Positions 1-64,000 of a stretch of 64,000 bases of DNA are shown in pieces. The DNA is from Rhizophagus irregularis. Lineage: Eukaryota; Glomeromycota; Glomeromycetes; Glomerales; Glomeraceae. Location of the stretch: contig NC_089453.1 of the NCBI RefSeq assembly GCF_026210795.1, positions 2,048,501 to 2,112,500 of the forward strand. The letters are read 5' to 3'. Position 1 is the stretch's first letter; every line of letters begins with the position of its first letter. A program made the position numbers and the translations under genes. The notes beneath the pieces are model-generated. The model did no database searches. It was given only the letters and a program-made list of their open reading frames with translations, and was not told the origin of the DNA.

Positions 1-544
1 TCCAGTTTCCATTAGAATAGAAATATTTAAGGTTACTACTAGTTAACCAATTTATTGAACGACAGTTAATTTTATCTAATTTACTCTAATTACCAAGTAA
101 AAATTTATGTTGCTGAATTGAAATATATTTCATAAAAACAAGCTTTTAATAAATTCCATATGAAACTAAGAATCCTTTAGAAATCAAAATAATTAGCCTT
201 TTTAATGTAAATTATGACATATTTACTGACCAAATTAAAAAAAATTTGGTCACCATTTTGAAACTAATAGTTTCACTCGTTTAAATGTATAAATTCTTCT
301 ACATCCTCTTTACTTGTTCCAATATGTGTTGATTTTTTAATCGGCGTGGGCGTACATCGCATCGAAATATAATAAAATTAAATCGTCATCTTAGACAGGA
401 CCCCGAGCTATACATATATAGGTCAAGTGAAACTAAAATTTTTTTATATTAGCTCTACGCATAGGTTTTTATTATTATTAATACGCATTCTAAGAACCTA
501 ACTTTAAAAATTTATCTAAAATAAGCAAAATGATCATCTGACTA
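1..544. other. AT-rich intergenic; shared repeat near 390-430
   Basis: No ORF or RNA gene is visible. The stretch around 385-430 (GGACCCCGAGCTAT followed by a TATATAGGTCA-like run) recurs in inverted orientation around 39542-39590. It is therefore a fragment of a dispersed repeat, probably the edge of a decayed mobile element. Confidence 0.5.
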
Positions 545-2342
545 TTAGTATCTTCCTCCCAAAACATCATATATCTTTTGAATAATATCCTTACGGCCAA
601 AATAATCAAAATAATATTTTTTTTCATTACCTAATAATTTTAAAATATTTCCATCAATTGATACTCCTGATTTACCAAAATGATAAATGATATTAGATGC
701 TAAATGATGCGTTAAAAGATTGCAACCCTCTTTCAAAACGTCACTAAACAGATCAAGATGAATAGGTAAATAAACACATAATGAAATATAAGAAATATCA
801 TTTAAATTCGTAATAGGTTCATCTGTATAACAATGGTTATTGTAACCCTCAAAGTATATTGCTACAACCTTTCCTATACACATAGTTTCGCCATATAGAA
901 CAAAAACATAATCACCCTTCAATAGCGGAAATTCCTTGGATATATTTGCATTTTCAATATTGGGAACTACATGTTAAAATAATTAATTAGTTAAATTCAA
1001 TGATATTATAATTACAAAAAAATTTATTAAATAAAAATAAATATACTTACTTGGAATTAATTCCAATTGAATATTTCTTTTATTTGACTTCTGTTTTTGT
1101 CTTGGTTTTTTTATCTCTTCTGTATGTAATTGCGCTAGTGTCAAAGATATATTTTTACGATTCTCTTTCCATCTTTTTTCTCTTTGTTTAATAAATCGCT
1201 GTTCAGGATTTTCATTCTTCGTAAAGTATGCAACTAAATGGCTAGCTTTATTAGGTTGAATAGAGTTTGATGCATCCAATCTAATTGAATTTGATGCTTT
1301 TATTTTAAATTTTCGTTCAAGAGGTTTTGAACAATATGCATCATGTGATTTACGTTGATTAAGTAAAGCTTCAAATTCAAAAGTATTTTCCGGAAAGTAC
1401 TGATAACCTAAATTAACTGTCATAATTTTTAGTTTAAAATTGTAAATACTTTAAAATATAAATATCTAATACTTACCACTATCACCATTATTTAAAACTG
1501 ATAAGGAATCTGAAAATTCATCAATAATATTGAGTTGCGTTTGACCACTCTGAAATATGTTAATAGGTGAGGAATCAATATCATCATCCAAATTATTACT
1601 ATATCGACCTATTTATTTCTCTTGATGCAATATTTATTGAAGAAGATATGTCATCATCATTTTCTTGAATGTCTTGAATATTATGTCTATTTGAGGATGG
1701 ATCTGTTTCATTCATTATATGTATATGACATTGAAACTTCATTTTCATGTGAGCCAATCGTAATAAGTGAATTATTTATATCAATAGATAAGTTTTCAGG
1801 ATTTGCAGGTTGGATCATGCCAAGAAATTTTGTAAGTTCAAGTGCCAATCGATGAGAATGATGAATAGTTTGCATAATTTGTTCGTCTGTGGGCCATAAT
1901 CTTAATTTTTCTAAAGACAAATCGTTTAATTGGCCTTCATTATAATCAAAAAGATACCCTATTGGAAAATAGTTATTTATAAATTAAATGTAAAAATAAA
2001 TGAGTAATAAAAATAATAATTAATTAATTAAATTATAAAATTGCCTTGTCTAACTGTTTTTTCTTTGTCAAAGTTTAATTTTTGATTTCGTAAAGCATTA
2101 TTGTATTGAGCAATTTTAGGAACCATTTGTATTAATTCAGCAAAGTCAAAATCAGCATTGATTTGACGAGCAATACCAAAGAAATGTTCACAGGGTTCAG
2201 AACCATGAAACCAAGGTAATAATGGAATTTGTGGATTGAATTCACGATGTGCTTTTACCAATAAAACTATTGATTCTGCAAGAGACGTAAATACTTTGCA
2301 GAAACCTCTGGTTTTCACAAAATATGTCCAGACATTAATCAC
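545..2342 (-). pseudogene. 5'-truncated transposase-like gene remnant
   Basis: Four minus-strand coding blocks read in order: 2342-2031 (contains SEPCEHFFGIARQI), about 1955-1560, 1423-1070 and about 960-545 (ends DVLGGRY). The third and fourth are joined by an intron that starts GTAAGTATAT and ends CATGTAG. The first block resembles the C-terminal part of a transposon-derived protein family that I remember as repeated in Rhizophagus; this is recall, not a match. The second block is damaged: a duplicated AATG near 1708-1715 shifts the frame, and another one-base shift lies near 1600. No N-terminal part is visible upstream of 2342, so the copy is truncated as well as shifted. It could be a domesticated host gene mis-split by errors, but two frameshifts favour a dead copy. 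Confidence 0.5.
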
Positions 2343-3461
2343 TACATATTACTAACAGATGGTATATATATGTTCTATATATTTTAATATACGCAATATG
2401 TTTGTAATATTAATAAAATAATGTTATAATATTTTTAATATATGTTGAAATTTAAACTTAAACTAATATAGTGTAGTAAATATTTTTGTAATATGAATAA
2501 AATAATTTTACAATATTTTCAAAGTATGTTAAAACATGTACTTAAACAAATGATATAATGAATATTTTGGATATGTTGTTAATATATTTCAAATATGCTG
2601 TTGATATATGAATAACATATTTTGAATACTGTTGTTGATATATGAATAATATATTTTGAATATGTTGTTGTTATATGAATAACTGCTTCTAGCATGTGAC
2701 TGTCATGTGACTATAAGGTTGATCGCTAGTGCATTTTTTTCGTCTTAGTTACCAAATCACTACTTTATATTGGCTATATGAAGGCAATATGAAACCTTAA
2801 TTTTTTTAATTTGATTTTTTTAAAAAAAAATAAAAATAAAAATTTATAATTTTATCCTTTTAATGAAAATACAAATTGTGTTCAATTTACCTAATGCTAA
2901 AAAATAAATCTTGATTAGCTTTGCCATTTATCATAACACTAATTTATTAAAATGCATTATAATAATATAATAAGGACACTCATTATTGTTAATTTATTGA
3001 TATATAGCAAAAATGTATTAAATTTAAATAGTAAATAAATTGTGTAATCAAACATAAGATATCAATATTGATATATAGTATATATTTAAAAATCATAAAC
3101 TTCGTAGCCACGCTCAATTAAGGCAATGTATTACTAGACCTACACTAAAGATGACTTTAGCAAGGCTTTCTTTGTGAATTAAAAGAAATTTCATACACTT
3201 TGCCAGCTGGTGGGATAGCTTATGACCTCTAACAAGTCTGTTTATACTTTATACTAATAAATCCAGAATGTTTGCACCGCTAATAAAATGTATCCTAAAA
3301 AAATAAAATAAATAAATGAGCAATTAGTAAACATTCATCAAATTAAATGAAAAAAAATACTTTCTTTTTTTGTTTATAATCACATGATATCAATTGATTT
3401 GCATAACAGTGACTTGTACAGATGATCCCGGGAAAATTACAGCCGATACGATCAATATACC
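2343..3461. repeat. AT-rich spacer with imperfect ATATGTTGTTGATATATG repeats
   Basis: Around 2380-2690 a unit of roughly 25-40 bp built on ATATGTTGTTGATATATG and AATAACATATTTTGAAT repeats several times. A related pattern (AACATATTTTTGATATAT) occurs at 38200-38410. The rest is low-complexity AT sequence with no supportable ORF. A TA dinucleotide at 3462-3463 borders the foldback element. Confidence 0.45.
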
Positions 3462-3463
3462 TA

Positions 3464-5070
3464 TGGCAAGCCGAGTTGGACAAAATTATCAGACATTGCG
3501 CGATAAAATATCAAGCATGGCTAGACAAAATGTCACTCCGTGTCTGACATTTTACCTGTTTATGCTTGATTTTCATCTGTCCCGTGCTTGATATTTATCT
3601 GTATGTGCTTGATATTTTTATCTGTTCATGCTTGATGTTTATCTATCACGTGCTTGATATTTTTATCTGTTCATGCTTGATGTTTATCTGTACGTGCTTG
3701 ATGTTTTATCTGTACGTGCTTGATGTTTTATCTGTACGTGTTTGATATTTATCTGTACGTGCTTGATGGTTTTATCTGTACGTGCTTGATGGTTTTATCT
3801 GACCATGCTTGACATTTTTATCCGTCCGTGCTTTATGTTTTTATCCATTTGTGCTTGATATTTTTGTCCGTCTGTGCTTGATGTTTTTGTCCAACTGTAT
3901 TTGATTTAATCCAACTATGCTCAATAATTTTATCTTTGTCAAAAATTAGTTTCTTTGTCAGCACAGGGTTGATATTTTGTTGGTCACGTGTTTTAAGTTT
4001 AGCGTAGTTTTAAAAAAAATTTTTTTTTTTTTTATTGGCTTTTTTTTATAAACAAATTTTGTAGAGAATTTTTATTTTTAATATAGGCAAAGGCTTAGTT
4101 TGATAGAATTTCTTTGGGAATTTTTTAATAAGATTTTTTTTGATAAAAAATTTCGTTAGAAAATTTTTTTCATTGATAGGAACATTTCTGAGTTTTTTTT
4201 TTGATGATAATTTCGTTAAAAACTTTTATTTGATAGAAATTTTATTGGAGAATTCTTTTTTTTGATAAGATTTTTTTTTTGATATGTACTTAACAATTTT
4301 TTTTGACAGGAGAGATTTTTTTTTTTTGATAAAGAATTAATTGAGAATTTTTTTTTTTTTTGCAGAAAATTATTTGAAGAATTTTTTTAATAGGGAAGAT
4401 TTTTTTTGATAGATAATTTCGTTACTAGAAAATTTTTTTAACAAGTGAGATTTTTTTTTGATAGAGAATTTCGTTAAGAATTTTTTTTAATAGGAGGGAG
4501 TTTTCCTTGATAAAGAATTCTTTTAGGAATTTTTTTTAATAAGTGAAAGTATTTTTTGACGGAGAATTTTATTAGAGAATTTTTTTTTTTTTTGATAGAA
4601 ATTTCATCATAGAATTTTTTTTTTAATAGGTGAGATTTTTTTTTTTTTTGATAGATCATTTCGTTAATAATTTTTTTAACAGGAGATTTTTTTTTTTTTG
4701 ATAGAAAATTTCGGTAAAGAATTTTTTTTTTTAATAGGAGGGAAGTTTTTTTTTTGATAGAAATTCTTTTGAGAACTTTTTTTAATAGGTAAAGAATCTT
4801 TGAATTTTTTTTTAATAGGGAAAATGTATTTTTTGATGGAAGATTTTCGTTAGAAATTTTTCTTAATCAGGGATATTTTTTTTGATTGAGAATTTCATTA
4901 GAGAATTGTTGGTTGAAAAGTTTTTTTATTTTTTTGATGGAGAATTTTGTTAGAAGTCTCAATAGAAAATTTTATTGAAAATAGTTTTTTTTTTAATAAG
5001 GGTATCGAGAATTTTGGCTTGAAATTTTTTTTTTAATAAAGAATTTCATTAGAGATCTTTTTTATAAAAT
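3464..5070. repeat. Left arm of foldback element (minisatellite arm)
   Basis: The outer part (about 3540-3930) is a minisatellite of 20-23-bp units around CGTGCTTGATGTTTTATCTG. The inner part (about 4000-5070) is a looser repeat of 30-45 bp around TTTTTTGATAGAGAATTTCG. Both reappear reverse-complemented in the right arm. ORFs here are translated low-complexity sequence and are not genes. Confidence 0.85.
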
Positions 5071-6157
5071 TAAAAAAATACTAAATTACATTAATAAGAT
5101 TAAGATAAAATTAAAAAAAACTATGATAGAATCCTTAATAGCATAGTAAATTAAGCAAATTTTATATACTAGTAAAGCTCCGCATGAGCCGACATAAATT
5201 AAAAAGTTAATAATGTTAACTTTAAGAAAAGTATATAGCAGAAATTTGTTTGAAGTGTTTTTTCTTTTTATCATTAATTGGAAACATTTTTGAAAATCTA
5301 CTATTTTAAATACTTTTAATAAATAAAAATTGGGATTGCCTGGGCGATCATCGCCTGGGGTTTTTTTTTCAAATATATATGTATTATCTAATTTTTGATC
5401 GGTTATTATTAAAAAGATATTTTTTAAAAAAATTTTTTTGCAAATATATTTATTCAAAATATCTTATTTAATTAAATTTTATTTACAAATATTAAAATTT
5501 AAGTCACATTTACGATTTTAAAGAAAAAAATCACCATATTTATTTTTATTGAAGTGTACAAATAAAAGAAACAATAACAAGAAATAAAAAAGATAAGTAA
5601 ATTACAATGATCAAGGAAAAAGATGCTAATAAAAAAATAAAATAACAATGGAGTAATGGAAAGTAATAGAAGATGAAAGGGAGTAAAAAAGAGTAATGAG
5701 AAGTAATAGGAAACAAAAAGGAGAAATAGGACATGATGAGAGACGAAAAGGAGTGATGGGAGATGAAAAGAAGTGATTGGAGACAAAGAGGAGTGATGGG
5801 AGATAAAAAAAAAAGTGATGGGAAGATTAAGAGGAGTGATGGGAGACAAAAAGAAGTGATGAAAGACGAAGAGGAGTGGTGGGAGACAAAAAGAAGTGAT
5901 GGGAGACGAAGAGGAGTGATGGGTGACGAAAGGGAGCGATGGGAGACAAAAAAGAGTGATGGGAGACGAAAAGGAGTGATAGGAGACGAAGAGGCGTGAT
6001 GGGAGACGAAAAGAAGCAATGGGAGATGAAAAGGAGTGATGGGAGACGAAAAGGAGCGATGGAAGATTAAAAGAAGTTATGGGATGACGAAGAGGAGTAA
6101 AAATTTATTAAAATTGTAAAATTTAATAAAAAATTTCCAATAAATTTTCAATCAATT
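5071..6157. repeat. Loop of foldback element with 20-bp tandem array
   Basis: Unique sequence to about 5730 is followed by a tandem array at about 5735-6095 with a 20-bp unit close to GGGAGACGAAAAGGAGTGAT (some 18 imperfect copies). Long ORFs across this array on either strand (SHH- and GVMGD-type repeats) are products of the repeat. A near-palindrome CCTGGGCGATCATCGCCTGG lies at about 5338-5358. Confidence 0.7.
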
Positions 6158-7543
6158 TTTTATAAAAAAAAGATTCCTAATGAAATTCTTTATTAAAAAA
6201 AAAATTTCAAGCCAAAACTCTCAATACCCTTATTAAAAAAAAACTATTTTCAATAAAATTTTCTATTGAGACTTCTAACAAAATTCTCCATCAAAAAAAT
6301 AAATAAACTTTTCAACCAACAATTCTCTAATGAAATTCTCAATCAAAAAAAATATCCCTGATTAAGAAAAATTTCTAACGAAAATCTTCCATCAAAAAAT
6401 ACATTTTTCCCATTAAAAAAAAATTCAAAGATTCTTACCTATTTAAAAAAGTTCTCAAAGAATTTCTATCAAAAAAAACTTCCCTCCTATTAAAAAAAAA
6501 ATTCTTTACCGAAATTTTCTATCAAAAAAAAAAAATCTCCTGTTAAAAAAATTATTAACGAAATGATCTATCAAAAAAAAAAAAATCTTACCTATTAAAA
6601 AGAAAATTCTATGTTGAAAATTTCTATCAAAAAAAAAAAAAATTCTCTAATAAAATTCTCCGTCAAAAATACTTTCACCTATTAAAAAAAATTCCAAAAG
6701 AATTCTTCATCAAGGAAAACTCCCTCAGTCCTATTAAAAAAAAATTCTTAACGAAATTCTCTATCAAAAAAAATCTCACTAGTTAAAAAAAATTTTCTAG
6801 TAACGAAATTATCTATCAAAAAAAAAATCTTCCCTATTAAAAAAATTCTTCAAATAATTTTCTACAAAAAAAAAAAAATTTTCAATTAATTCTCTATCAA
6901 AAAAAAAAATCTCTCCTGTTAAAAAAAATTGTTCCAACAAATTAAGTATATGTCAAAAAAAAAATCTTATTAAAAAAAAATTCTCCAATAAAATTTCTAT
7001 CAAATAAAAGTTTTTAATGAAATTATCATCAAAAAAAAAACTCAGAAATGTCCCTATCAATGAAAAAAAATTTTCTAACGAAATTTTTTATCAAAAAAAA
7101 TCTTATTAAAAATTCCCAAAGAAATTCTACCAAACAAAGCCTTTGCCTATATTAAAAATAAAAATTCTCTACAAAATTTGTTTATAAAAAAAAGCCAATA
7201 AAAAAAAAATTTTTTTTAAAACTACGCTAAACTTAAAAACATGTGACCAACAAAATATCAACCCTGTGCTGACAAAGAAACTAATTTTTGACAAAGATAA
7301 AATTATCGAGTATAGTTGGATTAAATCAAACACAGTTGGACAAAAACATCAAGCACAGACGGACAAAAATATCAAGCACAGATGGATAAAAACATAAAGC
7401 ACGGACGGATAAAAATGTCAAGCATGGTCGGATAAAACCATCAAGCACGTACAGATAAAACCATCAAGCACGTACAGATAAACATCAAGCACGGTACAGA
7501 TAAAACATCAAGCACGTACAGATAAAACATCAAGCACGTACAG
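6158..7543. repeat. Right arm of foldback element, first part
   Basis: Reverse complement of the left arm. Inner poly-A-rich units (TCTATCAAAAAAAA) run to about 7210, then the CATCAAGCACGTACAGATAAA minisatellite runs to the retrotransposon insertion point at 7543/7544. The arm resumes at 35931. Confidence 0.85.
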
Positions 7544-8256
7544 TGTAACACCTATGCCCGTGATAATCACGTTGCCACCATAGGTATTAACAAAATATCT
7601 CTTTATTAATAATATAAATAAATACAATAATATGCTTGGTCTAATACTGTTAAATAATAAATAAATAATTTATATCAAAATTCCAAAATGCGATAATTTT
7701 CCCATATTAGTAATCTTTGATTCCATTATTTTACTTAATGTGGCAATTTTTCATCACCAAAAAAAAATAAATTCAAGTTATTATTTTTATTAAGATGAAT
7801 TATAATACTTAACCATTTTTTTATTTCTTAAAGTCTGGGGTTCTCCTCCTTTTTGAAAACCCAAATATCACGACTATTTAAAGGAATTCAGATTTATAAT
7901 TTACCTCCTGGATTATGATTCCTAATTTTAATTCCATTACCTTAAAAGTATTTCCATTGTGTCAAAATAATTCCATTATTCTGTTTCGGTATCCATCTGA
8001 TCGTCATTAACTCCTTAATTATGCTTTGTAATATTTTTCTCTTAATGATCTACTCGGATCATCGTTTATCCTTAAATCACCTGTTAGTTTAATGTCATCC
8101 CGGACCAATTATCCTTGATTCTCATGATTAATAGTTTAACGACTTTTCGGTCCAATTAATAAAAAAAAAATGAAACTAAAAATAAATTAAATTTTATATA
8201 CTAAGATTAAATATAATACTGCGCCTCACAATTATCAAATTTACTAGGTATGCTAC
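7544..8256 (-). repeat. 3' LTR of gypsy element, first 713 bp (split)
   Basis: This is the LTR distal to the genes, since transcription is from right to left. It is interrupted after GCTAC at 8252-8256 by the CACTA-like element. The remaining nine bases (GGCATTACA) lie at 25541-25549. It starts TGTAA and, when rejoined, ends TTACA. Confidence 0.95.
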
Positions 8257-8900
8257 CCAGTAAGAAAAATCGCATACTGAAAATATACTGAAAATATACT
8301 GAATTTTAAGAATATTTAACTATATAATCATGTATATTATAAGTATAAATTAAATATAATTTTAGTATATTTTATGTAAGATATTTATATCCATAAATAA
8401 TGCTAAAATTATGTTTAAATATACTGTATTTAATATGTAAAAAGCTCATAAAACACCCTTAAATTTTGCCTCTTTAAGTATATTTTAAGTGCAAATTTTA
8501 TGTCATTAATTTCTACTTAATTTCAGGATAATTTTATTTCGTGTTATTATATATATTTAAGTATATTTAAAGCCCATTTTCAGTGTATTATAAATATGAT
8601 TCAATTGTATTTTGCATATATTTTAATAATATTTCAATTAGAAATAACATATATTTTTAGTAGTTTTAAAGGTCAATTTAGTTCAAATAAAATAATATTT
8701 TATGTATCTTTTAATTAAAAATAGCATACATTTTTACTTGCATTAAAGATTATTTTAATTACATTTTTACATTTGATAATAATGATATTTTTAGTATATA
8801 AATACAATATCGATATGGTTTGATTATATTTCAATAATAATTCGTGTACATTTTAAAGGCTATGCTAATAACCAATGATACAAATAATTTCTATAGTAAA
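8257..8900. repeat. Left subterminal region of CACTA-like element
   Basis: Contains ATACTGAAAATATACTGAAAATATACTG at the very end and scattered AGTATATTTTA motifs in both orientations. The same motif family fills 25230-25480 at the right end. In CACTA elements such repeats bind the accessory TnpA-type protein. That function is inferred here. No ORF is present. Confidence 0.55.
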
Positions 8901-9031
8901 GTAAAATGTTTAATTTCATATTTCTGAAACTATATAAAACGAAAATAAATAAAGAATAAAATAAATAAAGAAAAGAAGATACAGTTAGGAAAACTTATTT
9001 TTCATACCCATTACACAATAACTCAAGACCC

Positions 9032-9530
9032 ATTTAATTTAATGTACTTATTAAAGAGGGGAAAAAGTTATATTAGTAATTTAGTTATTTAATTTTAAAT
9101 CCAATACAATAAAGTTTGATGCATACCTGTTTAATAAACATAATTTTTAAGTAAAAAATACTTATACACGTCTACAATTAACACCTCGACACGGACCTAT
9201 TTAATTTAATGTACTTGTTAAAGAGGGAAAAAGTTATATTAGTAATTTAGTTATTTAATTTTAAATCCAATACAATAAAGTTTGATGCATACCTGTTTAA
9301 TAAACATAATTTTTAAGTAAAAAATACTTATACACGTCTACAATTAACACCTCGACACGGACCTATTTAATTTAATGTACTTGTTAAAGAGGGGAAAAAG
9401 TTATATTAGTAATTTAATTATTTAATTTTAAATCCAATACAATAAAGTTTGATGCATACCTGTTAATAAACATAAAAAAATACTTATACACGTCTACATT
9501 CTACAGTTAACACCTGACACGGCTACATTA
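9032..9530. repeat. Three tandem copies of a ~167-bp unit
   Basis: Units start at the ATTTAATTTAATGTACTT motif near 9032, 9199 and 9365 (spacings 167 and 166) and contain ACACGTCTACAATTAACACC near their ends. The first two are nearly identical. The third has a small deletion near 9465. They lie between the left end of the CACTA-like element and its transposase gene. Confidence 0.9.
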
Positions 9531-10052
9531 AAATAGAAAAAATAAAAGAATCAGTTAATATTAATTTCGACAGTAACTAACTATTGGATAATTGATATTG
9601 TGGTGGAAAATTTATGTATTCATACCGTCTCTCCCTGTAATATAGTCAGCTTCTCTTCTAAGTAGGGTTAATTAAAACTTTCTAATTCCAGAAATTCAAG
9701 GTTTTGTATCTTGTATCCTTTATTCCTGGTAAAATATTTTTCGTCAGTAAGTTTATAAATAATATAGACTTATTACCAGAATAACATAGACTTATTACCA
9801 ATATTTTATCAGAAAAGAGAAAAGTAAAATAAAAAAACAGTGAAATGTTTTGCTTATAATAGGTATTTCATCTATTTCATCATCGCTTATCCGTGTTTAA
9901 CTATTTTTAGATACAAATAAAGTTAATGGGATAATCTTATTCGTGTTTAGCTATTTTTAGAAATTAATCAATATACAACAAATATTCTTAATTATCGGGT
10001 TTTTTACTAGAACATAAAAAGTTTTATTATAAGTGCGAACTGCTGCAAGAAA

Positions 10053-13000
10053 TCAATGCCCAATATTTTCCCAATTAGAGTCATCAAATGCATTTTCTTT
10101 ATCAATTATATAATATCTATTATCTATTTTAGCAAAACCTATACAATGATCTAAACATCTTACATCGATAAATTCTTTTGATCTGAATTGAGTAAAATGT
10201 TTACATCCATATTCATCTTCTACAATTTTTGATGTTAATTGTACATAGGCTAACATGTAAACCTGATGGTTGAATTCATGGACAAGATAATAATTTACGA
10301 TTCCATATATATCTACAATAACGAGTTGAGGAGGCGCATTGGGTCTGTGGGCAAGTTTATCTATTGTGCGTCTTATCTAAAAATATTTATAAATAAAATA
10401 TAAAATCAATATTAAAATTATATCAAAAAAATAAAAAAATAGCAATGATAGTAATCAAAGATTATAAATTTTACCTGAGCACAATAATTATTTCTTGCAA
10501 TTTTATTATTTCTTTTTATACAACAGCTACTAATATATTGTCCATCTGAAGTTCTTAATCTTCCATATCTTACACCATAATTATTAACCTCCTAAAAAAC
10601 GAAATTATTTTGTTATTGTAATGATGAATTTAAAATTAAATAAAATAAAGCTTTATATTACCATTTCTAAATCATTACGATTTATATTGCTTGATCCTTC
10701 GTAAAATTTAATCAGATGTTTGTGTTCTTGGCTTAGCAGAGAATATTGAGTAGAAGGGGAATAAAATTCTTCTTCATACCCTTCAGTACTAAAGACCCGT
10801 TCCTTACTCCATTGTTTTAGCGGGTTTTCTTTGAAAATAGCTTTTGAGATAGAAAAAAATGGTAACATATAAAATTGCTGTAACAAAGTAAGCATATTTG
10901 CAAGGTTGCTATATGGCTTGATCTTTGATTTAATGAGTGGTTGTAATATACCACACACCCTTTCCATAGGAAACTGCCAATGGGTCCAACTAGGGCCACA
11001 ATATTTAATAGAATCTGCTACATGTAAGAGGTAATGGAAACTTATCTTACATGCTGCTAAACGTTGGCCATTGTTCTGATAATACTCTCTAAAATAATTA
11101 ATCATTATTTTAATTATTATACAATTATAAATTATAAGACAGAAATCATTACCTTTCATAATAATCTGAAAATTTTTTAAGCAAAATTTGTACATCATCA
11201 ATTTGTTCTTCAGATATTTCAGGTTCTAAACAAAGCTTTACAGACTTCACAAAGTTTGCCCATCCTTGAAGATGCCTATTATGTAACGAAAAGTAAAATT
11301 TACTTTTTGATTAGTTAAAAAAATTTAAAAATGTATTAATTTAACTTTTTACTTTTTATTAAAATACCTTTTATCCAGATACACCTTTAGTAATGGTAAT
11401 GAAAATAAAATTATCCAATTTCTCCATTCTACCGCTTTGTAACCATTATGATATTTAAATATGTCACGTGGAGGGCGACCAATTTCAATAGGCATATCTT
11501 TTTTTACTTTTTCCATTTGTATGCCAATACTTTCCCACTGTGATTTTGATAACTCATAATCACTAGACAATAATAGATTGTTATAAAAAAATTTTCCACT
11601 CCAATGTGCATATATTGACGGTGCCACATTCTCGAAGAATAAATGCATTATATCTGTTGGGAAAGACCATGGAAATAATAATGTTTGTAATTTTAACAAT
11701 TCACTGGACCCTTTAATTCCTGTATAGTAAAGTAATAATAATTAATACAGAGATGTAAGTATACTTTTACTTTTTTCTCAAGAAAATCATACCTGTTTCT
11801 CTGATCATTTCATCTTTTCGATCTTTATTCGTTTCTTCTTCAATTAATTTTCCCATATTGATCGTGTCATCATGATTTCTTATATTGCAAAAAGCAGATG
11901 ATGGATAGTATATGTGTTTATTTGATGGGTGACAAGTCCCTTTTATCATACAAAAACGACAACCTTTATACGAATTGTGTCCAGAGAGGTTTAAGCTTTT
12001 GCTTAATGCTGGAACATCCCCCGTCCATGTTAATAAATGTGCGCGTAAAATAAAAGGTTCATTTGTTCGTCCATCTATACATTGAACTCCTTCTATAATA
12101 TTTAACAAAATAAAATTTCAATTATAGAAAAAATACATTTTTATTAGATATTAAAATTAGCTATACCTTCAAGTTCTTGTAATTCTTTTATAAGAGGGCA
12201 TAAAAAAGAATTAAAATTCTTTGGCGAACGGGGACCTGGTATTATCATTGTTACCAGTAGATTTTCTTTTTTTACACGAATAGAAGGATGAAGATTATTA
12301 TTTATTAATAAGATGACCCAACAATCATCGGTTCGTTGTTCAAAGATCTGATATCCATTACATGTCCCAGATAGTGCAATATCCCGTTCATCTTTAAAAA
12401 AACCCCTTTGTAATAAATCCTTATATAACCTATTGAAAGAAACATATTTTAATGGCCTTTTTTTTAAAAAAAAAATTTACTTTAGTAATTAAATTATACT
12501 CACAATCCATCAAAGATATCAGCATATATTTCCTCCTCTCCTTTGTTTTGGGAATAATTACTTCTATATTGTAATTCTTCGGCTCTTTCTTTATTCTTGT
12601 ATTGAATTATTAGGCGTTCTTTTACCGAAAAAAAAAATGTTGTATTTACAGGTTTGCCATTATCATCAAATCTGTTTTCACCACAAATAGGGCAACTGGC
12701 TAAATTTTCATATGATGATGTAAATGCAATACAACTGTTTTTGCAAGTATCGTATCTATGAGGTTCAAAAGGAACTATGCTATTGATTTTTTTTTTCAAC
12801 TTATAGATTGTTAAATTAGAATTAACATTATCAAGTATTTTGTTGAATGCGATGTCAGATATTGAATGGAGTACTTTTGTATGTAAAAGACGTAAACCTT
12901 GAATCAATTCATCTAAAATAAATAAATATTATTATTCTATCAAAATTAAAATCAATAAACATAGTATTAACTGTACCATCGTTTATGTTTGTCATTTCAG

Positions 13001-13661
13001 ATTCCTCAAATTCTTTATCATCATCTGTTAATTCATCATTCTCTTCAGAAATATATGCACTTGTTTGTGAACAATCACTTTCAGTTTCTATGTCTCCTTT
13101 ATCATCTTCTTCATCACAATCTTTATTATCAAGACTTTGCCTATCACTATTCTTATCGTAATCTTCGTTATTAGGAATTGGATTACCATTATTATAATCT
13201 TCGTTGTCAAGAAATGGCTCATCGCTATCGTCATCATCATAATCTTCTGATCTGCAATTAACATGATTTTGATGATTATTAAAGTATTATTATAACAATA
13301 ATGTTTAATAAAAGTAAAATTTACTTTTTTTTATAAAACAATTAATTAATTACCTTTTTGGTATGTCTTTTAAAATTACAGGAACATGATCGTTATTTGA
13401 AATATTGCTTTCTGAACTTGTATCTGATTTATCCGATTCATCGTCTTCGAACTTTTTTTTTTCAGCTGCGTTACAACTTGAAATTGATTCACTATCGCTT
13501 TTTGTTTCTGATCCGCTTTCTGCTTCAGATTCATTAATTTTTTCAATATTTGCTTTTTCTCTTTTTTGATGTTTTTTAAAAGTTTTTCTAGTAGACAACC
13601 ACTTTCCGTTACCATCTTTAGAATTTATTTTACAAATACGACAAGAACAAAGAAATGGCAT
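10053..13661 (-). CDS. CACTA/EnSpm-type transposase, intact, 10 exons
   Basis: Exons 13661-13354, 13251-12977, 12912-12504, 12429-12167, 12092-11793, 11719-11368, 11275-11153, 11088-10662, 10591-10475 and 10376-10053 join with GT-AG introns and consistent phase into 965 residues and a TGA stop. The N-terminus has CSCRICK and a GKWLSTRKTFKKH stretch, then a long acidic region. Next come a YDTC...CIAF...CPICGENRF zinc motif, the conserved GTCNGYQIFEQRTDDCW and IPGPRSPKNF blocks, LTWTGDVPAL, GHNSYKGCRFC, FPTDIMHLFFENV and WTHWQFPMER. These are Tnp2 / Transposase_21-type landmarks. The Asp of GDVPA, the Asp of PTDIMH and the Glu of PMER are candidates for the DDE triad (by eye). It would cut and rejoin element ends in the nucleus. 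The absence of any stop suggests recent activity. The start is the first ATG of the zinc-motif exon. Confidence 0.9.
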
Positions 13662-13829
13662 TTTGAAACGTGATAGAATTTATGTAACGATCTATTTTTA
13701 TAAACAATCACATAGTTTGTATTACATGATTGTATTAAATTTACGCATTAAAGTTAGAGGTTGTGTTACAAGATTGTGTATCGTTATTAGAGATGATATA
13801 ATAATGACAATATTCGTAATAATTATACT

Positions 13830-13995
13830 GATTGTATTATGAGCAATGGTTCACACAAAGCCATACTAATTGTTCAAAGCCTATTATGAGCAACGGTTCA
13901 TATAAAAGCCATAATAATTGTTCAAAGCCTATTATGAGCAACGGTTCATATAAAGCCATACTAATTGTATTAAGAGATTGTATTATGAGCAACGC
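13830..13995. repeat. Three imperfect ~47-bp direct repeats
   Basis: A unit around ATTATGAGCAACGGTTCATA followed by AAAGCCATACTAATTGTTCA repeats three times upstream of the transposase start. A partial fourth copy (ATTATGAGCAACGCTC) follows at 13981. It lies between divergent genes (transposase left, AT-hook gene right) and could belong to their control region. An ORF reading through it is a repeat product. Confidence 0.75.
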
Positions 13996-14572
13996 TCGTA
14001 CTGATGACCGATAAATTGAATCATTATATTTTATGTATTATTATCAATGAAGTTAATTTAACCGTGTTAATACTGACAAGAATGTAGTCCTAATACTTGT
14101 AATAATCTTTCATTAATAATTTCATAATATAATTTTCATGATATTTTTTTTCTTTATGACACCAACACTACAGTGAAATGCAAAAGTTATATTTAAAGGT
14201 ATAAACTCCCTCTCACCAATTGTTCGCAAGGCTCTCAATCAGTCAGAACCTAAAATAAAGTTATATCGGTTATTAGACATGTTTGATACTGGTCTCCTTA
14301 GTGTCCTCGAGCTGGGCTTTGATGCATAAACGAGTCATAATATATTATTCACAGGGGTAATGAGTCAGTTTTTGGAGAGGCACTTTGTTAGACCATCAGG
14401 ACAGAAAATCAGAAAATGGTGTCGAACAACTATAAATGGTATTTCGCGATCAATAAAAAATAAAAATAAACAACGCGTCAGTCGCGTCACGTTTAAGTAT
14501 AAAGTATAAATACATGCTATCTTTAGTGATTCTTCATTTCTTTACGCATTTTTTTAAAAAAATTTAAAAAAA

Positions 14573-15520
14573 ATGGAACAAACACCCGAAACTGAGGTAT
14601 AAAAGTAAAAATATAAAAATATTTTTAATAATCTATAATCAAAAATTCTTACTTTATTACTATATTATAGCTCAGGCCCATATATAAGCCTACGTCTAAA
14701 TATAATTTACAAGATGCGTTAGGATTAAAAAATGAAAAGCAACGCTGGCTTGCTTATTTGGTAACTATTTATTAATTTTTAATAAAAGATAAAAATTGTT
14801 TTTTAATAGTAAATTTTTGTAATAGGAGATAATGCGAGAATGTTTCTACGAAAAGAATGTAGATTTTACCGCCGATTATAGGAGTCAAAAGCATACAATA
14901 ACTGCACAAATAGTTCGTTCTGTAAATATTAAATTTTAATTTTCGTCATTTCTTTTTTTTTTGAAGTATACTAAAAATTATTATATTATAGTTTAAAAAA
15001 AAGGCTCCTGACTTCCCTATAACCGCAGCCGATTGGGCTGTAAAGGAGATGCTTGTTAGTACTATACAAAATAAACGTAAGTTAATAATAACTTTATTTA
15101 TACCTAGTTGGTTTATAGTAGAAATTAATTATTTCATTTTATTTATAATAGGCTATTATCTGAAAAAAAAAAAATGAATTAGAAAATAATTTAAGATTTC
15201 CACCACAAAATTCTCCAGCATTACAGGACCGTCCACCACCATCTCCTCAAGCACAACAAGATCCTCCTTCTCCAGTTGAGCCTTCTGATGAACAAGTTCA
15301 GATCCGGCCTCCAGTTGAGCCTTCTGATGAACAAGTTCAGATCCGGCCTCCAGAACCACGTACTGATGAACAAGTTCAGGTCCGGCCTCCAGAACCACGT
15401 ACTAATGAAAAAGTTCAAAGTGATCCTCCAAAAAGGGTCCAGAAACAACGTGTAAATGACAAAGAAAATCAAAATAATGTCCCCAAAAAAAGAGGAAGAA
15501 AAGCAAAATCAAGTAAATAA
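14573..15520 (+). CDS. Proline-rich repeat protein with C-terminal AT-hook-like tail
   Basis: Five exons, 14573-14596, 14671-14760, 14826-14921, 14992-15076 and 15183-15520, join in phase to 210 residues. The first ~95 residues are polar and unrecognised (YKPTSKYNLQDALGLKNEKQ, then EIMRECFYEKNVDF). The middle is a tandem repeat of EPSDEQVQIRPPV-type units (four copies). The end is basic with KKRGRKAKSSK, an AT-hook-like core. The last acceptor is the AG of TGAATTAG at 15175-15182: an earlier AG would run into an in-frame stop. The gene is divergent from the transposase in the same element, so an accessory DNA-binding role (TnpA-like, binding element ends) is a reasonable guess. No family is recognised. 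Confidence 0.65.
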
Positions 15521-15908
15521 ATAAACTTGATCTCGGAGATGACAATTTCTTCGTTCTTGTATAAAACGAATCATACATAGTTTTGACTTAATTAGTTCAA
15601 TAAATCTTGTTATGATAAACTATTGGTTAATTCATCTTCTCATACACTATATCAGTATTCGGCATTTCATTCGAATTAAATTAAAAATTTGAAGACGTTT
15701 AGATTACCTCCGCATAAATAATTTGAATTGTGTAACGCGTAATTTGTCCACGCCTCATTACGCAATGTTTAATTGTTCTAATCATTAATAAATAATCTAC
15801 ACACTATAAATTACTTTGATAAGAAATTTTACACATTTAATCTTTTTTGTTCTAAAAAATCGCTTAAATCTTATAAATACCTTTCCCTTCAATTATGATA
15901 ACTTACAA

Positions 15909-16416
15909 ATGAAGATGGTTCACAAAAGAAGTCAAAATAAATTACAAGAACGAAAAAATAAATCCTTTTCGAATAATAAAAGAAAAAGAGATAAGGTGAG
16001 TGAACACTTGAGAACCGCCTAGAGTGGTTACTAGGTTCGCCCGTAGTTTTTCAGATCTTTTAGATAGCTTTTTTTATTTTTTTTCTTCTATTTTTTATTT
16101 TTTTATTTTTTTATTTTTTTTTGGAGGGTTTAATAAAAGATGGAGTATATAATTGTATTCGGTTGTTATCTGGTTTCTAATTAAAAAATTGGTTTAGGTC
16201 AACTCTTTAAACGAAACAATTGAAAATAAAGATAAAGGTAATTATAAATTATTATTGTATAAATAATATATATCAATTACTAACATTTATTTAGAAATTA
16301 CACAATTAAAACGGCAAAAAACATTTGCCGTTGAATTATATCAACAAAAGTTAAACCAAATAATAGAAATAGAAAATAAATTAGAAAATAATTGCAAATG
16401 TATAGAAAATGAATAA
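15909..16416 (+). CDS. Small basic/coiled-coil protein, mini-bZIP-like (82 aa)
   Basis: Exons 15909-15995, 16198-16237 and 16295-16416 join in phase to 82 residues. The sequence begins MKMVHKRSQ, continues with a lysine/arginine-rich stretch ending NNKRKRDK, and then shows a heptad-like region (LNETIENKDKEITQLKRQ, later LNQIIEIENKLEN). This is the layout of a basic region followed by a zipper, though the canonical N-x7-R pattern is weak. It shares the MV-x-x-RSQ opening and overall plan with the next gene (17046-17642), so the two look like diverged paralogues. A nuclear DNA-binding or dimerising role is inferred. The short length leaves some chance that it is not a real gene. Confidence 0.5.
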
Positions 16417-16419
16417 TTT

Positions 16420-17045
16420 TGTTAATAAATTATATGTTATTATAATTCAGTTCTCCCAACTATTCTGTTCCCCAAAGAACTACGTGAAAAATTTTTTTTT
16501 GATGGGAGAAAAAAATGATATGTTCCCATATGAAATAAAAATGATATATCTTCCATACGAAACAAGTTTTGTGAGAAAAAAAATCATTTTTTCACGAGAA
16601 AAGGAGTTTGTCAAACAAGATCTGCTACTTTTACGTAATTACTAATAGCTCATTTATTTAATATTTGTATAATTTATAAAATAAAATACGAATACTGACA
16701 AAAAGTAAATTTTACTTTCAGTTAACAACCAGATCGGCATACTGTACTATTCCGATTAAAGTTTCTAGCACGTTGTTTGTAATTAATTTTGTACTTTTCT
16801 TTGTCCCCATTTTTCCCATTTCACAAAAAATTCATCAGATCTTATCGTTCTCGTGTATTTGCTAAAATCCTTCTTTTTGAAACATGTATTTTCTCACGCA
16901 TTTTTTCCTATATATACAATCCAATTACGTAAAAATTATTTTAAGTTTTCGTAACGTCTAAAACTGTGGTCTGCTTGGAAGGTTTTAGCCTGCCGAGATA
17001 GTTTTAATGATAGGAATAACTTTTAATTTATATAATAGATTCACG
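16420..17045. other. Intergenic; no supportable gene
   Basis: AT-rich sequence between the two mini-bZIP genes. The 78-codon ORF at 16409-16645 lacks splice or family support and overlaps the end of the previous gene. The stretch at 16690-17045 should hold the promoter of the next gene, but no clear element is seen. Confidence 0.4.
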
Positions 17046-17642
17046 ATGGTCAGACACCGCTCTCAACGTTCGAAGGAAAAACGAATTGCTCGCATTAAGA
17101 GCAAGAGAGGAAGTGCTCGTCAGGTAGTTGCAGGTGGGTTCCTCTCTATGATATCCTGGAGGCTTAGATTGTTCTAAAGAGGGCTTGTGGACGTTTGTCC
17201 TGAAATGATCCTGTGGACGTCTTTGGATTGTTCTAAAGGTGACTTGTGGACGTCTGTTCTAAAACGAATCTGTGGACGTCTAAGCGGTATCGGTGTCAAC
17301 CTAAGATGGAGAAACCCGCTTGGTCAAGCTGCGCATAGATCAAGTTAACCAATTTTTTTTCCCCCATTAGATTACATAAAGGAATTGGAAAAAAAGGTGC
17401 AGGAACTTCAAGAGCAAGTGAATGGTATAGATCGGGCTTACAGAGATGACCAGAGAGAATTGCTGCGGGTACATAATGAATTAAAGAAGGCAGAGAGGAA
17501 GTAAGTAATCAACTTTTTTGCTAATAAGTTTCCTTAAATTAATATAATTTTTCACTTTTATTTTATTAGGATTACTCGTTTAGAAGGGGAGGAAAGGGAT
17601 GAAGAAGGCCAAGAAAGAAGACAAAGAAGGGGACAGGGATGA
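17046..17642 (+). CDS. bZIP-like mini-protein (96 aa)
   Basis: Exons 17046-17133, 17371-17500 and 17570-17642 join in phase to 96 residues. The opening MVRHRSQ leads into a basic region (KEKRIARIKSKRGSARQVV) and directly into a zipper-like coiled coil (YIKELEKKVQELQEQV) that continues to about residue 75. The spacing resembles bZIP proteins (compare the SARxSRxRK...ELEKKVxEL pattern known in the family), but the invariant Asn is not in its usual place. It would act as a dimeric DNA binder in the nucleus. It lies inside the CACTA-like element with the same orientation as its paralogue at 15909-16416. Its first intron carries four TGTGGACGT(C/T) repeats whose core GACGTC is a typical bZIP target palindrome. 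Confidence 0.6.
17163..17280 (+). repeat. Tandem 59-bp duplication with four TGTGGACGTY sites
   Basis: Inside intron 1 of the bZIP-like gene a 59-bp unit is duplicated (about 17163-17221 and 17222-17280). TGTGGACGT(C/T) occurs at 17186, 17212, 17245 and 17271. Three of the four contain the perfect palindrome GACGTC. Alternate spacing is 26 and 33 bp. This could be an autoregulatory binding array; that is inference. Confidence 0.8.
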
Positions 17643-17764
17643 GGGAAAAGGGGAAACGTTGTTGTAAGTTGTAAATATTGACGTGCTTGGTAAACTAGTT
17701 TTAAGAATGAAGGATAAAATCTAGCGCAAAGAGTAGTGACAATACAAAGTGCAATAAAATTACA

Positions 17765-18580
17765 GGTATTGCGAATAAAATGACTAAAGAGCCAAAAGAC
17801 AGCGAATAAAATGACTAAAGAGCCAAAAGACAGAATGAAAAAAAGAAAGATATAAATGAATGTAAACGAAAATGATGCAGACCTAACCTGACATTATACA
17901 TTATATGTTATACTGTACGAACCCTGTTGTGATATTAAAGTCAATCGGCAAATATATATATATATATTTCAAATAAATCTTAATAAAAAAATCAACGTGT
18001 AACTGAATGATAAATTTTCTTTACCTGAAGATTTTTTTAGGTCTCCCGGTTCGTAAGACGAAAACGTCTAACGTAATGATTCAATTTATGATCGCATTGC
18101 ACATTGCGCAAGTTTAATAACCCACCTATTATTTTTTTTTATTTATTTATTATATATCTAATAATTATTTTCACACGAGAAAAAAAAATTTTTTGTCAAT
18201 CCTAACTGTTACATTCTGCTACCATCAAAATTGTCATTTTTTTTTTAGTGAGAAAATTTTTTATTTGCGGAAAAAAAATACCGAATGGGAGAAATGTGGA
18301 TGTTGCACAGAGTTTAATGTGTCACGCTAAGGTGGTGGAACATCATTATTATAACACAATTAAATCTTACGCGTGCACTTCCATTTTTGGTTCATCAAAT
18401 CCACTTTGCCATTAAAGTATAAATACACCGCTTCCATTAAAAGATGTAAAGATGTAATTCAATATCGAATTACATATTACGATTAATATGTCCAAACAAA
18501 AAAAAATCGAATTACATATTACGATTAATATGTCGCAGCAAAAAAGCCATGAAATAGAATTACATATTACGATTAATAAA
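17765..18580. repeat. Short direct repeats upstream of the 513-aa gene
   Basis: GCGAATAAAATGACTAAAGA followed by GCCAAAAGACAG is duplicated at about 17770-17831. Further on, GAATTACATATTACGATTAA occurs three times in about 18465-18580, within 230 bp of the start of the next gene. The rest of 17643-18693 is AT-rich without an ORF. The triple repeat is a candidate promoter element. Confidence 0.7.
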
Positions 18581-18693
18581 TTTATCAAAAAAAAAAATTA
18601 AAAATTCATTTTTTGGTTTTTCTTTCTCTAATTCTCTTCTTTTTTTAAAAAAATACTGAATTCTTTCTACCACCTTTATCGCAATTTTAAAAT

Positions 18694-20732
18694 ATGGACT
18701 CTTTAAGATCATTAAAAATACCAATTATCCAGCTGCAAAAAAGTATTTTACCTTATAATTTTGATTCTGGAGAACAACCCGAAACAGAACAGCCTGCAAC
18801 AGGTTTGCAAAGTTAATTATTTATTTTGTATCTAATTCTAATAAATCAATTAATATCTACTTCAATTTTGAATCAATATTTCATAATTGGATATATTTAA
18901 AGATAAACAAGAACCATTGGTCCTAATAATTTCTCCAAGTGTTACAAGTGACGATGGTTCTTTTGGTTCTCCTAGTGTCGGGGTTGGGGTTTCTGAAACT
19001 TTTAGTAATAATGGCACTAAAAAACCAAATATAAATAATGAATTTGACAATGATGATAGGAATGAAGAACAGGATCATGGTCAAGATTAGTTTTAAAATT
19101 AATATGATTTTATATTTAATATATGTGCGAACACGGTATAACAGTAATATTAAAGTTTATTAAATAGTTATTAATTAACACAATTTTATTTACAAAAAGT
19201 AAATTCCTTTTTTCTTATTTATATTTTATAGATGATCAAGTAAAAGTATTGGATACCAATACTGATGATGCTAACAAAGATTTTTGTAAGTTTCAATTTA
19301 TATCTTATAATCTTAGTAATTTAGAGCAAACAGTAATATTTAAATTTATGTTTATTATTTTCTATTTATTGTAATGTATAAGGTTCAACCCAAAAAAATG
19401 ATAAAAAAAGAACGAAAATTGGTAAATTTTCGCATTTTTTTTCTTACCTTGTTGATTAACAAAAGAGATACTTACTTTTTGTTATTTTAAATTATATTAG
19501 ATACCTCGATGCGTAAAAGGGCTAAACCGGGTATTGTATAATTCACAGAAAGTAAACTCTGAAACTTGAATTTGAAATAATATATATATTTTTCTTTAGA
19601 CGAAAAAATATTATTGGCCATTAATAAGATCGGAGGTCCCACAATAGATTCGTTATTATATTCATTGAGCAAATTGAAAAATACCGGAGTTAAAAGTGTA
19701 ACAATGAACTTGGTTAATAATAATATACGATTTATGGATTCCACAGGAACATTAGTGATAAAGCCAAATCACGTTAACTCCGATGATATAACAATTAATG
19801 CCAGTTTTCCTCATTATGATTATAATCAAGCCTCGGATCTCAGCTTCGAGGCAAATATTATCGAATTAAAGAAATTCAAAGAATTGGATATGGCAAGTAT
19901 AAGATTGGCGGAAGATTTGCATAAGCTGCTAGGTTATATTGGTAAATTGCCAAATAATCCACCTATACGTGATAGGTCAATCTTCAGTAAAAAAGAAGAG
20001 TATAGAGAAGCCCTCATTAGTCATTTGGAAAAGATTAATTCAACACAAGATTTTCAATCTTTTCGTGGTACTCAACGTATTAATTTGATTTCTGATGACA
20101 ATCAAAAAAGTTGCAGTTCTTTTAAAATTTTACCAATTCGTGTGCAAGAAAAGACTTCATCACTTACTGAATTATCTGATGAATTCAAGAAGATTGCAAA
20201 AGATTTATCGGAGGATATATTTTTATCCGTAATGGGAGAAGCAAATGAGCAAGGAAATAAAGAAATGGCCAGACGCAAGGAACTAAGGTTTCATGTCAGG
20301 TTTTTTAAGTCATACATACAATTACAGGCTTTTTGTGAGATAAACTTAAACAGAAAACAATCAGAGACGACAAAATCTCAAGCAAAAATATTAATTGCTC
20401 AATTTTACCCCTTAATTTCTTTACCGAATTTGGAATTGATGCTTCAGCGAGCACCACGTATATACAGGTTACTAGAAGTAGCCAATTTTGATTGGCGACT
20501 TTTAGATTCTTTCGAAGAATTAAGCGCATGTTTTTTTAAGAGTGGAGTAAAGACGGCAATTAACTTTGAAATATGGATCAATTTGGTCCGTACAGGCAAG
20601 CTGATTAGTTATGACGAAGAATTAAAAACTCAAGAAAGAAATAGGGAAAACAAGAGGATTAAAATTGAAATTATTAAGGAATATTTTGATATTTCAGGGG
20701 TTAATTTTGACGAGATGGTTGGTAATGAGTAG
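18694..20732 (+). CDS. 513-aa protein of unknown function, six exons, nuclear type
   Basis: Exons 18694-18802, 18903-19079, 19232-19285, 19383-19421, 19501-19530 and 19600-20732 join in one frame to 513 residues. The exon 2 donor is the weak GTCAAG at 19080; the alternative would run into a stop. The first ~135 residues are acidic and low-complexity. A basic cluster (KKRTKIDTSMRKRAKP) resembles a bipartite nuclear signal. The remaining ~380 residues are globular, with IDSLLYSLSKLKNTGVKSV and SLPNLELMLQRAPRIYRLLE stretches. I recognise no domain. A broken second copy lies inverted at 23880-24640, with an exon 2 fragment at 24692-24830, so the gene has moved or duplicated inside the element. 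Confidence 0.65.
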
Positions 20733-21129
20733 GTAGTAAACAGAGAAAAAAAAATTTTTTTGCAGTCAAATAGTTTTGCATTATAATTAGAATGAATTTA
20801 TATTATAATGATAAAAAATGGACTCGAAAAGCGTTGCAACCTCCAGATTTATAAATTAGCATTATAAGTAATTTAGTAATTTTACATGAATAAAAGGCTA
20901 AATAATATGCAATCTTTTATTGTTTGCGCATTCTAACATTTGCTAAATAAACTTGCTATAATTGCTATCGTTTACTATCATAAATAAATAAATAAATAAA
21001 TCAATTTGTGGCTTAGCCTATTTTTACATGAAAAAAACTCCAATATGTTATTTATGTATACGTTTTTATGTATCTAAAAAATTAAATGTTAATTAATGAT
21101 CTAGTTTAAAATTTTAAATTTATAATATT

Positions 21130-21435
21130 AAACATACCGTCCCATATTTTATTCTCTTTTTCTGCTGTTATTTCAAATTCCTCAAAACCATCATACTCTT
21201 CAGAAGTACCACTTTCTGTCTCTGAATTATCATTATCATAATTATCAATGATCTTAAAAGGTCCATAATCATAATCATCAAGAATTTGATCATCGCTAAA
21301 GTAATTATTAGGAAAATGTAAGTTATATTTTTTATTATAAATAATCGATCAATTACCTTTTAGATGTATCTTCTAACACTGAAGGAAATGGAACATCAAA
21401 GCTTTGATTATTACTGTCACTAAAGTCATATTATA
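21130..21435 (-). pseudogene. Remnant of a second CACTA transposase (exons 1-2)
   Basis: On the minus strand this region reads like the end of exon 1 and all of exon 2 of the transposase at 10053-13661: a VLEDTSKR-like exon end, a GT-AG intron of about 100 bp, then the acidic block SDDQILDDYDYGPF...SETESGTSEEYDGFEEFE. Nothing of the catalytic part follows, so it is a fragment. It suggests that the element grew by nested insertion or duplication. Confidence 0.6.
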
Positions 21436-21439
21436 ACAA

Positions 21440-22396
21440 CAATTAGTAAATTAGTAAAAGTAATTTTTACTTTTAGCAATGACAGTACGATATATTAGCT
21501 AATATTTTAGGAGGTATAATGATAATTTTAATTATTCGTAGATAAAGTAAAAAAATTGACTATGCTGATTTTAAATAAGGGCAATTTTAACAAATAAGGG
21601 AAGGTTTTCACTTTGACAATCTCAATTTAGTGTAGCGAGAGGTCCCTGACAATAGGAGAAATAATGGTAAGACAACAGTAAAACAAAAATTTTAAAAACA
21701 TTGATGAAACTTACCGAAAGTTCATCATTCCAAAAATATGTTTTTCTTTCATATTTACCTAAAGTCCATTCCAAAGTCCAGATGTTCTGATTCTAAAAAC
21801 GAAAAAACGTTAGTTATAATATTTTTAATATAAATACATTTACACCTAATTACCTGAAAGGCCGTTCCAAATGGTTTTTTCTTTCAAGTATCTATATAGA
21901 AGGAAGACATAAAATAGAGTAATAGATTGATTAATATACGTGAAGTATGAGTCTTCAGAAATAAAAATCAGCAAAAACAATGTGTATAAATAAGATAGAA
22001 CAAGTATTGATATGCGCCCAGTCTTAAGCCGCAGGATCCTCTTCAAGAAAATTTTATTTTCTAGAAGAAGAAACCTGAGTCTTGGACGATACCAATCCTA
22101 TGTATGCGCTTAGTTTTAAGCCGCATGATTCTCCTTAAGAGAAGAAACCGAAAATAACTTAACAATTAATAAATTAAAATTTAACTATGGGCATAATACT
22201 GGTGTAATGATGAAAAGATTGATGACATAGTAAATCATGTAAAATTTCTTTTTAGGTCATATTAACGAGGATTTTTTTTCCTTTTTTATGTATTCAACCG
22301 CAATATGGAGAATCGTGTGAAATTTCTTAATGAACTGCAAATGCTTTTAACTCTCTTTTTTCCTTTTTTTTCAACATCCAATTTTATATCGTAAAC
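21440..22396. other. Spacer with duplicated ATGCGC...TTAAGCCGCA motif
   Basis: No gene is supportable. A motif ATGCGCYYAGTYTTAAGCCG occurs at about 22013 and 22106. GGCCGTTCCAAA at 21858 resembles the terminal sequence of the TIR element at 53902-54950. This is possibly a decayed insertion plus the upstream region of the LRR gene. Confidence 0.4.
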
Positions 22397-23626
22397 ATGG
22401 ATATCTTGCCAGAAATCGACTTAAGTGAGAACAGAATTACGAATAATACAATTGACAAACTAATCGAAACGCTTAAAACTACCAAGTTCAAGGTTAACCT
22501 TATTATACAAATTAAGATATATTTTAAATATAAATCTAAAGTTTTTATTTGAATTAGAAATTGAACCTCGAGAGTGTCTTCACTAAAAATAACAAACAAG
22601 AAACCTTTGAAATTTTGAGAAAAATATGCGAAGTAATTAAAGAAAGCACAAATTTGGAAGAACTGATAATTAGTAAAAATGCACTAGGAAAAAGCGGTGC
22701 AAAGGCGTTAAAAGTTTTTTTAACTAATAATGTTAATTTAAAGCACTTGATAATCGACGACGCGGGGTTAGGCGAAGGAGGTACAGTTATATTAGAATCG
22801 TTATTGAATTCGAGAAGGAAAACTTCTTATTTAGAAACATTTTCAATAAAAGAAAATGTTTTAGGAAAACAGTGTTCCAAACTGCTTTCTATGGTTCTAC
22901 ATAAACATAAAATTACACTAACAAAAGTAATTTTGTCTCGAAACAGCTTTTATAACTCAGATCTTTGTCGAATAATAGAGTCTTTAAGTTTGTGTAAGAA
23001 GTTACAAATTATTAATCTCGAAGATAATTTTTTTCACTAAAAAAACATCGAAAATGCTTAGTCGATCTTTGGCTAACTGGCCGGATTTAAAACAACTAAT
23101 AATTAATGATTGTTTGATATGTAAAAAAGGTGTTATATATATTTTAGAGGCATTATTAAAGGGTACCAATAAAAATATTGAATATCTGGGGTTTCAATAT
23201 TGTAGTATTGATGAGAATGGGTTCTATACTTTGGCAAGTATAATTAAAAAAAGTCTAATGTTAAAAGTGGTGGAAATCAATAGGAATTATTCGATTAAAA
23301 AAAAATGTATGTCAAAGCTAAATTTGGTCTCTAAAAAAAATGGAACCTTGATAAATGGATTTGATGATTTAATTAACGAAGATGATGAGGGAGAAGAAAA
23401 GGAGGGAAAGGAAAAGGAGGGAAAGGAAAAGGAACTGGACGATAATGAGGTAGAGGAAATTCATAATGACATGAAAGGAAAAGGTCATGATGGAAAGGAG
23501 GGAAAGGAGGAGGAGGGGCTGGACGTAGAGGAAGAGGAAGGAGACTATGATGAAAAGGAGGGAAAGGAGGAGGAGGGGTTGGACGTAGAGGAAGAGGAAG
23601 GAGACTATGATGGAAAGGAGGAGTGA
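22397..23626 (+). pseudogene. RanGAP1/Rna1-like leucine-rich-repeat gene, frameshifted
   Basis: Exon 1 (22397-22492) joins at GTTAAC...GAATTAG to exon 2 (from 22558). The frame reaches a stop at 23038-23040. Removing one T from the seven-T run at about 23028-23034 would continue it to a stop at 23624-23626. The whole carries RanGAP-type LRRs: NLEELIISKNALGKSGAKAL, LKHLIIDDAGLGEGG, LQIINLEDNFF, then WPDLKQLIINDCL and the acidic tail typical of RanGAP (EDDEGEEKEGKEKEG and two near-identical acidic units). RanGAP stimulates GTP hydrolysis by Ran and sustains nuclear transport. The position matching the FTGR loop, which I recall as carrying the catalytic Arg, here reads FTKNN, so activity is doubtful. 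It is a captured cargo gene of the CACTA-like element. A homopolymer sequencing error cannot be excluded. Confidence 0.7.
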
Positions 23627-23879
23627 CTGATGATGAAATCATGAGTTTTATAATAATAATAAGATAGTGCCATAGTACAGTTGCGATTTTATCGTAAAAT
23701 TAAAATATTTTGTATATATTGTGCCAGCTGGCAACTTAATAAACATCCCATGACTTTAAATTTTAGCTGAAAAGTTAATTGAACGAATAATTTACTTACA
23801 TTAATTATTCTACGTAAAAATCATTCATAATTTTTTATTTATTTTTTTTTTACATTTTATAATATAAAATTATAAATTC

Positions 23880-24640
23880 AGTCTAATGTGATAAATCGGA
23901 TACTATTATTAACCAAATTCATTGCTACACTTTTAACTCCAGTTTTTTTCAATTTGCCCAAAGAATAGAATAATGAATCTATAATAGGATCTCCAATATT
24001 ACTAATAGCCAATAAACTTTCTTTGTCTAAAGAAAAAAATATATATATATTACTTCAGATTCAAGTTCACAAGTTTTGCTTTCTGTTAATTATACAATAC
24101 CCGGTTTAGTCACTTTTTTACATATCGAAGTATTGCCTAATATAATTTAAAATACCAAAAAGTAAATATTACTTTTGTTAATCAACAAAGTAGAAAAAAA
24201 ATACGAAATTTTACCGATTTTCACTCTTTTTTTATCATTTTTTAGGGTTGAGCCTTATATAGAAACAATAAACATAAATTTAGTATTATTGTTTGTTCTA
24301 ATTATTAAGATTATAAGACATAATTTGAAACGTACAAAAATCTTCGTTAGTATTATTGGTATCCGATATTTCTAATATTTCTACTTGATCATCTATAAAT
24401 AAGTAAAGAAGAATTTTACTTTTTGTAAATAACAAAAGAAACGATGAAAAAGAACTACCATCACTTTCCCTAACATGTTTTTTGTTTGAATTTCCTTCGA
24501 TATCTCGCGATGCTTATAATATAAATATGAAAATTGGATTAATAACTTTATAATAATTATACATAACAAAATCTCAATATTACTGCTATACCGTGTTCGC
24601 CTATATATTAAATATAAAATCATAGTAATTTAAAACTAAC
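23880..24640 (-). pseudogene. Inverted, broken copy of exons 3-6 of the 513-aa gene
   Basis: Read on the minus strand, 24640 down to 23880 follows the same order as 19090-19745: the intron with CGAACACGGTATA, exon 3 (GATGATCAAGTAGAAATATT), the TAAACCGGGTATTGTATAAT block, and the beginning of exon 6 (ATAGATTCATTATTCTATTC). It stops in the sequence matching 19745. Frameshifts and substitutions are frequent. It is an inverted duplicate within the same element. Confidence 0.8.
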
Positions 24641-24691
24641 CTTCAGAAAGACTTTACCAACCGTGCTATTAAGATTAGAAAGATCGATATT

Positions 24692-24830
24692 TTTAAAGAT
24701 AATCCAGAACCATTTGTCCTAATAATTCCTCCTAGTATTACTGGTGGTGATGGTCCTCCTGGTTCTCCCGGTGGCATTGTTTCTGAAACTTTTAGTAATA
24801 ATGCACTAATAAAAAACAAAATAAAAATAA
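24692..24830 (+). pseudogene. Exon 2 fragment of the 513-aa gene family
   Basis: GATATTTTTAAAGATAA, then CCTAATAATTCCTCCTAGT and GTTTCTGAAACTTTTAGTAA, match 18893-19020 in the plus orientation. It borders the inverted exon 3-6 copy, so one original copy has been broken and partly inverted around 24640-24690. Confidence 0.8.
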
Positions 24831-25089
24831 TGAAAATAATGAACTCTAACTTGGCATCGAAATCTATAATTATGAAATATTGATTCAAAAAAATTGATAT
24901 AAAATTCGATTTATATTGCCACACATTTTATTTTTTGTTTTTTTTTGTTCTCATTTTTTACCTGCACAATTCTTGCATTTGTCTTTAGTTTTTGACATCT
25001 TTTTTCAAAAAATAATTCGTGTCTTTTAAAGAAAGAAAGAAATTTAGTTTATAAAATTAAATAATCTAATTACGTTATTTTATTTAATT

Positions 25090-25535
25090 TTTTGCCGATC
25101 GAAATATTCATGTACTCGATCAGAATATTTTAAGGACACATCATCACATACCAGGTCATTTGTGAAACCGATACGAATAGTATATAGTCCTTCCCGGAAT
25201 ATTTTAAAATATTACAATTCGAAACACTATTTTAAATATCCATTTGTACAATTTCAGTATATTTTAAGAATATTATATTAACATACCTAAATTACTGATA
25301 AATTACTTTTAAGGATATTTTCCATATCTAATCAGAATATTTTAAAATACCAGTCAATATTACATTTAAAAATTAAGTATATTTTTCGTATAATTTAAAC
25401 TTATTTATTATTATAGAACACTATTTTAAATATACTGTTCGTACAAATTTCAGTATATTTTAAGAATATTATTACTATATAAGGATATTTTAACCATAAA
25501 ACTAGTACAGTTTAAGGATGTAGACTTTTTATAAG
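25090..25535. repeat. Right subterminal region of CACTA-like element
   Basis: CAGTATATTTTAAGAATATT occurs at about 25256 and 25461, with related AAGGATATTTT and GAATATTTTAA motifs between. Inverted relatives occur at 8270-8650. The element ends ...GACTTTTTATAAG at 25535. Confidence 0.55.
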
Positions 25536-25540
25536 GCTAC

Positions 25541-25549
25541 GGCATTACA
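25541..25549 (-). repeat. 3' LTR of gypsy element, last nine bases
   Basis: GGCATTACA, identical to the end of the intact LTR at 35918-35926. It is separated from the rest of the LTR by the 17.3-kb insertion. Confidence 0.9.
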
Positions 25550-25561
25550 ACTATCCCCCGC
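25550..25561 (-). other. Polypurine tract of gypsy element
   Basis: On the coding strand the bases directly before the 3' LTR read GCGGGGGATAGT and then TGTAATGCC. A G-rich purine run next to the LTR is the expected plus-strand primer site. The T near its end is unusual, but the position is right. Confidence 0.65.
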
Positions 25562-25593
25562 ATGAAAATTTAATGCCCACATTAAATTTATTC

Positions 25594-25654
25594 TAAGAAT
25601 CGAACTCGTGTCTCGAAGTGGTAGGTGTAAATTATACCACTAAACCAAGCATGC
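25594..25654 (-). pseudogene. tRNA-Gly-like fragment inside the retrotransposon
   Basis: Minus strand from 25654: GCATGCT (acceptor 5' half), TGGTTTAGTGG (A box), CTACCAC anticodon loop, then GAGTTCGATTC (B box). It aligns well with eukaryotic tRNA-Gly(GCC), with GCC reading ACC. Stems are mismatched and the 3' acceptor strand is missing, so it is not a functional tRNA. Its acceptor GCATGCT is exactly the partner of AGCATGC deduced from the element's primer binding site. The retrotransposon therefore appears to hold a decayed copy of its own primer tRNA, about 45 bp upstream of the polypurine tract. Confidence 0.7.
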
Positions 25655-25890
25655 ATTGCCACTTGGCTTAGCTGCATCTTGCTAAATATTTCTTCCTGCT
25701 GCGGTTGTATCTTCGGTTCATCATGTGTTAGTTAAATCTTACGGTTTTCCTATACCGGATTTCACTTAGGTCTTTCTTTGGAAATTTTCATTAGTTTCTC
25801 CTATTTTCAAAAATTATTTTCGTATCATGTGATTTTAATTCACATGATTATAAATCATTTTATTTTTCTAAGTTTGACTGATAATAATTG

Positions 25891-26256
25891 TTATCTACTC
25901 ATCGGCGTATGGTAGATTTTTAATAATTCTCCATTCACAGGTGTTTTCTTGATTACACCCTTAATATCTTTAATTTTGTAGGCTCCATTTGGTAGTATTT
26001 CATGAATGTAAAATGGTCCCAACCATTTTGATTCCAATTTTCCAGATAATTGTTGTGCTTTGGCTTTATCATAAAGTAATATTTTATCTCCAATTCCAAA
26101 GGTATGTTCTTTAATTATTTTTCTGTCATGATACTCTTTTTGTTTTATTTGAGATTTTAATATTTGTTCTTTGGCTTCATATCGGATTTTTGGTAATTCT
26201 TCTAATAATCCAACTATTCTATCACTTAGGTTGATTTCTTTGATATCTTCATCCAT
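25891..26256 (-). CDS. Integrase C-terminal domain (after in-frame UGA)
   Basis: 121 residues in the same frame as the kinase-integrase ORF, separated from it by one UGA (26296-26298) and a 13-codon open stretch that reads PFYLTYRRN, the usual continuation of a gypsy integrase core. KILLYDKAKAQQLSGKLESK and WLGPFYIHEILPNGAYKI form the GPY/F-type C-terminal domain, which binds DNA and protein in target choice. A stop at 25891 ends the reading frame. The first ATG is probably not a real start: the protein would be made only by readthrough, or the copy is dead. Confidence 0.85.
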   Translation of the reverse strand: MDEDIKEINLSDRIVGLLEELPKIRYEAKEQILKSQIKQKEYHDRKIIKEHTFGIGDKILLYDKAKAQQLSGKLESKWLGPFYIHEILPNGAYKIKDIKGVIKKTPVNGELLKIYHTPMSR

Positions 26257-26295
26257 TATTGTCCGTACATTTCTTCTATATGTTAGATAAAATGG

Positions 26296-27675
26296 TCAAA
26301 TTTTTGTTGAACTGTGCTTTTTATTTCTATAAGCGAATAATATGGGTGCTATCTTTTGATCCCAATCATCCTTAGTTGATAATTTTGCTAATGCTTGACC
26401 TAATGTTCGGTTGAATCTTTCAACCAATCCATTTGTTTCTGGATGGTAACTGGTAGAAAAATTCCATTTTATCCTGAATTTTTCCATTAATTCTTTAATC
26501 ATTTCATTGTTAAAGTGACTTTCTCTATCACTCAATATCTTCATTGGACATCCATGTCTACAGATGATGTCTTCATAAATAAATTTTGATACTTCTTTAG
26601 CGGTTGCTTCTTTTACTGCCTTAGCTTCTGGCCATTTTGTGAAGTAATCCATTGCCACTATAATATATTTATTACCATTTATTGTTGTGTTCAATGGTCC
26701 AACAAAGTCAATCCCAATTTGATACCATGGTTCTATTACTTTAATTGGGTGTAATTTGTTTTTCCCTTGTGGTTTTCCTCTCCTTTGGCATTCATCACAT
26801 GTCCTTACATATCTTTTAACGTCATTCAACATATTTTCCCAATAATATTTATCTTTTAAATTATCATAAGTGCTTTTAATTCCCATATGTGCTGATAATT
26901 CATGACTGTGAGCTAAATATAGTGCTCCCATCTTTTCAAAATGTTCTATTATCCTGATATTTCTACTATTTTTCTCTATATACTTTTTACCATCAATTAT
27001 CTTGATGTTGTTGTCCTTAATTTCGACACTTTTAACTTCCATTGGTGGTTTATTACCATCTAATTCTATTATTTTATTATATACTTTTTCCCAATCTGTG
27101 TTATTGTTTGATATCTTAATATTGGCATATTTTCTTCCTTCATAAATGTCTTGACATCTTTTGAATGACTCCACCATTTCCATATATCTTTCTTCATTTA
27201 ATAGTGGGTATGATGTTTTATGTCCTTGATCCTTTTTCAAGTATTCTCTATTTCTGTAATTTTCCCAACATTTTTCATTCTCCAAAAATATCACTATTGA
27301 TTTGTCAATTATCCTTTTATTTCTAAATATTTCCTTTTCCAGTAAGTGGTTCTCATATCTTGATATGTATCCTCTATCAAATGATGGTGTCTGTTGATAA
27401 AAGTACTCACTATAGGGACTTTTATCTAATATTAACCAATCCTCATTACTATGTTCTTCTATTCTTTTGTTGATTTGTTCAACGATTTCCTTCCTAAATT
27501 CCCATTCTATACCTTTCTTTGGTATTTTATACTTATCATTATCTTCTCTTTTTCTTCTAAAGGTGTTAAACCTCACACTTTGTCCTGCTTTCTCAAATTC
27601 TTTTATAAGTTTATTTACGATGGTTGTTTTCCCCGTACCATCAACTCCACATATGATTATTATTTTAGGTTTCAT
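26296..27675 (-). CDS. P-loop nucleotide kinase-like domain fused to gypsy integrase
   Basis: One 459-residue ORF. Residues 1-205 resemble thymidylate or deoxynucleoside kinases: P-loop G10VDGTGKTT18, D84KSPYSEYFYQ in the place of the family's DR-S-YS motif, a basic lid-like region near 135-150, and a long C-terminal helix region. Residues 256-459 are integrase: zinc motif H258, H263, C293, C296 and catalytic D323 (GIDFVG), D383 (LSDRESHF) and E419 (LVERF), with 35 residues between the last two. The kinase is where a linker or RNase H tail usually ends. Such a kinase could raise dTTP supply for reverse transcription; this is inference. The start ATG overlaps the TGA of a short upstream frame. 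Lys85 in place of Arg is a possible defect. The ORF ends at UGA within the integrase core. Confidence 0.85.
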   Translation of the reverse strand: MKPKIIIICGVDGTGKTTIVNKLIKEFEKAGQSVRFNTFRRKREDNDKYKIPKKGIEWEFRKEIVEQINKRIEEHSNEDWLILDKSPYSEYFYQQTPSFDRGYISRYENHLLEKEIFRNKRIIDKSIVIFLENEKCWENYRNREYLKKDQGHKTSYPLLNEERYMEMVESFKRCQDIYEGRKYANIKISNNNTDWEKVYNKIIELDGNKPPMEVKSVEIKDNNIKIIDGKKYIEKNSRNIRIIEHFEKMGALYLAHSHELSAHMGIKSTYDNLKDKYYWENMLNDVKRYVRTCDECQRRGKPQGKNKLHPIKVIEPWYQIGIDFVGPLNTTINGNKYIIVAMDYFTKWPEAKAVKEATAKEVSKFIYEDIICRHGCPMKILSDRESHFNNEMIKELMEKFRIKWNFSTSYHPETNGLVERFNRTLGQALAKLSTKDDWDQKIAPILFAYRNKKHSSTKI

Positions 27676-27948
27676 TTTTGCATAACTCTGATAATTTTTA
27701 GTTTATTTATCCCACTCAATATTACTTCTATTCGTAGTACTTCCCCTTGAGCCTCTAATATCAATGGTCTTTCCTTACTATCCTCAAAATTTTCAATTCT
27801 GTATTTTGTGGTTATAATTTATTCTGTTTAATTCCCTTGTTATATCTTTCAAATTTTCGATTATATCCTCTATTTTATGATTTGTATTTTTCACTACTTG
27901 TTTTATTATATATTTTTTTTTTGAATCTTGGTTCTTTTATTTAACTAT
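27676..27948 (-). other. RT-integrase spacer with short overlapping frames
   Basis: After the RT-RNase H stop the same frame is open for KNTNHKIEDIIENLKDIT and then meets several stops. A second frame reads PLILEAQGEVLRIEVILSG and ends QK-stop at ATGA, overlapping the kinase start. This looks like a degraded or frameshifted coding linker. No domain is recognised. Confidence 0.45.
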
Positions 27949-29397
27949 TTATATTATTCTTGATAATGCATCTGCATTTTTATTTTCTTTTCCTGGTCTA
28001 TGGGTTATTTCAAAATCATATTGTTCCAATTCCATGACCCATCTTGATCTTTTTCCTTTTGGTACTTTTGCAGTCATTAATCCTTTCAAAGCTGCATGGT
28101 CTGTTACTACTTCAAATTTTCTATTGATCAAGTATTTATGAAAGTGTTGTATTCCCCATACAATTGCATAACATTCTTGCTCAGTTATTGGCCATCTTTG
28201 TTCCGTCCTGTTTAAACTTTTACTGGCGTACTCTATCACATATTCTTGACCTTTATCATCCTTCTGAGCTAATACTGCTCCTAATCCTATTCCTGAAGCA
28301 TCTGTGATTAATATAAATTTCCTTGTCCAATCTGGTTGTCTTAACACTGGTTCTTCAGTTAATTTCCTTTTTAATATCTTTAGTGCTTCGTATTGTTTGA
28401 TACCCCATTCAAATTTTTCATCTTTTCTCAATAAAGACGTTATTGGTTTTACTATCTTTGAAAAATCTTTAATGAATTTTCTATAGTACGTACATAATCC
28501 TAATATTGACCTTACACCTTTTATATTTGTAGGTGCTGTTAACTTTTGTATCTTTTCAACCTTTCCTGGACTTGGTTTTAATCCATTTTTACCAACTACA
28601 TGTCCTAAGAATTCTATTTCCGTTTTTCCAAATATACATTTCTTTAATTTTAATATTAAACTGGCTTCCTTTAATTTTTCTAACACTAACTTTATGTGTC
28701 TTAAGTGGTCCTCAAAATTTTCTGAATATATCATTATATCATCAATGTATACTATCACAAAATTGTTTAAGTATTCCTTTAATACTTTATCCATTAATCT
28801 CTGAAAGCTTGCAGGTGCATTTGTTAACCCAAATGGCATGACATTATATTCATATAATCCTGCTGAACAAATAAAAGCTGTTTTCTCTACATCTTCTTCA
28901 GCCATTTCTATCTGATTGAACCCTGATGCTAAGTCTAAGCTTGTGAACCATTTTCCTGAGCTTATCCTTTCTAATTGTTCGTCAATCCTTGGTAATGGAT
29001 ATGCATCTGCTATTGTAACTTTATTTAATTTTCTATAATCGATGCAAAATCTATAATTTCCAGACTTTTTTCCTGCTAAAGTCACTGGTGAAGACCAAGG
29101 GCTTCTGGATTCTCTAATTTTTCCTAATTTTAACATTTCATCTACCTCTTTTCTAATAAATTTACCTTTTTCATCGTTTTCTTTGTACCTCTTTTGAGCT
29201 ATTGGTTCAGTACCTTCTTTTAGTCTTATCTCATGTTTCACTAGATTTGTCCTGTTATATTTTTCACCATCGTACTCAAATATATCCTTATATTTTTCTA
29301 CTAATACTTTTAATTTACCCTTTTGTTCATTGGTTATATCCCCTACTTTAAATTTTTCAATAAATTTTTCATGGTCATTTTTATGCTTCTTTATCAT
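27949..29397 (-). CDS. Gypsy reverse transcriptase and RNase H
   Basis: 482 residues. RT motifs in order: FCIDYRKLN (117-125), FTSLDLASGFNQI (151-163), LTNAPASFQRLMD (191-203), VIVYIDDIMIYSENF (214-228, catalytic YIDD) and FLGHVVG (263-269). RNase H starts at FILITDASGIGLGAVL (361-376) and ends near HRPGKENKNADALSR. It copies the RNA genome into DNA in the virus-like particle. The frame is open seven codons before this ATG and lies -1 to the protease frame, so natural expression probably needs a frameshift. Ends with TAA. Confidence 0.95.
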   Translation of the reverse strand: MIKKHKNDHEKFIEKFKVGDITNEQKGKLKVLVEKYKDIFEYDGEKYNRTNLVKHEIRLKEGTEPIAQKRYKENDEKGKFIRKEVDEMLKLGKIRESRSPWSSPVTLAGKKSGNYRFCIDYRKLNKVTIADAYPLPRIDEQLERISSGKWFTSLDLASGFNQIEMAEEDVEKTAFICSAGLYEYNVMPFGLTNAPASFQRLMDKVLKEYLNNFVIVYIDDIMIYSENFEDHLRHIKLVLEKLKEASLILKLKKCIFGKTEIEFLGHVVGKNGLKPSPGKVEKIQKLTAPTNIKGVRSILGLCTYYRKFIKDFSKIVKPITSLLRKDEKFEWGIKQYEALKILKRKLTEEPVLRQPDWTRKFILITDASGIGLGAVLAQKDDKGQEYVIEYASKSLNRTEQRWPITEQECYAIVWGIQHFHKYLINRKFEVVTDHAALKGLMTAKVPKGKRSRWVMELEQYDFEITHRPGKENKNADALSRII

Positions 29398-29423
29398 CTC
29401 TTCAGTATCATTCCGACCAAGAC

Positions 29424-29927
29424 TTATACTTTAAAATTTTCATTTTCATAATTCTCATAATCATCTTCATATATGTTGTATAATTCATCTTGGTATAATT
29501 CATCTAATAATTCATCTTCAATTAATGTTTCTTCGAATCCTTTGATGGTCTTTTGTATATATTTTACTGGTACATCCATGGTTTCATCATCCATTCTAAG
29601 TATTATTGTTTTATCTGTGTAATCTATATTCGCCTTAAACATATCTAATACTCCATTTCCTAACACAATTTCATTCTTTCCAGAATCAATTACTTCGACC
29701 TTAATGGGTATCTCCTTATCCCCAAACTGTATGTATATTGTTGTGGTACCTCTTGATGCTACTTTATCCTCATTTATCATCACACATCTTACTGTACTTG
29801 GTTCTTCAATTCTTAGGTCCATTTCATCCATTATTTGACTAGTTATTACATTTACTGCTGCTCCTGTATCAAACATTACATCCTTCGATTCTTGATTTAT
29901 TATTAGTTTACCCCTTAATGCTGTCAA
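29424..29927 (-). CDS. Gypsy aspartic protease
   Basis: 167 residues. The protease signature is DVMFDTGAAVNVITS (residues 16-30, catalytic Asp20 in DTGA), with IVLGNGVLDM near residue 110 in the place of the second conserved motif. It cleaves the Gag-Pol polyprotein. It follows the second zinc-knuckle segment in the same frame after a UGA followed by CUA (29964 region), and ends with an acidic DELYQDELYNIYEDDYENYE tail and TAA at 29424-29426. The ATG used here may not be the true start. Confidence 0.9.
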   Translation of the reverse strand: MTALRGKLIINQESKDVMFDTGAAVNVITSQIMDEMDLRIEEPSTVRCVMINEDKVASRGTTTIYIQFGDKEIPIKVEVIDSGKNEIVLGNGVLDMFKANIDYTDKTIILRMDDETMDVPVKYIQKTIKGFEETLIEDELLDELYQDELYNIYEDDYENYENENFKV

Positions 29928-29963
29928 ATGTTCAGCTTCAATGTTATTTATTGGTTCTTGTAG

Positions 29964-30542
29964 TCAATCTACTTGTGGATATCTTCTCATACCATCATAA
30001 TATATTTTTCTTTGTTCTGGGCTCATATCTATAATTTGTGAAAAAGTTGCATTTGCTCTGGTACTTTTCATATCCTCTAATACGTTATATTTTGGTATAT
30101 TTCTTTGAAATGCGCTTGTCCTATGAATACCTTCAACACGTTCATTTTTACATTCTGATGCATAGTGACTTTTTTGTCCACAATTTCCACATGTATTATT
30201 ATTTCTCTTTGTTTCCTGAGCTTTTCTCAAACTCTCACTGGTAAATCCCCTTTTTGGTAATGCTGCTGCCTTATTCTGTTGACTGGCATATTTATCATTT
30301 CTTCTGCGTGCCTGTTCTCGATCAATTTCCATATCTATATCTCAATCACTTGACCTATTTTTTATATTACTCCTTGTTTGTCTTGGATTATTATAAAAAT
30401 CTTGGTCAACATGGTTAAATACTACATCATTGTTTTGGTAATATGGGTCACCATAATTGTATTCTTGGTCATAATCATCTTGATAATCTTGGCCATCGTA
30501 ATCGTATTGGTCATTGTAATCATTATAGTTATCAAATTCCAT
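29964..30542 (-). CDS. Gag continuation with second zinc knuckle, UGA-interrupted
   Basis: Two ORFs in one frame, 30542-30342 and 30332-29964, separated by a single UGA, and in the same frame as Gag upstream (UGA at 30555) and protease downstream (UGA at 29964). The first part is Asp/Tyr/Asn-rich (YNDYNDQYDYDGQDY). The second has a CGNCGQKSHYASEC knuckle (CX2CX4HX4C) like the nucleic-acid-binding end of Gag. The chain of UGA codons is either readthrough or decay. Confidence 0.75.
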
Positions 30543-30554
30543 TGTATTAAATCC

Positions 30555-33545
30555 TCAATTATTATTTTGGTAATTTGGTAGTCTGTTATAATTATTTGGT
30601 CTTCCATTATAATTATTTGGTCCTTTATTATAATTTTGGTTGTTCGGTCTTCTATAGTTTGCTTGACCATTATTTACTCTACATTCCCTTGCATAATGTC
30701 CTGGTTGTTGACATTTATAACATACTCGCAGTGGTTGTCCTTGTCTATTATTATTTGATGGTCTCTTTTGTCCACTAAGTTGGTTTGTCAATTTTACCTC
30801 TAATTTTTTAAACATCTCGGTAAGGTCATCCTCATAATTTTTCTCCAATGGTTTTTCAAATATATTCTTTGGCTTGTCATCCTGTATATCAATTCCTTTT
30901 CTTTGGGTACTAACTGGTATATTAAGTGTTTTTCTCATTAATTCATTAGTAGCTTCCTCCTCTCTTCTTGCTGTATTCACTGCATCATTTAAATTTGCTG
31001 GGTTTTGTCTTCTGACTTGATATCCCAATACTGGTGTTAATCCTTCGATATAATTATCCACTTGTAATTCATTATCTAATACATGGCCTCTGGTAGCTAT
31101 CCTTAATATTTGTCTAAACCTTATCATATATGCCTCAACATTTTCATTTACTCCTTGTGTTATTTTCCTTAATTCTAACATTTTCCTTTTTCTAACATCT
31201 TCCCTGGTAAATCTTTGTTTAATCCTATGTTTTAAATCATCATCATTATCGTTATCTTGCCAATTTACCAAATGACCATTGTTTGCTTCCTTCTTTTCAT
31301 TATACCATTGTGCTGCTGCACCTTTCAAACAGGTAGCTGCCATTGCTGCTTGTCTGGCTCCATTTACTCCTGCTGCTTTTCCTATAGCAGTAAATGCTGT
31401 TTCAAATTGTCTTACCCAATCGTTTACGTCTTCTTCTTCCTTTCCATAAAATTGTGGCATACTAATTATTCCTCCAGCTACATTTCCTGCATCCTCAATT
31501 GCATTTGCTAATGGGTTGGCTGCGACTAATCCAGCCCAATTACCTCCTATATCATGTCCCGTTGCTGCTAGTAAAGCCGCTCTAAAATCTTCCCTTACTT
31601 CAGCTCTTGTTGCTCCCATAATTATTGGTACTATTGGTGGGATTGGTGGTATTGGTGGTGTTAAAGGTGTTTCAAATAAATTTTTTATATTATAATCAGG
31701 TATTTCACTTTTATCCTCAGAATTTGATTCTGAACTTTCACTTGAGCTAAAGTCAGGTCTATTTATAATGTTTTCTTCATAAGGTTCTCCAAAATTTTCA
31801 TTGTTATCACTTTCATTTGGATTTAAAATTTCTCCATCTTTTCCAGATCCATCTGATTTATTTTCAGACCCATCCGATTCTTCATCATCAGATTTATTTC
31901 CACTACTTTCACTATCCTCAATTCCAGCTTGCTGTTTTAGAAATTTGTCTAATATCCGCCTTAAATTTTTCTCCACTTCATTTTTATTTCCTTGGAATAT
32001 TTCAATAAATTCTTGATTCAATATTTCTCCATCAGTATATCTCATACTAATTAACCTCAATAACTCTCCATCAGTTATTTCTACTCTAATATCATCACAT
32101 ATTTGTTTTAATCTTTTGACCCTGATATCAATTTCATTTTCGTCATTTTCACAATCCCTACACTTGGTTTTTCCTTCGTCAAATTTATTGTTTATCCATC
32201 TTATTCCACATTCATTACAAAATGTGGTATTTTCATTTATCCATTCATGTAATTTTATCCTTAATTCTTTGTCATTCGTATCAATTTCCTGGAAATATTT
32301 TTCCATAAATTCCGTTGTTAATATTATACTATTGCTTATCCTGAATTCTCTTATTCTCTCTATTTCTGACACATTTAATTCGTATCCTAGTTTTTCTAAG
32401 TCATCCTTTAATTTTAATAATTCTTTTTGTTCGCAATTTTTACATTGTCCAATGTCTGTTATCATATCAGGTAACTTTCTATTTCTACAATTTCCACATA
32501 TTAATGTTTCTTTCGTTAACCATTCATTTATTTCATCTTTTAATTTTTCATTACTTAGTCCCATTAGTTCGAAAAATGTACCTAAAAAGTCTTCTGTTAA
32601 TATCAATTCTATCCTTATTTTTAGGTCCCACATTCTTTGTATATCTTTGTCAGTGAACCTTCCACCCATTTCTTCAATTTTTCTTTTTAATAATTCCACT
32701 GTCCATTCGACATTGTCCTCTATTTTTATTTCATAACCTATACTACCATCACTGTCCTCTAATTCATAACTTTCAGGACTAGCACTTTCTGGGTCTTCAG
32801 GTTCCCTTGTAAATTGTTTGGTGTCAATAAATCTTTGTAACACTTTCTGTATCAATCTTTCCCATTCTTGTTGTTTTGATTCTTCCTTTCCTAATGAGTT
32901 TCTGTAAACAATTGTATTCGTTAAATCAATTACTTTTCTTATATTTTCAGTTATGGTTTCTTCCATGTATAATAATTTCCTGAATATTACTATCGTTTCT
33001 GGTGTCGCATGGATTACTTCCACCCCAAATTCTAATATTGAACCGTACCATTCCCAAAATTTTTGAAATCTGTTTTCAACATCCCAATCTTCCAAAATAT
33101 ATCCATGTTCCATTATTTCTGGACATCCAATTAACCGGTCAAATATTTCATTTTCTAAATTTCCTTCAATACAATCCCTTACAATTACTACAATTATTAT
33201 TCTTAAACCTTTTTCTTTCATTTTTGGTTGTTGTCTGTACCTTATTAATTCAATTATTCTATCTACTATATTCCTACATTTTCCTTTATGTATTGTATCC
33301 TCCCTTTCTCTATTGTCCATACTTAATAAATTCAATAATTCTTTATGTGTTACATTATTGTACATTAGTATTGTATCCTCAAATTTAAATAAAGCATCCC
33401 AAAATTTCTTGAATGCTGCTGATACTTCTCTTTCTATTGGGTTACATATTTCACATGCTAAACATTCCTCTGGTTCTATCACTCCTAGGTCATGTTCTTG
33501 TTTATGGTTTATATATTCAGCGTTCCAAACATGGTACCATTCCAT
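30555..33545 (-). CDS. Gag with large zinc-ribbon repeat extension (996 aa)
   Basis: The C-terminal third is a normal gypsy Gag: PQFYGKEEEDVNDWVRQFE, a capsid-type region with LRKITQGVNENVEAYMIRF, and the knuckle CYKCQQPGHYAREC near residue 930, followed by an Asn/Tyr-rich tail. The first ~590 residues are unusual. Residues about 275-550 hold three tandem modules of ~90 residues, two of which end in paired cysteines (CGNC...CKNC and CNECG...CRDC), like zinc ribbons. An early CLACEIC is another cysteine pair. An acidic Ser-rich linker (SSESSESNSEDKSE) separates extension and capsid. Gag forms the particle and packages RNA. The role of the extension is unknown. The frame runs on after UGA at 30555. 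Confidence 0.85.
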   Translation of the reverse strand: MEWYHVWNAEYINHKQEHDLGVIEPEECLACEICNPIEREVSAAFKKFWDALFKFEDTILMYNNVTHKELLNLLSMDNREREDTIHKGKCRNIVDRIIELIRYRQQPKMKEKGLRIIIVVIVRDCIEGNLENEIFDRLIGCPEIMEHGYILEDWDVENRFQKFWEWYGSILEFGVEVIHATPETIVIFRKLLYMEETITENIRKVIDLTNTIVYRNSLGKEESKQQEWERLIQKVLQRFIDTKQFTREPEDPESASPESYELEDSDGSIGYEIKIEDNVEWTVELLKRKIEEMGGRFTDKDIQRMWDLKIRIELILTEDFLGTFFELMGLSNEKLKDEINEWLTKETLICGNCRNRKLPDMITDIGQCKNCEQKELLKLKDDLEKLGYELNVSEIERIREFRISNSIILTTEFMEKYFQEIDTNDKELRIKLHEWINENTTFCNECGIRWINNKFDEGKTKCRDCENDENEIDIRVKRLKQICDDIRVEITDGELLRLISMRYTDGEILNQEFIEIFQGNKNEVEKNLRRILDKFLKQQAGIEDSESSGNKSDDEESDGSENKSDGSGKDGEILNPNESDNNENFGEPYEENIINRPDFSSSESSESNSEDKSEIPDYNIKNLFETPLTPPIPPIPPIVPIIMGATRAEVREDFRAALLAATGHDIGGNWAGLVAANPLANAIEDAGNVAGGIISMPQFYGKEEEDVNDWVRQFETAFTAIGKAAGVNGARQAAMAATCLKGAAAQWYNEKKEANNGHLVNWQDNDNDDDLKHRIKQRFTREDVRKRKMLELRKITQGVNENVEAYMIRFRQILRIATRGHVLDNELQVDNYIEGLTPVLGYQVRRQNPANLNDAVNTARREEEATNELMRKTLNIPVSTQRKGIDIQDDKPKNIFEKPLEKNYEDDLTEMFKKLEVKLTNQLSGQKRPSNNNRQGQPLRVCYKCQQPGHYARECRVNNGQANYRRPNNQNYNKGPNNYNGRPNNYNRLPNYQNNN

Positions 33546-33710
33546 TTTTAATAAAATTCTCTAAAAATTTTCACGTCTTTTACTTTTTATCCCTTTTTAT
33601 ATTTTATTTGACCTATACTGGGCTTGCCTTTACCTCATTTGTTCATTACTGAGTATGGTAGTTTACAGGTTTGTACAAATAAATTTATATTTTTCCTTAA
33701 AATTCCCAAC

Positions 33711-34394
33711 CTAAGGTTGGAGTGTGAATCCATATTTGATTTGTCCGATTATTTGTCGTATTTCCGGATTTGTCAATTTTATAATAGTCGTTGCAAATGT
33801 TTCCTTTACTCTATATATCTTATCTTGACCAATTTCAGTAAAAAGTTTATATATTTTTATAGCTCCTTGCATCCTTTTCCTTAATGCTTCCTTTTTCTTT
33901 TGTTTTTCATCAGTACTTTCATCAACTATAAATTCCATCATTTCATCATATAATTCTTCTCTAGCTGTCTGGTCTGGCTTTGTTTGATTTATTCTTGCTT
34001 TAATTTCTCGTTCAAAAATTTGTCCAATATTGTACCATATTAAGATGTTTTTACCATTTGTATTTCCAAGACTGATGTATCTTTCTACTAATTTTTCAAC
34101 ATCATGAATTTCTACATTTTGTATTTCTGGTATCAATAGGTCTTCCACATTTACCGGTGTCAACAATTCATTTATAAATCTTTCCACTTTATTCTCACTT
34201 TTGGTCCTTTTCACATGTTCTCTATTATCACAGGTCAAACATCTCTTTTTTTTTCTCTTGGGTGGTCTAACATCATAGATGGTCTTTAGACTGATGGCCT
34301 TATTATCTTCATTATAAATTTTTAATTTAATTCCTTTTCCTTTACACAAATATTTTTCTGAATCCTCTTTTGTTAAATTGATTTTGTATTCCAT
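33711..34394 (-). CDS. Accessory ORF upstream of Gag (227 aa), unknown
   Basis: First ORF of the retrotransposon, starting about 810 bp inside the 5' LTR and ending 165 bp before Gag. It has a basic patch (RPPKRKKKRCLTCDNREHVK) with a single CxxC pair, helical charged segments (VEKLVERYISLG, KQKKKEALRKRMQGAIKIYK) and no recognisable domain. The frame relation to Gag is 34394-33545 = 849, a multiple of three, so both lie in one frame separated by stops. It could be an old N-terminal Gag extension or a separate protein. Confidence 0.6.
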   Translation of the reverse strand: MEYKINLTKEDSEKYLCKGKGIKLKIYNEDNKAISLKTIYDVRPPKRKKKRCLTCDNREHVKRTKSENKVERFINELLTPVNVEDLLIPEIQNVEIHDVEKLVERYISLGNTNGKNILIWYNIGQIFEREIKARINQTKPDQTAREELYDEMMEFIVDESTDEKQKKKEALRKRMQGAIKIYKLFTEIGQDKIYRVKETFATTIIKLTNPEIRQIIGQIKYGFTLQP

Positions 34395-35184
34395 TTTATG
34401 GGTGAGAGATCGAATTCCTCACCTTTTTATAACTTTCCTTGAATATATTTGTCCAGCAAATATTATTTTTATTTTCGTAATCATGATTTTCTTGGGTACC
34501 CTCACAGAATTATTCTTAGCTAAGTTCACACAGAATTATCTTTAAAGGTCCTTCCCAGACCTATTCCCAATTGATCACACAGAATACCTCAATTGAGTTC
34601 ACACAGAACCACACAGTAAATCACACAGTATTAACCCCGCCATCTTAATTTATAGTGTCGGCTCTGGGTACACTTAGTATGATCAAAGTCCATACAAGAC
34701 TTAATCTTAATCCTTTCATTTAATTATTTACAATATTTTTATTCAAAACCCCTTCTAACTTGATTAGCCTTGCATTTCCCTTGATAATCAATTACTGCCA
34801 TGCATATTTGATTCATATGCATGGAAATTATTGTAATAATAATTTTTCATTGACATATCAGCCGGTGGTCAAGTTAGATCAAAAATTATAATTTTTGAAC
34901 ATTATTTTTACATACATGTTTATATTTATTCAAATTAATACTTTTTACATTGGTAACCTTTATTTTCGCATATCTTAAAATTTTAACATTAATACATTTT
35001 TAAATTCTTTTTCAACCAAGACTTTAAACTTTTTAATTTTATAACTTCTTAATTTTGTCGATCCTTAGGTGAAAGATTTTAATCTTTTACCTGTGATGAT
35101 CATGTGATAAATGATCATTTCTTTTCTCAGAAATCCTCCTATTCATAACCTCTAGTGATCATGTGGGAATGATCACTTTCTTTT
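34395..35184 (-). other. 5' leader of gypsy element
   Basis: Transcribed leader between the primer binding site and the first ORF. It holds repeated CACACAGAAT/ACACAGTA motifs (about 34530-34640) and a duplicated GATCATGTG...ATGATCA pair near 35095-35180. It is a possible packaging region. No ORF. Confidence 0.5.
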
Positions 35185-35200
35185 CTCGGAGCATGCACCA
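35185..35200 (-). other. Primer binding site, tRNA-Gly type
   Basis: Two bases inside the 5' LTR the coding strand reads TGGTGCATGCTCCGAG. Its complement CTCGGAGCATGCACCA is a plausible tRNA 3' end: T-stem, acceptor AGCATGC, discriminator A, CCA. The acceptor matches GCATGCT of the tRNA-Gly-like copy at 25594-25654, which identifies the primer as a tRNA-Gly. Confidence 0.8.
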
Positions 35201-35202
35201 CT

Positions 35203-35926
35203 TGTAACACCTATGCCCGTGATAATCACATTGCCACCATAGGTATTAACAAAATATCTCTTTATTAATAATATAAATAAATACAATAATATGCTTGGTC
35301 TAATACTGTTAAATAATAAATAAATAATTTATATCAAAATTCCAAAATGCGATAATTTTCCCATATTAGTAATCTTTGATTCCATTATTTTACTTAATGT
35401 GGCAATTTTTCATCACCAAAAAAAAAATAAATTCAAGTTATTATTTTTATTAAGATGAATTATAATACTTAACCATTTTTTTATTTCTTAAAGTCTGGGG
35501 TTCTCCTCCTTTTTGAAAACCCAAATATCACGACTATTTAAAGGAATTCAGATTTATAATTTACCTCCTGGATTATGATTCCTAATTTTAATTCCATTAC
35601 CTTAAAAGTATTTCCATTGTGTCAAAATAATTCCATTATTCTGTTTCGGTATCCATCTGATCGTCATTAACTTCTTAATTATGCTTTGTAATATTTTTCT
35701 CTTAATGATCTACTCGGATCATCATTTATCCTTAAATCACCTGTTAGTTTAATGTCATCCCAGACCAATTATCCTTGATTCTCATGATTAATAGTTTAAC
35801 GACTTTTCGGTCCAATTAATAAAAAAAAAAATGAAACTAAAAATAAATTAAATTTTATATACTAAGATTAAATATAATACTGCGCCTCACAATTATCAAA
35901 TTTACTAGGTATGCTACGGCATTACA
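35203..35926 (-). repeat. 5' LTR of gypsy element (724 bp)
   Basis: Complete LTR, TGTAACACC...GGCATTACA. It contains the promoter and start of transcription for the minus-strand genes, but no TATA box can be singled out in the AT-rich sequence. It differs from the 3' LTR at four bases. Three are CG to CA on the plus strand, consistent with loss of methylated CpG. Confidence 0.95.
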
Positions 35927-35930
35927 ACAG

Positions 35931-36165
35931 ACAAAACATCAAGCACGTACAAGCATGAACAGATAAAAATATCAAGCACGTGATAGATAAACATCAAGCA
36001 TGAACAGATAAAAATATCAAACACGTACAGATAAATATCAAGCACGGACAGATGAATATCAAGCATGAACAGGTAAAATGTCAGGCACGGTGTAATATTT
36101 TGTCAATCCATGCTTGATTTTTCACCCGCCCAATGCCTGATAGTTTAGTCCAGCTCGGCTTGCCA
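35931..36165. repeat. Right arm of foldback element, outer end
   Basis: The CATCAAGCACG minisatellite resumes after the retrotransposon and ends at CTCGGCTTGCCA (36154-36165), the inverted partner of 3464-3475. Confidence 0.85.
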
Positions 36166-36899
36166 TATATACCAACCAAATTTTACGCATCTAGATCCAT
36201 CTAAAGAGAAAAGCTACCCATAGCCAAACATGATAATATAACAATATCAGCCACGAATCCTTTGAATGACTTTGATCATTTTTTATTTTGACTCACAATA
36301 TAAAATATGGGCCATTTTCCAATAAAAGATTTATTTTATATTTTTTTTTTTAGTAGTAAAACGTAATACTTTATCAAAAAAATAAAAGTAAAACTGGAGT
36401 TAAAAGAAAACCAAAATTTTCATGTACTATATAATACTTTCTGGTTCCTTTATAAATGGTTCTTCCATTGAAAAAAAAGCTTTTACTAAAATAATAATAT
36501 TTCTATAGAAAGAAAAAATTTTTAGGTTATAGAAAGTTGGAAAAAAAAGTGTGAAAAAAAAGGAAAAAAGTTTATATAAATAAGTATTTTAAGTGGGAAA
36601 AAAAAGTTCAAATTTTCGGTTATACAAACTTATTGTAATAAATTCGCATCATGTGATTTAATATTAGCAATATAACAATATCACTTTTTTTTAAAAAAAA
36701 GTATAACTTTAAAAAAAGTCTAAAGTTAAAGTTTAAAAAAAAGTTAAACTTTTTTCGGCATAAACTTTTTTTTGGTAAACTTACCTCTCTCATTTTCCCC
36801 CTTTCCCTCTCTTTCATAATTCCCTCTTCCCTCTTTTCATTTTTTCCCTATCTCTCTTTCATGTACTTCTCTTTCTCTCACTTTTTTCTTTTTTTTTAG

Positions 36900-38170
36900 A
36901 CGGATGTAAATTTCAGTATTCTTTGAATATTTTTGGACAAGGATTTTGGTAAGAGGAATGTTTCTGGCCTATCTCTTTAATGAAATAATTATTAATGTTC
37001 TGTTTCTTTTCTCTTTTAAGCGACTTTTTAGTTCTTTGGATATGGTTTTTGGTTTTTTTAAAAAAATTTCTCTATTTCGTCTTTTAAAATGCTTTTTTTT
37101 TTAAATGGCTTGGATACTAGGATTTCAGTAAGAAATTGGCCTTGTTTTTTCATATTTTTAGACAAGTTTGGATGCGTAGAATAGGTAAGTTTCAAAAACA
37201 GAAATTTGAAACTTTAGAAAAGTTTTTTTAAAACTTATTTTTGTTTGATTTTTGTAGGAAATTAGCTCTGACTTGAAAGCTGGAATTCTAGATAATGGCG
37301 AGTTGAACTCAAAACTTTTAAAAAAACTTTTTATCATTTTTTTTTTCCTTTTTTTGTAGGGAAATCAGTTCCGACTTGGAAAAACTGAAATCTCAAATAT
37401 TGTAAGTTTCGAAAATAGGAATTCAAAATTTTAAAGAAAAAAAATTTTTTTTACATTTTTTCTTTTTTTGTAGGGAAATCAGCTCTGACGGATGTAGACA
37501 CCAGATTCCCAAGTGAGTATCAAAAAATATTTTTGAAAATTAATTAAAAAAAGTTTTTATTAACCTTTTTTATTTCTTTAGTAGGACTCCTGTCTTTAGA
37601 ACTCTTGTGAAAGATGTTTAATTACAGTAGCGTCTTCTTTTATTTTATGTTTTCCTTTGACTTAATTATCAGAATTCCCGGTATGATAACTGGTCTTTAT
37701 ATTGTTCGGATTGTGTGAAATTTAGTAGATGAAGGTAAACTTTTGGGAAAATGAATTCGAAAATGATAAAAAATTGTGATTACTGTTTTTTTCTTTTTTT
37801 TTTTTTATAGGATGGATTTCCAATTGATCGGATGGTGAGTTCAAAATTTTGAAATTAAATTATTTCAAAATTAAATTTTTTTAAATAATATTTAACTTTT
37901 CCTTTTTTTTATAGGAAATGGATTCTGGTTCTTGAGTGGATTGGATGGTAAGTTTTGATTTTAAAAACTTAATTTATTTAGCTATTTTTTTATTAATGAA
38001 ATAATATTAACATTTTATTTATATTTATTTTATAGAAGGCTAAAGAATCACTACGGTGGTTTCACAATTATAGGAATACATAATACTGAGCATAATGAAG
38101 GAGATCGATGTTATATTTTATTATAATGCGGTATTGGTATGGATAATAATATTATTAAGAATTATATAGT
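36900..38170 (+). ncRNA. Candidate spliced non-coding RNA with duplicated mini-exons
   Basis: A series of strong acceptor and donor signals alternates at short distance: acceptors near 36899, 37160, 37258, 37360, 37473, 37810, 37913 and 38035; donors near 36950, 37130, 37185, 37402, 37513, 37835 and 37949. Three mini-exons start (G)GAAATYAGYTCYGAC after TTTTTTGTAG and look duplicated; two others start after TTTTTTTTATAG. No reading frame stays open through them. A pyrimidine-rich CT stretch (36785-36895) precedes the first acceptor. It could be a decayed gene rather than an RNA gene. Splicing is predicted only from the sequence. Confidence 0.4.
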
Positions 38171-38179
38171 ATTTTAAAT

Positions 38180-38420
38180 TTTTTGATAGATGAGAGAAAT
38201 ATTTGTGCCATATGATATTGTATACATGTAATTAAATTTTTGATTATTTTAATAAATTGATTTATAATATTTCCAACATATTTTTGATATATAATAAAAA
38301 CATTTCTATTACATATTTTCATCATATTTTTGATTGATGTTTAACATATTCTAGACATATTTTTATTTCGTATTTTTGACATATGCTTAACATATTGCTG
38401 TTATCGAGTTACAATGGAAT
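38180..38420. repeat. AACATATTTTTGATATA imperfect repeats
   Basis: Short AT-rich units related to those at 2380-2690. No coding potential. Confidence 0.4.
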
Positions 38421-38474
38421 TAACAGAAATACGTATGCAATATGGTGATCATATTTTAAAAAGAAAAAATGTAT

Positions 38475-38794
38475 TTGTAACAGCCTGTTACATATCTTAT
38501 TTGTAACATCCTTTTTTTATTTTTTTTTAATAATAAATTTAATATAATATGTGTTTCACAAATAAAATTTTTATATGCAAAATTTAATTTGGAAAACTTT
38601 TACTTAATGTATTTAAGACAGTTTCATAGACAAAATTTTAAGTTATAAGCAGTTTCTTGAAATTTTTTAAAAAATTCTTTTGTCTTAGTTACACGACTGA
38701 TCTTTTGGTTTTGTTTACATTACGCCTGATCTTAAATTTTAATTGGATAAAATTGGGGGTTGTTACAAATAAGACGCGTAACAGGCTGTTACAA
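38475..38794. mobile_element. 320-bp MITE
   Basis: Inverted ends TTGTAACAGCCTGTTAC, extending with a few mismatches to about 37 bp (38475-38513 against 38758-38794). The interior is non-coding. No clear target duplication is visible, so the superfamily is not assigned. Confidence 0.75.
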
Positions 38795-38939
38795 TTAGAT
38801 TTATCCTTTTAAAAATGTTTTTACCATATTTTTCAAAATCGATAGGTTTCAGCAAAGTATAGCAAAACTTTGATTAGCTAAAAAATTTGTTCACATTGAT
38901 ACAAAATCTGGATACTTTTGTACTAAAGTTTCAATATGA

Positions 38940-39294
38940 AATTTCCATCATAAATATCTGAATCCCATTCATCATCTGAACTTTCAATACGTTAGATTTT
39001 AGTAGATTTAAAGAAATTGTAAATTGATCTTTGACCTTCCTTAGCTTTACAACCAGAACTCCCAGCATGTCAGTTTAGATAATCTTCTTCCCATTTTTGG
39101 TTCAGCTTAATAACTTTACCACATATGCATACCACCTTTTTTGGATAAATAATGTGGGCACAAAATTCGTGTTTTAAGAGTCTTTCTTTACTGTACTTCC
39201 ACTTTAACATTAAAAACTCTTTATAGAATAGATATTCTATAAAGGACAAAAAAAAAATTTTTTTTTTTATAAATAACAAAGAATTGTGTTTCAA
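38940..39294 (-). pseudogene. Decayed zinc-motif ORF
   Basis: Reads HEFCAHIIYPKKVVCICGKV, then LNQKWEEDYLN, a TGA, HAGSSGCKAKEGQRS, NFFKSTKI, a TAA, and RIESSDDEWDSD. The spacing of Cys and His (CxC...H...C) suggests a small zinc-binding unit of a repeated family. The TGA lies where Arg would fit, consistent with a CGA to TGA change. No intact copy is present in this window. Confidence 0.45.
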
Positions 39295-39299
39295 TAGTC

Positions 39300-41558
39300 A
39301 TATGGTAATTTTGTGGTTATTATATAAAATAAGTAAGTTTTAATCTGCTATTGATCTCTATAAGATATGACAAAATTTCTAATTTATATTAAAAATAAGC
39401 ATCGTCAACTTCTTACTATCTTGAAATTTGGTCAAAATTATGCAAAATAAAAATCAGACCTTTTAAAAAATTTTGACGATTTTACGCAAATAAAAAATCT
39501 TGCATCTGAAAAGGGTATTAAGTTGGTTATGCATCTAATTCCCTGACCTATATACTAATAGCTCGGGGTCCTTCTTAGACATCGTATTTGAGGATGCGGG
39601 CGAACTTTTTTCTTTGATCCATTAAAAATATATTTCTCATTTTTTCCGAATAAATCATGCTGACTTTTCATCTGTAGCAACTCTCCTATTTCTTCTTCCA
39701 TCGATGATTTATAGATAGCATCCATCATCTTATTTATTATAACGAATTTTTGTTATAATTTTAATATATGGAGATATTTTGTGACATGCGTTGTCCATAA
39801 TACAAGTATAATATTACAAAATTTTTCCAAGTTATATCAGATTTTCATATCATGTTAACGAACCACTCACTTCGTTATAAAGTGAGTAGACTGTATATAT
39901 TTTTCAGAATTGATACGCAGGGTTACATTATATTTTACAATTATTATACGATCAAGTATGATAGTAGTATGATATTCGCAAAAACTTGTATAAAGTTATA
40001 CCACTGGGATGTGAATTAAATAACTTAAAAGCCAAAAACTACTATTTGGTGATTTAAATTCTTTTTTTTACAACATAACTATCTACTAAACTTTGGGTAG
40101 AGTTACGCAACAGTTGGATGACATCATTGCTTATGCTAGGGATATGGCAAAAATGCAATTGAATATTTCACTGCAACTACAATACTTTCTTAGGTAATAT
40201 ATTGTATTAAATTTTAACATTTATATTATTTTTAAAAGATATTTTATTTAATATTTAACATTTTACATTGCTCTGATACACTGGGCCTTTATTAAATTTC
40301 AGCACCAAAATCCAATTATTTCCACTTATCAGTATGAAAATTGAAAAGCTCATGGAATTTATGTCTTGGATCAGTTGTATAAAATCTGAAATTACTTAAG
40401 TCAGATTAATCTCCGGCCTTAATGAAATGATTATTGAAAGATATGATTTAATGCAAGTGAAATTATGAAAATTTAAATTTAAATAATTTATTATCATAAT
40501 GGTATGAAATATAATGTATGAGAATTTCTCTATATAAGATACCTGATGCGCGTCACTTATCACATAACATTAAGGTATAAATAACCCTGTAAAAAATCTG
40601 ATCCGTGTTTTATCTTTCCATGCTTTTTCTGGGAATATATCATTTTCATGGAATTAATAACCTCAAATCATGGAAATTTCATCTCGCTAACACGGATATC
40701 CGTGAATGTATCATTTTCACAGAATTTTTACGGAAGACACAGAGAAATAATGTAAATATTCAGATAAAAATTTTTTATAGGGCAAATATTAAATTTTCCA
40801 GGAATTTTACAAAATATAATTTCAATAAATTAAATAAGCATAAAATTTTCATTGTGGATTTATGATATATAAGTTTACTTATAGAATATAAGTAATTTCA
40901 TTGATAAAAAAATGTTTTACTATAGAAGACATTATTGTGCGATACAGGTAACACCTGACGCGTGTCAGTTAGTAAAGACTAAAAATCCACTTACTGTTAT
41001 GAAATATGAAACCTATTAAAGCTAATTTGAAACTAAATCTTTTAATTTCAACTTGATTCTATTTGGATTTACAAAACAAAACAATACGGAATATCTTTCG
41101 TGGCAAGAATTTAAAAGAATTAATATATAAATCTAATTAAACAATTCATAGTTTGAAAGTTAACACAAGAGAAAAAATGTTTTATTGCAAATCTGAGTTA
41201 GGAGTACACTATATTTTGCAATATAAGTAAATTGTTGGATTAACTGCGGAGTAATTTGACTTTACTGTTGTAATAACAGGTTTTTCATCATTTATAAAGT
41301 CTGCAGTGTATTTTTACCATAAAAATATACTAATATGTTTATTACCTTCATTTACATGGTTTTATAAAAAATTAAATAGATTTATCGCAGTAGTTACATG
41401 ATCATCATATAATTGTATAAATTACTTTTTTTATCATTCATAGTAAAAAAATGGTTGCAAGATTTGGGCAGAGTTATCTAACGATATAAAAAACTTCTTA
41501 GAAATAGGGTCTTTCTGTAATCAATGAATTTAACAGTGGGTCATACAGGACTTAAAAT
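39300..41558. other. Intergenic; no supportable gene
   Basis: AT-rich. The GAGCTATTAGTATATAGGTC-like inverted relative of 385-430 lies at about 39542-39590. A loosely repeated GATAC(A)GGTAACACCTGA/GATACCTGATGCG(C)GTCA pair lies near 40539 and 40944. The 86-codon ORF at 40605-40865 has no recognisable features and is not called. Confidence 0.4.
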
Positions 41559-43329
41559 TAGTGCTCTAAAAAAAATCCGATCTGATCTGGATCCGCAGAT
41601 TTGATCCGAGTCAGATCCGGTTCGGTTTTCAAAATTCTGATCCGTAGAGCAGATCAGATTTAAAAAAAATCTGATCCGATTAATTTCGGATCAGATCAGA
41701 TCATAACACAAGAAAATCTGATCCGATCTGAACAGATTCGGATCAGATTTTTTTTTAAATAAAAAAAAAAAATTTTTTTTTTTTTAAAAAACTTTTCCTG
41801 GACGAACGGACAAAGCCGGACGACCAAGATTTAAAAGAACGAACTAGGTAAGTTCATTTCTTTTTTTTTGTTTTTTTTACTTGAGGGAACGTAATTAACG
41901 GTTCCCTTCTTTTTTAGTAGGAAGTCTGGACGAACGAAGCCTAACGACACGACCAGGATTTAAAAAAAATGAACGAACTATGGTAAGTTCGTTCCTTTTT
42001 TTTATTTTTTATTTTTTATTTAAGGGAACGTAATTAACGTTCCCTTTCTTTTTTTTTTAGGAAACCTGGATGTGAGACGAAGGAACGACCAGGATTTAAG
42101 AGAACGAACTATGGTAAGTTTGTTTCTTTTATTTTATTTTATTTTTTTTTTACTTAAGGGAATGTAATTAATGTTCCCTTTCTTTTTTTTTTAGGAAACC
42201 TGGACGTGAGACGAAGAAACGACCAGGATTTAAGAGAACGAACTATGGTAAGTTCGTTTCTTTTATTTTATTTTATTTTTTTTTACTTAAGGGAACGTAA
42301 TTAACGTTCCCTTTCTTTTTTTTTTAGGAAACCTGGACGTGAGACGAAGGAACGACCAGGATTTAAGAGAACGAACTATGGTAAGTTCGTTTTTTTTTAT
42401 TTTATTTTTTATTTTTACTTAAGGGAACGTACTAATTAACGTTCCCTTTCTTTTTTTTAGGAAACCTGGACGTGAGACGAAGCTGAACGACTAGGATTCA
42501 AAAAAGAATGAACTATGGTAAGTTCATTTCTTTTTTTTGTTTTTTTTTATTTTTACTTAAGAGAACGTAATTAACGTTCCCTTTCTTTTTTTTTAGGAAA
42601 CCTGGACGTGAGACGAAGCTGAACGACCAGGATTCAAAAAAAGAACGAACTATGGTAAGTTCGTTTCTTTTTTTTGTTTTTTTTTATTTTTACTTAAGGA
42701 AACGTACTAATTAATGTTCCCTTTCTTTTTTTTTAGGAAACCTGGACGTGAGACGAAGCTGAACGACCAGGATTCAAAAAAAAGAATGAATTATGGTAAG
42801 TTCGTTTCTTTTTTTTGTTTTTTTTTTTGTTTTTACTTAGGGAACGTAATTAACATTCCCTTTCTTTTTTTTTAGAAACCTGGACATGAGACGAAGCTGA
42901 ACGACCAGGATTCAAAAAAAAGAACAAACTATGGTAAGTTCGTTTCTTTTTTTTAGTTTTTTTTTATTTTTACTTAAGGGAACGTAATTAACGTTCCCTT
43001 TCTTTTTTTTAGGAAACCTGGACGTGAGACGAAGCTGAACGACCAGGATTCAAAAAAGAATGAACTATGGTAAGTTCGTTTCTTTTTTTTGTTTTTTTCT
43101 TTTACTTGAGGAACGTAATTAACGTTCCCTTCCTTTTTTTAGGACAAGGACCAGATCCGAACCAGATTTGGATCAGATTCAAATCGGATTCAAATGGATC
43201 CGAACCAGATTCAGATCAAATTGAACCAGATCTGATCGGATTCGGATCAGATCAGATCTATTAAAATAAAAATCAGATCGGATCAGATTTAAGCTGAATC
43301 CGGTCTGAACTGATCTGTTAGGAGCACTA
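41559..43329. mobile_element. hAT-type non-autonomous element
   Basis: Ends TAGTGCTC (41559) and GAGCACTA (43329) are flanked by a perfect 8-bp duplication CTTAAAAT (41551-41558 and 43330-43337), the hAT hallmark; the TAGTG start fits the hAT end consensus. Long GATC-rich inverted zones (CTGATCCGATCTGATC type) lie inside each end (41575-41755 and 43150-43315). Between them sits the tandem exon-intron array. No transposase is encoded. Confidence 0.9.
41800..43142 (+). repeat. Tandem array of ten exon-intron modules
   Basis: Ten donors GTAAGT follow (A)CTATG or similar at 41847, 41983, 42114, 42248, 42381, 42518, 42655, 42796, 42934 and 43070 (spacing 131-141). Each is followed by a T-rich stretch, a hairpin with arms GGGAACGT and ACGTTCCC around AATTA, a pyrimidine tract and an acceptor TTTTTTAG. 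Mini-exons run from GAAACCTGGACGTGAGACG to GAACTATG, 53-58 bases. In the 57-base version all copies would join in one frame as KPGRETKLNDQDSKKNELW repeated, with a Trp codon restored across each junction. Copies with 53 bases break the frame. It is either a minisatellite that evolved from a spliced gene segment or an intron-multiplying element. Confidence 0.85.
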
Positions 43330-43749
43330 CTTAAAATGAGTTGACCATAATTTGTAAAATTTTATTATTATTTGATCTATATAACTAAAGAAATTCATGT
43401 GTAACAGAGAGTTTTAGATTACCCTGTATCTGGTATTTTTTTTTTTTTTTTTTAAATAAAGGAAAAATTTATTATAAAAGAAAAATATACAAAATTGAAC
43501 TAATCTAGTTTAAATATAAGATCGAATAAAAACTAATAAAAAACTTGGTGACTTAAGAATATGTGTTCAAAAGAACTATCTACCATTATGCCTGCCCAAA
43601 TACTTTTACATGCATAAAACATCCTACCGGTATTCGTACATCCTTAGGTGACTAGCTCAAAGATATTTCTCTATAAAAAAAAATAAAACTATAACATAAA
43701 ACAATTCTAAAACCTAAAAAAATCTAGTATATCCTAAATTAATTTACGC

Positions 43750-45923
43750 AAAACATCTAAAATTTCCGCTAAGACCTTAGATCGTGATGTTTTACGGGAC
43801 TTATCTTTTTTCTGCTTTTTATGCTTCTCAGGTGGTTTCTTTTTAGGATTCTTAGAATTCTTTTGACTTTTATCAGTCTGTCGACTTCCTGAAGTTCTTT
43901 TCTGATCCTTGTTGGCATTATTGCCAAATAACCTTGTTCATTGCATTGGAGGATCATGTCGATTCCAAGACAGGTGCTGTTGCTCTTAATCATATTGATT
44001 ATCTAATGCTGTACGCATATCAACCCACTTTTCAAAATAACCAATAAGCTTACGATCCCCTTTTGCTGTTTGTACAATTTTAAAGCTTTTCAAACCATTA
44101 ATCGCAGTAAGGAATGAATGTGGGTGATAGTCTTTCTATAAGGTTGCTACTGTCATCGAATCTGGAATTTTTCGAATTGTAGCTTGAAACTTCTCATATT
44201 GTTTTCTTTCTTTGAGTGTCCACCTTGCTGGAAATTACTGAACTGGTATCCTCCCTAAATTCGTAGTCCAAATCAGACCATCATTACCTTTGAACTGGGC
44301 TAGACAAAAGGAAGTTAATTCTATCTTCAAACGAACTGTCTGGTATTTCTTTTGTTGTTTCATTTGTAACGAGATAGTCTTTCCCCACAGAGTTAACTGT
44401 TGCAGAATTTCTTCTGGTGTCAAGGATACTGGAACATCATAAACCAATATATTTCTAATCCGTGATGTATCATCATCATTTGGTTTATGACCTGTAATAA
44501 CTTGTTGAATAATATTTTTATTTGACTTCTTTTTTTTATTCGAAGATTTTGTCAAATTAGATGAATTGTCAACTGGTTGTTTTACAAGCTGCGGCTGAGG
44601 CATTACATCCAGTTCAGAAATAGGTTGTACTGTTAAGATGTCCATATCAATATATTGGTCAACATGTGATTGTGATCCAGAGGCATCCGCAATCGACCGA
44701 TTTATAATTACATCTTGATCAACACCCAATTGATCATCATCATCATCAGTATTTCTTATTATTTCACTAGTACTTACATCTGTAAGCACATCAGAATCGG
44801 AATCTTCAGATTGGTGTTTTTTCTTCTTATTTTTTTTAGCCTTCTTGCCCTTTTTAGACTTTTCTTTATGCTTTCTCACTAAACGTAACATTTGCTTTCT
44901 TCCTTCACTGCGCTTTTTTATTCCAGAGTATACTGCGTTAAAACCCTGAGAAGCAGAGTACATAGCAACATGTAAAAAAAAAGAAAAACTTTGAGGTGTC
45001 ATTTTATAGTGAGCGGCTTTATTCTCCCAACTGAGTATTTATTCATTTGATAGACCAAAATTTGCTTTTAAAATATTATTTTGAACTTCTACTTGAGGTC
45101 CAGAAAAAAATGAAGTAAAAAGACTTTCACAATATTGAAAATAATGTGTATATGTAAAATGTAAAAATCTATATTCTTCGCCAGTTCCATAAGGAAACTT
45201 ATTTTCGCAGTGTTTGGCAAATGACTTGAAATGACCAAATGATTCAAATGACAAATGACAAATAACATGTCATTTCAATGCTTAAATGACAAATGACTTT
45301 TGGTCATTTGAATGTAATTTTGGTCAGCATTATAATTTTTGCCTACACTACATTCATTAGCAAACGGGACCCAGAACCTGGAAACCCTAACCCGGCCTGG
45401 ATCTGGATCCGGGTTTGGGCCGGCAAACTTTCTTCAAAATTCACCCGGGCCGGATCCGGGCCGGCACATGAATTTTCGTTGAACCCGGATTTTCATAATT
45501 CTGGCCAAAATCGCCTTAATTCCGGCCAAAATTAAACTGGCCAAAATTAAGTTGGCCGATTTTTTTGTTTTTACAACAAAATGATATAATAAAAGTCCGA
45601 GTCCGGTCCAGGCTAGGTTTTTAATATTTTAAGTCCGGGCCGGGCACTTTATGTTAATTTCCAAGTGCAGACCGGGCCGGGTTGTAAAATAGTGGTCAAT
45701 GCAGACCTCTAATTCATTATTTTTTAATTATAGTCACATGATTATTTATGTGATAAATATTAGCCAATCAAAATCAAATGATTGAAATGACCAAATGACA
45801 AATGATTATGAATAATGACAAATGATTTCATAAATCATTTAAAAGGTCAAATGACCAGATCATTTCCGAACACTGTATTTTCAGCTATTTGTATATTTCT
45901 ACTATCTTCCATATTAATAAAAA
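43750..45923 (-). pseudogene. Retrocopied ORF with RRM-like segment, decayed
   Basis: Minus-strand reading starts MEDSRNIQIAEN (about 45920), is cut by the hAT MITE, resumes KFPYGTGEEYRFLHFTYTHY and reads on with stops at 45039 (TAA), 44235-44240 (TAA), near 44145 (TAG), near 43995 (TAA) and near 43942 (TGA), ending in a Lys/Ser-rich tail. It has a lysine-rich segment (KHKEKSKKGKKAKKNKKKK), an acidic stretch and RIRNILVYDVPVSLTPEEIL, which looks like the start of an RRM-type fold or LINE ORF1-like RNA-binding domain. The family seems repeated in this type of genome (recall). With at least five stops it is dead. Confidence 0.7.
45208..45875. mobile_element. 668-bp hAT MITE inside the retrocopy
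   Basis: Ends CAGTGTTTGGCAAATGA and, inverted, CAGTGTTCGGAAATGA, with flanking TATTTTCG (45200-45207) and TATTTTCA (45876-45883), an 8-bp duplication with one G/A change. The subterminal regions are rich in AAATGAC repeats; the middle is GC-richer (CCGGGCCGG motifs). Removing it with one duplication copy rejoins the frame of the host ORF (AEN-KFPYG), so it inserted after the retrocopy. Confidence 0.9.
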
Positions 45924-46013
45924 CGAAAGTAAAAAAATTTTTATTTTTTACTGCGGAATTATTATGTTTTTAAGAAATTGAGGAAGAAGTTTTTTTTACC
46001 CTGTATCTGGTAT

Positions 46014-46626
46014 AAATAAATTTTGAATTGCGATGTGTGATTCGTCTGCGCCTGATCTATTCCGTAACTGGTAATTATAATGTTGATTGCTGTCAGGTCA
46101 TGTGTACGTTCCGATGGCGAGATTTCATCACTAATACAGTTCTGTTCAAGAGTGATTTTAATTTTTTTTTTCTAATTTTTTTTTCTAATTTTTCTTTTAT
46201 TTTGTTCTTTCACCTCTTAGGTTTGGATCAGCAATATAATCAAAATAAAATAATTTTTTTATTGAATAAATATGCTTTGTATGATTTTTTTTGCATATTT
46301 TTTTCACTTAAAAATAAAAGAACATGATAATATTATATAAGATCTAATTTATCTTAATATAAAACAAATTTATTGTTATCAGTTATATTGATATAAACCC
46401 AGTTAACCCTGTTGCAATGCAACAGGCTAAAGCTAATCATGATGATCTAAAATAAAAATCGTTCTTTTTTATTTATATTTTTATAATTACAAAAAACATG
46501 GTAAATTACTGGTCATTTGAATACAAGATGTTTGACCAAAAAAAAGAAAAATTTTTTAAATTTTATAAAAAAAAAATTGAAACAAAATAAGACTAATATC
46601 ATCTAATATCATGAAATAATAGTTAA
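46014..46626. other. Intergenic; no supportable gene
   Basis: AT-rich region downstream of the VLIG-like gene. The 99-codon ORF at 46028-46327 is Phe/Leu-rich low complexity with no recognisable feature. Poly(A)-signal-like AATAAA/TTTATT runs are too common here to assign. Confidence 0.4.
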
Positions 46627-49600
46627 TTATTCAGAAATGAGGTTTCCATATTTGAATTTCCATAAAGGATCAGTATTATCAATCATGCTATACTCCTCAC
46701 ATAGTTCATCTTTAAGTTTCCACCAGATTGCACGCATTTTTTTTATATGTTCATCAGAAGGTTCTGATCGAGGAAAAGGAAGCCATGACGGATGATATTT
46801 AGACAAAAATTCAGTGAGGGGTAAATAAATTGAATCCTTATCACATCCCCATTTGCTGTTATAAGATTTGTCTTCAGTACATATGATTAAAGTTGGAAAC
46901 CTTGTTTTTACATCACGAAAACCAGAAAAAGCTGAAAGTAAATGTTTAGATACTTGATGTTTAGTATGACCATCATCTGGTAGCTCACATTTGGAAGAAC
47001 AAAGTGGACATCTTGCTGAACAACCAATTTTATTCCAATAAACCAATTTTGCCTCCAAATACATAAACATTTTTTCCTTTGATTCAGATTTTTCATTATC
47101 AGTCCATATATTTTGTATATTTTTTAAGGACTTATGAAGTAAATCACAAAAATCAACAGGTTTTTTAATAGTAACACTTCCAAGCAGATTATTCACATCT
47201 TTTAAAATTTTGGAAAAGTCTACTGGCAAATCATTAAAAAGGCTTGATAATTGCAGTTGTTCATATTCTTTACTTGGATCAAATAATGAACTCAATTTAG
47301 AAACAGCATTTGTTAGACCTTCTATTGTATTTTTATAATAATTATCGATTTCACATAATTTTGAATTCACCAAACTTTTTATATATACGGAAAGACTGGA
47401 ATTAAAAATTTTATTCATATATTCTATCGGGTCTCTAAGGTATTCTCGAATTTCATTAATGTTTAATACATCAAAACTTTGCATGTAAGCATGATTTGTT
47501 GTAGTGTATGCGTCCGTCCAACTTTCTCTTAAATAATTTTGAAGACTTTGATCAACCGATTCTTCGATTTCTGATATTTGTTGCTTAAATGCTATTGATA
47601 GATAATTAAGAACTTCCTTGGAGAGACTTTCATAAGAAAAATTTGCTAAAGTCTTTTTAAATAATAATGATAAATTTTTTTTCAAGTTATCCAAGTTTTC
47701 TTTTTGTTGATTTTCCCATTCAATAGTATTATTACTCAATGTATTATATATTTGTGATCTTAAATATTTCTGTAAATATAAATTATTTAATATTCGATTA
47801 ATACATGTAAGCATGAGATAAGAAATATTATGTAAAACATTATGTAATAGTAATTACCTCAAAAATATCAAATTCAATCTTAAATTCAATTTTACTAGTT
47901 GGTGATTATGTAAATTCAAATAAACAGTTACATATTGTTTCTAGCCATTTGATTGTCTGTCCATATTCAATATGTAAAGATGATTTTCGTCTCACTTCAG
48001 AAGTAATTCCATCAATTGTCTGCATAAATTTGTCATTAATTTCTTTAGCCGTCTTTTTTTTGATCGTTTTTTGCGTAAAAGGACTCAAAAAATCTGTTTT
48101 TTCAATTATATTTTGAATTTGTTTCACATCAATATTAATATTTTCTTCCAAAGTTGATGGTTTCTTTATACTTATCCAAAAAACTCTTTTGAATTTTTCT
48201 TTTTCTTTTGAATCTTGACGTACTGTTGAACTAAATTCACTAACAGCATTATTAAAAGTTTCTTGAACATGTTGTTTTAATTTTTCTGACTGATATACCA
48301 TCTGACGATTAAATTCTTTTTTATCATCTTCTACCTCTTTCCAAATATCTTCAAATATTTTTGCACATTCTGCTTCATTGATCTTTTTAAAACCAGTTGT
48401 ATTTAATCCCTGGATTTTTTTACCAGCTTTTTTTATCGCGCATTGTGTTAACCAATCATCTTTATATTTTCTTACTAAAGACATCCATTGAGCATCTTGT
48501 TCTCTTCTTTCTACCGTGATCATATTACGAATAAGTCTCTTTCCTTCTTCTATAATATCAGCATCAAATTGTTCTTGTACAAATTTGGAATAATATTTCA
48601 GACATTTTTCTGTCCAGTTATCATTAAGAATATCTAATTCAGATCTAAATTCTCTTTCAATTTGAGTCCATTTTGAATAATCTGATTCAATTTCTTTAAC
48701 ACAATTATTAATTATGTCCTTAGAATTCGTAATAAATTCTGGCAATTCACTTTCTTTGATAGTATTAACAATAACACGCATTTGACGCCATTCTTGAATT
48801 TCTTTAAAATTTTTAAAATGAAGAAAACTTCCATATGTATTAATTTTACCCCATACGGTCTTCATATACGGAATAAATCCTAAAAAGAGTGTATAAATAT
48901 ACTATCTAATTTATGTAAAGTGAAATATGAGATAATGACAGATAATTTTAATACCTTGTACATTTGTGAATTGTTCTGACGTATTTTTGCGCAATAGAGC
49001 AGATTTTAGGAGTGATTGTCGTAAATTTGAAATTCTTGTAGAAAATACTTCCTATTTTAAAGATATATAAATCAATAATTTTTAAACATTATTTATAATA
49101 AATAATAAATGAAAATGATTAAAAACGAGGTTATTGCAGAGAGTGGTGAGAACAAGCAATATATATATATACTTACGGCTGGTAAATTAATGGTTTCGGT
49201 TTTTCCGATACTGTTAGTACGAGAACGAAATTCATCTGGATAACTGCTAAATGCATTTTCTAATAAATGAATGTCTTGTTGTTCAACTGACATGAAATCC
49301 TCCAATGTGTCAACACAACCAGGAATTTGCTCAAACATTTTTTTTAGTCCATCAACAATATCCTTAAATGCTGGTTCTTGAGCTTCTATCATACCAATCA
49401 TATCACGAAGTACAAAATGTAATCTCGGTTTTGATTGTCTATGTCTAAGAGCGTCCAAATGCCATGAAGATACTTCTAATATATCACCAATATCACTTGT
49501 TAACCCTTTTGTATTAATTATTATATTCTGCGAACACATTAATGCTAATAGTGTTATTTTTTTATCAAAATTGGTACGGTGAGTAATATATTTTTGAGTA

Positions 49601-52600
49601 GTTGATGCCATTCCTTCGGAATCAAGAATTAAAAGATCAATCGTATTTCCCTCAAAATTCGCGGTTCTATAACTCATATATACTCCTTTTGTACTAAAAA
49701 GAAAATAAATATTAATTTTATAATATTTAAAAAAGGCTAATGATTATTAATAAAATATTTACCATCTTGAAGCAGAAGTTGCAAATCCACAATGGAATAA
49801 ATAATTCAAAAGAGTGGATTTCCCTGAACTTTCTAGTCCAATAACTGAGATTACAATTAATCTTCGTTCAACATTTGTCATCAATTTACCTAAAACACAG
49901 GATAAAAACTTCGTTGGAAGAGAGCGTAATGATAAACCATCGAGGAATTGCAAAGGTTCTCCTTCAAGGATCCATGTTTTGAACGCTTCTTGCAGTTTTT
50001 TTGAGTTAACATTATATCTAATTTAATAAAAAAATAAATTTTAAAATTTTAAATAAATTTTTAAATATACTTACGATTAAATACTTACAATTGTTCTAAC
50101 ACAGATTTACGAGGATTATTATGCAATTCAGATAATATAATAAATTCAAGCCAAAAGTCATGGATAGAAATATCATTCTCCTCAATCATCCTATTGATTT
50201 CAGTTCGTTCTACATCGTTCTTTGAATTTTGTAATTCATGTAAAAACTTTTTGAAAAAATCATCAATTTGACAGGAAAAATCTCTTATTTTTTCTATATT
50301 ATTTTCATTAATTAATTTTGCAAAATCAATGAAAATTGATAATGGTTCTTTTGTATTAATTTCAACTTGTTCTTTTCGATATTGTTGTATTTTATTAAGA
50401 ATTTCTCCTTCAGATATGAATATTGAATTCTCTTGTGATTCTGTTGTAGATTTCTTATCATTTAATGCTTCAATCTCATGTTCTAGATGAGTCGCACGAA
50501 AAATATCTGATTTGCCATTAAATTCGATGGACTTCATTTTAGAAGCGAATGCAGATTTTTCAGTTTCACTTTTCCAAATATTTAAAGTACTTCCATCTAA
50601 TAATTTAAGAAATAGTGATGGATGGACAATTTTTGATTCGAGTATTGACAGTTTTTTTATTACGTCATCTTTTTTCTTTTCGGTAAATTGATTAAAGTCG
50701 TTAGAAATTTGTTCAATTTTAATACATTCAGACTTGAAGTGTGGTTCCAGTAATTTTTTTAAAGTCTTTTTACGTTTACTGAAGGGATCATTATTTTTTT
50801 TTGATTTACTCCAATATATTACAGATATTTTTGAAATGAATAAATTATCGGATCCTGCTAAGATTGTATTAAGAAGTTGATTTAATTCACTAGATGGCGA
50901 GTTTCCTTCAAAATCTTGATCATTTACATGTAAGAACATGTAAAATGCAAATTGTGAGAAGCTATTAATTAGGCTAAGAAAAGTCTGATGTGGGTTTTCT
51001 TCAAAGTATACTTCAGCTATAGCAATAGGTTTTCGTTCATAATTTTCCGAAGCGGGATGAAAAGAAATATCGATTGAACCAGTCGAGGTAATACTTAAAC
51101 CATCTTCACGAGGTTTACAAATAATTGGATAAAGCATTTTTGAGAATGGTGAAGATAATTCGCTCGTAGTTAGATTGAATGATAATAATAAATGATAATT
51201 TTCTTGAAGTATTAAACTATGAATTTCTCTTAATACTCGAAGACCTTTTTGGCTAAAATCATTTTTATTTGTGAATAATAATGGAATGGGAATATTCGCT
51301 CGAGTAAGCGAAAGTAAGATTTTCGAAAGTGCTTTTTTTGGTACTTTATCCAAGAAAGCTACAAGATAATCTCTTCCTTTGCAGTCAACTAATCGTTTTA
51401 ATGTCTGTGAAGAGTCATCAAGTTCTTTGGAGTCTGAAATTTGTCTAATGCAATCCTGAATACGTTGCAATGAAATGGTTCTATTAATTATATCGATGAT
51501 ATATGGAAATATATTTCTAAGAATTCCATTTGTAGGATCTTTTAAAGAAGGTATCACTTTAACTTTAAATATTTCTTCAGTCAATTCATCTACTACAAAG
51601 TTTGTAGCGTCATAACTGATTGGCTCGTCTCCAAAAGTAATTTGGAAAAACTCCTCGAGTGATAAAGATTCAGGTTGCGTTTCATTATCAGATGAGTCAT
51701 CAGAATCCTCAGAACTTGTATCAGAGATATGATCGTCATGATCCAGGCTTTTATCAAGAATTACAGATTGACTTAATTTGACCAAATCACCTATAAAATA
51801 TAAATAAAGTTATTAATTATGGTAATTATAGTTATAAATCATTTTATATAAAAAGAACGTACTAAATAACGAAAAATTACCTTTATTTGACTCTATATTC
51901 TTATGAGAAGATAAGCATGATTCAAAAATTATAAAGTAATTTACTATGTTTTGAATTCTATCTAGCTTTTTAATGAAGGGCGCAGAAATTTTGACATTAT
52001 TAACGTACTCTTTTTTTAATTGATCGAGAACATCAATCTCAAATAATCGTGGATATTTGTTCAGAGTAGTCATAAAATCAGAGGAGTCGATAGGCGATTG
52101 ATCATCTGGATACTGTTTATTATAATTATTAATGGTTTTATGGATAACTTTAAAAAAAAAGAAAATAAATAAACAAAAGTTTGTTATAAATACATCAGTA
52201 TTATTTGAAAAAAATATATCGTAGGAATATGTCTTGATAATTTACCTTGTGAAAGAATATTATCCATGCTTCTTAGTTGAAATTGATGTACGAGTTCTTT
52301 TTTATAGTTTAACATTCCATTGGAAAATTTATCAAGAATATTACGAGTTATTTCAAGTGATATTTTTTGTTCATGCTCATCGGAAATTTTCTCAGCTAAT
52401 ATCGTAGCTGTTGATATTGCAATTTCGAGGCTCATACTGGAAGATTTTATCATAAAAAATATGCAGTATTAGTACACATTGTGTTACCGCCGATGTTGTT
52501 TATCTAAATTAATTACCTCTTATTTTGCCAAGCTTTACAATTAAATGCCGATTCACCAATCACGCACACAAGATTTTCATTATGACCATGTTGATAGCTT

Positions 52601-53434
52601 TTATAGAACTCTTTATTTACTAACGAGTCAGTTGAAACTTTTGAGATTGAACCCAAGTCATAATTATTGATTTCAAAGAATCTAAAACCGTCTTGTATAA
52701 TATTCGTAAACCAAGGATTATTCTTTATTGAATTTGAACCAGAATCAAGTTCAATATTGTCGAATTCAGATTTCGATAAATTTATTTTGAGATTTTGATT
52801 ATTTTGTTGTAATTGCATCAAATATCTTATCTGAAATGAAGATAAGATCTCTATTTCGCTATTCTGAAAATGATTTTCGGTAAGACTAAAGTTAATTTCT
52901 AATTCATAATGATTGGAAATAACTTCTTTTTCGAACTGGCAACTGTCATAAAGGTTAACGCTATAACCATCTGCGAGAACCAATAAATCAAATCTAAAAT
53001 CTTGACTCGTTTGTGCAGGGTCAAACCTGATTAAATAAAATGGAAAATTTTGTTAGAATTGAACGTATTTAACTTTCGATGACCAAAAGACTTAAATTAC
53101 TGCGGATTGACACATTTTATAATATATACCTTTCGTGAATAAGTTGGACAGTTTCCTTGGGAAGTTTTTTAATCAACTCCAAAAGTCGGTCTTCGAATCC
53201 ATGTAGAGAATATGGAGAAGATACATAATCACGGACACTTTGTGGAAGACGTAAAATTTCATTCTTATTTAACGAAGAAGACTGGTCTTTCGAATTACGA
53301 ATTTTATAATATTCATGATAAAGAAGAATTTTTCCTGTAATTTCTTTCGTAACAAAAACTTCGGATAAAGAAAGAGCGAAGATAAGACCAGAAAGACCTC
53401 CGCTACAGACGACAATAATTGGGTTTTGAAACAT
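46627..53434 (-). CDS. FAD-monooxygenase-like/VLIG-type large GTPase fusion, one internal TAA
   Basis: Exons 53434-53130, 53026-52517, 52436-52246, 52147-51881, 51790-50089, 50017-49763, 49693-49177, 49051-48955, 48879-47858 and 47769-46627 join in phase to 2002 residues. The N-terminus is a Rossmann-like FAD site (IIVVCSGGLSGLIFALSL, first Gly of GxGxxG replaced), followed by FDLLVLADGYS and VIGESAFNCKAWQNK, matching the DG and GD motifs of FAD monooxygenases with a degenerate second motif. Then come a ~500-residue helical region and a VLIG-type GTPase: P-loop G1052LESSGKST, CTKGVYMSYR, LILDSEGMAST and FVLRD. The C-terminal region has CSARCPLCSSKCEL plus His. VLIGs belong to the dynamin/GBP-like large GTPases. 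The TAA at 47908-47906 (codon 1606) lies in an otherwise open exon, so this copy would lose its last ~396 residues unless it is an error. Confidence 0.8.
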
Positions 53435-53901
53435 TTAGCGAAAAATCAATAATAAGTATAGTATTTATGAAGAATAAGTAAAGAAATTGGCAATTTCAGC
53501 TCGGAAATGTTGGAAATCTGAAATGTTGATCATTTAATCACACACACTGACGCAATTACGCAATTTTGTAAACAAAGAAAATTTAAAAAAGTTTGAAATT
53601 TTATGCAGAACTCACACCGTACACAATGAATACAGACGAAATCATGTGAATAAACATGTGAATGATAAATTTGATTATCTGTTATATTATTTAAAATACA
53701 TTTGTTTATTCGTTTTATATTTTCACATTCACAGATTCACATGATGATTACCAGTTACGGAATTGATCATGGGTTACTGCATACAAGATTCCAGTATTAC
53801 GAGTAGACGAGTAGTCAAGTAGTACCCGAAGTCAAACCCTTTGAAAAATGAAAATTGATTAATACTCGGTTCAACATGATATAATTTTATTTATAGCAAG
53901 G
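53435..53901. promoter_or_regulatory. Upstream region of the VLIG-like gene
   Basis: No ORF. It contains an inverted pair TCACATGTTTATTCACATGA / TCACATTCACAGATTCACATGA near 53643-53740. It must hold the promoter of the minus-strand gene starting at 53434, but no specific box is identified. Confidence 0.35.
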
Positions 53902-54950
53902 CCGTTCCAAATTAATAATTAGTTTAAAGTCCTTTTGTCTGAAAAAATTGGGGTATAATTTAAACAAACATGTTAAATAACATATTTATAATGAATTTTT
54001 TATTTATTCGTTTTTCTTTTTCTCTTTTGTCCTAAAAAACGTCAGAAATACCACTAAATTTTTAAATATGATTTCTACATTTTGTAATGATATTAATGAT
54101 ATTGTTAATATAGAACTATGGATTAATTCTCTTAATGGCATATATGTAAAACAATATACGGATATTATCAAATTACAACCTTTAAAGAGAATATTTATGT
54201 ATATCAGAAAATTTCATTTAACTTGGAATTGGAATTTCGATCAGAAACTTTGAAAGAACTAATACTTGATAGTATAGATTTTTCAATATGATATTAATTT
54301 ATCATTTATATCAAAATTAAAATGTATAGAACTTCTTGAATTTTTATAATGCAAAGGATTCAATCATAGTGAAGTTCATAAACTATGGTATTGTACTACG
54401 GGAGCTTTTATGCATTTGTTATAAAATCCGTAATATGTCATTGTCTCGTCTTGTTGATGATTTGTGCGATATTGGAAGATAATATTTCTTACTATTTACC
54501 ACAAAGGATTAACATGCGATTGATTCTGTAATGAATCATCAGGTTCAATATCATCTAAATCTTTTAAAATATACTTAACTTGGCATGGTTCAAAACTTTT
54601 ACATACTAAGTTTTTAATACTAACCCAATGGTTTGTTATTGGATTATAAAACTGTACAGATATTTTCGGTCATCGACTATATAACCCGAATTTCATTTAG
54701 AGGGTCTTCAAAATTTTTATTTTATTTTCTTCAATATCTATAGCGCATCTTGTAACTTTCTCGTAAATGGCAACGATAAAATAAAAAAAAAAGATTAAAA
54801 TATAAATCAGATTATGTAGTACACATTTTTTTATGAAGACGCGATCATCAACTATTAAATCACATGATTTCATATGAAGTCACATGACATAAATTTATGC
54901 CTAAATTTTTCAAAAAAGAGAACGTTAAACTAATTATTAATTTGGAACGG
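53902..54950. mobile_element. ~1.05-kb TIR element carrying gene fragments
   Basis: Perfect inverted ends begin CCGTTCCAAATTAATAATTA (26 bp in all) at 53902 and on the other strand at 54950. The inside holds a decayed F-box-type LRR fragment and a segment of unclear origin at 54480-54730. No target duplication is certain. A related GGCCGTTCCAAA occurs at 21858. Confidence 0.7.
54068..54430 (+). pseudogene. F-box/LRR-type fragment
   Basis: Reads ISTFCNDINDIVNIELWINS, then, after frame changes, LKELILDSIDFS and SKLKCIELLEFLQCKGF-like pieces. This is the leucine-rich style of the F-box-like proteins expanded in Rhizophagus (recall). At least two frameshifts or stops occur within 350 bp. It lies entirely inside the TIR element. 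Confidence 0.4.
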
Positions 54951-55139
54951 ACTAAATTTGATCAATCTTTAATTTTTTATAACCGCTTATTAACAAACAC
55001 CATGTGATTATTAAATGATAAAAATAAAATTAACCCAAAATCATTAAATTAACTAAAAATGGTTATAAAAAATTAAAAATTCACCCAGAAAATCAGTAAA
55101 TACACTATCATAAATAAAATTTACTACTATGTAGTACTA

Positions 55140-55460
55140 TGGTAATTATGATAGACATCATGTTGAATGGTTTACCACGTAAAACTTCTGGTGCCGAACT
55201 CCGTATATTTCATTTTTTATATTTGGTTGATTAACTGGTCTACATAAATCAAGATCACTAATATTTACTGAATAAATACTATTACAAAGTATAGTATTAT
55301 CACTATGGAGATCGTCATTACAGAATTTATGGGAATAATGTCATTGATATTAATATTTTCCATATTTGAATGATTTTTAGATAACCAATACAGCAATAAG
55401 GCAATTTTGTGATCTTCATATGTGAAGCGCGTAAAATGTACTTGCAATATTTTATACAGT
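55140..55460 (-). pseudogene. Protein kinase fragment
   Basis: On the minus strand, VHFTRFTYEDHKIAL is followed, after a frame change, by DDLHSDNTI (for HRDLHSxN), ISDLDLCRPVNQ (for DxGL) and, after another shift, PEVLRGKPFN (for APE). These are subdomains VIb-VIII of a tyrosine-kinase-like protein kinase. The catalytic motifs are damaged and the frame is broken at least twice, so it is a relic. Confidence 0.6.
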
Positions 55461-55945
55461 AATCAAATGTGTTTAAGTTAAATAATATGGTGTTATTTAA
55501 AGTTTTAAAAACTTATAAACTTATTAAGTCTCATACCTTTGCATAAAGATGAAAACATAATAATTATGTGGTCCACTTAAGTAAATACATCATTTTATTA
55601 TCAACATAATCCAAGATCACTAATAAAAACTCAAAATAAAATTGTGTTTTATCATTTGATTTTATAGAATTTATTAATGACAATGAATTTTCATTTTTTA
55701 AACGAAATGTTAATAAAGGAAAACAAGATAATTTTTAAAATATTTCATTGATGAACATTATTAAATTCGAATATAATATGAACAGTCTTTCATAAAAACT
55801 TAAATAACGTCATCGAATATACTATTTATTTTTTCATATTTACTTTACATAAAGTAATCTAAAAAATTCAATATTACCTAAAATTTTCTTACAATTAATT
55901 TTTCTGAAGAATACTAAGAATAATGAATCGTCAATACAGTACGTC

Positions 55946-56050
55946 TAAGGATCGGCACAATTTTTTGGTAAATCCCATTACACAAATTTTTAAAATAAAT
56001 CCATTTAAAATTACATAATGCCACAAAAGGATGACAAAGTGCCGATCTTA
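55946..56050. mobile_element. ~105-bp mini-MITE
   Basis: Inverted ends TAAGGATCGGCAC and GTGCCGATCTTA (one-base length difference) enclose about 80 bp of AT-rich sequence. Terminal TA suggests a mariner-type insertion. Confidence 0.6.
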
Positions 56051-56997
56051 ATACGGAATTTTTTTTATTAACCAAACTTGGTTTGGCTTTTTTTTTTAAC
56101 CAAAAAAGAACTAGAGTGATTCGCACATTACTTATATAATAAAGGAGAATAAACTTTTAATAAAGTTAGATTATAAATTTCACGTGATCTGATATTTATT
56201 ACTATTGTAACCTCCATATATATAAAAAAATCGTTTTCAAATCCCTATCTATAATATATCTTTATTTTCCCAATATACATGTTCTTTTCGATTATTATTA
56301 CTCACGTTTTATTAATTCTTTTTTTCTTTCTTTTTTTTATATTCAATTTGCATTTTTCATTCCCTTTGTATTAAACCTGAGTTACGACAGTTATTCTCTC
56401 TCTTTTTTTATCTTTCCAACGTGATTAAAATTGATGAATACAATATTTCGATGACGCAACCAGATAAGTTTATAGAAAGTATCAGAAATGCGCGGCGTGA
56501 AACATCGTAAATGAGAATTTATTGGTAATTTTCCATGAAACTTCATAAATTTTAATTAATATGAAGCGAAATATTTGTAATTTATTTATTGTTGAATCAA
56601 GTCAAACAACTGCTAAACCAGTGATATTTTCTTTTGTTATAAATGATGTAGTTGTTACTTTCTTTTATATGCGTTAGGGAAAGTGGTGATACATTGAACA
56701 AGGTTGCAATAACCATTGAAATGAATAATTGAGGAGATCAACCTATTTAAACGCTACGATCCATCCCATTTAGGGTGGAGCCCTCGAAATTCAGGCACTG
56801 TGATTCACATGAAGCATGACATCCTCGTATATTCATTCATTCATAATGAGAAAATCCAAATGTGATTCGTAGGTATATTTTTTATTCATAATAAAAAGTC
56901 TCACATATGACACGTTGATCACCGAAAATAATATTTAAAATTGTTTCAATCGTATATCAACTTTTTTTACCCTTAACCTTAAGAAATAAACGTACAA

Positions 56998-58501
56998 ATG
57001 TCTTCAAATTTTTGCTCGAAATTATCCGATGATTACGAAAAACTCTTTGAATCTGAAGTAGGATATGACGTTATTATTTACGCAGGAGAAGGACCAAATA
57101 TTAAGGAATTTCATGCTCATTCAAATATTTTATTTATTAGATCTGGATATTTTCGTTCTGCATTTTCTAATAAATGGGCAGAAAAGAAAGATGGAAAGTT
57201 TATTTACAGAAAGCCAAATATTTCGCCTCACTTATTCAACATTATTCTCAGGTAAAGAAAAAAACGTATATTATTAAATTTTAAAATTTATTAAAAAATG
57301 AAAATGTCAAATTAATAATTATTTAATCATATTTTAGGTTTATTTATTGTGGAAAAATTGAATTGAAAAATCTGCAAGGATCAGATGTTTTGGAATTATT
57401 TGTTAGCCGTAGATGAACTCAATATTCAACAATTAATTTCTCATATTCAAGGATATTTAGTTAAACATCAAGCCAAATTTTTGTATCAAAAACCAACTGG
57501 TATACTTGAAACTATTCATCAACACGAATCATTTACAGATTTATGGAATTTTTGTCTCGAAACGATTTGTAAGGAACCTAAAATTTTATTTGATTCTGAT
57601 AAATTTGTTAATTTAAAAGAACCTTTATTAGAATTATTATTAAAAAGAGATGATTTAAATATGAATGAAATCGAAATTTGGGAAAGTTTATTGAAATGGA
57701 GTTTTTCTCAAGAGAATATGGAAAATGATCCAACAAAATGGAATAAGGATGATATTACAAAAGTTGAGAGATCATTATATAGGTTTATTCCATTAATTAG
57801 ATTTTATGATATCGAACCTACAGATTTCTTTTATAAAGTTTATAATTATAGAGACGTCTTACCTAAAGATTTAATTCATGATCTTTTAGAATTTCATATA
57901 GTTCCTAATACGAAGCTTAAAACGAGTATAACTCCATCAAGAAAACCAAATTTAAATTTTGAAATTGATTCAACCCTAATTCAATCAAACCATATTCCTC
58001 TTTTTGCTTCATGGATTGATAGAAAAGGTTCTTCGCATTACAATAATAAAAATATTCCCTATGATTTCAAATTATTATATCATTCGGGTCGGGATGGATT
58101 TAATGCTGCATCATTTCATAGAAAATGTAACAATAAAGGAGCTACTGTTTGGGTAGCAAAAATTCAAGATTCGACACAATTAATTGGAGGATATAATCCA
58201 CTTGATTGGAATGGGAATAACGTTTGGAAAATCCACTAGAGATAGTTTTTTATTTAATTTTACAGATGGAAAAAATATTTCTACTGCGAAATTAGGTTAT
58301 GTTAATGATCCAGATAGTGCTATTTATTGTGTCGATTCTCAAGGTCCACAAATGGGTGTTTTAATATGTCAAGATGATAATAAGTGGGTTAATTATGATG
58401 ATAATGCTACTTGCTATCCTGATATTGGTATTCCAAATACTTCAGATATTCCTAATTTTAAAGTAGAATATTATGAAGTATTTCAAGTAATTAAAAAATA
58501 A
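56998..58501 (+). pseudogene. BTB-BACK-TLDc gene, frameshifted twice
   Basis: Exon 1 (56998-57251) encodes the BTB start (SDDYEKLFESEVGYDVIIYA ... FHAHSNILFIRSGYF). Exon 2 starts at 57338. Compared with the neighbour at 58781-60263, one extra T at about 57399-57401 and one extra A at about 58219-58220 shift the frame; otherwise BTB, BACK (IWESLLKWSF) and TLDc (PLFASWIDR, YHSGRDGFNAASFHRKC) follow in order. Proteins of this family are thought to act as Cullin-3 adaptors with a TLDc domain. Two frameshifts indicate a recent pseudogene; assembly errors are the alternative. Upstream of 56998 a 40-bp AT-rich stretch precedes the ATG. Confidence 0.8.
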
Positions 58502-58780
58502 AAATGTATAAATAATTTGTATGTTTATAAAATTTGAGAATGATTTAATTAATAAAACAAAGTTGTTGAAGAACACATTTGTTGTTAATTGAGCTGTTTA
58601 AGTTGATTATCGTTTATTGTTTCGTTTATTATATTTAAACAGTGAATCCGCAGTTAATTGAAGCCACGCAGTCATTCACATGACAAGTCGATCAAGTCGA
58701 TCACATTTAAGGTTAATTTTTTTCTCCCAATCATATGACAAAAATTTTTTTTTTTAAACTTAAACGTACTGTTTTTTAAA

Positions 58781-60263
58781 ATGTCTTCAAAATTTTGGTC
58801 CGAGTTATCTCATGATTATGAAAAACTTTTTGAGACTGAAATAGGATATGACGTCATTATTTACGCAGGAGAAGAACCAAACATTAAAGAAATCCATGCT
58901 CATTCGAATATTTTATGTATTAGGTCAGAATATTTTCGTACAGCATTCTCAACTGAATGGGCAGAAAAAAAGGATGGAAAATTTATTTTAAAGAAACCAA
59001 ATGTTTCGCCTCACTTAATTGAAATCATTCTTAGGTAACAAAACAAAACGTATGTTAAATAAAATTTTAAAAATTTCAAATCAATAATTATTAAATTATT
59101 TATATATTTTTTTTAGGTTTATTTATTGCGGAAAAATTGAATTGGAAAATTTACAAGGACCGGATGTATTGAAATTATTGATAGCCGTTGATGAACTTAA
59201 TATCATTCCATTGATTTCTTATATTCAAGAATATTTAATTGAACATCAAACTGAATTTTTACATCAAAATCCAACTGGTATTCTTGAAACTGTTTATCAA
59301 CATGAGACATTTATAGATTTATGGAATTTTTATCTTGAAAAAATTTGTGAAGAACCTAAAATTTTATTTAAATCTGATAAATTTATTAATTTAAAAGCAT
59401 CTTTATTGGAATTATTATTAAAAAGGGATGATTTAAGTATGGGTGAAATCAAAGTTTGGGAAGGGTTAATGAAATGGTGCTTTGCTCAACAAAATGTGGA
59501 GAATGATCCAACTAAATGGAGTAAAGATGATTTTATAAAGATTGAAAGGTTATTACGTAGATTCATTCCATTTATTAGATTTTATGATATTGAACCTAAA
59601 GATTTCCTTTACAAGGTTTATATTTACAAAGACATCTTACCAGTAGATTTAATTCATGAACTTTTGGAATTTCATATTGTTCCTAATATTAAACCCAAAA
59701 CAAGTGTGGCACCATCAAGAAAATTAAATTCAAAATATAAACTTAATTCAACCTTAATTCAATCGAATCATACTCCTCTTTTTGCTTCATGGATTGATAA
59801 AAAAGATTCTTCACATTATAATAATAAAAATATTCCTTATTATTTCAAATTATTATATCATTCAGGTCGGGATGGATTTGATGCTGAATCATTTCATAGA
59901 AAATGTAATAATAAAGGAGCTACTATTTGGGTAGCAAAAATTCAAGATTCAACACAATTAATTGGAGGATATAATCCACTTGATTGGGATGGAGCAGGTC
60001 GGAAAACTACTACAGATAGTTTTATGTTTAATTTTACTGATGGAAAAAATATTTCTACTGCAAACTTAGGTTATGTTAAAAATCCAAATAATGCTATTTC
60101 TTGTTATAATAGTCAAGGTCCACAAATGGGTTATTTTTATTGTAATGGTAATAATGAATGGGCTAATGAAGATTATAATGCTATTCTTTATCCTGATATA
60201 GGTATTCCAACTTCAAAGTTTTCAGTAGATAATTATGAAGTATTTCAAGTAATTAAAAAGTAG
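58781..60263 (+). CDS. BTB-BACK-TLDc domain protein (466 aa), intact
   Basis: Exons 58781-59034 and 59117-60263 join (AG/G) to 466 residues. BTB at about 20-115 (YDVIIYAGEEPNIKEIHAHS, ...FIYCGKIEL), BACK at about 120-235 (YQHETFIDLWNFYLEKIC, VWEGLMKWCF) and TLDc at about 295-466 (PLFASWIDKK, YHSGRDGFDAESFHRKC, GATIWVAKIQDSTQLIGGY, TDSFMFNFTDGKN, YEVFQVIKK). The length is normal for this lineage-expanded family. The likely role is substrate adaptor for Cullin-3 ubiquitin ligase; TLDc may serve in oxidative-stress or lysosomal contexts. It is a tandem duplicate of the broken gene 280 bp upstream. Confidence 0.9.
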
Positions 60264-61182
60264 AAATATGAATTCAATTAATTCAATTATACTTTTTTAT
60301 TTTATTTTATTTTATTTTTTAAATAGTGAATATATTTATTTATAAAATTTAAAGATTGAAACTTGATGTTTTGTCAATTATTTTAATAAATTATTTATAA
60401 TTTAATTTTAAACATTAATTTTTAATTTTGGGAAATAATTTTTTTTGCATAAAAAGAAAGAAAAAATTTTATAGAAAGTATTCATTGTAAAGTCTATTGC
60501 CAAAGATATGGAAATATAGATACAAATCGTACAATGTAAATGAAGATTTTTTCATACATAAACTGGAATATGTAAAATAAAGGTCAAAATTGAATTTGGT
60601 CTAACTCAGATTATTATTATTGGCTCAGACATGAAAATTTAAATTTCATGTCATTTCAGCGCCTTAAATAATTACAATGAGTAGTAATTCTTGTTAATTT
60701 CCTTAATGAAAAAAAAAATAAAATATTTTAAACTATAAAATATACTAATTTTATTAATGACACCATTATTTTGATTAATATAATATTTTTAAAGCATCTT
60801 AATGATATTATACATTTTCATTTATAAAATTTTTTTTTTTAAAATAAAAAATTGTATGAATTCAGAATCAAAATATTGAATTATCATAAAATCTCAAATA
60901 ATATATACAGTATTCTAAAATAGGTTTTACGTCTACAAATAATTTTCAGAAAGAGTAATCATTTACATTTTATATTCTTTAAACTTTGAGAAGTTTTTTA
61001 AAAGTTCATTAAATAAGAAAAGAATATTTTATTGTGCATATTTAATTTATTAATTGTATTATGTAAATAACTTATATTACACAACAATCTAACATTAAAC
61101 AACCATAGTATTAGTTTTAGGTTATTAACAAATAATTGGGCTTGCTTTGACCACTTCATTCCCCCTTTCCCCGTTTTTTACT
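60264..61182. other. AT-rich intergenic
   Basis: No ORF, RNA gene or clear repeat. A near-palindrome CATGAAAATTTAAATTTCAT lies at about 60631-60650. Confidence 0.5.
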
Positions 61183-61774
61183 TTAAAGTCCAGTTTCGTG
61201 AACAAGCCGGCGTCCTCTTACGCGTCCTATAAAAAGAATAACGAAAAGAAACGTTAGATTGTTGATCATGTACATTCTCAGATTTAGCACAATAAAAAAA
61301 TATTAACAAAAAATATAATAATTATTTCACCTCCTGCCAAAATCTAGAAATTAAATTTGTCCAATCAGTATGTAAACTCAACAAATAAAGAAAATTAAGA
61401 AGATTGGATACAAACCACTAGTCTTTCTTTTGGATTTGACGAGTCTCTGCTACACACTAAGCACTTTTGAATTACACCACAAATCAGACATCTTCTGTCT
61501 TATTTCATAGCATATTCACTATTATGGCCATTTTAAAAATATAAATTTTACATAAAAAATTAAAAACTAAGGAGGTAAATTACCTTCCAGTATTTGCATA
61601 CCCATTCATGTTAAAATCATTATATACCAAATAATAACTTTGACTTACTAATTTTTCGTAACCATTATTATCATCAGTAGCTTCACTCATTTCTTTGGTA
61701 GGCGTCATCTCTGAGCTTATTTGTTCAGAGTTTTCTTTCTCAGCTAGCTGCTGCATCATGTAAGGAGTTATCAT
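61183..61774 (-). CDS. Small CxxC zinc-motif protein (108 aa), four exons
   Basis: Exons 61774-61584, 61494-61416, 61343-61331 and 61226-61183 join in phase to 108 residues. The N-terminal 63 residues are polar and acidic (ENSEQISSEMTPTKEMSE). Exon 2 encodes RCLICGVIQKCLVCSRD, a CxxC-x6-CxxC pair suited to bind zinc. The C-terminus is basic (GRVRGRRLVHETGL). The 13-base third exon is the weakest part of the model. No family is recognised. Confidence 0.45.
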
Positions 61775-61789
61775 GATTTATTTTTAATC

Positions 61790-62050
61790 AATTGCTGATA
61801 ATTGCCATTTGGACATTGGTTCTGGAGTATTGCAGCTTTCTTAGTTTTCTTATTATATGTTTGATAGAAATTTCTTGTATGTGTTCATCATCCTCATACA
61901 CAGTGCTTTTACACCTTTTACAACATTCATTCCATAATATGACATATAACCTTGGCCTATGCTCTATACCAGAGCAGTCCCACTTGTGTTTTATGCAATG
62001 TTCTTTTTTTACTGCTTTGCTATGAGCCTATGGCAAGTTTGGCAGTGGTG
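61790..62050 (-). pseudogene. Cys/His-rich fragment
   Basis: One frame reads HCQTCHRLIAK; a one-base shift continues EHCIKHKWDCSGIEHRPRLY, then NECCKRCKSTVYEDDEHIQE and ends near NVQMAIISN. Paired cysteines and histidines suggest a zinc domain. It lies between the HMG-box remnant and the CxxC gene on the same strand. A frameshift near 62010 makes it a probable relic or an exon with misjudged boundaries. Confidence 0.4.
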
Positions 62051-62051
62051 T

Positions 62052-62470
62052 TTAGACTATGTATTCTTTTACTTCAAAAAACCCCTTTCTCGTGGCTTGT
62101 ACCTCGTAGACTCTTCCCAATGACGTGACGTTTCCTTGATAATATAATCGTCTAAGTTCACTTACAATATCTTCAGAGATTTGTTGTTTATTACTTGTTG
62201 GAGTATCTGAAATACTGAAGATTGAATTAGATACAGGAACGTTAAAGGTCCCATTTTCTATTTCTTTATAAGTATTTTTAACACTAGCAGGTTCTGATTT
62301 CCATAAATTACTTGCAATATTAGAAACAAACTTTCATTCAATAGTAATATTTTTTGATTTACATTCTATTTTCAACGCTATTCTATATATTATGAAAGGG
62401 TTTGGAATTAACTTGTATTTTAAAAGCTCTTGAGCAGTAATATTAGGTGGAAAACAATTAGCATGATTGC
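62052..62470 (-). pseudogene. MATA_HMG-type HMG-box gene with in-frame TGA
   Basis: The minus strand reads NCFPPNITAQELLKYKLIPN, then PFIIYRIALKIECKSKNITIE, a TGA (62336-62334), KFVSNIASNLWKSEPASVKN TYKEIENG, and continues open to ...FFEVKEYIV at 62052. This is the HMG-box layout of the MATA_HMG family, which is expanded in Rhizophagus (recall), where a Trp follows the Glu. A TGG to TGA change is the simplest reading. It is a DNA-binding nuclear factor family, some members of which sit at mating-type loci. The 5' side runs into poly-A/T low complexity at 62480-62600, so the start is lost or lies further out. Confidence 0.65.
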
Positions 62471-62479
62471 AAATAAAAA

Positions 62480-63050
62480 GGAAAAAAATAAGGAAAAAAA
62501 AATAATTATAAAAAAAAATGAAAGTATAAAAAAAAATATAAAAAAAAATGGAAACATAAAAAAATTAAAAAAAAAATGAAATAAAAATTTTTTTTTTAAT
62601 GATATCGCAAAAAGTCTAATCAGAGTTCAATGAGTTTCCTATTTTGATGAACAAGCGTGCTAAAAACTACCTTTTTCTCCAATGATCTTCAATTGATAGA
62701 AAATCATTTCAACTTATTTATTTTTAATAACAAACTAGGGTAATTTGGTATTGTTAGTGAGTTATAATATAATTATTGCATTATTCAGTAATTATTTATA
62801 TATATTTTAAGTAATATAATAGGGTTTATATTAAAAAGTTGATTTGTATTTTGTATATTTATCAAATAATAAATTTTATGGTTTATTTTGAGTTTATTAG
62901 TTTTATTAAAGAAATATTATATTTAATGATCAAAATGAATTAATCCTGTAACATGTTAAATGGTAATAATATAAAGATAAATATAAATATAATAGTTTGT
63001 ATTGATTTTAATAAAATATTAGATATGATGATAATGTTAAGTATACGTCA
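62480..63050. other. Low-complexity AT/poly-A region
   Basis: Runs of A with GAAAATATAAAA units at 62480-62590, then AT-rich sequence. No gene. Confidence 0.5.
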
Positions 63051-63052
63051 AG

Positions 63053-63160
63053 GTTGCATGGGATGATCTCCCTCCTGAATATTATCAAAAATTAATTGAT
63101 AGTATGCCTCAGAGGGTCAATGCTGTTATTTTCGCGAATGGATATAGAATTAATTATTAA
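63053..63160 (+). pseudogene. C-terminal end of a Tc1-like transposase
   Basis: VAWDDLPPEYYQKLIDSMPQ continues to RVNAVIFANGYRINY and a stop at 63158-63160. The W..LPPEYYQKLIDSMP...V...GYxxxY ending is the standard C-terminus of Tc1/mariner transposases. The catalytic part is missing upstream, so this is a fragment. An inverted-repeat-like AAAGTGGCCGGATCATTTAG lies at about 63252-63271 and could be part of its terminal repeat. Confidence 0.8.
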
Positions 63161-64000
63161 ATTTTTGTAAAAATCAATAAAGGAAGGCGTAATGAACATG
63201 TTAAATTTTTATTTTCATTTTATAAAACATATAAAAATTTTTTAATTTTGAAAAGTGGCCGGATCATTTAGGCCACCATCTGTATGTAACATGATCTGTC
63301 CATGTTATTTGATTGGCGGTCGGGTCATATTATACACAATTCTTTATTGCTAATATAATTTTCTGGTTAATGAAATTTTAATCACTTTTTTTACAAAAAA
63401 ACTTAGTTTGTATTAATAATAATTTTTCTATTCCCATCCTCTTGGAATGAATGATGCAGCTATCCAGTTATTTTCAGTTTTTGTAATTACAAATTTTTTT
63501 TAAATGAATATTATTCCTTTTTCAGTCAAAGCCAATTTTTTTTCCATCATTGTAATTCTTTTATTTATTTAGTGTTTTTAATAATTTTTTTATCACTATA
63601 AAAATTTGTTTTTAAATTTTCTATTAATAAAATAGTGGCAAAAAAAAAAATAATAAAAATTGATATGAAAATATAAAAACATAATATGGACGAAATTATA
63701 TTTATTTTGTAAAAGATATTTTGCGATGTGATTTTAACATGATTTATATAAAGAAAAAAACTCCATTAATCCATTTATATTTTGAAACAATAAAATGATA
63801 TATCTTTTTTTTATACTGTATATTCATACTGTATGCTTATAAAAAAATAAAATCTCCATATTTTTTAATATTCCACATTTTAAAGTACTTAATTAAATTC
63901 ATATATTTATTATTAAATTCAAATAATAGAATAGCATCTGTTTTTTAATACTAATATATTTCATTAATTTATAATGTTTCATACATTGCATTTATTTATT
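63161..64000. other. AT-rich; no gene seen
   Basis: Besides the possible terminal repeat of the Tc1-like remnant (GTGGCCGGATC...GGCCACC, about 63254-63279), only low-complexity AT sequence is present. Confidence 0.45.

Follow-up and report, generated by a model that had tools for sequence, protein, structure and literature searches.

The element in the window

The window, by which we mean the whole 64-kb stretch of DNA analyzed, carries on its minus strand an element that, judged from its sequence, is a Ty3/gypsy long terminal repeat (LTR) retrotransposon. Its domains follow the order Gag-protease-reverse transcriptase (RT)-RNase H-integrase, with a kinase at the RNase H/integrase junction. 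The LTRs have TG..CA ends, a purine tract is present, and CTGT, the target duplication, stands at both outer ends of the element. Among the Pfam profiles, RT_RNaseH, RT_RNaseH_2, and H2C2 scored above the cut-off and Ty3_capsid below it. The features, in the direction of the element, are the following:

35203..35926, minus strand: 5' LTR, TGTAA...TTACA, with flanking CTGT
35185..35200, minus strand: putative primer-binding site, from sequence, beginning with TGG 2 nt past the 5' LTR
30558..33560, minus strand: Gag open frame, 1001 aa, with Retrotrans_gag domain and CCHC knuckle (Pfam)
29967..30341, minus strand: C-terminal part of Gag with CCHC knuckle (Pfam, frames), the window's Gag frame being broken upstream
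29961..29966, minus strand: Gag/protease junction with TGA CTA stop context, from sequence
29427..29963, minus strand: aspartic protease open frame, 179 aa (Pfam, frames)
27952..29430, minus strand: RT-RNase H open frame, 493 aa (Pfam, frames)
27064..27675, minus strand: kinase domain, residues 1-204, with P-loop GVDGTGKT and DKSPYSEYFYQ motif, thymidylate kinase/deoxynucleoside kinase (TMK/dNK) fold as predicted
26299..27063, minus strand: integrase H2C2 zinc domain and rve core, in frame with the kinase (Pfam)
26296..26298, minus strand: stop codon truncating the window's integrase frame (open reading frame [ORF] listing), open in other copies of branch A (defined below)
25894..26295, minus strand: remainder of the integrase C terminus, an open frame past the stop, with a GPY/F-like stretch
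25537..25549, minus strand: first 13 nt of the 3' LTR, after a purine-rich tract and before the nested insertion
8257..25536, no strand assigned: 17.3-kb insertion nested in the 3' LTR, with GTAG at each edge
7544..8256, minus strand: remainder of the 3' LTR, followed by CTGT

This copy is fairly young, as the long part of its 3' LTR matches the 5' LTR at 99.16% of 715 aligned columns, yet decayed, with a stop in the integrase, a broken Gag, and an interrupted 3' LTR. Copies elsewhere in the genome keep open those frames that are broken here (Gag and integrase). GC content along the window ranges from 0.19 to 0.36. ARAGORN found no tRNA in the 64-kb window, and a 12-base primer-tRNA pattern, which did not follow the site, gave three matches versus six for the control. 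In the Gag frame at 30558-33560, about 700 residues with stretches of repeated Cys pairs (CxxC) precede the Retrotrans_gag domain, and this N-terminal part had no Pfam match above the cut-off.

The kinase and the integrase share one frame. A single ORF of 459 aa with an ATG start occupies 27675..26296 on the minus strand in the ORF listing of the window, and the frame is open already from 27702. The first-pass annotation had described an uninterrupted frame of 459 codons, which was borne out with the correction that it lies on the minus strand, and both kinase motifs that it quoted, GVDGTGKTT and DKSPYSEYFYQ, are present. Pfam placed a P-loop domain from residue 3 (AAA_28, E 2.5e-6), Integrase_H2C2 (PF17921) at residues 252-300 (E 9e-18), and the rve core (PF00665) at residues 321-412 (E 1.7e-9); Thymidylate_kin reached E 2.4e-4, below the Pfam cut-off. 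The integrase end had been called complete: H2C2 and the rve core were indeed found, but the stop at 26298..26296 shortens the protein, an open frame of 600-615 aa being present in 22 of the 34 other close copies (branch A) listed, versus 459 aa in the window.

The 17.3-kb nested insertion is probably a large DNA transposon, perhaps akin to Plavaka/CMC. It contains a DUF4218 fragment at 10653-11201 on the minus strand (E 8.5e-4) and an LRR_6 match at 22561-23040 on the plus strand (E 3.5e-4), both below the cut-off, and a 372-aa ORF at 19614-20732 on the plus strand without a Pfam match. At 23054-23642, acidic low-complexity repeats (EGKEEEGLDVEEEEGDYD) end an open frame that adjoins the LRR-like one.

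Copies, branches, and relatives

We searched the genome (146.7 Mb, 32 contigs) with kinase residues 1-204 and obtained at least 151 matches, 150 of 179 candidates having been scored; the following tallies refer to the 150 listed. Branch A comprises 35 close matches, namely, the window copy and 34 at 86-91% identity, one of them partial. A further 97 matches show 43-59% identity, with 96 spanning about 190 residues or more, and the other 18 are shorter fragments. Internal stops are absent from 122 of the 130 near-full-length copies listed (33 of 34 near-full-length A matches and 89 of the 96 others), and the listed matches are spread over 30 of the 32 contigs. Of 369 RT candidates, 88 were scored and listed as matches, and 86 of these have a kinase within 6 kb downstream. 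The two remaining RT matches have a same-strand kinase match about 15 and 9 kb away, distances that would fit insertions.

As the genome contains at least 151 matches, the best others being 91% identical over all 204 residues, the kinase-integrase ORF is not a product of chance, and we confirmed that the fusion in the window is real and no one-off. The same fusion, for which the first-pass annotation had suggested a search in other gypsy copies, occurs in many of them. A one-off chimera or assembly join was ruled out by copy number, distribution over contigs, two kinds of fusion, and occurrence in several species.

Twenty copies were fetched, mostly by score and long frames: 12 of branch A (L009-L020) and 8 of a second branch, B (L021-L028). 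In all 21 copies read, including the window, the kinase lies at the RNase H/integrase junction, joined to the integrase in A and to RT-RNase H in B. The placement of the kinase on the integrase, as first annotated, therefore holds for branch A, and the eight fetched copies of branch B carry it on RT-RNase H instead. In the 12 A copies, Gag measures 1199-1224 aa. The protease has 179 aa and the RT-RNase H 493 aa in 11 copies each, the exceptions being L017 (shorter protease) and L014 (broken RT-RNase H). Eight copies show a kinase-integrase frame of 600-601 aa, which in L009, L010, L014, and L015 is reduced to 435-503 aa. Six of the eight B copies (L022-L027) have RT-RNase H-kinase frames of 706-779 aa; in L021 and L028, which show upstream damage, these measure 626 and 674 aa. 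A separate integrase frame of 316-414 aa is found in seven B copies, and L026 has no integrase frame of 120 aa or more. The distance from the RT end to the kinase ATG, stop included, was 38, 39, 92, 268, and 276 nt in the five A copies printed, the last being the window, whose RT-RNase H stop is located within these 276 nt. A 235-aa open frame at 33714-34418 (minus strand) of the window, between the 5' LTR and Gag, is present also in L019 and absent, at a length of 120 aa or more, from the other 11 A copies fetched.

All 13 A copies (the window and L009-L020) and all 6 B copies (L022-L027) inspected share TGA CTA at the Gag/protease split, although the sequence just 5' of it differs between the two branches. 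Since UGA CUA is a leaky-stop context, Gag-Pol is probably made by stop-codon readthrough. A literature search on UGA CUA readthrough in such elements returned no paper. The RT frame of the window is -1 relative to the protease frame, and no classic slippery heptamer was seen by eye at the protease/RT spot. The LTRs of L015 are identical over 624 bp, which, together with the 99.2% identity in the window, points to recent activity of the kinase-bearing lineage.

Related gypsy families in the genome are devoid of the kinase. Of 20 loci fetched by the integrase zinc profile, 19 gave nothing with the kinase HMM at E 0.001. Seventeen of these constitute family C, which in its main RT pieces shares 56-65% identity with the window copy and is roughly as distant from it as branch B is; the other two (L045 and L047) belong to a family more distant than C. 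Two further families (L049 and L050) also lack the kinase. Among the integrase matches listed (150 of 268 candidates), 91 have a listed kinase match within 2.5 kb upstream and 59 do not, both lists being lower bounds. L049 (C11:1392300-1395500) has a distinct Cys-rich extension past RNase H, about 300 residues by eye, which sits at the RNase H/integrase junction, the place of the kinase in A and B.

Branches A and B grouped together in the RT tree with weak support (52/69). They did not in the integrase tree, where an AU test did not reject their grouping (P = 0.086). Branch B formed one group in the RT tree, again with weak support (36/31), and not in the integrase tree, where L025 was placed beside C; C, which lacks the kinase, stood next to A in an earlier FastTree run. 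As stops already part RT from integrase in L038, a member of C, we think that the kinase may have inserted into such a gap, where the RT-RNase H and integrase frames were separate, and that it may then have fused to the integrase in A and to RNase H in B.

The proteins closest to the kinase (89-90% identical) are named as Rhizophagus irregularis DAOM 197198, in accord with this species as the probable host. These searches reach proteins sharing short words within set length ranges. Of 102 related proteins, 32 had an NCBI organism name, in every case R. irregularis, R. clarus, R. diaphanus, or Glomus cerebriforme; Rhizophagus and G. cerebriforme are Glomeraceae. Metagenomes are among the sources of the rest, and two further sets of relatives (14 and 35 proteins) added no named organism. 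One predicted protein of R. clarus (P0014) unites RNase H, kinase, and integrase zinc domain, and the kinase of R. irregularis P0034 is fused to an integrase. Proteins that are annotated in Rhizophagus genomes and in metagenomes as "thymidylate kinase," "enzymatic polyprotein," or "hypothetical" may be fragments of a single transposon lineage. For set A1, pattern matches in IMG/VR viral contigs (120) and in GTDB bacterial and archaeal genomes (102) included none confirmed by tblastn. A tblastn search of phages retrieved 55 distant records; the 20 rows listed are annotated TMK and show 24-28% identity, the best E value there being 9e-4.

Family, fold, and selection of the kinase domain

The kinase domain belongs, according to structure prediction and profile matches, to the TMK/dNK fold and by sequence is nearer to TMK. 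Its structure was predicted with a pLDDT of 91 and fits the TMK fold and the dNK fold alike, the best fold matches being nucleotide/nucleoside kinases. PHROG 761, a phage TMK family, gave a nearly whole-length match (residues 1-195, E 1.7e-14) and matched all 14 members of set A1. TIGR00041, the NCBIfam dTMP kinase, matched the same 14 at E 0.01, the window having the best E value, and scored 29.8 bits on the window domain, below its cut-off of 83.25. With PF02223, the window domain scored 25.8 bits versus a cut-off of 27, which only one of five relatives scanned whole, P0034, passed (30.2 bits). The named PHROG and NCBIfam matches are mainly TMK. When run against the genome at E 0.1, PF02223 produced 38 matches, 34 of them (by eye) at or adjoining kinase places, where two exceeded the cut-off; PF01712, the dNK profile, hit no element copy and a single place, a probable host gene, and matched no A1 member at E 0.001. 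Both the profile search and the structure prediction proposed at first pass thus led to this fold, with the profiles on the TMK side.

The P-loop carries an Asp (D12) as in yeast TMK (GLDRTGKT), and D84 and R143 align with conserved phage TMK positions. In an alignment of 62 rows, in which the window is counted twice, K16 of the P-loop is kept in 60, D84 in 61, and R143 in 62. A DR(Y/H) motif with Arg was not encountered; its place is taken by DKSPY, with Lys in 61 of the 62 rows and a gap in one. All six positions checked occur together in 21 of 21 genomic copies read, which speaks against lost catalytic residues, a possibility raised at first pass. The domain therefore shares with the TMK family (phage PHROG 761 and cellular TMK) its fold as predicted, the P-loop Asp, the D-(K/R) motif, and the lid-side Arg; it differs in the Lys that replaces Arg in the DRY motif, in its fusion to retrotransposon proteins, and in its identity of 24-28% to the phage TMKs listed. 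Searches of PDB sequences with the kinase led for the most part to P-loops, such as that of FtsY. A kinship with the Crinkler (CRN) P-loop was set aside, profiles and fold leading to TMK/dNK.

The protein sequence of the kinase is under purifying selection, as are those of RT and integrase. By Nei-Gojobori counts on 16 chosen pairs, which are rough for deep pairs with a dS of about 1 or above, kinase dN/dS was 0.06-0.27 in 15 pairs and 0.59 in the 16th, which has a total of 7 changes. For RT, the same 16 pairs gave 0.03-0.26; integrase ranged over 0.06-0.37 (15 pairs) and protease over 0.00-0.98. In six kinase pairs examined by Fisher tests, P values ran from 1.9e-5 to 2.7e-25. Between L021 and L027, dS is 0.078 for RT, 1.23 for the kinase, and 0.64 for the integrase. 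Because these two copies have nearly the same RT and very different kinases, the kinase seems to have been exchanged between elements; in this pair, the kinase and integrase modules were apparently swapped.

Proposed role and parallels

The usual view is that retroelements rely on the dNTP pools of their host. Thymidylate kinase converts dTMP to dTDP, and the dUTPase fold is unrelated to that of P-loop kinases. The reading that we favor, with a probability of roughly 0.6, is that a Ty3/gypsy lineage of arbuscular mycorrhizal fungi (Glomeraceae) gained a TMK-like kinase at the RNase H/integrase junction and that this kinase supplies dTTP precursors. Its inferred activity is that of a (d)NMP kinase, most likely with dTMP as the substrate. 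The supply of dNTPs is the leading explanation because a dUTPase occupies the same junction in lentiviruses, dUTPases occur in LTR elements of fungi and rotifers, and both enzymes serve the dTTP pathway, in which thymidylate synthase turns the dUMP made by dUTPase into the dTMP that thymidylate kinase uses.

According to the portions available of one article, the dUTPase of nonprimate lentiviruses lies between RNase H and integrase and is critical mainly in nondividing cells, and dUMP is both the product of dUTPase and the substrate of thymidylate synthase (PMC4531489). The lentiviruses in question (FIV, EIAV, and visna/CAEV) thus offer the best parallel to the element, carrying an enzyme of the dTTP pathway in Pol at that junction. 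Theirs is a dUTP pyrophosphatase within a single Gag-Pol polyprotein of a retrovirus, whereas here a P-loop kinase is found with split Pol frames in a fungal retrotransposon. Acquired nucleotide-metabolism domains in Pol are also described, in the sections available, for fungal gypsy elements (PosPlaTy3, Phanerochaete, and Tuber Tmt1), but there the domain is a dUTPase, located at either Pol end or between protease and RT (PMC2864245). Extra enzyme modules are likewise reported, in the sections at hand, for LTR retrotransposons of bdelloid rotifers, but these are dUTPase and captured ORF3 enzymes, a GDSL esterase and a DEDDy exonuclease (PMC5408684). The word "kinase" is absent from the text of both of the latter articles. 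As an extra dNTP-pathway-like domain within Pol that is kept by selection, the kinase would, by analogy, be a module of the dUTPase type.

The kinase would be made as part of the Pol products and, through its fusion to RNase H or integrase, would reach the virus-like particle as such, being carried into it or being present with the reverse-transcription complex. It could relieve a shortage of dTTP precursors while host DNA synthesis is off, as in spores and noncycling nuclei, a role comparable to that of dUTPase in nonprimate lentiviruses but one stage later in the dTTP pathway. The proposal of the first-pass annotation that a kinase on Pol provides nucleotides is supported in this sense, dTMP kinase activity being presumed. 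More tentatively, a thymidylate kinase of the element itself might travel into the particle as a subunit of Pol and produce dTDP there, which would allow reverse transcription to proceed in noncycling multinucleate hyphae and spores. If so, this would be the first retroelement known, within the literature searched, with a nucleotide kinase among its enzymes, and it would solve in a second, independent way the problem that retroviruses solve with dUTPase.

Were the domain a deoxynucleoside kinase, it would act in salvage, turning nucleosides into dNMPs, and serve the same purpose on another substrate than a dNMP kinase. We consider this unlikely, given that PF01712 at E 0.1 misses every element copy and hits only the probable host gene, that D12 is as in yeast TMK, and that the named family matches are mainly TMK. 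Still less probable is a substrate made of nucleic acid or tRNA, such as the 5' end of the RT product or the primer tRNA, rather than free nucleotides. Such a substrate would suit the company of RT and integrase, and KTI12, a family related to tRNA kinases, passed its Pfam cut-off (24.9 versus 22 bits), but this match is limited to residues 5-89, the full-length family match and the best folds are nucleotide/nucleoside kinases, and D84 and R143 align with phage TMK positions.

Comparably improbable is that the domain has lost catalysis and serves Pol as a module for structure, ATP binding, or assembly. The near-complete retention of K16, D84, and R143 and the joint presence of the six checked positions in all 21 genomic copies argue against such a module, with which the different fusion partners in the two branches and the existence of one related family without kinase would agree. 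A captured gene carried without use, or an assembly join, is hardly credible: LTR elements capture genes at random, but the kinase occurs in many copies on 30 of 32 contigs, in two kinds of fusion and several species, with dN/dS well below 1.

A kinase supplying dTTP precursors would mean, as the data suggest, that these elements help to provide the building blocks of their DNA themselves. With a selected, many-copy kinase at the Pol position of dUTPase, dTTP limitation of retrotransposition becomes directly testable with a small soluble domain. The first-pass annotation knew of no Ty3/gypsy element with such a kinase; our literature search, as far as its sources extended (most subscription journals and bioRxiv preprints were outside its coverage), likewise found no kinase-bearing LTR retroelement, and in the parts consulted, dUTPase is the sole nucleotide-metabolism enzyme named in Pol. 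The kinase is a new accessory enzyme, absent from the literature searched and with a presumed enzymatic role, in a known kind of element. Gypsy is, in the portion available of a further article, among the transposable element superfamilies with families upregulated in colonized roots (PMC11075540). A profile search of the host genome detected no dUTPase-bearing element and one place resembling a dUTPase gene.
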